From the NCBI GenBank assembly GCA_029262835.1, contig JAJCYQ010000078.1, positions 1-41,872 on the forward strand: 41,872 bases of DNA. The letters are read 5' to 3'. Under the pieces are notes generated by a model. The model worked only from the letters and a program-made list of their open reading frames with translations. It searched no databases and was not told where the DNA came from. How positions within the stretch are numbered: position 1 is the stretch's first letter; the number at the start of each line of letters is the position of its first letter. Made by a program: the position numbers and the translations under genes. The stretch is from Bacteroidota bacterium. GTDB lineage: Bacteria; Bacteroidota; Rhodothermia; Rhodothermales; UBA10348. This document shows positions 1 through 41,872 of this stretch, one piece after another.

Positions 1-69
1 CCGCTCCGAACCCGCTTCGAAAGCCTCTACGAGCGGCCTCATATCCTCCATTTTTCGTCGTCCTGGCAT
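1..69 (-). CDS. IS66-type insertion sequence, TnpA-like N-terminus (runs off the left edge)
   Basis: On the minus strand an ATG at 69 opens a frame that stays open to base 1, giving 23 residues beginning MPGRRKMEDMRPLVEAF and continuing outside the window. An AAGGA Shine-Dalgarno-like stretch lies just upstream (about 76-80) and also precedes an alternative ATG at 75. A short basic start followed by an acidic/hydrophobic helix is typical of the small first ORF of IS66-family elements. The stronger support is positional: 50 bases upstream, at 119-141, is a sequence that reads outward like an IS66 terminal repeat. The identification is inferred from that arrangement because only 23 residues are visible; another small DNA-binding protein is possible. 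Confidence 0.4.
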   Translation of the reverse strand, partial: MPGRRKMEDMRPLVEAFEAGSER

Positions 70-118
70 CCCCATTCCTTTTTGCCAGAAAGATGGGGAC
101 CGACAACGACCTGCGCAA

Positions 119-141
119 TGTGTACTTCACCGAGTGCTTAC
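119..141. repeat. IS66-like terminal inverted repeat (end of the element lying to the left)
   Basis: Read on the minus strand from 141 the sequence starts GTAAGCACTCGGTGAA and runs on to TACACA. The GTAAGC start is the usual tip of IS66-family inverted repeats, and it sits about 50 bases ahead of the TnpA-like start, as in intact elements. Eighteen of 23 bases match the second end-like sequence at 451-473 in the same orientation. The matching opposite end and any target duplication would lie outside the window. Confidence 0.5.
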
Positions 142-367
142 CTTACATGACACACCACATGGATGCGCCTTCTCCCCCGACGCTCACGACAACGGTCTTT
201 AGCCAATGCCGCTCGGAGGCGGTTTGAAGCCGGCCCCTGTAGGCAGACTCCGGCGGGTCGGTCCCGCCATCGCTTCGGCAGCTTCTCATGCTGCCCGATC
301 AGCTCCATGCCGACCGAAGCCACATTGCTGCGGCACACACATCTATCCTGATCGAGGGGGGGCGCAG
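142..367. other. Degenerate spacer between two IS66 ends
   Basis: This stretch of about 225 bases contains short open frames on both strands, up to 83 codons on the plus strand counting the IS remnant. None has a recognisable domain, ribosome binding site or sensible composition; the translations are rich in Arg, Ala, Cys and Pro, as expected from noncoding GC-rich DNA. It is most simply the wreckage between two insertion sequence ends. I see no intact gene in it. Confidence 0.4.
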
Positions 368-457
368 ACGGCTGACGTCCTGGCCCGCATTCTGACCCAT
401 CCGGCGAAGCGGGTTGAAGAGCTTCTACCCATGAACCGGGAGAAGGGCAAGGTGTAG
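368..457 (+). pseudogene. C-terminal remnant of an IS66 transposase (TnpC)
   Basis: The plus-strand frame ending with TAG at 455-457 translates to TADVLARILTHPAKRVEELL followed by PMNREKGKV. This matches the end of IS66 transposases, whose last residues run roughly Y-L-x-D-V-L-x-R-I-x-x-H-P-x-x-R-I-x-E-L-L-P-W-N-W; here the tryptophans are replaced by Met and Arg. Nothing upstream in this frame resembles the rest of the roughly 500-residue transposase, so this is a fragment. It is followed directly by an IS66-like end at 451-473, the correct order for the right end of an element. Confidence 0.6.
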
Positions 458-473
458 TTCACCGGATGCATAC
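451..473. repeat. IS66-like terminal inverted repeat (right end of the decayed element)
   Basis: Starting inside the last codons of the transposase remnant, the sequence contains GTGTAGTTCACCGGATGCATAC. It matches 18 of 23 positions of 119-141 in the same direction. Both are therefore ends of elements extending leftwards, and they are not the two ends of a single element. The remnant is diverged at the tip (GCATAC where GCTTAC is expected). Confidence 0.5.
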
Positions 474-555
474 CCACTTCATCCTCGCGTATCACGTAAA
501 GCTCGTCGCCCTGTGGCTAGAAGTGCCATCTTCGCACACTATCGAAGAGCCACAT

Positions 556-1074
556 TCAATTACGGTACTGACCGGATATAACGCCTAATATTTCTGCGTA
601 CCTATCGTCCGTTACTTGACCAATCCAGTGCCGAACTACAATGCCTCGTTCATCGACATAATAAAACGTAGGCACACCTACTGGTGCGGCTTTTACTATA
701 TCAACTTTATACAAGTTTTCTATTTCGATACGGTGCTTCTCTAGTAAAGCGTATTGATGCTTCAGTAGCGATGACGTAAGGTCTGCATCAACCAAAGCGT
801 ACAGATAAGTGTCACTATCAAGCATCCTGTCATTCATCAATCTATTTATATATTGATAACTATTCGCGCAGTATATACAAGATGGAGATATAGCCATGAC
901 TAAGGCAGGGTACTTAATACTATTATTTGCAATAAGACTATCCACAATGATCAATCCAGAGTTGTTATCAGAAAGCGAATCAACCGGCTGATAATAATAA
1001 ATATAACTTGCAATAAATATTATAAGTACAGTCCAGATTGAATAATGATAATATATCTCCTTGGTCTGACTCAC
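556..1074 (-). CDS. Membrane-anchored thioredoxin-fold protein
   Basis: The 172-residue product starts at a GTG overlapping the stop of the upstream propeller gene (AAGTGAG), with GAGG just ahead of it. Residues about 14-28 form an N-terminal membrane anchor, so the rest should face the periplasm. A CIYC active-site motif at 66-69 within SPSCIYC and a later V-P-T segment (GVPTFYYVDERG) give the CxxC and cis-proline loop of a thioredoxin/TlpA-like redoxin. Its likely role is thiol-disulfide exchange. The obvious candidate clients are the two cysteine-rich exported peptides encoded upstream on the same strand, though that link is inferred from neighbourhood only. The gene is strongly AT-rich compared with the rest of the window, suggesting acquisition by transfer. 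Confidence 0.7.
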   Translation of the reverse strand: MSQTKEIYYHYSIWTVLIIFIASYIYYYQPVDSLSDNNSGLIIVDSLIANNSIKYPALVMAISPSCIYCANSYQYINRLMNDRMLDSDTYLYALVDADLTSSLLKHQYALLEKHRIEIENLYKVDIVKAAPVGVPTFYYVDERGIVVRHWIGQVTDDRYAEILGVISGQYRN

Positions 1075-2174
1075 TTAACCTCTACCTCGTACGAATGTAT
1101 TGTTACAAGCGTATCTTGCTCTGTAATAATATATTTAGATGTTGCTATTCCATTTACATCATTTACCATTGGCACTGTAATACTGTGTTCATATTTGTTA
1201 TCAACAAGATTATAGAAATCGAATAGCATTTCTCCATCTACAGAAGCTAATTTATTTCTTATAATTAATTTATGTTCTTCAACTACTATATTGCTACTAT
1301 TTATCAACCATTTTTGAGGAGGTATAAATACATTATTGAACTCTGGAACGACAGGATAGGTATAATTCTCGTTGATCTTATCAGGTGTGTACCAAGATTC
1401 CCATTCACCGTCATCATGGAGGTTTATCTTTGTAATAATTGGAAAATAAAAAGGTACGTATACTATATACTCATGATTACCACGTAAAACACCTGGAATT
1501 ATAAATATATCATTTCGATTCATTTCAGAGTACGTTGGCCCTATATCTACAATGGTATTATGCGAGTATTTCAAGTAATTATTATTAACAGATCTATTAA
1601 ATAGAATAAATGATGAATCTATACCATTAAATGACATGCTGCTTATTGAGTTGTAGTATTCATCACTTGCATACTCAGATATTGATACTCGATCTATATA
1701 ATGACCATTTTTATTGAAAATATTTATTCTATTATTATATGAATCAAGTATATACACTTCATTATTTACAATATTTGCCGAAACAGGATTTCCCATTTCG
1801 CCTGGAGCTTCACCAATTCCATGGCCATAAGTAGCAATGTTGGATCCATCGAAAGAAAATGTTTTTACTTTTTTGTCACCATAATCATACACAACCAAAA
1901 CCGAATCAATAACATCCAGTCCTCCGACATTTATTAAATAATAAGAAGAATCTACGCCAATTTGCGCTACCTTCTCAGTCCTAACTGACAACAATAGCCT
2001 GTCAGGAACTATTTCATCGTCTACGAGATTTTCAAGACTCATGATCAAGCTAGGTGCAGTGACAGTTGCAATATCATTTGTATCTGTACTACATCCTATG
2101 CTAAATGCATGTATTATTATAATAAATGAGGATAAGGCAATATTGTTTTCCGCGACATATCTTAATGTGTACAT
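1071..2174 (-). CDS. Six-bladed beta-propeller lipoprotein
   Basis: The 367-residue protein has a hydrophobic N-terminus ending in the lipobox-like AFSIGC (Cys28), so it is probably a lipoprotein. The body shows propeller repeats typical of the six-bladed TolB/NHL-like group common in Bacteroidota. The diagnostic segment is a G-x-x-x-G-E-x-P-G-E motif followed by a strand ending in D-S-Y-N-N-R-I-N-I-F. The same place reads GPGEF in the three GC-rich propellers further right. It overlaps the thioredoxin-fold gene by 4 bases, implying co-translation. The catalytic role is unknown; such proteins usually bind ligands or partners. Codon use is very AT-rich. Few Shine-Dalgarno features are visible at the ATG. 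Confidence 0.7.
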   Translation of the reverse strand: MYTLRYVAENNIALSSFIIIIHAFSIGCSTDTNDIATVTAPSLIMSLENLVDDEIVPDRLLLSVRTEKVAQIGVDSSYYLINVGGLDVIDSVLVVYDYGDKKVKTFSFDGSNIATYGHGIGEAPGEMGNPVSANIVNNEVYILDSYNNRINIFNKNGHYIDRVSISEYASDEYYNSISSMSFNGIDSSFILFNRSVNNNYLKYSHNTIVDIGPTYSEMNRNDIFIIPGVLRGNHEYIVYVPFYFPIITKINLHDDGEWESWYTPDKINENYTYPVVPEFNNVFIPPQKWLINSSNIVVEEHKLIIRNKLASVDGEMLFDFYNLVDNKYEHSITVPMVNDVNGIATSKYIITEQDTLVTIHSYEVEVK

Positions 2175-2507
2175 ATTGGAAATGAAGTGATTGGTTGATT
2201 CACTGATTCAACAAGATAATCCCATAGGAAAGACTTGCGAAGCTGGTTGGAAAATAGCGTCTTCCTGCCTAAAGGATAACCTCATGACTCGGACAAACTA
2301 TCTTTGCGTCGCTTATCACGTTGCAGTATTGACAACCCCATTTTTCCTTTACCATGTGCTCGCTGTAACAAATGATCTGTACGAATTGCCGAACACGATA
2401 CCGTGATACGGACTCAGAATGGTACGATCCACTTTCTCACATACTTGTCCAAATCAAATCACGAAGAATGAGACACACACAGTCAACACCGACTTGAGAT
2501 ACACAAA
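2175..2507. other. AT-rich intergenic region without a recognisable gene
   Basis: No open frame here looks like a protein; the longest is a 71-codon plus-strand frame with no family resemblance. The part nearest the propeller start contains two overlapping weak inverted repeats (AGTGA with TCACT, and GTTGA at 2194-2198 with TCAAC at 2208-2212). These could be an operator or leader hairpin for the minus-strand propeller gene. I see no terminator after the small peptide gene that ends at 2508. Confidence 0.4.
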
Positions 2508-2738
2508 CTAGTCCTCAGTCTGACATATCACAAATGTATCTCCATTTCCACAGGGAACAAAAGCACAAGGTATTTCCGATCCACTACAACCTGCTGGCGC
2601 ACAGAATAGCGGTGCCTCGTAACATGGTATTTCCTCAGCAGCTTCTACTTGTTTTATTTCTATTGAAAGGACAATGATCACTGATGTAATCAGCAACACT
2701 GAACTAATGATTCTCGAGTTTGATTTTATCATTCTCAT
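2508..2738 (-). CDS. Small exported cysteine-rich peptide (paralogue 1)
   Basis: The 76-residue product has a basic start, a hydrophobic segment at about residues 10-27 and a probable signal peptidase site near VEA-AEE. The mature part is only about 40 residues and has six cysteines. Its pattern C-x3-G-C-x-G-x-E-x-P-C-A matches the neighbouring peptide at 2790-3026, so the two are paralogues despite low overall identity. I do not recognise a named family. The layout recalls small exported peptides found near propeller lipoproteins in Bacteroidota (for example the NVEALA group), but no sequence identity with them can be claimed. Disulfide-bonded maturation is likely. Confidence 0.6.
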   Translation of the reverse strand: MRMIKSNSRIISSVLLITSVIIVLSIEIKQVEAAEEIPCYEAPLFCAPAGCSGSEIPCAFVPCGNGDTFVICQTED

Positions 2739-2789
2739 TGTAATTGTGTTTTGATTGTATTTATTTGACGCATAGTTTACCTACCCAAT

Positions 2790-3026
2790 TCACACGGGAT
2801 CACCTAAGCAACCCACAGTCACTTCCTCTCCGACAACACAAGGTACGTCAAAGCAACACAATGTTTCAGCACACGGCTCTTCACCTCCGTCACATCCAAG
2901 CTGCGAACATGTAAATTGGCATACCGGAGGTGCCCCTCCAGCTTCCTCGTAATACCCTCCCCATATTAGAAGTAATGTCAGTCCGAGAATAACATATACC
3001 GATATAAAGCCTTTTTTTGAATGCAT
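2790..3026 (-). CDS. Small exported cysteine-rich peptide (paralogue 2)
   Basis: The open frame reaches back to 3140, but the ATG at 3026 is preferred. It has an AAGGTGG ribosome site 5 bases upstream, puts the hydrophobic segment (FISVYVILGLTLLLIW) directly after a basic start, and gives 78 residues, nearly equal to its paralogue. The mature region carries eight cysteines, including a CC pair. It shares C-x3-G-C-x-G-x-E-x-P-C-A with the 2508-2738 product. Function is unknown; a secreted disulfide-rich peptide (signal, toxin or structural) is plausible. It diverges from the LuxR-type gene at 3206 across about 180 bases that may hold shared control sites. Confidence 0.6.
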   Translation of the reverse strand: MHSKKGFISVYVILGLTLLLIWGGYYEEAGGAPPVCQFTCSQLGCDGGEEPCAETLCCFDVPCVVGEEVTVGCLGDPV

Positions 3027-3205
3027 AGAATCCACCTTGATCGTTGGTTTTGTGATACTCGCTCGCACGATAATTTCTTTGTTCATAGTGCTCATGTCAA
3101 GGGACAAATGTCCGTTTTTGCAATTATCTTCTGCTTCCATGTCCGGTTTTGGGTCGTTTTTTCGTTTTGGTAGGTGAGAGCCCTTTCAACCTGCAACCAA
3201 CTACC

Positions 3206-3567
3206 ATGGACAATGCGTACCCCCCCCCCCCCCCGAATATGACTTTCCTGCCATTCCCGATGCATCTGAGGGGCTGGAGGCGATTTACCGGTTCCTGCGG
3301 GACCTGGACATCACGCCGCGCCGCCTTGAGGTGCTTCAGCTCATGAGCAATGGACATCTTTCTGACTCGCAGTATGCTGAGCGTCTCTTCATTACCGAGT
3401 CTGCCCTCCGCAACCACATAAGCAACATGCTGCCACTCGGGCCATTTCGAAGCCGGTACGAGTTGTTTGCCTGGGCCCGTGGATCGGCCATCATTGACGT
3501 GAATGCTACTGCCTACCGAGCCTGGCGGAAGGCACACCCGAACAACACACCGCCCGCAAATCCGTAG
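3206..3567 (+). CDS. LuxR-type HTH regulator, out of frame at a poly-C tract (candidate phase-variable)
   Basis: From about 3313 to 3500 one frame encodes a complete LuxR/GerE helix-turn-helix: ITPRRLEVLQLMSNG, then HLSDSQYAERLFITESALRN and HISNML. The frame remains open upstream through EYDFPAIPDASEGLEAIYRF to a run of 15 C at 3220-3234. An ATG at 3206 (MDNAY) leads into the run in a different frame and, with 15 C, reaches a stop at 3346. With 16 or 13 C the same ATG would read through the HTH, giving about 120 residues. A GTG at 3331 could start a shorter product but would cut into the HTH. No sensor domain is present. A sequencing error in the homopolymer is the main alternative. Confidence 0.6.
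3220..3234. repeat. Poly-C homopolymer of 15 bases
   Basis: An uninterrupted C run lies 15 codon-bases into the LuxR-type reading frame, where it encodes prolines. It is the longest homopolymer in the window and sits exactly where the frame changes. Such tracts mutate by slipped-strand mispairing and act as contingency switches in many bacteria. Confidence 0.85.
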
Positions 3568-3603
3568 ATTGCGGCAACTTTCCCACGTCATTGTGTGTCG
3601 TAT

Positions 3604-4830
3604 ATGCCTATGAAACGCTTAAGGGTACGTCCATGGCAGGTGGCTGCGCTCGTGCTGCTTATGGCAGCGCTTGGAATTGGCGGCTATGTGTTCTGGCCGG
3701 CGCTTACGGGCGCATCTACAGGAAATGAACGGGACGTTCCGGACACGGAGCGGGTTGCGCAGCGCACGCGCGTGGGCGTCGTGGTGGTGGAGCCGACCGA
3801 TTTCCTGCTGTTTGCCGAGGCGACGGGTAATCTGGCGCCGTGGCGGAGCGCGGAAGTGAGCCCTGAGGCATCGGGCGTGGTCAGGGAGCGGCTCGTGGAA
3901 GAGGGAACGCGGGTTGCAGAGGGAGCGGCGCTTATCCGGCTCGATTCGCGGGATCAGGAGCTGGAACTGGAAGAAGCGCGGAGCGAGCTGCTTCGCGCGC
4001 AGATTGATTACACCGGGAAGCGGGTGGGCGCGAGCACGATATCGGCCGATTCCACAGCCATTACGCGGGCGAAGGCGCTTTTTGAACGCGCCCGGCAGCG
4101 GTACGAAGAGGGACTTTTGACGCTGGGTGAGTTTCAGGATGCCCGGCGAGCCTACGACACGGAAATGATTCGCAGCGGGGGGCGGGCCGTCGATGTCCAG
4201 TCGCTGCTCTCCGGCCTCGAACAGGCCGAGCAGCGGGTCAGGCGGGCGGAGCTGGCGCTCTCGCGCATGACCATCGCGGCGCCGTTTGGTGGGCGGATTG
4301 CGAACCTTGAGGTAGAGGAAGGGCAGCATATTTCCATGGGGACGCCGGTCCTTACGCTGCTCGACGATTCGCGCATGAAGGTGGATGTGAGCGTGCTGGA
4401 AGCGGACCTTGTGGGGCTTGGGCCGGGGGCCGATGCGCGCGTGCGCATTCCGGCGCTCGCCGACACGGTGCTGAGTGGTCGTATTTTTTCGGTCAACCCG
4501 TCCATTGATCCCGACACGGGCACGGGGCGCGTGACGGTTGAAGTCGCCAATCCGCGTGGCAAGCTGCTATCGGGGCTCTTTGCCTACGTGCAGCTCGAGG
4601 CCGGGCGCCTGTCGGACCGCATTGTGGTGCCCGCCGAAGCCGTGCTGTCGCGTCAGGGTCGCGACCTGGTCTTTACCGTCGAAGGCAGCCGCGCGCAGTG
4701 GACGTACGTCACAACCGGGCGCCGCTCCGGCGGCCTCGTTGAAATCGTGGAGCCGCTCGCGCCGGGCGACAGCGTCGCCGTGGAGGGGCATCACGCGTTG
4801 TCACACGATGCACGCGTGGAGGCCCAGTGA
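3604..4830 (+). CDS. RND efflux periplasmic adaptor (membrane fusion protein)
   Basis: About 408 residues. A basic start (MKRLRVRPW) is followed by one hydrophobic anchor at about residues 11-31. Then comes the HlyD/AcrA-type layout: a barrel-sandwich hybrid half (LAPWRSAEVSPEASGVVRE), a long alpha-hairpin, the second lipoyl half (MTIAAPFGGRIANLEVEEGQ), a beta-barrel, and a C-terminal membrane-proximal region. It should link the inner-membrane pumps encoded next to an outer-membrane channel, but no TolC-type gene is in the window. The frame opens at a GTG at 3595; the ATG at 3604 or 3610 is more natural and neither has a clear ribosome site. It overlaps the next gene by 4 bases (GTGA). Confidence 0.9.
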   Translation: MPMKRLRVRPWQVAALVLLMAALGIGGYVFWPALTGASTGNERDVPDTERVAQRTRVGVVVVEPTDFLLFAEATGNLAPWRSAEVSPEASGVVRERLVEEGTRVAEGAALIRLDSRDQELELEEARSELLRAQIDYTGKRVGASTISADSTAITRAKALFERARQRYEEGLLTLGEFQDARRAYDTEMIRSGGRAVDVQSLLSGLEQAEQRVRRAELALSRMTIAAPFGGRIANLEVEEGQHISMGTPVLTLLDDSRMKVDVSVLEADLVGLGPGADARVRIPALADTVLSGRIFSVNPSIDPDTGTGRVTVEVANPRGKLLSGLFAYVQLEAGRLSDRIVVPAEAVLSRQGRDLVFTVEGSRAQWTYVTTGRRSGGLVEIVEPLAPGDSVAVEGHHALSHDARVEAQ

Positions 4831-7800
4831 ACCCGTTCGTACACGCATGCTTCAGGCGGCCGGTCGCGGTCACCGCCTTCTTCCTGCTCGTGGGGGTTGC
4901 GGCCGTCGCCTCGTGGGTGCGCCTGCCTGTGGCTCTGTTGCCGGATTTGCGCTACCCCACGCTCATTGTCTGGACGGCCTACCCCGACGTGCCGCCCGAG
5001 CGCGTGGAGCGGGCCATCACGGAGCGCGTAGAAGAAGCCATTTCCGGGACGCAGGGCGTCGAGCGGCTCACGGCGCGGTCCATGCTCGGCGGCAGCATGA
5101 TCCGCCTTGATTTCGGGTGGAACACGAACCTTGACCTGGCGCTTCTTGAGGTGCGCGAGCAGCTTGACCGGCTCGGCGAGGGCCTCCCGGACGAGGCCGA
5201 CCGGCCCGTCGTGCTCCGGGTCGATCCGAACGACCGCCCCATCATGATCCTCGCGCTCTCCGAATCGCGCGCGAGCGGCCAGTCGGGCAACCTCGTGCGG
5301 CTCAAGACGGTCGGCAAGGAAGTCGTGGCGCGGCGCCTGGAGCAGCTTCCCGATGTGGCCCGCGTCGTGGTTACGGGGGGATACGACCGCCGCGTCGACA
5401 TTGTCCTGGATCCGGCCCGACTGGCGGCGTTCGGACTCGACATCAGCCGCATTGAGCAGGCGCTGCGGCGCGCGAACGTGGCACAGCCGGGCGGATCCAT
5501 TCGGCGGGGGCCGTTCCAATATGCGGTAGAGGTGACGGGCGAGTATGAATCGGTGGCCGATATCGCGGAGACGGTCGTGGCGCAGCAGGGAGGGCGCATG
5601 CTGCGGCTCAGGGATGTCGCCGAGGTGCGCGAGGGCGTCGATGTGCGGCGCGGACTCGTCCGCCTCGATGGCCACGAGACGCTCATGCTGCTCGTGGAAC
5701 GCCGCCCGGATGCCAACACCGTGCGCGCGGCGGACGACGTCCGCGCCGCACTCGCGGAGCTGAACGAGGCCATGCCGGACGTCCAGATGGATGTTGTGGT
5801 GGACGAGAGCCGATTCATTGAAGAAGCCATCGGGGGGGTTACGCAGGCCGTGCTGCTCGGGGGGCTGCTCGCCATCATCGTGCTCTTCGTGTTCTTGCGC
5901 CACAGGCAGGCGCTCGTGGCCGTGGCCGTTGCCGTGCCGCTCTCACTCGGCATGACGCTCGTCGCGTTCGAGGCGCTCGGCGTGACGTTCAACCTGATAT
6001 CGCTCTCGGGCCTCGCGCTCGGCGTCGGCATGCTGGTTGACAACGCCATCGTGGTGGTTGAAAACATTGCCCGGCTGCGCGAAGGCGGCATGGAAGCGCG
6101 CGAGGCGGGCATCCGGGGCACGTCCGAAGTGGCGGGCGCCATTACGGCATCGACCCTCACGACGATTGCCGTCTTCTTGCCGCTGACATTTGTTGAGGGG
6201 CTCGCCGGAAGGCTTTTCCTGGACCAGTCGCTCGCCGTCATTACATCGCTGGCATCGTCCCTCGTCGTCGGCCTGACCGCCGTGCCGCTCATTGCCTGGC
6301 GCGGCGAGCACAAGGCCGCCGGCGGCGGCGTCGACACCGGCCGCTTCATGCGCGGCTACGAGCGGGCGCTTGCGTGGTCGCTCCGGCGCCGGGGCGTGGT
6401 CGTGGCGGCCAGTGTGGTCCTTGTAGCCGTTGCCGCCGTTGTACTCGACGTGCTGCCGCGCGAAGTCGTGCCGCGCACGAACCAGGGCCGTATAAACGTG
6501 CACCTGGCGCTGCCCCCAGACGCCGACCTCCCGCTGCTCGACATGCGCGCGCAGGAGTGGAGCGCCGAACTCGCAGATCACGCCGCGTTTGACCACGTGC
6601 TCGCAGACCTTGGCGAGCGCGACGAGGCCCGGCTCCAGGTCGATCCGCGGCCGCCATATGAAGGCGACCTCTCCCTCATCCTCTCGCCCGGTGCCCGCCT
6701 CACGGACGCCCTCACCGCCGCGCGCGAAGCGCCTGCGCCCCCCGACATGAGCGTCGAGGTGACGCCCGTCCGCACGCAGCTCGAGGAGCTTCTGGCGTCA
6801 AACGAAGCGGACCTCTTCGTGGACCTGACAGCAGATACGCGAACGGAAGCGCTCGCGCCGTACGAGCGCGTACTTGAAGCGCTCGAGGCGAGCGGCGAGC
6901 TGACCAACGTGCGGCGCGCGAATGCCTTCAACGTGCCCGCGTGGAACCTGGAATTCCGGCGCGATGCCCTGGCCCGGCACGGCGTGGACCCACAGGCGGT
7001 TACGGCGCTTCTGGAGGCCGGCGCGCGGGGCGTGCATGCGACGGACCTTCGGAGCATCAACGAGGACATCCCGATTACGCTTCGGCTGACGGGAATTGGC
7101 ACGATGGATGATCTGCTCTCGCAGCGACTCGCGACGCGGAGCGGTCCGCTTCCCCTTTCGACGTTTGTCAGCGCCCGGTTCGTTGAGCTTCCGGCATCGC
7201 TCTACCGCACGAACCAGTCGCCCATTCTGCGCATTCTGGCCGACGTGGCGCCGGGCGCGGACCTGGCATCGGCAACGCGCGGGGCGGAGGCTGTGCTGGC
7301 TGCCGACGTGCCGGACGAGGTGCGCGGCATGGTGGGCGGATCGAACGAAGCATTCCAGAGCAGCCTGCGCGCCATGCTCTGGAGCCTGCTGTTTTCGGTC
7401 GTCCTGGTGTTTCTGATCCTGTCGGCGCAGTTTGAATCGCTCACGCAGCCGCTCGTCGTGCTGCTTACCGTGCCGCTTGCGGCAAGCGGCGTGGCGGCCG
7501 TGCTCGCCGCGACCGGCCAGACCATCAACCTCATGAGTCTTACGGGCAGCGTCGTGCTCGTCGGCATTGTGGTCAACGATGCCATTGTCAAGGTCGATTT
7601 CATCAACCAGCGGCGGCGGGACGGGCTCGACAAACACGCGGCCATCATGGAGGCGGGCCGCGACCGGCTGCGCCCCATTCTGATGACGACGATTACAACC
7701 GTGCTGGGCCTGTTGCCGCTCGCCCTCGGCTTCGGTGAGGGCGCCGAGCTGCGCGCCCCCATGGCCATTGCCATCGTGGGCGGCCTTCTGGCGGCTACGG

Positions 7801-7850
7801 TGCTGACGCTGATTGTAGTGCCTGTCGTGTATTCGCTGGTGGAGAAATGA
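4827..7850 (+). CDS. RND efflux pump permease, first subunit
   Basis: The 1007-residue product has the full RND layout: an N-terminal TM helix, a large periplasmic loop (YPDVPPERVERAITERVEEA), TM2-6, a second loop and TM7-12. TM4 carries LVDNAIVVVENI, containing the conserved proton-relay Asp. TM10 reads VGIVVNDAIVKVDF, with Asn-Asp where AcrB has Lys-Asn, as seen in several RND subfamilies outside Proteobacteria. It starts at a GTG inside the adaptor stop and ends by overlapping the next permease (ATGA), so the three are translated as a unit. Substrate cannot be read from the sequence; lipophilic compounds are the usual cargo of this HAE-like type. Confidence 0.93.
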   Translation: MNPFVHACFRRPVAVTAFFLLVGVAAVASWVRLPVALLPDLRYPTLIVWTAYPDVPPERVERAITERVEEAISGTQGVERLTARSMLGGSMIRLDFGWNTNLDLALLEVREQLDRLGEGLPDEADRPVVLRVDPNDRPIMILALSESRASGQSGNLVRLKTVGKEVVARRLEQLPDVARVVVTGGYDRRVDIVLDPARLAAFGLDISRIEQALRRANVAQPGGSIRRGPFQYAVEVTGEYESVADIAETVVAQQGGRMLRLRDVAEVREGVDVRRGLVRLDGHETLMLLVERRPDANTVRAADDVRAALAELNEAMPDVQMDVVVDESRFIEEAIGGVTQAVLLGGLLAIIVLFVFLRHRQALVAVAVAVPLSLGMTLVAFEALGVTFNLISLSGLALGVGMLVDNAIVVVENIARLREGGMEAREAGIRGTSEVAGAITASTLTTIAVFLPLTFVEGLAGRLFLDQSLAVITSLASSLVVGLTAVPLIAWRGEHKAAGGGVDTGRFMRGYERALAWSLRRRGVVVAASVVLVAVAAVVLDVLPREVVPRTNQGRINVHLALPPDADLPLLDMRAQEWSAELADHAAFDHVLADLGERDEARLQVDPRPPYEGDLSLILSPGARLTDALTAAREAPAPPDMSVEVTPVRTQLEELLASNEADLFVDLTADTRTEALAPYERVLEALEASGELTNVRRANAFNVPAWNLEFRRDALARHGVDPQAVTALLEAGARGVHATDLRSINEDIPITLRLTGIGTMDDLLSQRLATRSGPLPLSTFVSARFVELPASLYRTNQSPILRILADVAPGADLASATRGAEAVLAADVPDEVRGMVGGSNEAFQSSLRAMLWSLLFSVVLVFLILSAQFESLTQPLVVLLTVPLAASGVAAVLAATGQTINLMSLTGSVVLVGIVVNDAIVKVDFINQRRRDGLDKHAAIMEAGRDRLRPILMTTITTVLGLLPLALGFGEGAELRAPMAIAIVGGLLAATVLTLIVVPVVYSLVEK

Positions 7851-10800
7851 GCGCCCCCGACCATACCCACTTCGCCTGGTCCGAACGCCTTATTCGGCGG
7901 CCCATCGGGGTCTTGGCGTGGTCGGCGGCTATTCTGCTGGCGGGCATCTGGTCGGCCTTCCAGGTGCCGCTCGAGTGGGTGCCGCAGGTCGAACTGCCGG
8001 TCGTGAGGGTGAGTGCGAACTGGGCCGGCGCATCTCCCCGAGCCATGGAACGCTACGTGACAGCGCCCATTGAGCGGGCCGTGCAGCGCGTGCCGGGGAC
8101 GGAGAGTGTCGAAAGCCTGTCGGACGAGGGGCGCTCGACGATTACGCTGCACGTCTCGGACAAGGTCGATCTCGGACTCTACACGGCGCAGCTTGGCGAG
8201 CAGCTGACCATGCTGCGGGGCACACTGCCCGACCGCGTGTGGCCGCGGATTACGAAAGAGGTGCCCGAGGCGTTGCGGGATGAACAGGGGTTCATGAGCA
8301 TTCAACTCATTGCGCCGCTTGCGCTTGACGAGGTGCGGCGCGTCGCCGAGCGGACCGTCCGGCCGGCGCTCCAGAGCATTCCAGGGGTCGGCGACATCGA
8401 GGTGCTGGGCGGCACGGAGCGCGAGTTGCGCGTAACGCTCGACCCGAACCGTCTTGAAGCGCTCGGCGTGGGGGCGGGCGAGGTTTCGGTCCGCGTGCGT
8501 GAACTCCTGGTCGATGACGCGTACGGGCGGCTCGAGGGCGGCGGGCGGAGCGTACTGCTCATGCGAACGTCCGAAGACCGCGTGGAGCGCTTCCGCAGCC
8601 TGGTGCTCAGGCGCTCTGGCCGCGCCACGGTGCGGCTCTCCGACGTCGCGACCATCCACATGGAACCGGCGCCAGTGCGCTCCATAAGCCGGATTGACGG
8701 GCAGCCGGTCGTAACGCTGCGGGTGGACCGCGCGCGCGGCAGCCACCTGATCGAGGTGGCGGAGAACATCCACCAGCGACTGGCCGAACTCACAGCGGCG
8801 CTCCCGACCGGCGCGCGCCTCATTGTGGCCGATGACCGCAGCGAAAGCGTGCGCGAGCAGATGGACGATGTCACGCGGCGCGGCGGCGCGGGGCTCCTGC
8901 TCGTCGTGCTCGTACTGCTTGCCATGCTGCGCAGCGTGCGCGCAACAGCCGTCGTCCTCTTCTCGGTGGGCGTATCGCTCGCCATCGCCGTCATTCTGCT
9001 GCAGCCGCTTGGCCTCACGCTGAACATGCTGACGGTCGCAGGCCTCGTACTCGTCTTCGGGCTGCTCGTGGACAACTCGGTGGTCGTCGTCGAGCAACTG
9101 CTCATGCGACGGGGGGATTTTGCTGTGGGAGATGCGCTCGCCGCGGTCTGGCTGCCGCTCGTGGGTGGCACGCTGAGCACGATGGCTGTGATGCTCCCCC
9201 TTGTCTACCTGAGCGGGGACCTGCGCACGCTCTTTCTGCCCTTTGGCATTCTGGTCGCGCTTACGCTCGGCGCGAGCCTTCTGACGACGGCGCTCGTCGT
9301 GCCGGTGACGGTGCATTTCCTGCCGGTCCACGCGCCGCCGGGGCGCGCCGGGCGGCGCCTGCGCACGTGGATTTCGGCCCCCTACCGGTGGGCGGGGCGG
9401 TTTCCGCGCGTGACCGTGGCGGCGATGGTGCTGCTTCTCGGCCTGCCCGTCTGGCTCCTTCCCGAGCGGATGGTGGAGGAGGATGCAGGCCGGGCGTTGG
9501 CCGCCAATCAGGAAGGCGATGGGGCCGTCTCCCCGCGCGCCCGCCTCGCGAAACTCTATAACGCGGCCTTCGATTACAGCGCCGTCCGGGACGTGCGCGA
9601 ATGGACCGATCCCCTGCTCGGCGGCGCGCTCCGCGTTTTCCGGCGCGATGTCAATTTCGGGAGCGGCTGGTCCTGGACGCCGCGGCCCGAGGTATACGTC
9701 AACATGAGCTTTCCCCCAGGTCATCCGATTGCCCGGGCCGATTCGCTCATGAGTCAGTTCGAGCGCCAGGCGCTGGCCTCCCCATCGGTCGACCGGATCA
9801 TCCTCAATATCAACGAGGAGAATGCCAGCATGCGGTTGCAGTTCAGCGAGGAGGCGCTCCGAACCGCCGAGCCGTACATGCTGCGCGAGCGGCTCATTGG
9901 CACGGCCGTGAACATCGGCGGGCTGCGCATCAGCGTGGGCGGGCTCGTGCAGGATGGCTATTACAGTGGGGTCGGTGGCGGTATTTCGGGCGTGCGCCTC
10001 GAAGCCCGGGGTCCGAACTACGAGGATCTGGACCGCCTGGCGCGGCAGTTTGCGCGGCATCTGGAAGGTCGCAGCCGCCGCGTGGCCGGAGTCGATGTGA
10101 ACGCGGATCGGTTTGGTCGATTCGAAGCGGCGCGGCAGGTCATCCGCTTCGAGTGGACTCCCGAATCGGAAGAGCGATCGGGGCTGAACACGCAGATGGT
10201 CGCGGCGGCGCTCGGCCCCGTTTTCCGCACGCGCTTTCCAATGGCATGGGCGGACCTTGAGGAGCAGGCCCAGGTCCCCGTGCGGGTCATTGTCGAGGGC
10301 GCAGAAAATGCCGACGTGGCCGATCTCATGGTGCAGCCGCTCGCCGTTTCCGATTCAGCGGCGCTCGTGCTCGGCGACTTTGCCAACTATTCCATTGAAA
10401 CCCGGCCCTCTGGCGTGCGCCGCATTGACCAGCGCTACCGTCGCTTCATATCGGTCGATTTCCGAGGCCCGTCCCGCATGGCGAACGACTTCGTGGAGCG
10501 GGAACTGGCTGCCTTCGCCGTGCCGGTCGGATACACGCTCGAGCAGTCCTCGTTTTCATTCTTCACGGACGATGTCAAGGAGTCCTTCGGCTGGCTCATG
10601 TTGGCGACCATCCTGCTCGTTTTCATTGTGACAGCGGCGGTGTTTGAGAGCTGGCGGCTTCCCGTCGTTGTTATTCTGTCGGTACCGCTCTCGGCGGTCG
10701 GGGTCACGTGGGGCTTCGTGTGGACGGGCGCGAGCTTTGCCGAAGGCGCGTTCATCGGCGCCGTCCTCATGGTGGGTATCGCGGTGAACGATTCCATCCT

Positions 10801-11089
10801 GCTCGTGGACCGCTACCGGCAGCACCGCGCGCGCCGCCCGCACGGACGGCCGAACGTGCTCGTGCGTCTGGCCGTACGCGAGCGGCTGCGCCCCATGATT
10901 ACGACGACGCTTACATCCATTGTAGCCATGATGCCCATGCTCATCTACGCCGACAACGCGGACTTCTGGACGGGGCTCGCAGTAACGGTCACAGGCGGAC
11001 TCAGCTCCAGTACGCTGCTCGCCCCCATCATGGCCGTGGCGGTCGTCAGCCTCCGCAGGTCGCCGCATCCATTAAAAACTACGTCATGA
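7847..11089 (+). CDS. RND efflux pump permease, second subunit
   Basis: The 1080-residue product is a second complete RND permease, clearly different from the first. TM4 contains GLLVDNSVVVVEQLLM and TM10 contains VGIAVNDSILLVDRYR. A long periplasmic domain begins ANWAGASPRAMERYVTAPIE. Two different permeases behind one adaptor recalls MdtABC, where two permeases form a mixed trimer; that this pair does so is inference. It overlaps the preceding gene by 4 bases and the following propeller gene by 4 bases. Confidence 0.92.
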   Translation: MSAPDHTHFAWSERLIRRPIGVLAWSAAILLAGIWSAFQVPLEWVPQVELPVVRVSANWAGASPRAMERYVTAPIERAVQRVPGTESVESLSDEGRSTITLHVSDKVDLGLYTAQLGEQLTMLRGTLPDRVWPRITKEVPEALRDEQGFMSIQLIAPLALDEVRRVAERTVRPALQSIPGVGDIEVLGGTERELRVTLDPNRLEALGVGAGEVSVRVRELLVDDAYGRLEGGGRSVLLMRTSEDRVERFRSLVLRRSGRATVRLSDVATIHMEPAPVRSISRIDGQPVVTLRVDRARGSHLIEVAENIHQRLAELTAALPTGARLIVADDRSESVREQMDDVTRRGGAGLLLVVLVLLAMLRSVRATAVVLFSVGVSLAIAVILLQPLGLTLNMLTVAGLVLVFGLLVDNSVVVVEQLLMRRGDFAVGDALAAVWLPLVGGTLSTMAVMLPLVYLSGDLRTLFLPFGILVALTLGASLLTTALVVPVTVHFLPVHAPPGRAGRRLRTWISAPYRWAGRFPRVTVAAMVLLLGLPVWLLPERMVEEDAGRALAANQEGDGAVSPRARLAKLYNAAFDYSAVRDVREWTDPLLGGALRVFRRDVNFGSGWSWTPRPEVYVNMSFPPGHPIARADSLMSQFERQALASPSVDRIILNINEENASMRLQFSEEALRTAEPYMLRERLIGTAVNIGGLRISVGGLVQDGYYSGVGGGISGVRLEARGPNYEDLDRLARQFARHLEGRSRRVAGVDVNADRFGRFEAARQVIRFEWTPESEERSGLNTQMVAAALGPVFRTRFPMAWADLEEQAQVPVRVIVEGAENADVADLMVQPLAVSDSAALVLGDFANYSIETRPSGVRRIDQRYRRFISVDFRGPSRMANDFVERELAAFAVPVGYTLEQSSFSFFTDDVKESFGWLMLATILLVFIVTAAVFESWRLPVVVILSVPLSAVGVTWGFVWTGASFAEGAFIGAVLMVGIAVNDSILLVDRYRQHRARRPHGRPNVLVRLAVRERLRPMITTTLTSIVAMMPMLIYADNADFWTGLAVTVTGGLSSSTLLAPIMAVAVVSLRRSPHPLKTTS

Positions 11090-12138
11090 GCTTCACTCTG
11101 CGCACGACCATGCTCCTTTTTCTCGCTGGCCTGCTGCCAGCTGGCGTTTGTCAGTCAGGCGCTGCCGCCCAGTCGCTTGAACTCGAGGGGACGTTCGCAG
11201 AGGAAATTCTCTGGACACGCCCCGAGCACGTCTTGACCGACGCAGATGGATCTATTTACATCTCCGATCCGCGCCAGCAGGTCGTTCACCGTTTTTCGGC
11301 CGACTGGGAGCACATGGGGACGTTCGGCGCGAAGGGATCGGGGCCCGGCGAATTCCAGTCCATCAACGACATGGCATGGTCACCCGACGGAGAACTCGTA
11401 ATTCTCGACGGCCGGGCGCGCAGGTTTTCCATCTGGTCAACCGATGGAGAGTACCTGCGCCAGCAGGCATTCACAGATGGTGTCATGGTTGCGGACATGG
11501 CGGCAATCAGTGGCGGGTACGCCATGGCCTACGCCAACTCGACGATGTCGACAGACGATATGCTCATCCTGCACGAAATGGATGCTTCCGGCGCCTTCAG
11601 GCAGCGCTTTCCACAGCCGAAGGATGCCGCAGTCAACGCGTACAACGTCTTGATGGCAGTGTCCATGCCGGGGCGTGTGGCCCGCCTCGGTGATGGCTAC
11701 GCGTGGGCACCGGGCGTCTATGAAGGGTGGATCGGGCGCGTGACAGCTGGCGGGACGTTCGAGCGCGTCCAAGGAGCGTCTGTCGAGAAGCCGGTTATCC
11801 GGGAGGTGCCCTCGCGAGCCGAAGGAAACACGGAGGTCATGAATCCGGGAGAAACGACGTCCACCTACCTGCGCATTGACGCGCTCACCGGGGGACTCTT
11901 CTCGACGCCGGGTGGCGGACTCCTGCTTGCAATTCGACACTATTCACCGGCTCATAACAGCATAAGCCCACCGTACAGGATGGTACTGATGGATGCGGAC
12001 CTGGCGATTGCAGCCACGTGGATGGTATCATCGGACGACCATCTGGGCCTTCCGCTGCACATCGACGCTCGCGGGATGCTCTACTCCGCCCGCTTCGATC
12101 CCGAACCTCATATCGCGGTGTGGCGCATTGCCCGCTGA
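11086..12138 (+). CDS. Exported six-bladed beta-propeller protein
   Basis: The ATG at 11086 overlaps the permease stop (ATGA) and gives 350 residues. The N-terminus MSFTLRTTMLLFLAGLLPAG is a signal sequence, with a likely cleavage near AAA-QS. The mature part is a propeller with NHL/TolB-like blades (HVLTDADGSIYISDPRQQ), the GSGPGEF turn and strands such as GELVILDGRARRFSIW. It belongs to the same broad family as the three other propellers in this window. Its 4-base overlap with the RND pump genes places it in that operon. A role with the pump, such as ligand capture or assembly in the periplasm, is inferred only from linkage. Confidence 0.8.
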   Translation: MSFTLRTTMLLFLAGLLPAGVCQSGAAAQSLELEGTFAEEILWTRPEHVLTDADGSIYISDPRQQVVHRFSADWEHMGTFGAKGSGPGEFQSINDMAWSPDGELVILDGRARRFSIWSTDGEYLRQQAFTDGVMVADMAAISGGYAMAYANSTMSTDDMLILHEMDASGAFRQRFPQPKDAAVNAYNVLMAVSMPGRVARLGDGYAWAPGVYEGWIGRVTAGGTFERVQGASVEKPVIREVPSRAEGNTEVMNPGETTSTYLRIDALTGGLFSTPGGGLLLAIRHYSPAHNSISPPYRMVLMDADLAIAATWMVSSDDHLGLPLHIDARGMLYSARFDPEPHIAVWRIAR

Positions 12139-12165
12139 ACCACACGGAATATCGTTGAGATTTGG

Positions 12166-13308
12166 TCACTCGCTCCGTTCGACAGCAACCCGCACCCGCG
12201 CCACATGAGGGTACGGACTGGGGCGGACCATGTAGAGATCGCCGGGCGCAGGCTGCGCGCGGACCGTGCCAAAGTCGAGCGCATCGAGGTCCTCGTTCTC
12301 GATCGAAAAGAGCAGGCGCCAGTCGGCATCATAGACGTCCAGCGTCGTGTGGTTGATGGGGTCGGGCGGATTCTCCCCGCTGAAAGAGGCCGTCGCGTGT
12401 GCGTCTGGATCAGGAATGTTCGTCGGCCAGCGGGCGCTTATCAGATGATATCCACCTGGCAGGGCAGCGGGCATGGACACGCTGCTGTAGAATCGGACGC
12501 CCAGCAGGTTATCTCCAGATACGGCAAACCCGTGGCGCGTAAAGTCGGACACGCTGCGACGAATAACACGAAGTGTGTCCCCATTTGACGCATGAATGCT
12601 GAGTTCATAGAAGTCTGATCGCCGTAGTGCAATTCGTCCATCAATGACTGCGCCTGACCCACCGATCAACAGACCACCTGGCGGCGGATCGTCCACTGTC
12701 GGAACCACCTTGAATGAATCTGTCACGGCCCAGTCCGTTGTTCGTAACAAACGAACATCGGTACCCGCGGGATTGGTAGAACCTGAAAAAACGGCGGTGG
12801 TATCGTTCAAGAAACCAGTCAGGCTTAAGAAGCCCTGCATTCCGCGTACATCGCGAGGGATTGTGCGAACAAATGTCCCCGTCAGAGAGAAGAGATCCAA
12901 CCGTCTTCCACCCTGATTCGCAACCAGGAGTAGACCATCAGGGGTCATGAACATGCTTCGTGCCCGACTGAACTCGCCCGGGCCTTCGCCCTCGCGGCCC
13001 GATTCCCAGCGGAAGTCGCCCTCGGCGGTGAACGAAACAAGCCGGTTGCGGTCCAGGATATAGACGTTACCGTCGGAATCGACCTCGACACTTCGAATCT
13101 GGGACAGCATTTCGCGCTCAGGTTCTTCCTCGGCGCCAAACTGGACGAGTTCCTCCATAGCAAGGCGGTAGGCGCCATCCGTCTGGTGGGGACCGTGGAA
13201 TGGATTCTCGACGATCAGTTCGGTGCCCGGAGCGTCGGTCGCGGGCGCGCCACCGCAGGCGGCGAGCAAAAAACCGCACATGGCGGCAAGCAGGATGTGT
13301 CTCGTCAC
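12166..13308 (-). CDS. Six-bladed beta-propeller lipoprotein (tandem paralogue A)
   Basis: The GTG at 13308 is chosen because GGAGG lies 6 bases upstream (13315-13319). The frame extends back to 13341 without such support. The product is about 380 residues, starts VTRHILLAAMCGFLLAACGG and has a clear lipobox (LAAC), so it is a lipoprotein. The sequence LIVENPFHGPHQTDGAYRL, a GEGPGEF turn, and blades like DSDGNVYILDRNRLVSFT mark a six-bladed propeller. It is a close paralogue of the gene at 14394-15560; the two align throughout, including the PTNIPDPDAHA and DPINHTTLDVYD segments. It converges with the propeller ending at 12138, leaving 27 bases and no visible terminator. Confidence 0.8.
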   Translation of the reverse strand: MTRHILLAAMCGFLLAACGGAPATDAPGTELIVENPFHGPHQTDGAYRLAMEELVQFGAEEEPEREMLSQIRSVEVDSDGNVYILDRNRLVSFTAEGDFRWESGREGEGPGEFSRARSMFMTPDGLLLVANQGGRRLDLFSLTGTFVRTIPRDVRGMQGFLSLTGFLNDTTAVFSGSTNPAGTDVRLLRTTDWAVTDSFKVVPTVDDPPPGGLLIGGSGAVIDGRIALRRSDFYELSIHASNGDTLRVIRRSVSDFTRHGFAVSGDNLLGVRFYSSVSMPAALPGGYHLISARWPTNIPDPDAHATASFSGENPPDPINHTTLDVYDADWRLLFSIENEDLDALDFGTVRAQPAPGDLYMVRPSPYPHVARVRVAVERSE

Positions 13309-13381
13309 GAGGGGCCTCCATTTTTTACAAACGTACAACATTTTACGCGGAACATCCCATCATAAGCGGGTTACGACAGGC

Positions 13382-13648
13382 ATGGACGAGGCGGTAAAAC
13401 ACTATCTGTCCGAGATCGGGCGAAAGGGCGGCACGCGCAGTCGGCGCAGCCTGAGCCCCGAGACGGCGCGAAACATGGTGCGCATCCGTGAGGCGAGGAA
13501 AGCCTATCGCCGCTTTCACGCGCAGTGCTTCTGGTCGTATCGACCCGATTTGGCCATTGGCCTGGAAGACATTGAATGGGTAGCCCGCACACTCATGAAG
13601 AATGGCAACCGGGAGGCGTGGGAGGTCGCCGCAAAGCTGTGCCGTTAA
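13382..13648 (+). CDS. Small protein paired with an AbiEii-like nucleotidyltransferase (putative antitoxin)
   Basis: The ATG at 13382 gives 88 residues: MDEAVKHYLSEIGRKGG, then a basic Arg-rich segment, then FHAQCFWSYRPDLAIGLEDI and a C-terminal helix. The frame is open farther upstream to 13223, but that part is antisense to the lipoprotein gene and looks noncoding. Proteins of this type are often found directly ahead of nucleotidyltransferase genes, and here the two overlap by 10 bases. A toxin-antitoxin or abortive-infection role is inferred from the partner. It is unlike the larger winged-helix AbiEi antitoxin, so this is not a textbook AbiE pair. Confidence 0.65.
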   Translation: MDEAVKHYLSEIGRKGGTRSRRSLSPETARNMVRIREARKAYRRFHAQCFWSYRPDLAIGLEDIEWVARTLMKNGNREAWEVAAKLCR

Positions 13649-14457
13649 CCGACCTTCAGATTGAGATCCTGCGCCTGACCGGATCGACCCGTACGCCTGA
13701 GAATTACGTCGCTGGCGGGACGGCGCTCCACTTCCGCCCCAATTCCGTGCGGTACAGTCGCGACCTGGACATTTTTCACGACGCGCTGGAGGCGGTCGCC
13801 CCCTCGTTCGAAGCCGACAGTAAACTGCTGCGCGATGCCGGGTTTTCGGTCAGCATCGTCATCAGCCAGCCCGGATTCATTCGCGCTGCCGTTGAAAAGA
13901 GCGGCCAGGCCACGCAGGTTGACTGGGCCCGCGATTCCGCCTGGCGATTCATGCCGGTCATCCGGGAGCCTCATGGAGGCTACATGCTCCACGAGATCGA
14001 CGTCGCCACCAACAAGGTGCTCGCGCTGGCGGGCCGGAACGAGCCGCGCGACTATATCGACGTACATTATATAATAGATACGATCCTGGCGCTGGGCCCA
14101 CTCGTCTGGGCCGCCACGGCAAAAGATCCCGGCTTTTCCCCGCTCTCGCTGCTTGAAATGCTGAAGCGCCGGGGACAATACCGAGCAGAAGAAATCGAGC
14201 GGCTGGACCTTGCCCGGCCGCTCGACCTCGAAGCGCTCAAGCGCACGTGGCTCCACGCGGTGGAGCACGCGGAAAGTTTCATACTGTCCCGCCCGGCGTC
14301 AGAAGCTGGCTGCCTGTACTATCGCGCAGCAGACGGCAGGTTCGTCGAGCCGGCTGGCAAGACTTCACTCGAAAAGCAGGGCCTCGTGCCGCACTATGGT
14401 CGGGCTGGGGGCGTACTGCCTGTTCCTTCGACCGCAACCCGCACGCGCGCCACATGA
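13639..14457 (+). CDS. AbiEii/AbiGii-like nucleotidyltransferase (putative toxin)
   Basis: About 272 residues from a GTG at 13639, which overlaps the small upstream gene. A GGGAGG stretch lies a little far upstream, so the start is not certain. The motif NYVAGGTALHFRPN followed by RYSRDLDIFHD supplies the GG-x-x-L and S-x-D-x-D elements of the nucleotidyltransferase fold (residues about 24-48 from this start). Later segments EIDVATNKVLALAGRNEPRD and YIDVHYI fit the AbiEii family, whose members transfer nucleotides to RNA targets. The 3' end runs 64 bases into the convergent lipoprotein gene, and the last residues (TATRTRAT) are simply its antisense. Confidence 0.75.
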   Translation: MPLTDLQIEILRLTGSTRTPENYVAGGTALHFRPNSVRYSRDLDIFHDALEAVAPSFEADSKLLRDAGFSVSIVISQPGFIRAAVEKSGQATQVDWARDSAWRFMPVIREPHGGYMLHEIDVATNKVLALAGRNEPRDYIDVHYIIDTILALGPLVWAATAKDPGFSPLSLLEMLKRRGQYRAEEIERLDLARPLDLEALKRTWLHAVEHAESFILSRPASEAGCLYYRAADGRFVEPAGKTSLEKQGLVPHYGRAGGVLPVPSTATRTRAT

Positions 14458-15560
14458 GGGTACGGGCTTGCGCGAACAATGTACAGGTCGCCGGGCGCCG
14501 GCTGCGCCATCACGGTGCCGAACTCCAGCGCATCGAGATCGTCGTTCTCGATCGAAAAAAGAAGGCGCCAGTCATCGTCGTAGACATCCAGTGTGGAATG
14601 GTTGATGGGATCGGGCGGATCTTCCTGGGCAAATGAGGCCTTGGCATGCGCGTCGGGATCGGGAATGTTTGTCGGCCAGCCAGCAGCAATGATCCGATAT
14701 CCGCCTGGCAGTACGACGGGCATGGATGTCCTGCTGTAGGACCGGATGCCGGCGCCTCCGTCAAATGTGGCATAGCCAGGCCGCGTGAAGTCGCGCACGT
14801 CGCGCCGCACAATGCGGACAGAATCGCCCGTTGGAGAGAAAATGCCGAGTTCGTAGACGTCAGGGCGGGCCAGCACAATGTTTCCATCCAGAATGGCCCC
14901 TCCCGCTCCAATACTGAAACCAGTCGGCAGGTCAAGTTCCATCTCCGGCTCGACCCGGAATGTATCTGCAACCTGCCAGTCGGCCGATGTCTGCGCCATG
15001 CGGATAATGACGCCCTGGCCATCGCGGACGGCTCCTGTTACGACTGCCGTCGTATCGTCCAGGAAACCAATTGGATTCGCGAAGCCATCGAACACGTCAA
15101 GGTCGCGAGAGAGGGACCGCACATAGGCGCCACTGAGCGTGAAGTAATCGAAACGCTGACCGCCCTGGTTTCGTACGAGAAGATGCCCGTCGGGCGTCAT
15201 GAACATGCTCCAGGCCCGGTTGAACTCACCCGGTCCTTCTCCCTCGCGGCCCGACTCCCACCGGAAATCGCCCTCGGCGGTGAAGGAAATGAGGCGATTG
15301 CCATCCAGAATGTAGACATTGCCTGCTCCGTCAACCTCCACACCGCGCACCTGGGAGAGCATTTCGCGCTCGGGTTCTTCCTCGGCGCCGAACCGGATGA
15401 TTTCTTCCATGTCAAGGCGGTAGGCATTGTCATTCTGATGGGGACCGTGGAACGGGTTTTCGACGATCAGTGCGGTACCCGGCGCGTCGGTCGCGGGCGC
15501 ATCGCCACATGCGGCCAGCAGGAAAATGCATACGGCAGAAATCAGGGTGAGTCGAGTCAT
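14394..15560 (-). CDS. Six-bladed beta-propeller lipoprotein (tandem paralogue B)
   Basis: The ATG at 15560 has GGAG 7 bases upstream and gives 388 residues: MTRLTLISAVCIFLLAACGD with a lipobox (LAAC). The body parallels the 12166-13308 product nearly residue for residue (LIVENPFHGPHQND, GREGEGPGEF, PTNIPDPDAHA). The paralogue ends VRVAVERSE, while this copy continues VRVAVEGTGSTPPARP. This replaced tail lies over the 3' end of the convergent nucleotidyltransferase gene. The pair probably arose by tandem duplication; the TA-like cassette lies between the copies on the other strand. Confidence 0.8.
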   Translation of the reverse strand: MTRLTLISAVCIFLLAACGDAPATDAPGTALIVENPFHGPHQNDNAYRLDMEEIIRFGAEEEPEREMLSQVRGVEVDGAGNVYILDGNRLISFTAEGDFRWESGREGEGPGEFNRAWSMFMTPDGHLLVRNQGGQRFDYFTLSGAYVRSLSRDLDVFDGFANPIGFLDDTTAVVTGAVRDGQGVIIRMAQTSADWQVADTFRVEPEMELDLPTGFSIGAGGAILDGNIVLARPDVYELGIFSPTGDSVRIVRRDVRDFTRPGYATFDGGAGIRSYSRTSMPVVLPGGYRIIAAGWPTNIPDPDAHAKASFAQEDPPDPINHSTLDVYDDDWRLLFSIENDDLDALEFGTVMAQPAPGDLYIVRASPYPHVARVRVAVEGTGSTPPARP

Positions 15561-15708
15561 GCGGAAGCTCCGGTTTTGGGGGGTGCTGTACATCGGGACG
15601 AGACCCTCGAACCTACGAAAAGTTGTCGTGGTGGTGCGGCTGCGCCTCTATTAAACATGAAATTCCGTGTTGATGTGGTGGTTTTTCATGGTTCCGATGT
15701 CGTGTTGC

Positions 15709-15714
15709 TATATT
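15709..15714 (+). promoter_or_regulatory. Possible -10 element (TATATT) of the amidohydrolase pair
   Basis: TATATT lies 58 bases ahead of the amidohydrolase ATG at 15772, in a stretch less GC-rich than its surroundings. No convincing -35 box is seen at the right distance. Similar TATATT/TATACT boxes occur ahead of the next two transcription units (18490 and 20016), which gives modest support. Confidence 0.3.
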
Positions 15715-15771
15715 CAGGCCGACTCCAACCAACCATCTGCGCTCCAGGAGGCGCAGTAAGCCCCAGATCCC

Positions 15772-17127
15772 ATGACTTTTTCCCTTTTTCTGTCGATACC
15801 CGCACGGGCTGCTGGCACCCTGCTGGCGATTGGCCTTTGGCTCGGCGCGCCGGGCGCCCTAAGCGCCCAGTCAGGCGCCGCCGCCGGGGTGCATGCCTTC
15901 ACGGGCGCGCATATCATTCCCATTGACGGCCCCGAGATTGAGAACGGCACGCTTGTGATCGAGGGCGGCCGCATACAGGCTGTAGGCGCCACTGGCAGTG
16001 TCCGCATTCCGCGCGGCGCCGTAGAGCACGACATGGCTGGCCGCGTCATTATGCCGGGCCTTGTGGACACGCACAGTCATATCGGCGAAGTAGAAGGCGC
16101 CGACCGGAGCGGCCCCATCCAGCCGGATGTCCGCGTCATGGATTCCATCAACCCGCGCGATGCCGGCATCCAGAAAGCCCAGGCAGGCGGCGTCACGACA
16201 GCCAACATCATGTCCGGATCGGGGCACCTGCTCTCCGGACAGACGGTGTACGTGAAGCTGCGGGATGTCGACACCATCGACGAGCTTATGATCTACGACC
16301 CGGCGGGCAACTGGATGGGCGGCGTCAAAATGGCCAACGGCACCAATCCCCGCGGCAATGCGCCATTTCCGGGCACGCGGGCCAAGGCGGCCGCCCTTGT
16401 TCGCGCCGAGTACATAAAGGCGCAGGAGTACCAGGCCAAGGTCCAGGCGGCTGCTGGCGACGCGTCGAAGCTCCCCGCGCGCGACCTCGGTATGGAAGCG
16501 CTCGTCGATGTGCTCGAGGGCCGAAAGGTGGTGCACCACCACACGCACCGGCACGACGACATCCTGACGGTTCTCCGCCTGGCCGATGAGTTCGGATTCC
16601 GCGTGGTGCTGCATCATGTGTCGGATGCGTGGAAAGTGGCCAATGAGATTGCTGCCGCCGGTGCAGCCGTCAGCCTCATTTCAGTAGACAGCCCCGGCGG
16701 CAAACTTGAAGCCCGCGACAACCATTTCAAGTCGGGTCGTGTGCTCGAAGAAGCGGGCGCGCTGACGGGCTTCCACACCGACGACGGCATTACCGATTCG
16801 CGCTTCTTCACGCGGCAGGCCGCGCTTGCCGTGCGCGCCGGCATGAGCCGCGAGGGTGCGCTCTACGGCCTCACCATGGCTGGCGCCATCATGCTCGATC
16901 TCGACGAGCGCGTCGGCTCGTTGACGCCCGGCAAGGACGCCGACTTCATTGTCATGACGGGCGATCCCCTGAGCGTTTACACGCACATTGAAGAGACCTG
17001 GGTCGATGGGCAGCTCGTCTTTGACCGAAGCCGGGAGGAAGACCGGAAGTTCGCCACGGGCGGCTACGGCGCGAGCTTTGACCAGGCCGATTTCGAACAC
17101 CTTCTGAAGCGCGAGGCAGGACAATGA
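15772..17127 (+). CDS. Exported amidohydrolase, catalytically competent partner
   Basis: The 451-residue product has a signal sequence ending near ALSAQ. It has the amidohydrolase (imidazolonepropionase-like) layout: a small beta domain, the metal-binding PGLVDTHSHIG with His101 and His103, a His cluster at 255-257 in VVHHHTHRHDD, a second strand with HH at 281-282, and Asp337/338 in FHTDDGITDS. The end (VGSLTPGKDADFIVMTGDPL) is typical of the family. It hydrolyses some amide or cyclic amide substrate in the periplasm, but the substrate is not evident. It overlaps the next gene by 4 bases (ATGA). Confidence 0.88.
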   Translation: MTFSLFLSIPARAAGTLLAIGLWLGAPGALSAQSGAAAGVHAFTGAHIIPIDGPEIENGTLVIEGGRIQAVGATGSVRIPRGAVEHDMAGRVIMPGLVDTHSHIGEVEGADRSGPIQPDVRVMDSINPRDAGIQKAQAGGVTTANIMSGSGHLLSGQTVYVKLRDVDTIDELMIYDPAGNWMGGVKMANGTNPRGNAPFPGTRAKAAALVRAEYIKAQEYQAKVQAAAGDASKLPARDLGMEALVDVLEGRKVVHHHTHRHDDILTVLRLADEFGFRVVLHHVSDAWKVANEIAAAGAAVSLISVDSPGGKLEARDNHFKSGRVLEEAGALTGFHTDDGITDSRFFTRQAALAVRAGMSREGALYGLTMAGAIMLDLDERVGSLTPGKDADFIVMTGDPLSVYTHIEETWVDGQLVFDRSREEDRKFATGGYGASFDQADFEHLLKREAGQ

Positions 17128-18368
17128 ACCGATCCATGACATTTTTGGCGCTCATCGTGACTGGAGCCGTGGCGGGCCTTGCCGCCTTCTCACCCGCCAC
17201 GACGGCCAGCGCGCAGCAGCTCGCCGTTCGCGGCGACGTCGTCCATACCATGGCTGGCGAGGCCATTGAGGACGGCGTTATACTGAGCGTTGACGGACGC
17301 ATTACGGCCGTAGGCCGGGCCAGCGACATCGCGGTTCCAGATGGCTACGAACTCATTGAGGCTCCTGTCGTGACTCCGGGACTCGTTGATGCCCATACAG
17401 TTGTGGGCCTTGCGGGCTATCTCAATCAGCCGCACGACCAGGACCAGGTGGAGCGCTCGGGCCCCATCCAGCCGGAGCTCCGTGCCATTGACGCGTACAA
17501 TCCGCGCGAAGCCCTCGTTGAGTGGGTCCGCGGATTTGGCGTGACGACCATGCATACGGGTCACGGTCCGGGCGTTCTGGTATCCGGCCAGACGATGATT
17601 GTGAAGACAATCGGCAACGATGTGGCTGAAGCGCTCGTTGACCCGGCCACCATGGTCGCGGTCACGCTCGGCAATGGCGCCCGCGAATCGGGCGGCAAGT
17701 CGCCTGGGTCCCGGTCCAAGATGATTGCCATGCTGCGCGCGGAGCTGATCAAGGCGCAGGATTACGCCGAAAAAAGAAACACGGCCGAAGAGGGAAAGGA
17801 GCCCGCACGCAATCTGCGCATGGAGGCCTTTGCCGCCGTGCTCTCGGGCAACATGCGGCTGCTTGTGACGGTCGAGCGCGCCAACGACATCCTGACGGTG
17901 CTGCGCCTGGCCGAGGAGTTTGGCATTGACATCGTACTCGATTCGGCCGCCGAGGCCTACCTCGTGACCGACCAGATCAAGGCGGCAGGCGTTCCGGTCA
18001 TCACGCATCCGACCATGGCCCGCCACGGCGGCGAGCGCGAAAATGCCACGTTCGAGGCGGCCAAACACCTGCGTGATGCCGGTATTGAGTTCGCGCTCCA
18101 ATCGGGTTTTGAGGCGTATGTACCCAAAACCCGCGTCATCCTCTTCGAAGCCGCGGTTGCGGCGGCCAACGGGCTCTCGTTCGAGGAGGCGCTGGCGAGT
18201 ATCACGATCAATGCCGCCCGTCTGCTTGGCATTTCAGACCGCGTGGGCTCACTCGAGGTCGGAAAGGACGCCGACTTCGCACTCTACGACGGCGACCCGT
18301 TCGAATACACGACCCACGCCGTCGGCGTCGTCATTGACGGGCACGTGGTGAGTCAGGAGGTGAGGTGA
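17124..18368 (+). CDS. Exported amidohydrolase homologue lacking metal ligands (putative pseudoenzyme)
   Basis: The 414-residue product starts within the stop of the previous gene and has a signal sequence cleaved near ASA-QQ. It aligns with its neighbour over the whole length (RSGPIQPELRAIDAYNPREA, SGQTMIVKTIG, ANDILTVLRLAEEFG). The metal site is gone: HxH has become H91-T-V93, the HHHTHRH cluster is replaced by LVTVERA, HH by D273-S274, and the catalytic Asp region by LQSGFEA. It is probably not a hydrolase. Because the frame is intact and co-translated with an active-looking partner, a structural or regulatory subunit role is plausible. Confidence 0.85.
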   Translation: MNRSMTFLALIVTGAVAGLAAFSPATTASAQQLAVRGDVVHTMAGEAIEDGVILSVDGRITAVGRASDIAVPDGYELIEAPVVTPGLVDAHTVVGLAGYLNQPHDQDQVERSGPIQPELRAIDAYNPREALVEWVRGFGVTTMHTGHGPGVLVSGQTMIVKTIGNDVAEALVDPATMVAVTLGNGARESGGKSPGSRSKMIAMLRAELIKAQDYAEKRNTAEEGKEPARNLRMEAFAAVLSGNMRLLVTVERANDILTVLRLAEEFGIDIVLDSAAEAYLVTDQIKAAGVPVITHPTMARHGGERENATFEAAKHLRDAGIEFALQSGFEAYVPKTRVILFEAAVAAANGLSFEEALASITINAARLLGISDRVGSLEVGKDADFALYDGDPFEYTTHAVGVVIDGHVVSQEVR

Positions 18369-18427
18369 GTAGTGTGGCACATTGAAGTTTGACTCTTCAA
18401 TCAGCCATATCTGTCGATGCGGCCGAT

Positions 18428-18466
18428 CGGCCGGCACACGTCGGCCGGCACACGTCGGCCGGCACC
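18428..18466. repeat. 14-base tandem repeat, about 2.7 copies
   Basis: The unit CGGCCGGCACACGT is present exactly at 18428-18441 and 18442-18455. A third partial copy (CGGCCGGCAC) starts at 18456. Each unit contains the palindrome CCGG/CGGCCG. It lies between two amidohydrolase genes, 60-100 bases ahead of the second ATG, just upstream of a possible -10 box. It could be a binding-site array or a replication-slippage repeat. Confidence 0.75.
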
Positions 18467-18489
18467 GTGCGCGACTCGACCAAATCCAC

Positions 18490-18495
18490 TATACT
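18490..18495 (+). promoter_or_regulatory. Possible -10 element (TATACT) of the third amidohydrolase
   Basis: TATACT lies 34 bases ahead of the ATG at 18529 and downstream of the 14-base tandem repeats. The -35 region is GC-rich and shows no clear match, so an activator could be needed if this is a real promoter. Confidence 0.35.
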
Positions 18496-18528
18496 GGGCC
18501 TGACACCACCAATCATGTCCCCACCGCC

Positions 18529-19911
18529 ATGAAAACCTTACGCTTACATCTCCTCTCATTCGCCCTGCTCCTCGTCACCTCTCTTCTGGCCGCTCCACTT
18601 GCAGGAGGCCTGGTCCTCGACGCGGCCGCGCAATCGGCCAGCGATACCCCGGAAACAAAGTACACGCTCATCCGGGCAGGGCATCTGGTAGATCCCGCAA
18701 CGGGCACAGCCACACCCGACCAGGATATCCTGGTTGAGCGCAATAATCGAACCGGGCAAGGCACCATCCAGGCTATTGGGCGCAACCTGGACGTCCCCGA
18801 AGGCACTGAAATCCTTGATCTTTCCGACCACTACGTAACAGGCGGCCTTGTCGATGCCCACGACCACCTGGCCATCACGTACAAGGAGGACCCGGAGAGC
18901 AACCAGTACTACTTCACGACGCTCATGGATTCGACGCCCATCCGGGCCATCCAGGCGTTTTCGACCGGTTTTCAGAAGCTTGCGTCCGGCTTCACGATTG
19001 TCCGCGACCTCGGCAACAATGGACTCTACGCCGATACGGCGCTTCGCCATGCTATTGAGCAGGGCTGGGTGCCCGGTCCAACCATCATCAACGCCGGCAT
19101 CATCATTGGCGCCTTTGGCGGACAGTTCTTTGAGATTCCCGAGCGCGAAGACACCGTCTACCCGGAGTACCTGAACGCGGACACGGACGACGAAATTGTG
19201 AAAGCCATTCGCCGCAACATCCATTATGGCGCGAAGGTGATCAAAGTCTGCGTAGACTGCCAGGCCTATCCGTACACGGCCGAGCAACTGAAACTCTTTG
19301 TCAGCGAAGCGGCCAACGCCGGGCGCAAAGTCAGCGGCCACGTACAGACGCGCGAAGGTGCCCGGCGTGCTATTGAAGCCGGGCTCTGGTCGCTCGATCA
19401 CGACAACGCGCTCGACGAGGAACTGCACGCCATGATGGCCGAGAAGGGCATTTGGCGCGTCGGAACCGAAACACCAAAAGCTGACTGGGCCCGCACGAGT
19501 GACGCCCGCTGGGAGCGCCGTGTGGCCATGCTGCGGGATGCCTACGACCAGGGCGTCAAACTGGCCTTCTCGACCGATGCCGATTACTTCATCCGGGGGC
19601 TTGATCGTGGCGAGTTGACGCTCGAGTTCATTGAGACCTGGAAGGCAGCGGGCATTCCCGATGCGGACATCCTGAAGGTCATGACGACGAACGGATACGA
19701 GATAAGCGAGCTCGAGAACGAACGGGGGCCAGTGAGGGAAGGCTTCGCGGCCGATCTGATTGCCATGCGCGGCAATCCGCTCGAGGACATCGATGCGCTC
19801 TACGACGTGGATTTCGTCATGAAGGATGGGCTCGTCTTCAAGCACGAGGGCGTCGTCGCGCCCATGGATTTCTTCCACAACGGCCCGGCCTATGGCTGGC
19901 GCGTTCGGTAG
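18529..19911 (+). CDS. Exported amidohydrolase (imidazolonepropionase-like)
   Basis: The ATG at 18529 begins a good signal sequence (MKTLRLHLLSFALLLVTSLL) and gives 460 residues. The frame is open upstream to 18382, but that portion crosses the repeats and promoter. Metal ligands are complete: H111-x-H113 in GLVDAHDHL, Lys239 in GAKVIKV as the probable carboxylated lysine, His271 in VSGHVQTREG, His291 in SLDHDNA, and Asp350 in AFSTDAD. This resembles periplasmic amidohydrolases of the peptidase/prolidase-like group, but the substrate is unknown. It is not obviously in the same transcript as the two earlier genes; 160 bases separate them. Confidence 0.87.
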   Translation: MKTLRLHLLSFALLLVTSLLAAPLAGGLVLDAAAQSASDTPETKYTLIRAGHLVDPATGTATPDQDILVERNNRTGQGTIQAIGRNLDVPEGTEILDLSDHYVTGGLVDAHDHLAITYKEDPESNQYYFTTLMDSTPIRAIQAFSTGFQKLASGFTIVRDLGNNGLYADTALRHAIEQGWVPGPTIINAGIIIGAFGGQFFEIPEREDTVYPEYLNADTDDEIVKAIRRNIHYGAKVIKVCVDCQAYPYTAEQLKLFVSEAANAGRKVSGHVQTREGARRAIEAGLWSLDHDNALDEELHAMMAEKGIWRVGTETPKADWARTSDARWERRVAMLRDAYDQGVKLAFSTDADYFIRGLDRGELTLEFIETWKAAGIPDADILKVMTTNGYEISELENERGPVREGFAADLIAMRGNPLEDIDALYDVDFVMKDGLVFKHEGVVAPMDFFHNGPAYGWRVR

Positions 19912-19963
19912 GCGCCATTGTGAACGCGCCGTGATGCCTTCATGAACGGGGTATGATGGCGCC
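19911..19963. repeat. Spaced inverted repeat after the amidohydrolase gene
   Basis: GGCGCCAT at 19911-19918 is mirrored by ATGGCGCC at 19956-19963. The left arm begins on the last base of the stop codon. The loop is long and no T-run follows, so termination is uncertain; a regulatory or chance repeat is also possible. Confidence 0.35.
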
Positions 19964-19993
19964 GTGAAGAGGGTGTAAATCGCGAGAAATGAG

Positions 19994-20021
19994 TTGGCGG
20001 AATACGTCCGCGTCGTATATT
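19994..20021 (+). promoter_or_regulatory. Sigma70-like promoter of the Rrf2 regulator
   Basis: TTGGCG at 19994-19999 and TATATT at 20016-20021 are separated by 16 bases. The transcript would begin near 20028, in the AAGAGAG sequence about 30 bases before the ATG at 20060. That start-site AAGAG resembles the half-site of the inverted repeat ahead of the cytochrome gene, so autoregulation is possible. Confidence 0.5.
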
Positions 20022-20059
20022 GAGGACAAGAGAGTCTTAATTCAATTTATCCTCTGCTC

Positions 20060-20491
20060 ATGCTGTCCTCTGCCTGTCAATACGGACTTCGCGCCATGAT
20101 TTACCTGGCCCAGCAGCCGGGCGACGCGTATCTGCCCGTGCGCCGTATCAGTAGCACGCTGGACGTGAGCCATCCTTTTTTGGCCAAGATCCTCCAACAG
20201 CTCGTTGTCAAGGACCTGCTGGTCTCTCTCCGGGGCCCGAGCGGTGGGGTCAAGTTGGCCCGCGCATCTACCGACATCCGGTTGAATGACATCGTACTGG
20301 CTATCGACGGCCAGAAGGTATTTGACAGCTGTGTGCTGGGTCTGCCGGGCTGCGGGCACCGCCGTCCCTGTCCCATGCACGAGGCCTGGGGCGAATTACG
20401 GTCAAACTTCTGTTCCATGCTCGAAGAGACGACGCTTGCAGCATTTGCCGAACGCACGGAAGTCGGCGGGTTCCGCCTGACACCGATGTAG
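20060..20491 (+). CDS. Rrf2-family Fe-S transcriptional regulator (NsrR/IscR-like)
   Basis: The 143-residue product starts MLSSACQYGLRAMIYLAQQP, the typical Rrf2 winged-helix N-terminus. A recognition helix region follows (ISSTLDVSHPFLAKILQQLV), then the wing (LLVSLRGPSGGVKLAR). Three cysteines in CVLGLPGC-GHRRPC are spaced like the cluster ligands of NsrR and IscR. It stands directly ahead of the cytochrome/nosZ genes in the same direction. This suggests control of nitrous-oxide reduction by NO, oxygen or redox state through an iron-sulfur cluster; which signal it senses is not decidable here. Confidence 0.88.
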   Translation: MLSSACQYGLRAMIYLAQQPGDAYLPVRRISSTLDVSHPFLAKILQQLVVKDLLVSLRGPSGGVKLARASTDIRLNDIVLAIDGQKVFDSCVLGLPGCGHRRPCPMHEAWGELRSNFCSMLEETTLAAFAERTEVGGFRLTPM

Positions 20492-20496
20492 CTTTT

Positions 20497-20525
20497 TTTA
20501 CACCAATAAGAGACACAATACTCTT
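20497..20525 (+). promoter_or_regulatory. Putative nos promoter with overlapping Rrf2-type operator
   Basis: An inverted repeat AAGAG-N8-CTCTT spans 20508-20525, ending 8 bases before the cytochrome ATG at 20534. TTTACA at 20497-20502 and TACTCT at 20519-20524 could be a promoter with a 16-base spacer, which the repeat would block when bound. The AAGA...TCTT arms are similar in style to known NsrR operators. The very short leader is a weakness; the promoter might instead lie further upstream. Confidence 0.4.
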
Positions 20526-20533
20526 TTATCGCT

Positions 20534-20998
20534 ATGACCCTACGATCTACACTCTCCCTGTTTGTCCTTTCGGCTACCCTGCTGTTCTCGGCATGCGGGG
20601 GCAGCGACTCTGAACCAGCCGCTGGACAGACCAGTGAAGCGCCAACCGCGGACGCAGGGCTGTCTGCCGAGGAGCTGGAGCACGGGATCGGGCCCATTGC
20701 ACCGTTCGAACCTGGCCCCATCAATGCCGCGCTCGCCGAACGCGGCGCCGAACTCTTCCGCATGAAGTGTTCGTCATGTCACAAGATGGACGGACGGTAT
20801 GTCGGTCCGGCGCTTGGAAACATTACTGAAGAGCGCTCTCCCGCCTACATCATGAACATGATCCTGAATCCGCAGGAAATGATCACGACCCACCCGGAAG
20901 CCAAGAAGAAGTTCGCTGAATTCATGACACCCATGCCCAATCAGAGCCTGAGCGAGGACGATGCGCGCGCCGTGCTCGAATTCCTCAGACAACAATAA
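20534..20998 (+). CDS. Lipoprotein mono-heme cytochrome c of the nos cluster
   Basis: The 154-residue product has a lipoprotein signal ending LLFSACGG. It has a single heme-binding motif CSSCH in ELFRMKCSSCHKMDGRYVGP, and a distal Met in FMTPMPNQSL as likely sixth ligand. It is encoded 20 bases ahead of nosZ in the same direction, and is the best candidate electron donor to NosZ. Clusters of this type in Bacteroidota usually have such a cytochrome in place of the flavoprotein NosR, which is absent from this window. Confidence 0.85.
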   Translation: MTLRSTLSLFVLSATLLFSACGGSDSEPAAGQTSEAPTADAGLSAEELEHGIGPIAPFEPGPINAALAERGAELFRMKCSSCHKMDGRYVGPALGNITEERSPAYIMNMILNPQEMITTHPEAKKKFAEFMTPMPNQSLSEDDARAVLEFLRQQ

Positions 20999-21018
20999 CC
21001 TGACCTTTCAATAACGCC

Positions 21019-22974
21019 ATGAAACGCCATACTACCAACCGCATCATTGCCGGCGTAGCCTTCCTCCTCCTCGCGGGAGCAGTGGCCACGTCGTGCCGCA
21101 CAGCCGATCAGACCGGTGGCAACAAGAGTGCCGCTGAGGCCGTCTACGTTCCGCCTGGAAGCTACGACGAGTACTACTCGTTCATGTCGGGCGGCTTCTC
21201 CGGCAACCTGACGGTCTACGGACTGCCGTCAGGCCGCCTCATCAAGACCGTTCCGGTGTTCTCCCAGTTTGCCGAGAACGGCTGGGGCTACGATGAGGAG
21301 ACGAAGAACATGCTGAACACGTCGTACGGGAATATTCCCTGGGACGACGCCCATCACCCACAGCTTTCCCAGACGAACGGCGTGCCCGATGGCCGGTGGG
21401 TGTTCATCAATGCCAACAATACGCCGCGTATTGCCCGCATTGACCTGACCACGTTCGAAACCGAAGAAATTGTCGAGATTCCGCTCTCGGCAGGCAACCA
21501 CGCCAGTCCTTTCATCACCGAGAACTCCGAATACCTGGTCAGCGCGACGCGCTTCAGTGTGCCTATTCCCCAGAAGGACGTTGCCATTTCAACGTTCAAG
21601 GAGAATTTCCGGGGCACGATTTCGTTCGTGCGCGCCGACAAGGTGGGCGAAATGGATGTTGCCTTCCAGATCATGGTACCTGGGTACGATTACGACGTGT
21701 CGCACGCTGGAAAAGGCCCCTCGCACGGGTGGGCATTTTTCTCGACCTACAACGTCGAGCAGGCCAACACGCTGAAAGAAGTCAACTCGTCACAGCGCGA
21801 CAAGGACTTCATTGCTGCCGTCAACTGGAAACGCGCCGAAGAATGTGTGGCCGACGGCAACTACCAGCAGTGGGAAGCATCCTACCTGCGCAACGTCAAG
21901 AACCACTCGGGTATGGCGCGGACAGAGCAGCTCTCCGGATCGCGCATGATTTTCCCGAGCGACTGCGAGGGTGTCATCTACTTCCTCCCAACGCCCAAAT
22001 CGCCGCACGGCGTTGATGTGGACCCGACGGGCGAGTATATAGTGGGTGGCGGCAAGCTCGCTACTGTACTGCCCGTGCACTCCTTCACGAAAATGCTCGC
22101 GGCCATTGAGAACGAAGCCTTCGAAGGCGTCGTCGATGGTATTCCCGTCCTCGAATACGAGGCCGTCATGGCCGGTGAAGTAGAAAACGCCGGTCTCGGC
22201 CCGCTCCACACCGAGTTCGACGACAAAGGAAATGCCTATACGACGGCATTCCTGTCATCGGAAGTCGTGAAGTGGGACATCGAGACGTTCACTGTCGTGG
22301 ATCGCATCCCGGTCTACTACTCGGTGGGACACCTCATGGTACCGGGTGGCGACAGCCGCCAGCCAACGGGCAAGTACCTCGTAGCACTCAACAAGATCAC
22401 CAAGGATCGCTACCTGCCCACAGGACCGGAACTGGCCCACTCGGCGCAGCTCATTGACATTTCCGGAGACAAAATGGAAATGCTGCTCGACTTTCCGACG
22501 ATGGGCGAGCCCCACTACGCGCAGGCTATTGCGGCAGAGGTGATCATGGACAAGCAGGTCCGCATGTACCGGCTCGAAGACAACGAGCATCCATACGCCG
22601 TAACGAGCGAGTCGGAAACGCGCGTCGAGCGCGACGGCAAGAACGTGCACGTGTACATGTCGGCCATCCGCAGCCACTTCGCTCCCGACAACATCGAGGG
22701 CATCCACGTGGGCGACAAGGTCTACTTCCACGTCACAAACCTCGAACAGGACTGGGACGTGCCGCACGGCCTGGCCATGATGGGCGCCATTGCTTCGGAG
22801 CTGCTCATCATGCCCGGAGCCACGAAGACCCTCGTCTGGGAGCCCCTCGCCGAAGGCGTGTACCCGTTCTACTGCACGGACTTCTGCTCCGCACTCCACC
22901 AGGAAATGCAGGGCTACGTCCGCGTCTCAGCCGCCGGAGCGAACACGCCGCTTACGTACCATACAGGTGAATAG
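21019..22974 (+). CDS. nosZ: Sec-dependent nitrous-oxide reductase (clade II NosZ)
   Basis: The 651-residue enzyme reduces N2O to N2 in the periplasm. The propeller domain supplies seven CuZ histidines: H112 and H113 in DDAHHPQ, H161 in GNHAS, H330 in SPHGVD, H397 in GPLHTEF, H438 in SVGHLM and H499 in GEPHY. The C-terminal cupredoxin domain gives CuA ligands H583, C619, C623, H627 and M630 in CTDFCSALHQEM. There is no twin-arginine signal. The N-terminus (IIAGVAFLLLAGAVATSC) is Sec type and its VATSC could be a lipobox, making a membrane-tethered enzyme. All ligands are present, so it should be active. It is followed 8 bases later by the fused membrane/NosL gene. Confidence 0.96.
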   Translation: MKRHTTNRIIAGVAFLLLAGAVATSCRTADQTGGNKSAAEAVYVPPGSYDEYYSFMSGGFSGNLTVYGLPSGRLIKTVPVFSQFAENGWGYDEETKNMLNTSYGNIPWDDAHHPQLSQTNGVPDGRWVFINANNTPRIARIDLTTFETEEIVEIPLSAGNHASPFITENSEYLVSATRFSVPIPQKDVAISTFKENFRGTISFVRADKVGEMDVAFQIMVPGYDYDVSHAGKGPSHGWAFFSTYNVEQANTLKEVNSSQRDKDFIAAVNWKRAEECVADGNYQQWEASYLRNVKNHSGMARTEQLSGSRMIFPSDCEGVIYFLPTPKSPHGVDVDPTGEYIVGGGKLATVLPVHSFTKMLAAIENEAFEGVVDGIPVLEYEAVMAGEVENAGLGPLHTEFDDKGNAYTTAFLSSEVVKWDIETFTVVDRIPVYYSVGHLMVPGGDSRQPTGKYLVALNKITKDRYLPTGPELAHSAQLIDISGDKMEMLLDFPTMGEPHYAQAIAAEVIMDKQVRMYRLEDNEHPYAVTSESETRVERDGKNVHVYMSAIRSHFAPDNIEGIHVGDKVYFHVTNLEQDWDVPHGLAMMGAIASELLIMPGATKTLVWEPLAEGVYPFYCTDFCSALHQEMQGYVRVSAAGANTPLTYHTGE

Positions 22975-22982
22975 GTAACACC

Positions 22983-24128
22983 ATGTCACGCCTCAGTCGC
23001 ATTCTGACCGCCGCTGCCGGTCTCATCCTCATCGTCATGTACTTCAGTACGCTGTGGCGCATTGATCTCGAAGCGCCGCAGTACCCCGAAGGCCTCGGCC
23101 TGCGCATTACGCTGACCGATGTCCAGGGGGCCGATGAGTTTGACCTGCAGAAAATCAACAATCTGAATCATTACATCGGAATGAAAGAGATTGTACCCGA
23201 AGCCATTCCCGAGCTTCGGATCATGCCCTGGATCATTGCCTTCCTCATCGGGTCGGCACTGCTCGCAGCGGCGGTCGGGCGACGGAGGATGCACACGATC
23301 TGGCTGGCGCTCTTTCTCATCATATCGGTCATCGGACTGGTCGATTTCTGGCTTTGGGAGTACGATTACGGCCACGACCTGAACACCGAGAAGGCAGCCA
23401 TTGTCGTTCCTGGCATGGCCTATCAGCCACCGCTCATCGGCTCGAAACAGCTGCTCAACTTCAAGGCCCACTCCTGGCCCGGTCTGGGGGGATACGCCGC
23501 ATTCCTGTCCATGGGGCTCGGTATGCTGGCCTGGGGCGTGGACTGGCGACGCGGCCGGCGGGCAGGCAAATCAGAACGTGCGGGCGGCGAAGGATTGCCC
23601 GCACCCGGGAATGGGAGCATGGCGGCGGCCCTCCTGCTGGCTGGTCTCAGCGGCGCGCTGCTTGCAGGATGCACGCCTGAACCCGAGCCATTTCATTTCG
23701 GCGAGGATGCGGGCGCGTATTGCCGCATGACGATCGATGACGAGCGCTTCGCCTCGCAGGTCGTCATGAATACGGGCCGCGTCTACAAGTTTGACGCCAT
23801 TGAATGCATGGCCTCCTGGCTGGAAACAGAGGTGGCCGACGAAACCGATATCCATTCGGTCTGGGTCGCCAATATGGCCGAGCCCGGCGCGCTCCTTCCC
23901 GCGCTTTCGGCCCGCTTCGTCCAAAGCGATGCCATCCGCTCCCCCATGGGCGGTGGATGGGCGGCGTTCGACTCAGAAGAAGCGGCCCATGACGCGCTAC
24001 GCCTCCTTCCGGCGCGCTACAGCGCTGCGGCAACCGAGCCCGGCGGGTCATCCGAACAAGGCCAGGCACGAACCCGCCAGGAAACATACAGCTGGCTCGA
24101 AATGCGCCGGCATGTACATATCCACTGA
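22983..24128 (+). CDS. Nos-cluster four-TM membrane protein fused to a NosL-like copper chaperone
   Basis: The first 190 or so of the 381 residues form a membrane protein with TM segments near 4-22, 82-99, 105-123 and 167-187. It contains the segments LNHYIGMKEIVPEAIPEL and PGMAYQPPLIGSKQLLNFKA, typical of the protein encoded after nosZ in Bacteroidota clusters. After a short basic linker comes a second hydrophobic stretch with a lipobox (AALLLAGLSGALLAGC, Cys230). The NosL domain follows: AYCRMTIDDERFASQ and GRVYKFDAIECM. NosL is normally a separate lipoprotein that delivers copper to NosZ. An in-frame ATG at 23619 could also produce the NosL part alone. Whether the fusion is made as one chain is not known. 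Confidence 0.82.
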   Translation: MSRLSRILTAAAGLILIVMYFSTLWRIDLEAPQYPEGLGLRITLTDVQGADEFDLQKINNLNHYIGMKEIVPEAIPELRIMPWIIAFLIGSALLAAAVGRRRMHTIWLALFLIISVIGLVDFWLWEYDYGHDLNTEKAAIVVPGMAYQPPLIGSKQLLNFKAHSWPGLGGYAAFLSMGLGMLAWGVDWRRGRRAGKSERAGGEGLPAPGNGSMAAALLLAGLSGALLAGCTPEPEPFHFGEDAGAYCRMTIDDERFASQVVMNTGRVYKFDAIECMASWLETEVADETDIHSVWVANMAEPGALLPALSARFVQSDAIRSPMGGGWAAFDSEEAAHDALRLLPARYSAAATEPGGSSEQGQARTRQETYSWLEMRRHVHIH

Positions 24129-24142
24129 AACCCGTCGGCGCG

Positions 24143-25354
24143 ATGTTCATGCTACTCGTCATAATGTGGTCGCTCGAAGCGTGGAGCGGACAGGCCGCTC
24201 CACCCACTGGCGGCCCGATCGCAGACCGCATTGCAGCGGCTGCGCCGCACGACACGGTGCGCGTCGAGGCGGGGACCTGGACCGAGCCAACGATTGTCAT
24301 TGACCGCCCGCTCACGCTCCTTGGCGAGCCAGGCGCGCATATCCTGGGAACGGGGGGCTACGAGCTTCTCGTCATTGAAGCCGACAGCGTAACCGTGTCC
24401 GGGTTCACGTTCTCGGGCGTTGACCGCACGTTCATGGAAGACCGCGCGGCCATCCGTTTGCAGGATGCCGCGGCCTGCCGCGTCACGGACAACACATTTC
24501 GCGACGTCTTTTTCGGCATTTACATGGCCCGCGCCGCGGACTGTCACATTGAGAACAACACGCTCCAGGCGCAGATCACCTCGGAGACTACGGGCGGTAA
24601 TGCCATCCACGCGTGGTACAGCAAGCGCCTTACCGTTGCAGGCAACCAGATCGACGGCTTCCGCGACGGCATCTACCTCGAGTTTACGGACGACAGCCGC
24701 GTAACTGGAAACACGTCGACGAACAACCTCCGCTACGGGCTCCATTTCATGTTTGCCGACCGCAACGCCTATGCCGACAACGTGTTTTCCGATAACCGGG
24801 CTGGCGTTGCCGTCATGTACGCCGACGGCATTACCATGCAGCGCAACGTATTCCGGCGCGCCTGGGGAGCCAGCTCTTACGGATTGCTGCTGAAAGAAAT
24901 CCGCCGCGGCGAGGTCATGGATAACACGTTCGACGGCAATTCCGTTGCCCTGCTCGTGGAGTCGACCGACCATATGGTCTTCGGCGGAAACACGTTCGCC
25001 GAAAACGGATGGGGCATCAAACTCATGGCGAGCGCTATCGGCAATGTATTCTCGGACAATACCTTCCGGGGAAACACGTTTGACGTCTCGACCAACAGCC
25101 GAACGCTCGACAGTTCGTTTGAAGGCAATTTCTGGGATACGTACGAGGGCTATGACCTGGACCGGGACGGCCGTGGAGATGTCGCCCACCGCCCAGTAAC
25201 GCTGTTCTCAGTGCTCGTTGAGCGCCACGAGCCCGTCATGTACCTGCACCGCAGCCTGCTCGTCGATCTGTTGAACGTTGCCGAGCGCATGCTCCCCGTG
25301 CTGACGCCTACTGACCTCGCCGATCCCCAGCCCCGCATGAGGCCACCCCTATGA
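24143..25354 (+). CDS. nosD: NosD, periplasmic copper-site maturation protein
   Basis: The 403-residue product has a signal sequence (MFMLLVIMWSLEAWSGQAAP). A parallel beta-helix follows, made of CASH-type repeats such as RVTDNTFRDVFFGIYMARAA, HIENNTL, RVTGNTSTNN and YADNVFSDN. It works with the NosFY transporter in assembling the CuZ site of NosZ, probably in sulfur delivery. It overlaps nosF by 4 bases (ATGA). The length is as expected for the family. Confidence 0.92.
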   Translation: MFMLLVIMWSLEAWSGQAAPPTGGPIADRIAAAAPHDTVRVEAGTWTEPTIVIDRPLTLLGEPGAHILGTGGYELLVIEADSVTVSGFTFSGVDRTFMEDRAAIRLQDAAACRVTDNTFRDVFFGIYMARAADCHIENNTLQAQITSETTGGNAIHAWYSKRLTVAGNQIDGFRDGIYLEFTDDSRVTGNTSTNNLRYGLHFMFADRNAYADNVFSDNRAGVAVMYADGITMQRNVFRRAWGASSYGLLLKEIRRGEVMDNTFDGNSVALLVESTDHMVFGGNTFAENGWGIKLMASAIGNVFSDNTFRGNTFDVSTNSRTLDSSFEGNFWDTYEGYDLDRDGRGDVAHRPVTLFSVLVERHEPVMYLHRSLLVDLLNVAERMLPVLTPTDLADPQPRMRPPL

Positions 25355-26091
25355 TGCAGCTTCTATCTGAAGACCATGCGCCCGTACGCATGGAAAATGT
25401 GCGCAAGTCGTTCGGCGACAACCAGGTGCTTGCGGGCATAGACCTGCAGTTCCAGCGCGGCGAAACAACAGCCATCGTGGGCCCGAACGGGGCCGGGAAG
25501 TCGACGCTCATAAAGTGTCTGCTTGGACTCGTGCGCCCCGATCACGGACGCCTGTTGATTGGCGGGCTCAATGCGCAGCACAACGCCGCAGCCCGGCGCC
25601 TCGTCGGCTACATGCCGCAGCACGCCGAGTTTCCAGGCGGTATGACCGGGCGCGACATGATCCGGCTCGTCGAAGAATTGCGCCAGGAGGACCGCGCCCC
25701 TGACCTGTCGCTCGTGCGCACGCTCGGGCTCGGCGCGGATCTCGAACAACCATTTCGAACACTGTCCGGCGGCACGCGCCAGAAAGTAAGTGCGGTGCTG
25801 GCGTCCATGTTCGCGCCACACGTCTACGTCCTGGACGAGCCGACCGCCGGGCTCGACCCCGTGGCCGGAGCGGCCCTCAAGGACCACATGGCGGCCGAGC
25901 GCGAACGCGGCGCCACGACGCTCCTGACATCGCACGTAATGGCCGACCTCGAAGAACTCGCCGACCGCGTCGTCTTCCTGCTCGACGGCCGCATCCGGTT
26001 CGATGGCACCATGAATGAACTCCGTGAACTGACCGGCAGGGAGCGCCTTGAGCGCGCCATTGCCACACTACTCGAAGGTGACGCGGCATGA
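25351..26091 (+). CDS. nosF: NosF, ABC transporter ATPase for NosZ maturation
   Basis: The 246-residue cytoplasmic ATPase has Walker A GPNGAGKST (44-52), the signature LSGGTRQK (138-145), Walker B YVLDEPTAGLDP (159-170) and the H-loop His in LLTSHVM (about 195). It pairs with NosY in the membrane and NosD in the periplasm. The start ATG lies in the nosD stop, and a second in-frame ATG follows at 25354. It overlaps nosY by 4 bases. Confidence 0.93.
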   Translation: MMQLLSEDHAPVRMENVRKSFGDNQVLAGIDLQFQRGETTAIVGPNGAGKSTLIKCLLGLVRPDHGRLLIGGLNAQHNAAARRLVGYMPQHAEFPGGMTGRDMIRLVEELRQEDRAPDLSLVRTLGLGADLEQPFRTLSGGTRQKVSAVLASMFAPHVYVLDEPTAGLDPVAGAALKDHMAAERERGATTLLTSHVMADLEELADRVVFLLDGRIRFDGTMNELRELTGRERLERAIATLLEGDAA

Positions 26092-26873
26092 TGACGACCC
26101 TCGTCCGTTTCCACATCAAAAATGCGCTGCGCAGCCGCTGGCTCGTGGCCCATTTCGTGCTCTATCTGCTCATTACCGAGGGGCTCCTCCTGGCGTCGGG
26201 TGCGTCGGACAAGACGCTGCTGAGCCTCATCAATGTGGTGCTCCTGCTCGTGCCGCTCGTGGGCCTCGTTTTTGGAACCATTCACCAGTATAACGGGCGC
26301 GAGTTTACCGAACTCCTGCTCACGCAGCCTGTGCGCCGGAGCGTACTTTTTGGCAGTCTCATGGCCGGTGTTGCGCTGCCTCTCGTCGCCAGCTTCGCGC
26401 TCGGCGTATTCCTGCCGTTCGCCTGGCACGGCGGCGTCACATGGTACCAGGGCGTTCGCATTGGTACGCTTATCGGACTCGGCTCGGTGCTCACTACCAC
26501 GAGCGTGGCCGCCGCGTTCATGGTATCGACCGGGCAGGCGGACCGCGTGCGGGGCATTGGTACGGCGCTCGGACTCTGGCTCATTTACGCCGTGCTTTTT
26601 GATGGAGCCGTGCTCCTCATGGTCACAACCCTCGGCCAATGGCCCATTGAAAAGGCGCTGCTCGGCGTCATGCTTCTGAACCCCGTCGACCTCTCCCGCC
26701 TCATCCTGCTGCAGGTGTTCGATGCGGCCGCCATGATGGGCTACACAGGCGCCGTGTTCACGCGCTTTTTCACGTCCGCAACCGGCTACCTCGTCGCCGG
26801 AGCCGCCCTCGTTACCTGGATGGTGCTTCCGATCCTGGCTGCCCGACATCGGTTCCTGCGTCAGGATTTTTGA
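26088..26873 (+). CDS. nosY: NosY, ABC transporter permease for NosZ maturation
   Basis: The 261-residue product has about six hydrophobic segments, starting with LVAHFVLYLLITEGLLLA and ending YLVAGAALVTWMVLPILAA. The motif TIHQYNGREFTELLLTQPVRR matches the coupling region of NosY/ABC-2 permeases. It completes the nosDFY unit. Its last 62 bases overlap the 3' end of the convergent mscS-type gene. Confidence 0.9.
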   Translation: MMTTLVRFHIKNALRSRWLVAHFVLYLLITEGLLLASGASDKTLLSLINVVLLLVPLVGLVFGTIHQYNGREFTELLLTQPVRRSVLFGSLMAGVALPLVASFALGVFLPFAWHGGVTWYQGVRIGTLIGLGSVLTTTSVAAAFMVSTGQADRVRGIGTALGLWLIYAVLFDGAVLLMVTTLGQWPIEKALLGVMLLNPVDLSRLILLQVFDAAAMMGYTGAVFTRFFTSATGYLVAGAALVTWMVLPILAARHRFLRQDF

Positions 26874-27882
26874 TGTGAAGCGTCCGCTGTGGGAAGGGGA
26901 TTTCAATACCCTCCTCGTCGAAGGCGGTCTTGATGTCGCGGCGCAGCTCACGCTCGGCTTCCCACTGCTCGCCGGGCACGACCATGACCACGACGCGCAC
27001 ATTGACCGAGCTTTCAGCGAAGTCCGTAATGCCGTGGACGAGTGGATTTTCTTCCTTGATGATATCGCGGTGCCTGTCGGCCCAAGTGAGCGCCACGCGC
27101 TCCATGACGGCCATGACGCGGTCGTGATCATCGCCGTAGGACAGCCCTACATTCACGATGACACGGGCAAAATCAATAGAGCGGTTCCCGAACGTACGCA
27201 GTTCACCTGCGGGAATCATGAGCATTTCGCCGTTGAAACGCCGCACTTTGATAAGACGCACGCCGATATACTCGACAATACCCTCCTCCTGGCCAATCCG
27301 CACCAGGTCCCCAACGTGAATGCTGTCGTCGAAGAGCAGCAGCACGCCTGAAATCACATCCTTGACCAGCGACTGGGCCCCGAAGCCGATGGCAATACCG
27401 GCAATGCCGGCGGTCGCTACGAGTGCGGCCACGTCGATATTCAACTGTCCAAGCACGGTGATGAACGCCAGTGGCCAGATCACATACCGTACGGAGGAGA
27501 GCAGCAGGCTTTTGATCAGAAACGCACGCTGCCGGCGGGGGTGGATCAGGGGCAGTTCGTCGAACCGTTTGGTCCAACGATCCGTGGCCCGGCTGAATAT
27601 CCGAATGAGGAACCAGGCCAGGAACAGGATGATGACAATCCGTACAGCACCCTGCGCCGCACCAATCCACAGGTCAACGTGCAGAAACTGCTCCTGGAAC
27701 GCGGTATCGAACGGGTTTGGGAGTAGCGTTTCCGCGCCTCCCCCGTCCTGGATCGATCCCGCGACGGCACTCGAGTCCTGGGCCGACCCGGTCAGGGCCG
27801 TCGAGTCCTGGGCGGCGGCTTCCTGCGCCGCCGCGCTTTGCCGCTGCAGATACCGAAACGCCTGCTGCCGGGTCAAATCCAT
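26812..27882 (-). CDS. Small-conductance mechanosensitive channel (MscS family)
   Basis: The 356-residue product begins with an unusual Gln/Ala/Ser-rich segment, with repeats of AQDS and IQDG-type units (residues about 12-50). TM helices follow, then the pore-lining TM3: VAALVATAGIAGIAIGFGAQ with SLVKDVISGVLLLFDDSIHV. The beta domain has VGDLVRIGQEEGIVEYIGVR, and the C-terminal part has IPFPQRTLHIK. It releases solutes on osmotic downshock. Its start overlaps the corA stop by 10 bases, so the two are probably co-transcribed. Confidence 0.92.
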   Translation of the reverse strand: MDLTRQQAFRYLQRQSAAAQEAAAQDSTALTGSAQDSSAVAGSIQDGGGAETLLPNPFDTAFQEQFLHVDLWIGAAQGAVRIVIILFLAWFLIRIFSRATDRWTKRFDELPLIHPRRQRAFLIKSLLLSSVRYVIWPLAFITVLGQLNIDVAALVATAGIAGIAIGFGAQSLVKDVISGVLLLFDDSIHVGDLVRIGQEEGIVEYIGVRLIKVRRFNGEMLMIPAGELRTFGNRSIDFARVIVNVGLSYGDDHDRVMAVMERVALTWADRHRDIIKEENPLVHGITDFAESSVNVRVVVMVVPGEQWEAERELRRDIKTAFDEEGIEIPFPQRTLHIKNPDAGTDVGQPGSEAPSR

Positions 27883-28982
27883 TTTTTCCGTCTGAAGAAG
27901 ATGAGAAGGCCGGCGGCGATGGTCGCCATCAGGCCCCAGGCCGCAAAGTACCCGTATTCCCAGTGCAGTTCGGGCATGACATCGAAATTCATGCCGTATA
28001 TGCCTGCGACGAACGTGAGGGGGATGAAAATACTACCCACAATGGTGAGGACCTGCATGACCTCATTCATCTTGAGGCTGACCGAGGACATGTAAAGATC
28101 CGTCAGCCCCGCGAGCAAATCGCGGTAGGTCTCGAGCATTTCCACCACCTGTATGGTATGATCGTAGACGTCACGAAGGTACGTACGCGTGCGGTCGGTC
28201 ACGAGCCCCGAATCGGATCGGTCGAGTCCACCCAACACTTCCCGGAGTGGCCATACGGCCTTGCGCAGCGAGAGCACCTCGCGTTTGTACTGGTTGATAC
28301 GGGCCAGCGTCTCGGTTCCAGGCCGGGCCAGTACGTCATTCTCGAGCGCATCGATCTGGTCGCCCACGTGCTCAACGACGTGGAAATAATGGTCAACAAC
28401 CGTGTCCAGGAGCGCATAGGCCAGGTAATCGGGTCCCATTTCGCGGATAACCCCTTTTCCTGCGCGCAGCCTCGCGCGCACCGGCTCAAACACATCGCCT
28501 GGAAGCTCCTGGAAGCTGATGACACCCGTGTGCGTCAGGATCAGCGATATCTGCTCGGAATCAATGTGCAGATCGGGACCACTGTCGCCGCGCTTGCCGT
28601 CGCCGCGCTCACCGTCGGCACCGGGGCTGGCACCATCGCCAACCGACAGCATGCGGACCACAATGTAGAGCGACTCGTCGTCATACGTCTCGAGCTTCGG
28701 CCTCTGGGTCGGATGAACAATGTCCTCCATGACCAGCTTGTGCAGATCCAGGTGCCCGCCGAGCGTTTCGACAAGAGCTACATCATGAATGCCCGAGACG
28801 TCGAGCCACGTCGTGGCCGCATCCGAGAGCATGGCGCCAGGGACGGCGTCAATTGGGACCGGACGCTCATCAAAGTCTTCGCCCCGATAGGAAATGAGTG
28901 TGAGCGCGATTTCATGATCCCGCTCCGGCCCGGTATAAACCAGGGTTCCTGGCGCGAGACCGACCTGTTTCTTGCGTGTCAC
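27873..28982 (-). CDS. corA: Magnesium/cobalt transporter CorA
   Basis: The frame opens at a TTG at 29045, but the GTG at 28982 is preferred. It gives VTRKKQVGLAPGTLVYTG, the usual CorA beginning. The longer form would include the promoter and palindrome at 28997-29022. The 369-residue protein has a long cytoplasmic domain, then two TM helices. The selectivity motif YGMN is in FVAGIYGMNFDVMPEL, and the protein ends with a basic tail (RRKKWI). It forms pentameric Mg2+ channels. Confidence 0.93.
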   Translation of the reverse strand: MTRKKQVGLAPGTLVYTGPERDHEIALTLISYRGEDFDERPVPIDAVPGAMLSDAATTWLDVSGIHDVALVETLGGHLDLHKLVMEDIVHPTQRPKLETYDDESLYIVVRMLSVGDGASPGADGERGDGKRGDSGPDLHIDSEQISLILTHTGVISFQELPGDVFEPVRARLRAGKGVIREMGPDYLAYALLDTVVDHYFHVVEHVGDQIDALENDVLARPGTETLARINQYKREVLSLRKAVWPLREVLGGLDRSDSGLVTDRTRTYLRDVYDHTIQVVEMLETYRDLLAGLTDLYMSSVSLKMNEVMQVLTIVGSIFIPLTFVAGIYGMNFDVMPELHWEYGYFAAWGLMATIAAGLLIFFRRKKWI

Positions 28983-28996
28983 GGGCGCTGTGTGGC

Positions 28997-29022
28997 TACT
29001 GGTGGATGCATCCACCAGTATA
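28997..29022 (-). promoter_or_regulatory. Perfect 24-base palindrome over the corA -10 region
   Basis: Bases 28997-29020 are a perfect palindrome; the left half is TACTGGTGGATG and the right half its exact complement. On the minus strand, TATACT at 29022-29017 forms a -10 box overlapping one end. A start site would fall inside the palindrome, about 28 bases before the chosen GTG. The arrangement fits an operator for a dimeric repressor. A hairpin in RNA is less favoured because there is no loop. Confidence 0.6.
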
Positions 29023-29041
29023 ACCCATCCGCATTCGCGGC

Positions 29042-30178
29042 TCAATCTTTATACAGACCCGTGTCGGGATACAGCACAAACCAGGCGAACGAAAATACGT
29101 CGGCGTGCGTCAGGCGCTCGAGCTGCGTGCCCGCGAGTGGCCCTTCAACCGCCTTGCCGGCGATATTCCACGTCGATCCGGTCTGTGCATCCTGGAAATG
29201 CCCGTCGCGGAACGAAAACTCGAGTGCGTCGCCGTCGACAATGGGACTGAATACGCCGGTCGATCCGATATCCTTCGAGCCCGCAATACGCCCCTGGTCA
29301 AGGGCCGATGCCGCTCCTTTCTTCGTGTGGAAAACGACAACAGCCTGGCCGTCTACTGTATCGTGGATGACATTCTTCTTCTGCGTCAGCGAATGGGGAT
29401 ACGCCTTGACGGCGCCACCGTCCAGCGTCAGTCCAATGACTTTCTCCATGGGTGGCAGGCGCTTGTCGCCGCGCCCATCGAACAGCCATGGGCGCTGGTC
29501 AATGTCGTCGTAGCCAGGGTACGGATTGCGTCCATACTGCCTGTCCATCCCTGTGTCCTTCGAAAGCACGGCAGCGTCCGGATGGGCCTCCCGGAACTGC
29601 TCGAAGGAAATGATCTGCGCTGGATACTTCTTGAGCGTCTTGCCCGTGTATTCACCAGCAATGGCTTCGCCCGTGATCTGCTGCCAGAGCGACTGCGTGG
29701 TGCGGTCGTACATGACCATGTCGGAATGACGCAGCATGCCGCTGACGCCGATTTCGTGGACTTCCCCGTCAATGCGCCGGTCAAATGCAATGGCGCTGTA
29801 GCAGAGCGGGCAGAAGGTGACGGCAACGGGCGTATTGCCGAATTCATCGTTTACGATTTCATGCCATGTGAGGATCTGCAGCGGATACGCGCGCGCCTCG
29901 CCATTCACTTCGAGCGAGAGAACCGGCTCGCGCTCGTCCAGCCAGTCGGCGGCACTGGCCTGCGAGACGAACTTCGGATTGTCGATGGAGCGAATGCCGT
30001 CGCGTGGAAGATTGACCTGGATGGACGACAGGTCCACATTCGATTTCGAGAAATCGGTCTCCCAGCCAAATTGTTTGAAGCGTTCAACAGATTGGGCGCT
30101 GACAGTCTGTGCGAGGAGGAGAGCGAGGAATGAGGCCGTTGCCAGGCGGTAAAGGGCTCTCTGCTTGAATTGGGGCAT
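29042..30178 (-). CDS. DUF3179 domain exported protein
   Basis: The ATG at 30178 begins MPQFKQRALYRLATASFLAL and a signal sequence cleaved near SAQ; the total is 378 residues. The DUF3179 signatures are clear: LTWHEIVNDEFGNTPVAVTF followed by CPLCYSAIAFDR, GVSGMLRHSDMVMYDRTTQS-LW, and a C-terminal GSTWNIAGKAVEGPLAG. Two conserved cysteines lie in CPLC. The biochemical function of the family is not established. The stop lies close ahead of corA, but corA has its own promoter-like region. Confidence 0.88.
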   Translation of the reverse strand: MPQFKQRALYRLATASFLALLLAQTVSAQSVERFKQFGWETDFSKSNVDLSSIQVNLPRDGIRSIDNPKFVSQASAADWLDEREPVLSLEVNGEARAYPLQILTWHEIVNDEFGNTPVAVTFCPLCYSAIAFDRRIDGEVHEIGVSGMLRHSDMVMYDRTTQSLWQQITGEAIAGEYTGKTLKKYPAQIISFEQFREAHPDAAVLSKDTGMDRQYGRNPYPGYDDIDQRPWLFDGRGDKRLPPMEKVIGLTLDGGAVKAYPHSLTQKKNVIHDTVDGQAVVVFHTKKGAASALDQGRIAGSKDIGSTGVFSPIVDGDALEFSFRDGHFQDAQTGSTWNIAGKAVEGPLAGTQLERLTHADVFSFAWFVLYPDTGLYKD

Positions 30179-30251
30179 AATGTAACGTTGTGCGTGAACG
30201 GTGCACCCATAGGAGCGCAAAGGGCATGCGTCTGTTACAACAGGCATTCGC

Positions 30252-30280
30252 TTGTGCTTTTGCTATGAATTTCGTAATAA
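30252..30280 (+). promoter_or_regulatory. Putative promoter of doxX
   Basis: TTGTGC at 30252-30257 and TAATAA at 30275-30280 are separated by 17 bases. A start would fall near 30287, about 33 bases ahead of the doxX ATG at 30320. GAGGAG at about 30307 is a good ribosome site. The region also separates doxX from the divergent DUF3179 gene. Confidence 0.45.
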
Positions 30281-30319
30281 CAGCCACACTACCCACCAAC
30301 AAACAGAGGAGTCACTCAC

Positions 30320-30706
30320 ATGCAGTACGCACCCCTGGTAGGTCGCATCCTGTTCGCGGCCATCTTTATCATGACTGGATTCGCCCATTTCGGCGACGCA
30401 GGCAACATGGTCGGCATGGTACCGTCCTTCCTTCCTGCCCCCACTTTCTTCGTCTATCTGACGGGCGCCATGCTGCTCGTAGGCGGACTTAGCGTGCTGG
30501 CCGGTTTCAAGGCCAAAATGGGCGGCCTCATACTGGCCGCGTTCCTTATTCCCACGGCTCTCCTCGTGCACGCGCCCAACGCCGGTGCTGACCAGATTGC
30601 CATGATGATGATGATGAAGGACATGGCCATGGGTGGCGCTGCCCTCATTATTGCCTATTTCGGCGCAGGTCCCATGAGTATGGATGCGAAGGGATCGGGA
30701 GACTGA
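30320..30706 (+). CDS. DoxX family membrane protein
   Basis: The 128-residue product has four hydrophobic segments. It has the DoxX pattern LVGRILFAAIFIMTGFAHFG near the start, then TGAMLLVGGLSVLAGFKAKM and GLILAAFLIPTALLVHAP. A Met-rich run (MMMMMKDMAMGG) follows before the last TM segment. DoxX-like proteins are small membrane proteins often tied to thiol or oxidative stress, but the exact role is unknown here. It stands alone, and a strong hairpin follows. Confidence 0.88.
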   Translation: MQYAPLVGRILFAAIFIMTGFAHFGDAGNMVGMVPSFLPAPTFFVYLTGAMLLVGGLSVLAGFKAKMGGLILAAFLIPTALLVHAPNAGADQIAMMMMMKDMAMGGAALIIAYFGAGPMSMDAKGSGD

Positions 30707-30722
30707 TACACCTTGTCGAAGT

Positions 30723-30759
30723 AAGAAGGGCGGGGCGCCGGTGGCGCCCCGCCCTTCTT
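30723..30759. terminator. Strong bidirectional hairpin between convergent genes
   Basis: A perfect 17-base stem (30723-30739 with 30743-30759) closes on a GGT loop. The arm AAGAAGGGCGGGGCGCC is very stable. It lies 17 bases after the doxX stop and 13 bases after the end of the convergent peroxidase-related gene, and can serve both. A short A/T flank replaces the long U-run of a classic intrinsic terminator. Confidence 0.85.
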
Positions 30760-30772
30760 CATTTCCTTACTG

Positions 30773-31330
30773 TCAATAGTTGAAGCCCTGCATTTCCTCC
30801 TCGCTGAACTCGACGCCAAGCCCGAGCGCCACGCGATTGACGAAATTGAAGTACCCCGTGATGAGCGTGGCATCGAGAATATCCTTGTCCGAGAGACCGT
30901 GTTCGCGAAGCGCCGCCGTTTTTTCCTCGCTTGCCGCACCCGGGTTGCGGGTCAGTTCGTCCGAGAAGGTGGCAATAGCCAGTTCGCGCGGCGAGAGATT
31001 GGCCGTGCGGTAGTCCTCCAGTAGACGCCCAATCCGGTCGTCGTCCTTCCAGTAGAAGTTCAATGCTTCGGCATGGTGATGCTTGCAGTATGGGCACGCG
31101 TTGGCTACCGAGACGACCGTACCAATGAGTTCGCGTTCGGCGCGGCGCAGCCCGGAGCGCCCGAACATGATGGTCAAATAGAAATCCATGTGCCGCTTCA
31201 TGGCCTCCGGGTTCAGGCTGTGGACGCGCATGATGTTGGACATCTTGCCGCGCGCGCCCATGATCTCGTCGTAGATCTCTTTCAGTTCGCCGTCGGCGTC
31301 GGTCTCGTGTATGGTTTCAATCCAGGCCAT
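30773..31330 (-). CDS. Peroxidase-related enzyme, AhpD/CMD family
   Basis: The ATG at 31330 gives 185 residues starting MAWIETIHETDADGELKEIY. The open frame upstream to 31504 is antisense to nothing recognisable and lacks a start signal. The catalytic segment NACPYCKHHHAEAL has Cys79, Cys82 and adjacent histidines, the alkylhydroperoxidase AhpD-like proton relay. The protein belongs to the carboxymuconolactone decarboxylase fold and probably reduces peroxides using dithiols. It is separated from the 2-hydroxyglutarate oxidase gene upstream by 67 bases. Confidence 0.88.
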   Translation of the reverse strand: MAWIETIHETDADGELKEIYDEIMGARGKMSNIMRVHSLNPEAMKRHMDFYLTIMFGRSGLRRAERELIGTVVSVANACPYCKHHHAEALNFYWKDDDRIGRLLEDYRTANLSPRELAIATFSDELTRNPGAASEEKTAALREHGLSDKDILDATLITGYFNFVNRVALGLGVEFSEEEMQGFNY

Positions 31331-31397
31331 GGGTTCTTTTCGTCTGAGTTTCTGAAATGTTGTCGGCGGTCGGTGCTCGAGTCCATTGCCCGTGCGG

Positions 31398-32657
31398 TCA
31401 CAGGCGCGCCGTGACGCGGCGGGCAATGTACGCGCCGATAGCCAGGCTTGCAGTGGCCGCGGGCGAGGGCGCGTTACAGACATGGAGTTGCCCGTCTGTT
31501 TCAAGCATCACAAAATCATCGACCATGTTGCCCTCGGCGTCGAGCGCCTGCGCCCGGATACCCGAGCGGCACGGCAGAAGATCCGCTTCCGTAACGTCCG
31601 GCACGAGTTTGCGCACGGCCTGTACGTAGCGACGCTTCGAGAGCGTAAGGCCGATTTCGTACGCTCCTTTGCGCCAGTGTCGGCGGCTGAGCGCACGGAA
31701 TCCGGGCCAGCGAACGGCTTCCGCGAGATCCCGCACGCTCCACGTACCGAAGTCATACCCTTCGCGGGCGGTCGCCAGCACGGCATTCGGACCGACTTCG
31801 ACGCGGCCATCTGTCATACGCGTAAAGTGAACGCCTAGAAAGGGATACGAAGGATCGGGCACGGGGTAGATCAGGTTTCGGCAATAGCTGCGGGCCTGTG
31901 GGGTGAGCTCGTAGTACATGCCGCGGAAGGGCACAATCTGCATGCCGGGGTCAAGGCCCGCGAGCCGCGCCAGACGGTCGGCGTGGAGGCCTGCACAGCA
32001 CACCAGCAGTGGAGCCCGGTAGGTGGCCGATTCGGCCGCCCCACCGGAGTTGGCCCCACCGGTACTGACACCCGCCGTCTCCGCCCGCACGACCGTTTCG
32101 CTGCCCTCGCGGTCAATGGCCGTGACACGGGCGCCGGTCACCACCAGGTGACCGGCGCCCGTAATTTCTTCCGCCAGCGCGCGGCACACCGCCACGTAGT
32201 CAATAATGCCCGCATCCGGCACATGAATGCCCTCCATGCCGTCGAGCGCCGGCTCGAGTTCGCGCAGTCGACGCGGACCTACGAGCTCGGCGCGTACGCC
32301 GTTTTCCTTGCCCCGCGCCGCAATCCCGTGCAGGCGGTCGCATTCCTCGGGTGTCGTCGCCACAATCACCTTGCCGCACGTCTCGTGCGCCACGCCGCGG
32401 GTCTCGGCAAATGCCACCATGCGGGCGCGCCCGTCTCGGCAGAGCTCCGCCTTGAGTGAACCGGGCGTGTAGTAAATACCGCTGTGCAGCACGCCGCTGT
32501 TGCGCCCTGACTGATGGGCGCCCACGACCGATTCCTTCTCAAGAACCGTAATCCGACGCACGCCGGGTGCCGACAGGAGCGCATGGGCCGTGGCCAGACC
32601 CACCAGCCCACCGCCCACGATGATCACGTCCGCGGCCGGCGCATCTACCCGATTCAC
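31398..32657 (-). CDS. lhgO: L-2-hydroxyglutarate oxidase
   Basis: The 419-residue FAD enzyme has the dinucleotide motif DVIIVGGGLVGLATAHALL at the N-terminus. The family segments HQSGRNSGVLHSGIYYTPGS and GVHFTRMTDGRVEVGPNAVL are present. It oxidises L-2-hydroxyglutarate to 2-oxoglutarate, a metabolite-repair step, passing electrons to oxygen or the quinone pool. The GTG start overlaps the stop of the upstream aminotransferase-fold gene (GTGA), so the two form an operon. An unusual short Gly/Ser-rich insertion (ETAGVSTGGANSGGAAES) lies in the middle of the protein. Confidence 0.9.
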   Translation of the reverse strand: MNRVDAPAADVIIVGGGLVGLATAHALLSAPGVRRITVLEKESVVGAHQSGRNSGVLHSGIYYTPGSLKAELCRDGRARMVAFAETRGVAHETCGKVIVATTPEECDRLHGIAARGKENGVRAELVGPRRLRELEPALDGMEGIHVPDAGIIDYVAVCRALAEEITGAGHLVVTGARVTAIDREGSETVVRAETAGVSTGGANSGGAAESATYRAPLLVCCAGLHADRLARLAGLDPGMQIVPFRGMYYELTPQARSYCRNLIYPVPDPSYPFLGVHFTRMTDGRVEVGPNAVLATAREGYDFGTWSVRDLAEAVRWPGFRALSRRHWRKGAYEIGLTLSKRRYVQAVRKLVPDVTEADLLPCRSGIRAQALDAEGNMVDDFVMLETDGQLHVCNAPSPAATASLAIGAYIARRVTARL

Positions 32658-33961
32658 GCGTACTTGGACGGCATGCCGTTATTGGCAATGTGGAGCATGG
32701 CGTCTACAAACCGGTCAATCTCCTCCATCGTCGTGTAGACATTCGCTGTCACGCGGAGGCCTTCAAATTCGGCGTGTTTGATCGGGGTCGCAATAATCCG
32801 GTGCTCGCCCCACAGGTAGCGCCCTACGGCCGACGTATCGATGCCCGTAATTTCGACCGTACCAATACAGCACGCGTATTCCGGCTTCATGGACGTGTGC
32901 AGCCGTACGCGGTCGTGCTCGAGCAGGCGCTCGGCCCACGTGTCTTTCAGGTAGCGCAGCCGCTCCTCTTTCCGCTTCGCGCCAATGCCCTGGTGGAATG
33001 TGAGCGCATCGCCAATGGAAATGAAGTTCGCCAGCGGGTGCGTCCCGATTTCTTCGAACTTGCGGATGTCTTCGTCCTTGCTCTCGGGCGCCGCCATCAT
33101 GGGCCAGAGATCCTTGATTTTGTTTTTGCGCACGTAGAGCATACCGGTGCCGTGCGGCGCGAGGAGCCATTTGTGCAGGCTCGTCGCGTAATAATCGCAG
33201 TCCATGTCGGCGTGCTTGAAGTCCCAATGGGCGAACGAGTGCGCGCCGTCCACAATGACCGGAATGCCCCGGGCGCGCGCCATGTGCACAACGCGCTTGA
33301 CCGGCAGGATCTGCCCGGTGATGTTCACGATGTGGCACATCAGAATGACCTTCGTACGCGGCGTAATGTTCTCTTCGAACAGGCGTACGACTTCGTCGTC
33401 ATCCTCGGCCGGGATGGGCAGCGGGAACTGCTTGAGCACCACGCCATCGCGGCGCTCGCGCTGCTTGAAGGTCGTGATCATGCGGCCGTAGTCGTGCGTC
33501 GTGGTCAGCACCTCGTCGCCGGGCTGGAGATCAATGCCGAGCTGGCAGATCTGCAGGCCCTCCGAGGCATTGCGCACAATGGCAATTTCCTCGCTGTCGG
33601 CGCCGAATTGCCGAGCCAGGCGCTGGCGCACGGCTTCCTTCTGCGGCTGCAGAATTTGCCACATGGTGTACGTTGGCGCCTCGTTTGAGTAATCCAGATG
33701 GCGCTTCATGGCCTCCTGCACACTGGCTGGCGCCGGACTCACGCCGCCATTGTTCAGGTTGACGAGCGATCGGTCGACCGTGAACGCCTGCTGCACTTCG
33801 CGCCAGAACGACTCGTCGCGGGCAATTTCTCGTGGCGTGCCGCCCCAGGTGGACAGCCGGTCCAGCAGTTCGGGAACGTGCAGGGGATTGAGCGATGCGA
33901 CGGCCATGCCGGCACTCGCGACGCGGCCGGTTCGGCCGAGGAAGTTTCTTCGCGTGATCAT
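32654..33961 (-). CDS. Tat-exported class V aminotransferase-fold PLP enzyme
   Basis: The ATG at 33961 gives MITRRNFLGRTGRVASAGMA, a twin-arginine signal, and 435 residues. The PLP fold is complete: ASEGLQ near the phosphate site, VDGAHSFAHWDF with the cofactor Asp, and the Schiff-base lysine in YYATSLHKWLLAPHG. It resembles isopenicillin N epimerase/cysteine desulfurase-like proteins of unknown substrate. Export of such an enzyme folded with its cofactor requires the Tat route, consistent with the signal. It overlaps lhgO by 4 bases. Confidence 0.86.
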   Translation of the reverse strand: MITRRNFLGRTGRVASAGMAVASLNPLHVPELLDRLSTWGGTPREIARDESFWREVQQAFTVDRSLVNLNNGGVSPAPASVQEAMKRHLDYSNEAPTYTMWQILQPQKEAVRQRLARQFGADSEEIAIVRNASEGLQICQLGIDLQPGDEVLTTTHDYGRMITTFKQRERRDGVVLKQFPLPIPAEDDDEVVRLFEENITPRTKVILMCHIVNITGQILPVKRVVHMARARGIPVIVDGAHSFAHWDFKHADMDCDYYATSLHKWLLAPHGTGMLYVRKNKIKDLWPMMAAPESKDEDIRKFEEIGTHPLANFISIGDALTFHQGIGAKRKEERLRYLKDTWAERLLEHDRVRLHTSMKPEYACCIGTVEITGIDTSAVGRYLWGEHRIIATPIKHAEFEGLRVTANVYTTMEEIDRFVDAMLHIANNGMPSKYA

Positions 33962-33992
33962 GGTGCTTGGGGTCCGGTTCACCCCAAACATA

Positions 33993-34175
33993 TCACGCGC
34001 GTTCTTCGAATGCCACGCCGCCGCCCTCAAAAACCGGCTGATAGTACCCTGAAACCTGCCTGCCGAGATAAAAAACGGCCACCATGGTCAAAATGAACAC
34101 GAGTGTCGCGACAATCGGAATCCGGAAAGATTCCTCCATGCGCTGTTCGGGCGGTATGAGCAGACGTGACTCCAC
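33993..34175 (-). CDS. Small single-pass membrane protein, unidentified
   Basis: The frame from a GTG at 34175 codes for 60 residues with one strong TM segment (IPIVATLVFILTMVAVFYLG at about 19-38). A short soluble tail follows (GYYQPVFEGGGVAFEERA). An in-frame ATG at 34139 is an alternative start, and the frame stays open upstream for more than 50 codons without a normal start codon. Charged residues before and after the helix look protein-like. It lies between the lipoprotein gene (ending at 34238) and the Tat-exported enzyme on the same strand. I do not recognise the family. Confidence 0.5.
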   Translation of the reverse strand: MESRLLIPPEQRMEESFRIPIVATLVFILTMVAVFYLGRQVSGYYQPVFEGGGVAFEERA

Positions 34176-34237
34176 ACCTTCAATAACGTTCGCATTCTCG
34201 TTATTTGCGATGCGGCCGCCGAAATATGTTGCCCGCG

Positions 34238-34654
34238 CTACGGCACGAGTACCGAGCGCACGCGCGCGCTCCGGATGTCCGCTTCGTGACGGATGGGCTC
34301 GCGGAAGGCGCGCGACGAATCGACAGGAATATCGTGCACCAGGATGCCCACCTGTCCGGTCAGGAAATTCCGCTCATCGAAGAGCGAGACCTGCACCTGG
34401 ACGACAGGAATGTGCCGGTCCGAGAGGTTTTCGACCCGCCCGGTCAGGATACGGGCGCCGCCCGCGAGTTCGCGGTAGGTGACGTCGTGCACGGCAACGC
34501 GGGGGCCGTCCGGCTCGGAAGTGCATCCCGAGGCGAGGGTGACCAGGAATACGACGAGGACGGCGACGCGGAGCCTGGCCAGGAAGGCGACGTGCAGCCT
34601 CGCCAGGGGCGCACCGGGGGGCGCTACGCGGAGCGCTGCATCAATCGAGTCCAT
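34238..34654 (-). CDS. FxLYD-like lipoprotein
   Basis: The ATG at 34654 overlaps the end of the carbamoyltransferase by 14 bases and gives 138 residues. The frame continues upstream to 35038, but that part is antisense-like within the carbamoyltransferase. Residues about 20-45 are a lipoprotein signal ending LVTLASGC. The mature domain has the pattern ILTGRVENLSDRHIPVVQVQ followed by VSLFDERNFLTGQ, matching FxLYD domains (G-x-V-x-N-x-S ... V-x-L-Y/F-D), which are beta-sandwich proteins of unknown function. The signal region is unusually Arg/Ala-rich, with repeated LARLHVAFLARLRVA. Confidence 0.7.
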   Translation of the reverse strand: MDSIDAALRVAPPGAPLARLHVAFLARLRVAVLVVFLVTLASGCTSEPDGPRVAVHDVTYRELAGGARILTGRVENLSDRHIPVVQVQVSLFDERNFLTGQVGILVHDIPVDSSRAFREPIRHEADIRSARVRSVLVP

Positions 34655-36485
34655 ACTTCGCCGCAATGGCCTCAGCGGTTTTGATATCGTTCTCCGCTCC
34701 CGGAATGAGCCGCTTTTCGACCAGGATGTTCTCCATGACCAGCACGTCCATGTGCGTGTCAAGAAAACAGGTAATGGCGTCGGACGGCGTGCAGACAATG
34801 GGTTCTCCGCGGACATTGAAACTCGTGTTGACAAGAACCGGACACCCCGTTTCGCGCTCGAATGCGCTGAGCAGGGCGTGAAAAACAGGATCGTCGCGCT
34901 CCGATACCGTCTGGACGCGGGCCGATCCGTCGACGTGGGTAACGGCAGGAATCCGATTGTTTCCGGCCCCGTCCGACAGCGCGCCCAGGACGTCTGCCAC
35001 GAGCAGCATGTACGGGCTTTCTTCGCCCCACAGGTCAAACCAGTCGTCCGCCCGCTCGGCCAGGACGCTCGGCGCGAACGGCCTGAAGCTTTCTCGAAAC
35101 TTGATTTTGAGGTTCACCGTGCGCTGCACGTCCTCGCCACGCGGATCGGCCAGGATGGACCGACCGCCGAGCGCACGCGGCCCGAATTCCATGCGGCCCT
35201 GGAACCACCCGACCACGTGGCCGCTGGCAAGCAGCGCAGCCGTTCGGGCCAGAATCTGTTCGGTAGATGCGGCGGTCACGGCCTCTCCAGGAACTCCGGC
35301 CTCACCAAGCGCGCGACGGATGTCCGGCTCCGAGTAGGACGGGCCGAGCCGAGCGCCGTGCATGTGGTCGCGACGAGGCTCCCCACTCTGGCTGGATGCT
35401 CCCGCGCCGCCGAGCGCCAGGTGCCACGCGGCCGAGGCCGCGCCGAGCGCCCCGCCGGCATCTCCCGCCGCGGGTTGAATCCAGATCTGTTTGAACGGTC
35501 CTTCGCGCAGCAGGCGCCCGTTTGCCACGCAGTTGAGCGCGACGCCGCCCGCCAGGCACAGGTTTTCCTGACCAGTTTCCGCGTGTACATGCCGCGCCAT
35601 GGCCAGCACGATGCGCTCGGTCACTTCCTGCACAGAACGCGCCAGATCTTTCTCGCGCTGGGTGAGCGGCGATTCCGCCGCGCGGCGCGGTCCATCGAAG
35701 AGCTCCTCGAACCGGCGTCCGGTCATGGTGAGTCCGTGCGCGAACGTGAACGCGTCCATGTGCAGTCGAAACGAGCCGTCAGGCTTCACGTCGATGAGGT
35801 GCTCCAGAATCTGGTCCACATACCGCGGCTCGCCGTACGGCGCGAGCCCCATCAGTTTGTATTCACCCGAGTTGACCTTGAACCCGCAGAAATACGTGAA
35901 CGCGCTGTAGAGCAGCCCAAGAGAATGCGGAAAGTGTTGCTCAGCGAGAATGTCGAGCGCGGCTGGCGCCGATTGCGCGGAAGGCCCGCCAGAGCCTGCC
36001 CGGCGCGCCCGGCCCCACGAGGTCGTGGCCCACTCGCCGACCCCGTCAATGGTCAAAAACGCCGCCTCGTCGAATGGCGACGGGAAAAAGGCACTCGCCG
36101 CATGGCTTTCGTGGTGCTCCGGGTAGAAAATCTGACCCTCATAGCCAAGCTCCCGCCGAATGAGATCCGGAATCCAGAGCTTCTGCTTCAGCCAGAGCGG
36201 CATGGCCTTCAGAAACGACGGAAAGCCGCGCGGAGCGTACGAAACGTACGTTTCGAGGAGCCGCTCAAATTTCAGGAAGGGCTTGTCATAGAACGCGACG
36301 GCGTCGAGTTCGCCCGCCGACAGCCCGGCCGCTTCCAGACAGTAGTTCGTAGCGTTCAGCGGAAAAGCCGCATCGTGCTTCCTGCGCGTAAAGCGCTCTT
36401 CCTGCGCCGCCGCCACAATCCGGCCGTCCACGATGAGACACGCCGCCGAGTCATGGTACCAGCACGATATGCCGAGGACGTTCAC
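34641..36485 (-). CDS. Carbamoyltransferase, NodU/CmcH family
   Basis: The GTG at 36485 begins VNVLGISCWYHDSAACLIVD, the usual family start, giving 614 residues. The N-terminal Kae1-like domain has the metal-binding HHESHAASAFF. The C-terminal YrdC-like domain carries GWFQGRMEFGPRALGGRSIL and KFRESFRPFAPSV. Such enzymes transfer carbamoyl from carbamoyl phosphate to hydroxyl groups of sugars or secondary metabolites. There are no biosynthetic neighbours to fix the substrate. It overlaps the FxLYD-like lipoprotein gene. Confidence 0.92.
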   Translation of the reverse strand: MNVLGISCWYHDSAACLIVDGRIVAAAQEERFTRRKHDAAFPLNATNYCLEAAGLSAGELDAVAFYDKPFLKFERLLETYVSYAPRGFPSFLKAMPLWLKQKLWIPDLIRRELGYEGQIFYPEHHESHAASAFFPSPFDEAAFLTIDGVGEWATTSWGRARRAGSGGPSAQSAPAALDILAEQHFPHSLGLLYSAFTYFCGFKVNSGEYKLMGLAPYGEPRYVDQILEHLIDVKPDGSFRLHMDAFTFAHGLTMTGRRFEELFDGPRRAAESPLTQREKDLARSVQEVTERIVLAMARHVHAETGQENLCLAGGVALNCVANGRLLREGPFKQIWIQPAAGDAGGALGAASAAWHLALGGAGASSQSGEPRRDHMHGARLGPSYSEPDIRRALGEAGVPGEAVTAASTEQILARTAALLASGHVVGWFQGRMEFGPRALGGRSILADPRGEDVQRTVNLKIKFRESFRPFAPSVLAERADDWFDLWGEESPYMLLVADVLGALSDGAGNNRIPAVTHVDGSARVQTVSERDDPVFHALLSAFERETGCPVLVNTSFNVRGEPIVCTPSDAITCFLDTHMDVLVMENILVEKRLIPGAENDIKTAEAIAAKYGLD

Positions 36486-36507
36486 AGGAATCGGCCAGAG
36501 TGAGTCA

Positions 36508-37713
36508 TCATGTAAGGAGTTCAGGGACCGGGATGCGCATAAACTCATCAAGCGGCATACCGCTCCCGCCGACAACGAGGACCTGGGCGCCGTCGAAAGC
36601 AGACAGGAACGCGCCGGTTCCCCGCGTGGACGGTAGACCTCCGCCCGTCATGCTGCTTTTGACCTCAATGCCGAGCAGGTTGGAACCAGATTCAACCACG
36701 AAATCAACTTTCCGGTCGCGATCTCTCCAGTAGAATACGTTTGCAGACGAACCCGTAAGGCCGTTGATGAGGTGAGCCCCGACACTGGACTCCACAATGC
36801 GGCCCCAGGACGACGCATTGGACCGCGCCGCGGCCAGATCGACATAATCTGACTGCGCACCCATGAGCGCCGTGTTCAGCACCTGCAGCTTGGGACTCGA
36901 TGCCCGTCGCCGCACCACCTGGCCCGCATACTTTTCGAGGCCACGAATCATCCCGGCACCGGAAAGCAGATCCAGGTAATGGGCCAATGTGGTCGTATTT
37001 CCTGCATCCTGTAGTTGTCCCATCATTTTGTTGTAGGACAGGATTTGCCCCGAATAACTGCAGGACAGATCGAACAGGCGTCGGAGCAACACCGGTTTGT
37101 CGACGCGCGTCGTGAGCAGCAGGTCGCGCGAAATGACCGTCTCGACCAGCGCGTCGAGAATGTAGCGCTTCCAGCGCTCGACATCGGAAATAAGCGCGGC
37201 CGAGCCCGGATAGCCGCCGAAGAATATATACGTGTCAAGGTCCCAGCCGAATGCGTCATTCATTTCAACATAGGACCAATGGGGCACGTGGATGACTTCG
37301 AAGCGACCCGCGAGGCTCTCCGAAAGGCCTTTCTGGATAAGTACGGGTGAGGACCCGAGCAGCACAATGCGGACATCTGTCTGGCTCCGCGTATCCTCAT
37401 CCCAGAGCCGCTTTACGGTTTCGGACCAGGAGGATACCTTCTGGATCTCATCCAGAATGAGCACAACGGCGTTTCCAGATCGAGCGCGAATGCGTGCTGC
37501 AGTCCACTGCTCGTCAATCCAACCTCGCCCCTGGAGCGTAGGCTCGTCGGCGCTCGCATAGGCCGTCGGCATGCCAATACGATCTGCCACCTGGCGAACG
37601 AGCGTCGTTTTTCCCGTCTGGCGCGGACCCACGACCATCTGCATGAACCGGCGCGGCTCCTCCAGTCTCTTCTCGAGCACCCGGGCCTGATCTCGTACGA
37701 ATGTAGGCTTCAT
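36508..37713 (-). CDS. AAA-family ATPase with DUF4143 domain
   Basis: The 401-residue protein has Walker A VVGPRQTGKTTLVRQ near residues 28-40, Walker B VVLILDEIQKVSSW, and a DUF4143 C-terminus. The latter has the nuclease-like element DRKVDFVVESGSNLLGIEVK (D, E-x-K spacing). Members of this group are widespread, mobile and of uncertain function. The ATG at 37713 lies next to a repeat cluster at 37717-37764. It ends 22 bases before the carbamoyltransferase start, in the same direction. Confidence 0.88.
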   Translation of the reverse strand: MKPTFVRDQARVLEKRLEEPRRFMQMVVGPRQTGKTTLVRQVADRIGMPTAYASADEPTLQGRGWIDEQWTAARIRARSGNAVVLILDEIQKVSSWSETVKRLWDEDTRSQTDVRIVLLGSSPVLIQKGLSESLAGRFEVIHVPHWSYVEMNDAFGWDLDTYIFFGGYPGSAALISDVERWKRYILDALVETVISRDLLLTTRVDKPVLLRRLFDLSCSYSGQILSYNKMMGQLQDAGNTTTLAHYLDLLSGAGMIRGLEKYAGQVVRRRASSPKLQVLNTALMGAQSDYVDLAAARSNASSWGRIVESSVGAHLINGLTGSSANVFYWRDRDRKVDFVVESGSNLLGIEVKSSMTGGGLPSTRGTGAFLSAFDGAQVLVVGGSGMPLDEFMRIPVPELLT

Positions 37714-37716
37714 GAC

Positions 37717-37764
37717 GATTTACTCAGTTCGTTGAGTAAATTTAATCACCAAGCTGAGTAAATC
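37717..37764. promoter_or_regulatory. Repeat cluster / putative operator ahead of the AAA ATPase gene
   Basis: Three copies of an 8-base arm lie between the ATPase start and valS: TTTACTCA at 37719-37726, TGAGTAAA at 37733-37740 and TGAGTAAA at 37755-37762. The first and third are extended by two bases to form a 10-base inverted pair (GATTTACTCA and TGAGTAAATC). The first two also form a hairpin with a 6-base loop. The position only 3 bases from the ATG favours repressor binding, perhaps autoregulation. Confidence 0.6.
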
Positions 37765-37778
37765 GCAAACTGCCGCTT

Positions 37779-40430
37779 CTATTCCAATTCCGCGAGCGAC
37801 GCCTTCAGGCGAACGAGTTCGGCGCGGGCGTCGTCGGCCTTCGAGCGCTCGCGCGCTACGACGTCGTCCGGGGCGCGGGAAACGAACTGCTCGTTGGCCA
37901 GCTTGCGCTCGACGCCTGCCAAAAAGCCCTCTTTCTGGGCCATCTCCTTCTCGAGGCGCTCGCGCTCCACATCGAGGTCAATCATGCCGGTAAGCGGTAC
38001 ATATACCTCGTTTCGGCCCGCCACGACAGATGCCGCCGCCTTCGGGCGCTCAAGCCCCACGCCGACCTCGAGATCGCTGACGCGCGCCAGGCGGCTGAAG
38101 TACACCCGGTGCTCCGAAATGGCATCTACCATGTCCTTTTCGACCGACAGCGTCGCCAGGATTTCCTGCGTCGGCGGCACGTTGTACTGCGCGCGGATGT
38201 TGCGAATGCCCGAAATCAGTTCCTGCATGGCCTGGAACCGCGCGGAATCGGCCGCGTCGCGCTCGTGGGCGCTCGCCGATGGCCACGCGCTCGTCATGCA
38301 CACGTCGCCGTCCCCGCGCGGGCGCACGTGCACCCAGAGCTCTTCCGTGATGAACGGCATGAACGGGTGCAGAAGCTGCAGCATGGTCTCGTAGATGTCG
38401 AGCGCGAGCGCAATCCGGTCCTCGTCCATTCGCTCACCCGCGGGCGGCTTGATGAGCTCCAGGTACCAGTCGCAATAATCGCCCCAGAAGAGCGTGTACA
38501 CCCGCATGGCCGCTTCGTTCAGGCGGTAGCGCTCCAGGTCTTCTTCAATGCCCTCGATGGTCTCGGCAAGCCGCGTCAGCATCCAGCGCTCCACAAGGTC
38601 GAGCTCGGCGAACGTGCGCTGGCGCGTGTACGACGTGCCCGCCTCCATGAACTGGCCGAACACGTTGAACGCGTTCCAGATCTTGGTGGCGAAATTGCGC
38701 CCCATCTCGAACTTCGTGGGATCCAGCTTGATATCCTGTCCCTGGGCGCAGAGCACCGTCAGGCTGAAGCGGACAGCATCGGCGCCGTACTGCTCAATCA
38801 TGTCGAGCGGATCGATCCCGTTGCCGAGGCTCTTCGACATCCACCGCCCCTGCTTGTCCTTGATCATGCCGGTGATGAAAATGTCCCGGAAGGGCACCTC
38901 TCCCGTGAAGTGCATGCCAGCCATGATCATGCGGGCAATCCAGAAGAACAGGATATCGTACCCGGATACCAGCACCGAACCTGGGTGGAATTTACGCAGA
39001 TCGTCCGTCTCCTCGGGCCAGCCAAGCGTGGCAAAGGGCCAGAGCCAGGACGAAAACCAGGTGTCGAGCACGTCCTGGTCCTGCACCATGCCGGACTCGG
39101 GCTGCTCAACCGATACCACGAACGGACGCGATTCGTCGATCTCGCCGTTCGCATCTACAAAATACCAGACCGGAATCCGGTGGCCCCACCAGAGCTGCCG
39201 CGAAATGGTCCAGTCCCGGATGTTCTCGAGCCAGCGGAAGTATTCGTTCTCCCAGCGCTTGGGGTGAAAGCGGATGCGGCCGTCGCGCACGGCTTCGAGC
39301 GCCGGCTTGGCGAGCGGCTCCATGCGCACGAACCACTGCCTGGAAATGAGCGGCTCAATGATGGCCTTCGAGCGGCTCGACACGGGGACGGTAGCGCGGT
39401 ATTCCTCAACGCGCTCGAGTACGCCTGCCGCCTCGAGGTCTTCGACTAAGCGATTCCGCGCCTCGAACCGGTCCAGCCCTTCGTAGGGCCCAGCCAGTTC
39501 GTTCATGCGGCCATCCGGCCCAATGACGCCAATGACCTCGAGCCCGTGGCGCTGCCCGATCTCGAAGTCGTTCTTGTCGTGTCCTGGCGTGATTTTGAGC
39601 GCCCCGGCACCGAAATCGCTCTTCACGTAGTCATCGGCGATGATGGGAATGGTGCGATCCGTCAGCGGCAGACGGACACGCTGTCCTACGAGGTCCGTGT
39701 ACCGCTCGTCCTCCGGATGCACGGCAATGGCCGTATCGCCGAGCATGGTCTCCGGGCGCGTCGTCGCGACCGTGATGCTGCCCGCTGCATCGACCAGGTC
39801 ATAGCGGACATACCAGAGATGCCCCTTGCGCTCCACATTGTCGACCTCTTCGTCGCTGAGCGCGGTCATGTCGACTGGACACCAGTTTATGAGGTACTCG
39901 CCGCGATAAATCAGACCTTCGTTGTAGAGTCGGACAAAAACATCCTGCACGGCGCGCGAGAAGCCCTCATCCATCGTAAAGCGCTCCTTCGACCAGTCGC
40001 ACGAGTCGCCCAGACGCCGCTTCTGGTCGAGAATAATGCCGCCATATTCATGGACCCATTCCCAGACTTTTTCGAGGAAGGCTTCCCGGCCCAGGTCGTG
40101 GCGGTTCTTTCCTTCCTTCTCCTTGAGCGCCTTTTCGACCACGTTCTGCGTAGCAATGCCGGCGTGGTCCATGCCCGGCACCCAGAGCGCCTCCATGCCC
40201 TGCATGCGACGAATACGCGTCAGAGCGTCCTGCACCGTGTCCTGCAGGGCGTGGCCCATGTGCAGCCGTCCAGTCACGTTCGGCGGCGGCATGACAATTA
40301 CATGCGGCTCCTTTCCGGAATCGGCATGGGTCCGAAAAAGGTCGTGGTCTTGCCAGTGGGCGTACCAGCGGGATTCGATTTCTGCAGGATTGTAAGATCC
40401 GCGATCGGCGGGATTCGGGCGTTTAGGCAT
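37779..40430 (-). CDS. valS: Valine--tRNA ligase
   Basis: The ATG at 40430 gives 883 residues starting MPKRPNPADRGSYNPAEIES. The frame remains open to 40613, past the probable promoter. Class I signatures are HMGH at 57-60 in PPNVTGRLHMGHAL, and a KMSKS-like loop that reads WMSKS at 530-534 (GRWMSKSLGNGIDP). The editing domain lies between them (VATTRPETMLGDTAIAVHPE). The C-terminus is the coiled-coil arm (ERERLEKEMAQKEGFLAGVE). The Trp in place of the first Lys of KMSKS is an odd but not disabling change; the second Lys remains. It diverges from the deoxynucleoside kinase. Confidence 0.97.
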   Translation of the reverse strand: MPKRPNPADRGSYNPAEIESRWYAHWQDHDLFRTHADSGKEPHVIVMPPPNVTGRLHMGHALQDTVQDALTRIRRMQGMEALWVPGMDHAGIATQNVVEKALKEKEGKNRHDLGREAFLEKVWEWVHEYGGIILDQKRRLGDSCDWSKERFTMDEGFSRAVQDVFVRLYNEGLIYRGEYLINWCPVDMTALSDEEVDNVERKGHLWYVRYDLVDAAGSITVATTRPETMLGDTAIAVHPEDERYTDLVGQRVRLPLTDRTIPIIADDYVKSDFGAGALKITPGHDKNDFEIGQRHGLEVIGVIGPDGRMNELAGPYEGLDRFEARNRLVEDLEAAGVLERVEEYRATVPVSSRSKAIIEPLISRQWFVRMEPLAKPALEAVRDGRIRFHPKRWENEYFRWLENIRDWTISRQLWWGHRIPVWYFVDANGEIDESRPFVVSVEQPESGMVQDQDVLDTWFSSWLWPFATLGWPEETDDLRKFHPGSVLVSGYDILFFWIARMIMAGMHFTGEVPFRDIFITGMIKDKQGRWMSKSLGNGIDPLDMIEQYGADAVRFSLTVLCAQGQDIKLDPTKFEMGRNFATKIWNAFNVFGQFMEAGTSYTRQRTFAELDLVERWMLTRLAETIEGIEEDLERYRLNEAAMRVYTLFWGDYCDWYLELIKPPAGERMDEDRIALALDIYETMLQLLHPFMPFITEELWVHVRPRGDGDVCMTSAWPSASAHERDAADSARFQAMQELISGIRNIRAQYNVPPTQEILATLSVEKDMVDAISEHRVYFSRLARVSDLEVGVGLERPKAAASVVAGRNEVYVPLTGMIDLDVERERLEKEMAQKEGFLAGVERKLANEQFVSRAPDDVVARERSKADDARAELVRLKASLAELE

Positions 40431-40557
40431 GCTCTGGGGCACTCGTCTGTGATGCATGGTGCGAAGCCCGGAAGATACGGAAGCGCATTGATCCGGGCGG
40501 CTGCCATGCCGTACCTTCCATGCGGTATCAACCTGCTCTTCAAACCCTGGCTGCCAA

Positions 40558-41196
40558 GTGGCCCACCACGGAAAAAAATACGTCGCCATTGCCGGCAATA
40601 TCGGCGCGGGCAAGAGCTCGCTGACGCGCGTTCTGTCCGATTATTTCAAGTGGGAAGCGTTCTACGAGAGGGTCGACGACAACCCATATCTGTCTGATTT
40701 TTATGACGATATGCAGCGCTGGTCGTTCAATCTGCAGGTATTCTTCCTGTCGAGTCGCTTCGAGCACCAGCGTCGCATTGAGCAGGCGGCGCACAGCGTG
40801 GTGCAGGACCGGTCCATCTATGAGGATGCCGAGATTTTCGCGCGAAACCTCTACGAAATGGGGTTCATGCCAGCGCGTGACTACGAAAACTACGTGGCGC
40901 TCTTCGAAATCATGGCCTCTTACCTCCGCCCGCCTGATCTGCTCGTCTACCTGCGCGCGGGCGTGCCCACGCTCGTCGACCATATCCAGTCACGGGGCCG
41001 GGAATTCGAATCGACCATCCGGATCGAATACCTGCAGCGGCTGAACAAGCACTATGAGGACTGGGTGGGGCGCTACGACCTCGGCAACAAGATCATCATC
41101 GATGTGGATGAGCTGGACTTTGTGAACGTCGAGGAGCATCGGCAGGAAATGGTCAGCCGCATTGAGTCGCGCCTCTTCGGGCTCTTTCCGGAATGA
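40558..41196 (+). CDS. Deoxynucleoside kinase (dAdo/dGuo kinase type)
   Basis: From a GTG at 40558, 212 residues. The P-loop GNIGAGKS lies at 13-20. A segment AFYERVDDNPYLSDFYDD follows, and the DRS motif is at 84-86 in VVQDRSIYED. The arginine-rich lid occurs around HIQSRGREFESTIR. It phosphorylates purine deoxynucleosides in a salvage route. The first residues MAHHGKKYVAIAG are plausible, although the ribosome site is weak. It is co-translated with the next gene by ATGA overlap. Confidence 0.92.
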   Translation: MAHHGKKYVAIAGNIGAGKSSLTRVLSDYFKWEAFYERVDDNPYLSDFYDDMQRWSFNLQVFFLSSRFEHQRRIEQAAHSVVQDRSIYEDAEIFARNLYEMGFMPARDYENYVALFEIMASYLRPPDLLVYLRAGVPTLVDHIQSRGREFESTIRIEYLQRLNKHYEDWVGRYDLGNKIIIDVDELDFVNVEEHRQEMVSRIESRLFGLFPE

Positions 41197-41852
41197 CCGG
41201 GCGCGGCGCACTCGCGTTACGGGCCGCCATGCGCACGGGCCTGGCTTTCACTCGCGCCGGCCTGGCCGCATGTTTTATCTGGGGGATGCTCGGCTGGGCG
41301 CCGGTTTCCACCGCACGTGCCCAGGATTCGGGAGCGGGGAGCGCGGCATTTGGCGGGGATGCGAGCCCGATGGCTGGACGCCTGCCGGTGGGTGCCTGGA
41401 ACTCGGATTTGTCGGCCTTCCTGTCGCACTCACCGGGCGCATTCGAATACACGTTCGGGGCCGCCGGGTGGCCGGATGCCGTTTCGCGCTACGGCGCCGA
41501 ACCGGAGCGCATGGCGCTGACGCTCGCTGGCATGCCGTTTACGGACCTGTTGACGGGCCGGCCGCTCTACGAGATGACCCCGGAAATCATGGTGGGGCGC
41601 CTTGCGGAGGGTACGCACGGCACGGTGATCACGCCCCGCGCCTTCCGGGATGCGTTTCCGCTCACGCTCATGCGATACCAGGCGGCGGGCAATGCCTGGC
41701 AGGACGTACAGGTGGTACACGCGCAGAACCGGGTGTTTGGCGACGCAGGAGGCGGCGAAGGCCCAGGCCTCACGGGCGGCAGCAGCCCGGACAGCACGAC
41801 CGGTTTACACACGCTCTTTGGATATACGGGCGCTGGCGGGGCGGGGGGCTGA
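41193..41852 (+). CDS. Exported protein, plug-like start of an outer-membrane protein (possibly frameshifted)
   Basis: The ATG overlaps the kinase stop. The 219-residue frame has a long signal sequence ending TARAQ. The segment AVSRYGAEPERMALTLAGMP followed by FTDLLTGRPLYEMTPE resembles TonB-plug-like domains of large outer-membrane proteins. The frame stops at 41850-41852 after GYTGAGGAGG, just past a run of six G. Removing one G would let it read on as GAESAVADA to the window end. Whether the gene is truly short or continues beyond the window cannot be decided here. Confidence 0.6.
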   Translation: MTGRGALALRAAMRTGLAFTRAGLAACFIWGMLGWAPVSTARAQDSGAGSAAFGGDASPMAGRLPVGAWNSDLSAFLSHSPGAFEYTFGAAGWPDAVSRYGAEPERMALTLAGMPFTDLLTGRPLYEMTPEIMVGRLAEGTHGTVITPRAFRDAFPLTLMRYQAAGNAWQDVQVVHAQNRVFGDAGGGEGPGLTGGSSPDSTTGLHTLFGYTGAGGAGG

Positions 41853-41872
41853 GAGCGCCGTCGCCGACGCCG

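What the first reader, a model, noticed from the sequence alone, without database searches (positions are those of the whole stretch)
540..3570. Candidate undescribed system: paired cysteine-rich exported peptides, propeller lipoprotein and thioredoxin-fold protein beside a switchable LuxR-type gene
Seen: four minus-strand genes in strikingly AT-rich DNA inside a GC-rich genome. Two encode 76-78 aa exported peptides sharing C-x3-G-C-x-G-x-E-x-P-C-A. One encodes a six-bladed propeller lipoprotein. The last, overlapping it by 4 bases, encodes a membrane-anchored CxxC protein. A small LuxR-type HTH gene diverges from the peptides and is frame-switchable by a poly-C run. Inference: the CxxC protein forms or edits disulfides in the peptides, and the propeller is a surface or periplasmic partner, receptor or immunity factor. 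The regulator could turn the set on in a subpopulation. Peptides near propeller lipoproteins in Bacteroidota (NVEALA type) offer a loose parallel.
Basis: partly seen in the sequence, partly recalled or inferred. Interest (0 to 1): 0.8.

Follow-up and report, generated by a model that had tools for sequence, protein, structure and literature searches.

The report
Mobile disulfide-peptide and beta-propeller gene cassette
A small, mobile set of genes, repeated across several bacterial families, encodes tiny exported cysteine-rich peptides, a propeller-shaped partner protein and a dedicated disulfide-handling protein, often beside an efflux pump; it matches no described system that I could find and its job is still unknown.

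Summary
Two secreted Cys-rich peptides (pepB, pepA), a propeller lipoprotein and a membrane-anchored thioredoxin-fold CxxC protein form one cassette, found in three families of the window's order (Rhodothermales, named through relatives). Of 19 assessable loci found with the CxxC profile, 18 have a propeller within 220 bp and 15 a Cys peptide or remnant; of the 9 loci not known before that search, 5 do. In another family of the class, eight of eight inspected cassettes carry peptide, propeller, MauE and an S26 signal peptidase, seven with an RND pump: the redox partner is swapped, the peptide-propeller pair kept. The window cassette also adjoins an RND pump. Cassettes of one genus lie in different genomic places; propeller and peptides evolve fast, the CxxC protein slowly. 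The LuxR switch is supported: five further small LuxR genes in the genus carry a poly-C tract at the same place. Most likely a dedicated module for oxidative folding and export of disulfide peptides that act with the propeller; antagonism is my leading, untested guess. NVEALA membership failed.

The parts
2790..3026 (-). pepB: exported Cys-rich peptide, 78 aa, 8 Cys, CC motif; first gene of the cassette
   Evidence: homologues in other genera and families
2508..2738 (-). pepA: exported Cys-rich peptide, 76 aa, 6 Cys
1071..2174 (-). Six-bladed propeller lipoprotein, 367 aa
   Evidence: G008 orthologue over Pfam DUF5128 cut-off
556..1074 (-). Membrane-anchored thioredoxin-fold CxxC (CIYC) protein, 172 aa
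3220..3234 (+). 15-C tract between the ATG (3206) and the HTH frame
   Evidence: same position in four paralogues and a G001 orthologue
3235..3567 (+). Small LuxR-type HTH reading frame, 27 bp before the pump adaptor gene
3140..3169 (+). Diverged copy of a 30-bp promoter-like element shared by the poly-C LuxR genes, 80 bp before the tract
   Evidence: not among the 7 sites
3595..4830 (+). RND pump periplasmic adaptor (MFP)
   Evidence: TIGR01730 over cut-off
4827..7850 (+). RND permease 1
   Evidence: RND_permease_2, E 2e-190, under the curated cut-off
7847..11089 (+). RND permease 2
   Evidence: RND_permease_2, E 4e-109, under the curated cut-off

Best explanation
A mobile module for making and exporting disulfide-bonded peptides. 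The peptides leave the cytoplasm by Sec-type signal peptides (an S26 signal peptidase is encoded in the operon in one family). They are folded or edited in the periplasm by a dedicated redox protein, a tethered ResA/CcmG-like CxxC protein here and MauE elsewhere. They then act together with the propeller, which I take to be their binding partner (receptor, carrier or immunity protein), and in the RND-linked lineages they are probably passed out by the neighbouring pump. In this genus a poly-C tract in a divergent LuxR-type gene would switch the locus on in part of the population. Shown: recurrence, gene order, redox-partner swap, RND/S26 linkage in some families, differing genomic places, unequal rates, the tract family. 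Inferred: signal peptides, disulfide formation, export by the pump, peptide-propeller binding, regulation. My leading guess for the purpose, about 35%, is antagonism of related bacteria with the propeller as self-protection or target.
For: Cassette recurs: the CxxC profile gave 26 places in 14 of 114 genomes; of 19 assessable loci 18 have a propeller within 220 bp, 14 a peptide-profile match and one more a short fragment seen by eye. Six of the 19 supplied the profile; of 9 loci not known before this search, 5 have a peptide. A second, different peptide-propeller-CxxC set lies at the G008 locus. CxxC model matches CcmG/ResA/StoA, best E 1.7e-5. MauE and S26 are over Pfam cut-offs in G377 and, by models made from G377, recur with peptide and propeller in 8 of 8 inspected cassettes of that family, RND in 7 of 8. 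RND also adjoins the cassette in the window, G008 and G411. Core motif C-x(4,5)-C-x-G-x(4,5)-C in 28 of 39 candidate peptides against 3 of 231 other small Cys-bearing ORFs, the motif having been drawn from the same peptides. Mobility: DNA similarity limited to the cassette in 14 of 15 locus pairs; propeller dS 0.10 against 0.58 for a chromosomal gene in one genome pair. Rates: mean pN/pS CxxC 0.33, propeller 0.76, pepB 0.64, pepA 0.88. Poly-C tract in five further small LuxR genes, two of them divergent from another Cys peptide.
Against: No expression or biochemistry. Four of 19 CxxC loci have propellers but no peptide, so propeller and CxxC protein may have a job without it. No RND permease match in 22 loci of families f3 and f13 (245 kb), only one adaptor-type match about 2.9 kb beyond a cassette (L075); no match there to the window's LuxR, MauE or S26 models. 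G003 has the pump operon and no cassette within the stretch read. Pumps of this type are known mainly for small molecules (recalled). The rate test rests on 4-6 sequences per gene and one control gene, and start codons of the peptides are uncertain, which can raise their pN/pS. High pN/pS may also mean decay: several copies are broken. Peptide-profile matches in the most distant families are weak (G411 E 1.3e-5, G377 2.3e-5).
Confidence: 0.6

Rival explanations
1. Enzyme-like complex after the pattern of methylamine dehydrogenase: the Cys-rich peptide is a permanently bound small subunit docked on the propeller, and the CxxC/MauE proteins act as MauD/MauE do, to knit it.
For: Propeller plus Cys-rich small chain plus MauE or a thioredoxin-like protein; a paper reports MauE as speculated to form disulfides in the small subunit (PMC7794033, passages read).
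Against: Window peptides match no Pfam family, so not the dehydrogenase light chain, and have no Trp after the signal region, so no TTQ cofactor; fast evolution and mobility are unlike a housekeeping enzyme.
Confidence: 0.18
2. Cell-to-cell signalling: the exported disulfide peptide is a pheromone sensed through the propeller, feeding back on a LuxR-type regulator.
For: LuxR-type genes adjoin Cys peptides in the window, G001, C2 of G000 and, as a fragment at a contig end, G411; a gene pair that looks like a sensor kinase and a LuxR-type response regulator lies near the G008 locus (by eye).
Against: The small LuxR proteins are about 110-140 aa, mostly HTH, with no sensor domain seen; 22 loci of f3 and f13 show no match to the window's LuxR model (other regulators not searched); propellers have no visible link to the cytoplasm.
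Confidence: 0.15
3. Pump accessory: peptide and propeller belong to the RND efflux pump as plug, sensor or periplasmic chaperone; nothing is secreted.
For: RND linkage in three families; in G013 a propeller lies between adaptor and permease, and G019 has a weak propeller match (6e-4) in that place.
Against: Stand-alone cassettes in f3 and f13: no RND permease in 22 loci; the G003 pump operon without peptide or propeller in the stretch read.
Confidence: 0.2
4. Chance neighbours in an AT-rich, decaying stretch at a contig end.
For: Contig edge about 555 bp away; low GC; broken copies in some relatives.
Against: Same gene order in other genera and families; long open frames with conserved positions.
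Confidence: 0.02

Closest known systems
MauE/MauD-bearing candidate RiPP clusters of Streptomyces (decRiPPter, PMC7794033; passages read)
   Same: Cys-rich precursor beside MauE, and in one family MauD, outside any mau cluster
   Different: Those were reported in Streptomyces with precursors of at least 8 Cys; I saw no propeller, RND or S26 in the passages read. Here the partner is a propeller and the window's redox protein is ResA/CcmG-like.
Methylamine dehydrogenase maturation cluster (mau)
   Same: Propeller, disulfide-rich small chain, MauE and thioredoxin-like MauD (recalled, except MauE's speculated role)
   Different: No light-chain match and no Trp pair for TTQ; six-bladed lipoprotein propeller here; mobile and fast evolving
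Bacteroides thetaiotaomicron BT0663-BT0669 region (gene names in tables of PMC10434189; passages read)
   Same: Listed by tag number: hypothetical BT0663, 6-bladed beta-propeller BT0664, lepB BT0667, RND adaptor BT0669; resembles the peptide-propeller-S26-RND order of family f18
   Different: Sequences, strands and the tags between were not seen here; the values printed beside these genes (0.113 to 0.437) look non-significant. A lead only.
NVEALA peptides (PF14055)
   Same: Small exported peptides said to lie near propeller lipoproteins (recalled)
   Different: No profile match: 0 of 20 peptides; over cut-off in 0 of 198 genomes of this phylum
Propeller surface lipoproteins of Bacteroides (BtuG, BT1954)
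   Same: Fold match to the propeller model, E about 3e-7 to 1e-6
   Different: Those structures are cobalamin-bound or in complex with a TonB-dependent transporter (titles); whether such transporters lie near the cassettes was not searched

Membership tests
NVEALA (PF14055) | Match to the Pfam profile | tested here: not met
   0 of 20 peptides; 0 of 198 genomes over cut-off
Methylamine dehydrogenase | Light-chain family match and Trp pair for TTQ | tested here: not met
   (no family for either peptide); no Trp after the signal region
Methylamine dehydrogenase | MauE partner | tested here: not met
   No match in the window, L008 or L077 to a model made from the G377 MauE; present in the f18 relatives
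Thioredoxin-like thiol-disulfide proteins (CcmG/ResA/TlpA) | Thioredoxin fold, CxxC and conserved Pro loop | tested here: met
   Pfam Thioredoxin_2 itself under cut-off
DUF5128 six-bladed propeller (PF17170) | Score over Pfam cut-off | tested here: inconclusive
   Window protein: no listed match; G008 orthologue 25.0 against 22.9 bits
LuxR-type HTH (GerE, PF00196) | Score over Pfam cut-off | tested here: inconclusive
   22.3 against 23.5 bits
Phase-variable genes | Repeat tract between start and domain, of differing length in relatives | tested here: met
   15 C in the window, 9 in a G001 orthologue, 9-15 in four paralogues
Phase-variable genes | Mixed tract lengths in one population and a matching change of expression | not testable with these tools
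   needs reads or cultures
Bacteriocins | Killing or growth inhibition with self-immunity | not testable with these tools
   no assay; peptides have no convincing match in Pfam or NCBIfam
Anti-phage defence | Match to a PADLOC model | tested here: not met
   (20 peptides only; propeller and CxxC protein not scanned)

The most novel reading that the evidence does not exclude
A previously undescribed class of disulfide-peptide systems, present in at least five families of this phylum: a mobile peptide-propeller pair with interchangeable redox partners (ResA-like or MauE), in some lineages with its own signal peptidase and an RND pump used as a peptide exporter, and in one genus placed under a family of poly-C phase-variable LuxR regulators.
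Probability: 0.35. Interest if true: 0.88.

Novelty: new variant of a known kind. Interest (0 to 1): 0.72.

Why it matters
If right, RND pumps, known mainly as drug and metal exporters, would also serve ribosomal disulfide peptides, and some unexplained propeller proteins would gain a partner. The conserved, slowly evolving CxxC protein beside fast peptide and propeller genes makes the ligand-partner idea directly testable. A possible counterpart in Bacteroides thetaiotaomicron would bring it into a tractable laboratory strain. The poly-C LuxR family would be a clear case of possibly switchable regulators repeated across one genome.

Tried and rejected
NVEALA membership: searched and rejected; the five weak genome hits showed no propeller in their 3-kb loci (by eye). 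Relatives of pepB in viral contigs: none. Rfam on four loci of one genus: one group II intron in L034, nothing at the cassette. A hairpin before pepB in some of these loci folds better than shuffles in 1 of 4 (z -3.6; others about -0.8 to -1.0), so not claimed. Integron-like core sites: no excess in L039. TTQ/methylamine-type enzyme: no light-chain match, no Trp. Chance neighbours: rejected by recurrence. The propeller-peptide enrichment (29 of 60 against 1 of 217; with 6 Cys 17 of 60 against 0 of 217) is biased because many loci were fetched by their peptides, and at least one of the 29 (L196) is spurious; I lean on the CxxC-based count instead. On checking that count one propeller I had called adjacent (G041, L189) proved to be 1.9 kb off, with two other frames between, so the figure is 18 of 19. 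Of the 26 places, two are pieces of one gene, three run off a contig (L186, L187 and L193; in L187 the propeller is seen, the peptide end is not), one is a remnant with nothing near (L194) and two were not fetched, leaving 19. Six of those 19 are the profile's own members. Four profile hits (G303, G321, G358, G417) are weak; G417 showed no propeller, three were not looked at. Of one search's ten hits, G548 showed no propeller and G519 was not fetched. Literature: ten searches; nothing on such a cassette in what was listed, but one search listed only 30 of 68 papers and the library lacks most subscription journals.
Full report
What is there. The window is a complete 41,872-base contig of a 3.45-Mb, 103-contig genome. 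On its minus strand lie pepB (2790-3026), pepA (2508-2738), a propeller protein (1071-2174) and a CxxC protein (556-1074), the last two overlapping by 4 bases. GC is 0.365 in this stretch and 0.623 in the rest of the window. Divergent from pepB is a small LuxR-type HTH frame, followed 27 bp later by an RND adaptor gene and two RND permease genes.

Recurrence in the order. The window's pepB found two tandem relatives in G008, another genus of the family. That locus has pepB, pepA, propeller and CxxC protein in the same order, next to its own RND operon. A profile of these four peptides gave matches at E below 1e-4 in 9 of 114 genomes of the order (17 of 114 at E 0.1). Six of the nine belong to one genus (g12) of another family. 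Their loci carry the same cassette, once as two tandem copies and in places with broken or missing genes.

Test that does not start from the peptides. A profile of six CxxC proteins found 26 places in 14 of 114 genomes. Merging two pieces of one gene, and setting aside three at contig ends, one remnant and two not fetched, leaves 19. In 18 of 19 a propeller lies within 220 bp on the same strand; in the other (G041, L189) it is 1.9 kb away. In 14 of 19 the peptide profile matches just beyond, one of these a remnant, and in L189 there is a 55-aa fragment seen by eye; four have propellers and no peptide. Six of the 19 supplied the CxxC profile. Nine loci were not known before this search: four have a peptide-profile match, one the fragment, four none. 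This reached a third family, f13 (G104, G102). Two CxxC proteins have lost the second active-site Cys (L190, L197).

Beyond the order. G377, in another family (f18) of the class, has MauE (over Pfam cut-off), a 4-Cys peptide, a propeller, an S26 signal peptidase (over cut-off), RND, adaptor and a second RND gene in a row. Searching that family with the peptide gave 10 of 92 genomes. Nine of the ten were looked at and eight are cassettes, counting G377. By models made from the G377 proteins all eight have peptide, propeller, S26 and MauE (in G420 the MauE gene is about 3 kb off and the S26 match is weak, 3e-4), and seven of eight have the RND pump in the fetched stretch. In G411, of a more distant family (f26) of the phylum, a LuxR-type fragment, peptide, propeller, CxxC protein, RND, adaptor, a second Cys peptide and a second propeller (the last by eye) lie in a row. 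G471 has peptide, propeller and a CxxC protein. So the redox partner changes between a ResA-like protein and MauE while the peptide-propeller pair stays. No MauE or S26 match was found in the window, L008 or L077. The swap is the best evidence that the partner's job is to handle the peptide's disulfides.

The RND link is not general: 22 loci of families f3 and f13 (245 kb) show no RND permease match, and one adaptor-type match about 2.9 kb beyond a cassette (L075). G003, of the window's genus, has the pump operon and no cassette in the stretch read.

The proteins. Twenty diverse peptides share the core C-x4-C-x-G-x(4,5)-C with a further Cys in most; the pattern, drawn from these peptides, is literal in 28 of 39 candidate peptides and in 3 of 231 other small ORFs with at least 4 Cys. 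None of the 20 has a convincing match in Pfam, NCBIfam or PADLOC (one NCBIfam match at E 0.005 to an Fe-S domain is taken as chance). The CxxC protein models as a thioredoxin fold with an N-terminal helix (pLDDT 77) and matches CcmG, ResA and StoA. The propeller model is only moderate (pLDDT 62) but matches NHL six-bladed propellers (best E 2.2e-10) and Bacteroides propeller lipoproteins.

Mobility and rates. In six loci of genus g12, DNA similarity stops close to the cassette ends in 14 of 15 pairs; one pair shares another stretch. For that pair the propeller has dS 0.10 and dN/dS 0.72, while a chromosomal gene that I read as ruvB has dS 0.58 and dN/dS 0.08. The cassette copies therefore split later than the genomes, as after transfer; this is one pair and one control gene. 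Mean pN/pS was 0.33 for the CxxC gene (4 sequences), 0.76 for the propeller (6), 0.64 for pepB (5) and 0.88 for pepA (5); peptide starts are the first start codon of the frame, so upstream non-coding DNA may raise their values. A conserved tool beside fast-changing peptide and propeller fits a ligand and its partner; relaxed constraint is an alternative. Cassette GC is below that of its surroundings in 17 of 18 loci.

The switch. Besides the window gene (15 C), a poly-C tract lies at the same place in a G001 orthologue (9 C) and four paralogues of the window's genome (9, 10, 12 and 15 C); a G002 contig begins within a C run at that place. An upstream ATG is in frame with the HTH in one of these six and out of frame or cut off by a stop in the other five; other start codons were not considered. 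A 30-bp element occurs 7 times in the genome at up to 3 mismatches, against 0 for the reversed pattern; four of the 7 lie 83 bp before a LuxR tract, three precede genes without a tract, and the window and G001 have versions 80 bp before theirs. So the element is promoter-like, not specific to the switch. The C2 paralogue and the G001 orthologue diverge from other Cys peptides, the C2 one followed by propellers. Poly-C runs are common in this genome (172 overlapping 10-mers), several of those listed within 60 bp of contig ends, so lengths need read-level checking.

How it most likely works. Sec export, signal peptidase cleavage, oxidative folding by the local redox protein, partnership with the propeller, and in RND-linked lineages export by the pump; in this genus, expression in part of the population by the poly-C switch. 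The gene facts are shown; each biochemical step is inferred. Antagonism is my leading guess because of mobility, multiple copies, fast peptide and propeller evolution and the switch; an enzyme-like complex, signalling or a pump accessory remain open.

Relation to known things. The nearest published parallel that I saw is the set of candidate RiPP clusters with MauE and a precursor of at least 8 Cys in Streptomyces (PMC7794033, passages read). By sequence the peptides belong to none of the families tested; by mode of action the module would be a new variant of disulfide-peptide production, unless RND export proves right, which would make it more unusual.

Noticed in passing
G000 C21, C101 (two), C2: loci L141, L142, L143: Paralogous small LuxR genes with 5' poly-C tracts; on C101 at least one diverges from a 441-aa lipoprotein-like gene, on C2 from a Cys peptide and an array of propeller lipoproteins.
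   Followed up: partly
G000 C2:34717, C13:63698, C31:70728 (L245-L247): The 30-bp promoter-like element also precedes genes without a poly-C tract, including a 90-aa lipoprotein-like ORF made of GADGHN repeats.
   Followed up: partly
L008 3889-5996 (+): Second peptide-propeller-CxxC set (6-Cys peptide, TCEAC-type protein) on the opposite strand of the G008 locus, with a decayed RND fragment at 6214-6477 between the two sets.
   Followed up: partly
L075 5226-7256: A transposase-like gene (398 aa, by eye) sits between a pepB fragment and pepA.
   Followed up: no
L189 5840-7586 (-): Two further frames between CxxC gene and propeller: a 194-aa frame and a 389-aa frame that may be another thioredoxin-like and propeller-like pair (by eye).
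   Followed up: no
window 10708-15593: Three more propeller genes near the RND operon without a Cys peptide beside them.
   Followed up: no
L037 16206-17777: ruvB-like frame of 523 aa, longer than expected; possibly an intein after the GPPGLGK motif (by eye).
   Followed up: no
L190, L197: CxxC proteins with the second Cys replaced (CPYS, CPYT).
   Followed up: no
L034 9817-9892 (-): Group II intron match upstream of pepB (Rfam, 59.8 bits).
   Followed up: no
G000, G002, G003: Poly-C/poly-G runs are frequent, several of the listed ones within 60 bp of contig ends; only two in G001.
   Followed up: no

Follow-up and report, generated by a model that had tools for sequence, protein, structure and literature searches.

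Poly-C tracts behind overlapping start codons suggest phase variation in a multicopy family of solo HTH regulators divergent from exported-protein genes

The window analysed here, a stretch of 41,872 nucleotides, is contig C78 in the draft assembly (3.45 Mb) of the genome G000, and it carries at positions 3206-3567 two overlapping start codons in different frames, a homopolymer of 15 C and a LuxR/NarL-type HTH frame. The first start codon (ATG1, 3206-3208, + strand) belongs to a conserved CCATGGACnATGnGTAC block, and both it and the second (ATG2, 3213-3215, +) lie 5' of the C run (3220-3234, +), a putative contingency tract within the 5' coding region whose length falls in the unstable range of simple-sequence contingency loci. 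As the original prediction had stated, the frame of ATG1 enters the run and stops at 3346 (TGA 3344-3346, for a product of 46 aa), and the downstream HTH frame (3235-3567, +, ending at TAG 3565-3567) is open up to the run and indeed beyond it, back to TGA 3175-3177. A separate start for this frame 5' of the tract was rejected, as no ATG, GTG or TTG is present between that in-frame stop and the tract. With 15 C, as sequenced, the HTH is out of frame with both ATGs and is reached by neither. Computation of the frames across tract lengths indicates that gain or loss of C units toggles the open reading frame: ATG1 reaches the HTH with 13 or 16 C (joined product of 119 or 120 aa), which agrees with the lengths and the size of about 120 aa first proposed, and ATG2 reaches it with 14 or 17 C (117 or 118 aa), so that the initial list of productive lengths was right but incomplete. 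If both ATGs work, the present phase is the only OFF phase among the three.

The joined protein consists of a Pro stretch followed by the HTH, and neither an N-terminal receiver domain nor an autoinducer-binding domain of quorum-sensing LuxR proteins is present in its approximately 120 aa. The window copy matches the GerE profile (PF00196) with E=1.1e-4 and 22.2 bits, against a Pfam cut-off of 23.5, and five of the seven family members exceed this cut-off, most relatives having E-values of 1e-6 to 1e-5. An AF2 model (seven sequences) has a mean pLDDT of 82.4 and six helices including the four-helix GerE fold; its best PDB match is the DNA-binding domain of NarL (rmsd of 1.4 over 60 columns), with a Foldseek E-value of only 7e-3, such values being weak for so small a fold. 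The regulator is thus a solo HTH without sensor, receiver or ligand domain, and for this reason its activity is probably set by the amount of protein, which would fit control by a frame switch.

Several putative targets are encoded on the - strand, divergent from the HTH gene. The nearest is a small Cys-rich exported peptide gene (2790-3026), an ORF with an N-terminal hydrophobic segment, followed by a second Cys-rich exported peptide gene identified by ORF analysis (2508-2738); neither has a match in Pfam or NCBIfam. Next come genes for an NHL/6-bladed-propeller-like exported protein (1071-2174; weak NHL match with E=0.024, and scyF_NHL with E=5.5e-8, below cut-off) and for a thioredoxin-like exported protein (556-1074; weak Thioredoxin_2 match, E=0.025). 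Export was predicted throughout from N-terminal hydrophobic segments or lipoboxes judged by eye. On the + strand, the HTH stop is followed after 39 nt by genes for an HlyD-type adaptor and for two RND pump proteins (3607-11089; HlyD_D23 and ACR_tran matches), which from their position may be co-transcribed with the HTH gene; with this operon so close on the same strand, the pump genes too are candidate targets of the regulator. Past the RND genes, the window holds more 6-bladed-propeller-like (DUF5128) and exported lipoprotein genes (10708-13341).

The HTH gene is found in five copies in G000, the window copy and four paralogs (C21, C101a, C101b and C2, the last on the - strand), and two of the three sister species of the genus have an ortholog (G001:C25 and G003:C51). 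The third sister species, G002, has the pump adaptor and no HTH gene of the poly-C family. The genes 3' of the HTH differ among paralogs; the RND pump operon occupies this place in the window, G003 and G001, with a gap of 39-41 nt between HTH stop and adaptor. All five G000 copies are divergent from exported-protein genes, which encode a Cys-rich peptide and 6-bladed-propeller lipoproteins at C2, an exported protein containing Peptidase_S74 at C21 and, twice, DUF6973 lipoproteins at C101. In most of these exported cassettes the third-position GC is 0.24-0.54, against about 0.75-0.85 in core genes. Among the 114 genomes of the order that were searched, one per species, the start-plus-tract block was detected in G000 and G001 and is absent from the other 112, G003 being scored as absent with a contig that starts inside the run. 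The promoter half of this G003 ortholog was looked for and not found. The start-plus-tract pattern is missing from viral contigs, and a viral relative was likewise not found. The closest tract-free relatives examined in detail are REC-HTH response regulators from another genus of the same family. The multicopy double-start regulators apparently form a family limited to one genus.

The region 5' of the start codons is conserved as a module. A palindrome, GGACAAATGTCC, lies between the divergent genes at 3102-3113 (no strand assigned) and constitutes a putative operator: each of the six readable family loci has one at a conserved position, centred 97.5-102.5 bp 5' of ATG1, and such a palindrome has a chance of about 0.02 per locus of occurring in the 7-bp zone. 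The arms vary by locus and change together, so that complementarity is kept: GGACA/TGTCC in the window, TAGGCA/TGCCTA in G001, TAGTCA/TGACTA in C21, C101a and C101b, and GTCAA/TTGAC in C2. As the C101 and C21 copies are closely related, this conservation represents about four independent cases instead of six. The same half-site is present in copies whose recognition helices are almost identical, an association confounded by their relatedness, and this would match the prediction for a dimeric NarL-like binder. Between palindrome and tract, a promoter-like box (TGTCCG..TT........TTTTnCGTnTG; 3140-3168, +) starts 31.5-32.5 bp past the centre of the palindrome in all six readable loci, and the CCATGGACnATGnGTAC start block aligns across the same six 5' regions before the run, C101a having ACG in place of the first ATG. 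ATG2 is kept 7 nt past the ATG1 position in six of six loci. With 0-1 mismatch allowed, the genome contains 10 sites of the box, 5 of which precede members of the HTH family. The five other TGTCCG..TTTTACGTATG boxes of G000 (C2:34718-, C13:63698+, C2:18429-, C4:47617+ and C31:70729-) lie away from the family, one preceding a small lipoprotein with GADGHN repeats and one a receiver-like protein, and could mark either a regulon or a class of sigma-factor promoters. The box was rejected as proof of a regulon, a sigma-factor promoter being equally possible.

The tract occurs at equivalent codons in the six readable copies (five in G000 and one in G001), with lengths from 9 to 15 C, the contig of the G003 ortholog beginning inside the run so that its tract length is not readable. 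As sequenced, C101b (9 C) is ON, directly in frame, and the window (15 C), C21 (12 C), C101a (10 C), C2 (15 C) and G001:C25 (9 C) are OFF; any OFF copy with both ATGs is switched ON by the gain or loss of a single C. Five of the six readable copies thus have a phase read by no available ATG (p of about 0.018 under random phases), calls made on draft assemblies and dependent on run lengths which short reads can miscount. C101 (L073 6131-12057) contains a tandem duplication of the HTH and DUF6973-lipoprotein module, the two HTH genes of which differ in frame state, one being OFF at 10 C and the other ON at 9 C.

One explanation for a regulator so often sequenced in an unread phase would be expression by slippage, in which slips of RNA polymerase (or of the ribosome) on the C run always leave a fraction of the messages in frame, giving a leaky, low level of regulator with no heritable switch. 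Long homopolymers provoke transcript slippage, and the HTH frame is conserved even though the unread phase is that of five copies out of six; C101b, however, is directly in frame and needs no slippage, and slippage of a programmed kind would tend to keep the length fixed, whereas the observed lengths extend from 9 to 15 C. We consider this explanation unlikely, and it is compatible with a phase-variation switch, as both can be true.

The length of the run itself stands well apart from the surrounding sequence. It is the sole run of at least 9 identical bases in the window, where overlapping C9 matches number 7 against 0.54 expected, a value attained in none of 100 shuffles. The genome contains 57 C runs of at least 9, of which about 42 were discounted as C/G-rich junk near contig ends and 15 are internal. 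A genome-wide excess of C runs was considered and rejected, because the 15 internal runs do not exceed the approximately 30 (C/G) expected per genome under a first-order Markov model derived from the window. The same model gives 0.5 runs of at least 12 and about 0.009 of at least 15. Five of the 15 internal runs fall in about 2 kb of HTH-family DNA (p of about 2.5e-13), the three internal C runs of at least 12 in the genome all belong to the family, and so do both of the internal C/G runs of at least 15. Only the length and the clustering of the C runs in the HTH family stand out genome-wide. At the level of the letters, the analysis of G000 covered the regions surrounding the tracts and the loci of the family.

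Many contigs of G000 (e.g. L081, L092, L106 and L117) have ends of C/G-rich junk in which long runs of C or G occur; this artefact of sequencing or assembly raises the counts of homopolymers. Since the library evidently had trouble with such runs, the exact count of the 15-C run may be off by 1-2. Taken further, this difficulty would suggest that the true tract is constant and in frame and that the gene is always ON, the recorded lengths being sequencing or assembly errors. That is less probable still: in two independent assemblies (G000 and G001), copies with runs of as few as 9-10 C are likewise out of frame or of other lengths, errors at five loci would be needed for a constant ON length, and 9-15 C following a start codon are slippery by nature even if single counts are wrong.

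The HTH frame appears to have been maintained irrespective of its present phase. It is free of stops in all seven copies, and Nei-Gojobori dN/dS values, used only for pairs with dS <1 as more distant pairs were saturated and left out, are 0.23 for the window and G003, 0.19 for C21 and C101a, 0.20 for C101a and C101b, and 0.33 for C21 and C101b. These low values hold though the sequenced tracts put the window copy, C21 and C101a out of frame, and they indicate purifying selection on the HTH frame even between out-of-frame copies, which argues against simple decay. Pseudogenes broken by frameshift, as might be supposed from copies that are short, few and mostly out of frame, are very improbable and largely refuted by the absence of stops in the HTH frame of all seven copies, by dN/dS of about 0.2 between out-of-frame copies and by the conserved 5' regulatory block of the six readable copies in two species.

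We therefore propose, as the probable explanation, that the solo HTH regulators, which probably control the divergent exported cassettes, undergo slipped-strand phase variation. This accounts for the run and its varying length, for the mixture of frame states and for the maintenance of the HTH frame, and two of the three phases would be productive through the double start if both ATGs act. Slipped-strand mispairing at replication would alter the number of C after the start codon(s) and so shift the HTH frame into or out of register, 15 C being OFF and 13/16 C (from ATG1) or 14/17 C (from ATG2) being ON, perhaps at two expression levels. In the ON state, the protein of about 117-120 aa would bind as a dimer to the palindrome between its own gene and the divergent cassette and would change the expression of this exported cassette, possibly of its own promoter too and, at the window locus, perhaps of the RND pump genes that follow the HTH. 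With five copies switching independently, many combinations of exported-protein expression could coexist in a population. The tract, the frames, the family, its conservation and selection, the position of the palindrome and the gene layout are observed in the sequences; slippage in living populations, DNA binding, the targets and the direction of regulation are what we infer. Counting against phase variation is the preponderance of the unread phase in five of six copies, which something may favour or mis-call; such an excess could result from selection for OFF, from leakage by slippage of transcripts or from miscalled lengths. The original prediction had likewise placed phase variation at a locus facing an island of exported peptides. 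The island has its counterpart at five of five G000 copies in the form of predicted exported genes, and phase variation is well supported by paralog and ortholog tracts at a shared position, with differing lengths and frame states, and by the selected HTH frame; the list of ON lengths had to be extended, the regulator specified as a solo HTH and the RND pump operon considered as a further possible target. More tentatively, it is possible that the dispersed, independently switching solo HTH genes, each with its own exported cassette and its own version of the palindromic operator, act together in an environmental lineage as a combinatorial diversifier of surface and secretome, and that the pair of overlapping starts makes a three-state switch with two ON forms or levels and one OFF.

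Homopolymer phase variation is best known from host-adapted pathogens, mostly in the surface genes themselves. The poly-G/C phase-variable surface genes of Neisseria, Campylobacter and Helicobacter have homopolymeric contingency tracts as here, usually inside the surface gene, whereas in the present family the tract is mainly in a regulator beside exported genes. In the regulatory gene bvgS of Bordetella pertussis, a change in length of a C tract in the coding region causes a frameshift and switches a regulon (PMC1891110, PMC7241687). The present genes resemble it in using a coding-region C tract of a regulatory gene as a frame switch, but bvgS is a large, single-copy sensor kinase with C6/C7, unlike a tiny solo HTH in five copies with 9-15 C beside the start codon and its own divergent cassette each. 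The Haemophilus influenzae gene lic2A reportedly has starts in different frames 5' of its repeat tract and more than one productive phase, an arrangement of several start codons like that described here. Several functional initiation codons are named in the title of Dixon et al. 2007, as cited in PMC6479036. The lic2A case concerns tetranucleotide repeats in LOS enzyme genes, in contrast to a C run in a regulator. Finally, HTH sequence and predicted fold are like those of NarL/FixJ (GerE, PF00196) DNA-binding domains, from which the family differs by lacking a receiver or ligand domain, by a Pro-coding homopolymer before the HTH and by extra C-terminal helices. In the literature searched we found no description of phase-variable HTH families and nothing that paired Rhodothermales with phase variation. 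The type of switch is known; what differs appears to be the multicopy minimal-HTH family, the position of two ATGs at the start and the pairing with exported cassettes. The C-run switch would here act on multicopy minimal DNA-binding proteins coupled to exported-protein cassettes. If this is true, the family offers a compact system in which to study stochastic control of secreted proteins, and C-run contingency loci occur in environmental genomes, where they can be mis-annotated as broken genes.

A second type of poly-C gene is present in G000. On C94 (L118 571-1301), a lipoprotein gene has an 11-C run (659-669) directly after the lipobox region and is out of frame at 11 C and open at 12 C; the part 3' of the run has no Pfam match. 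On C102 (L123 679-689), another lipoprotein gene has an 11-G run in its 5' leader, and GGGACGAATTTTTACCTTGC upstream of this gene resembles the sequence upstream of the C94 lipoprotein.
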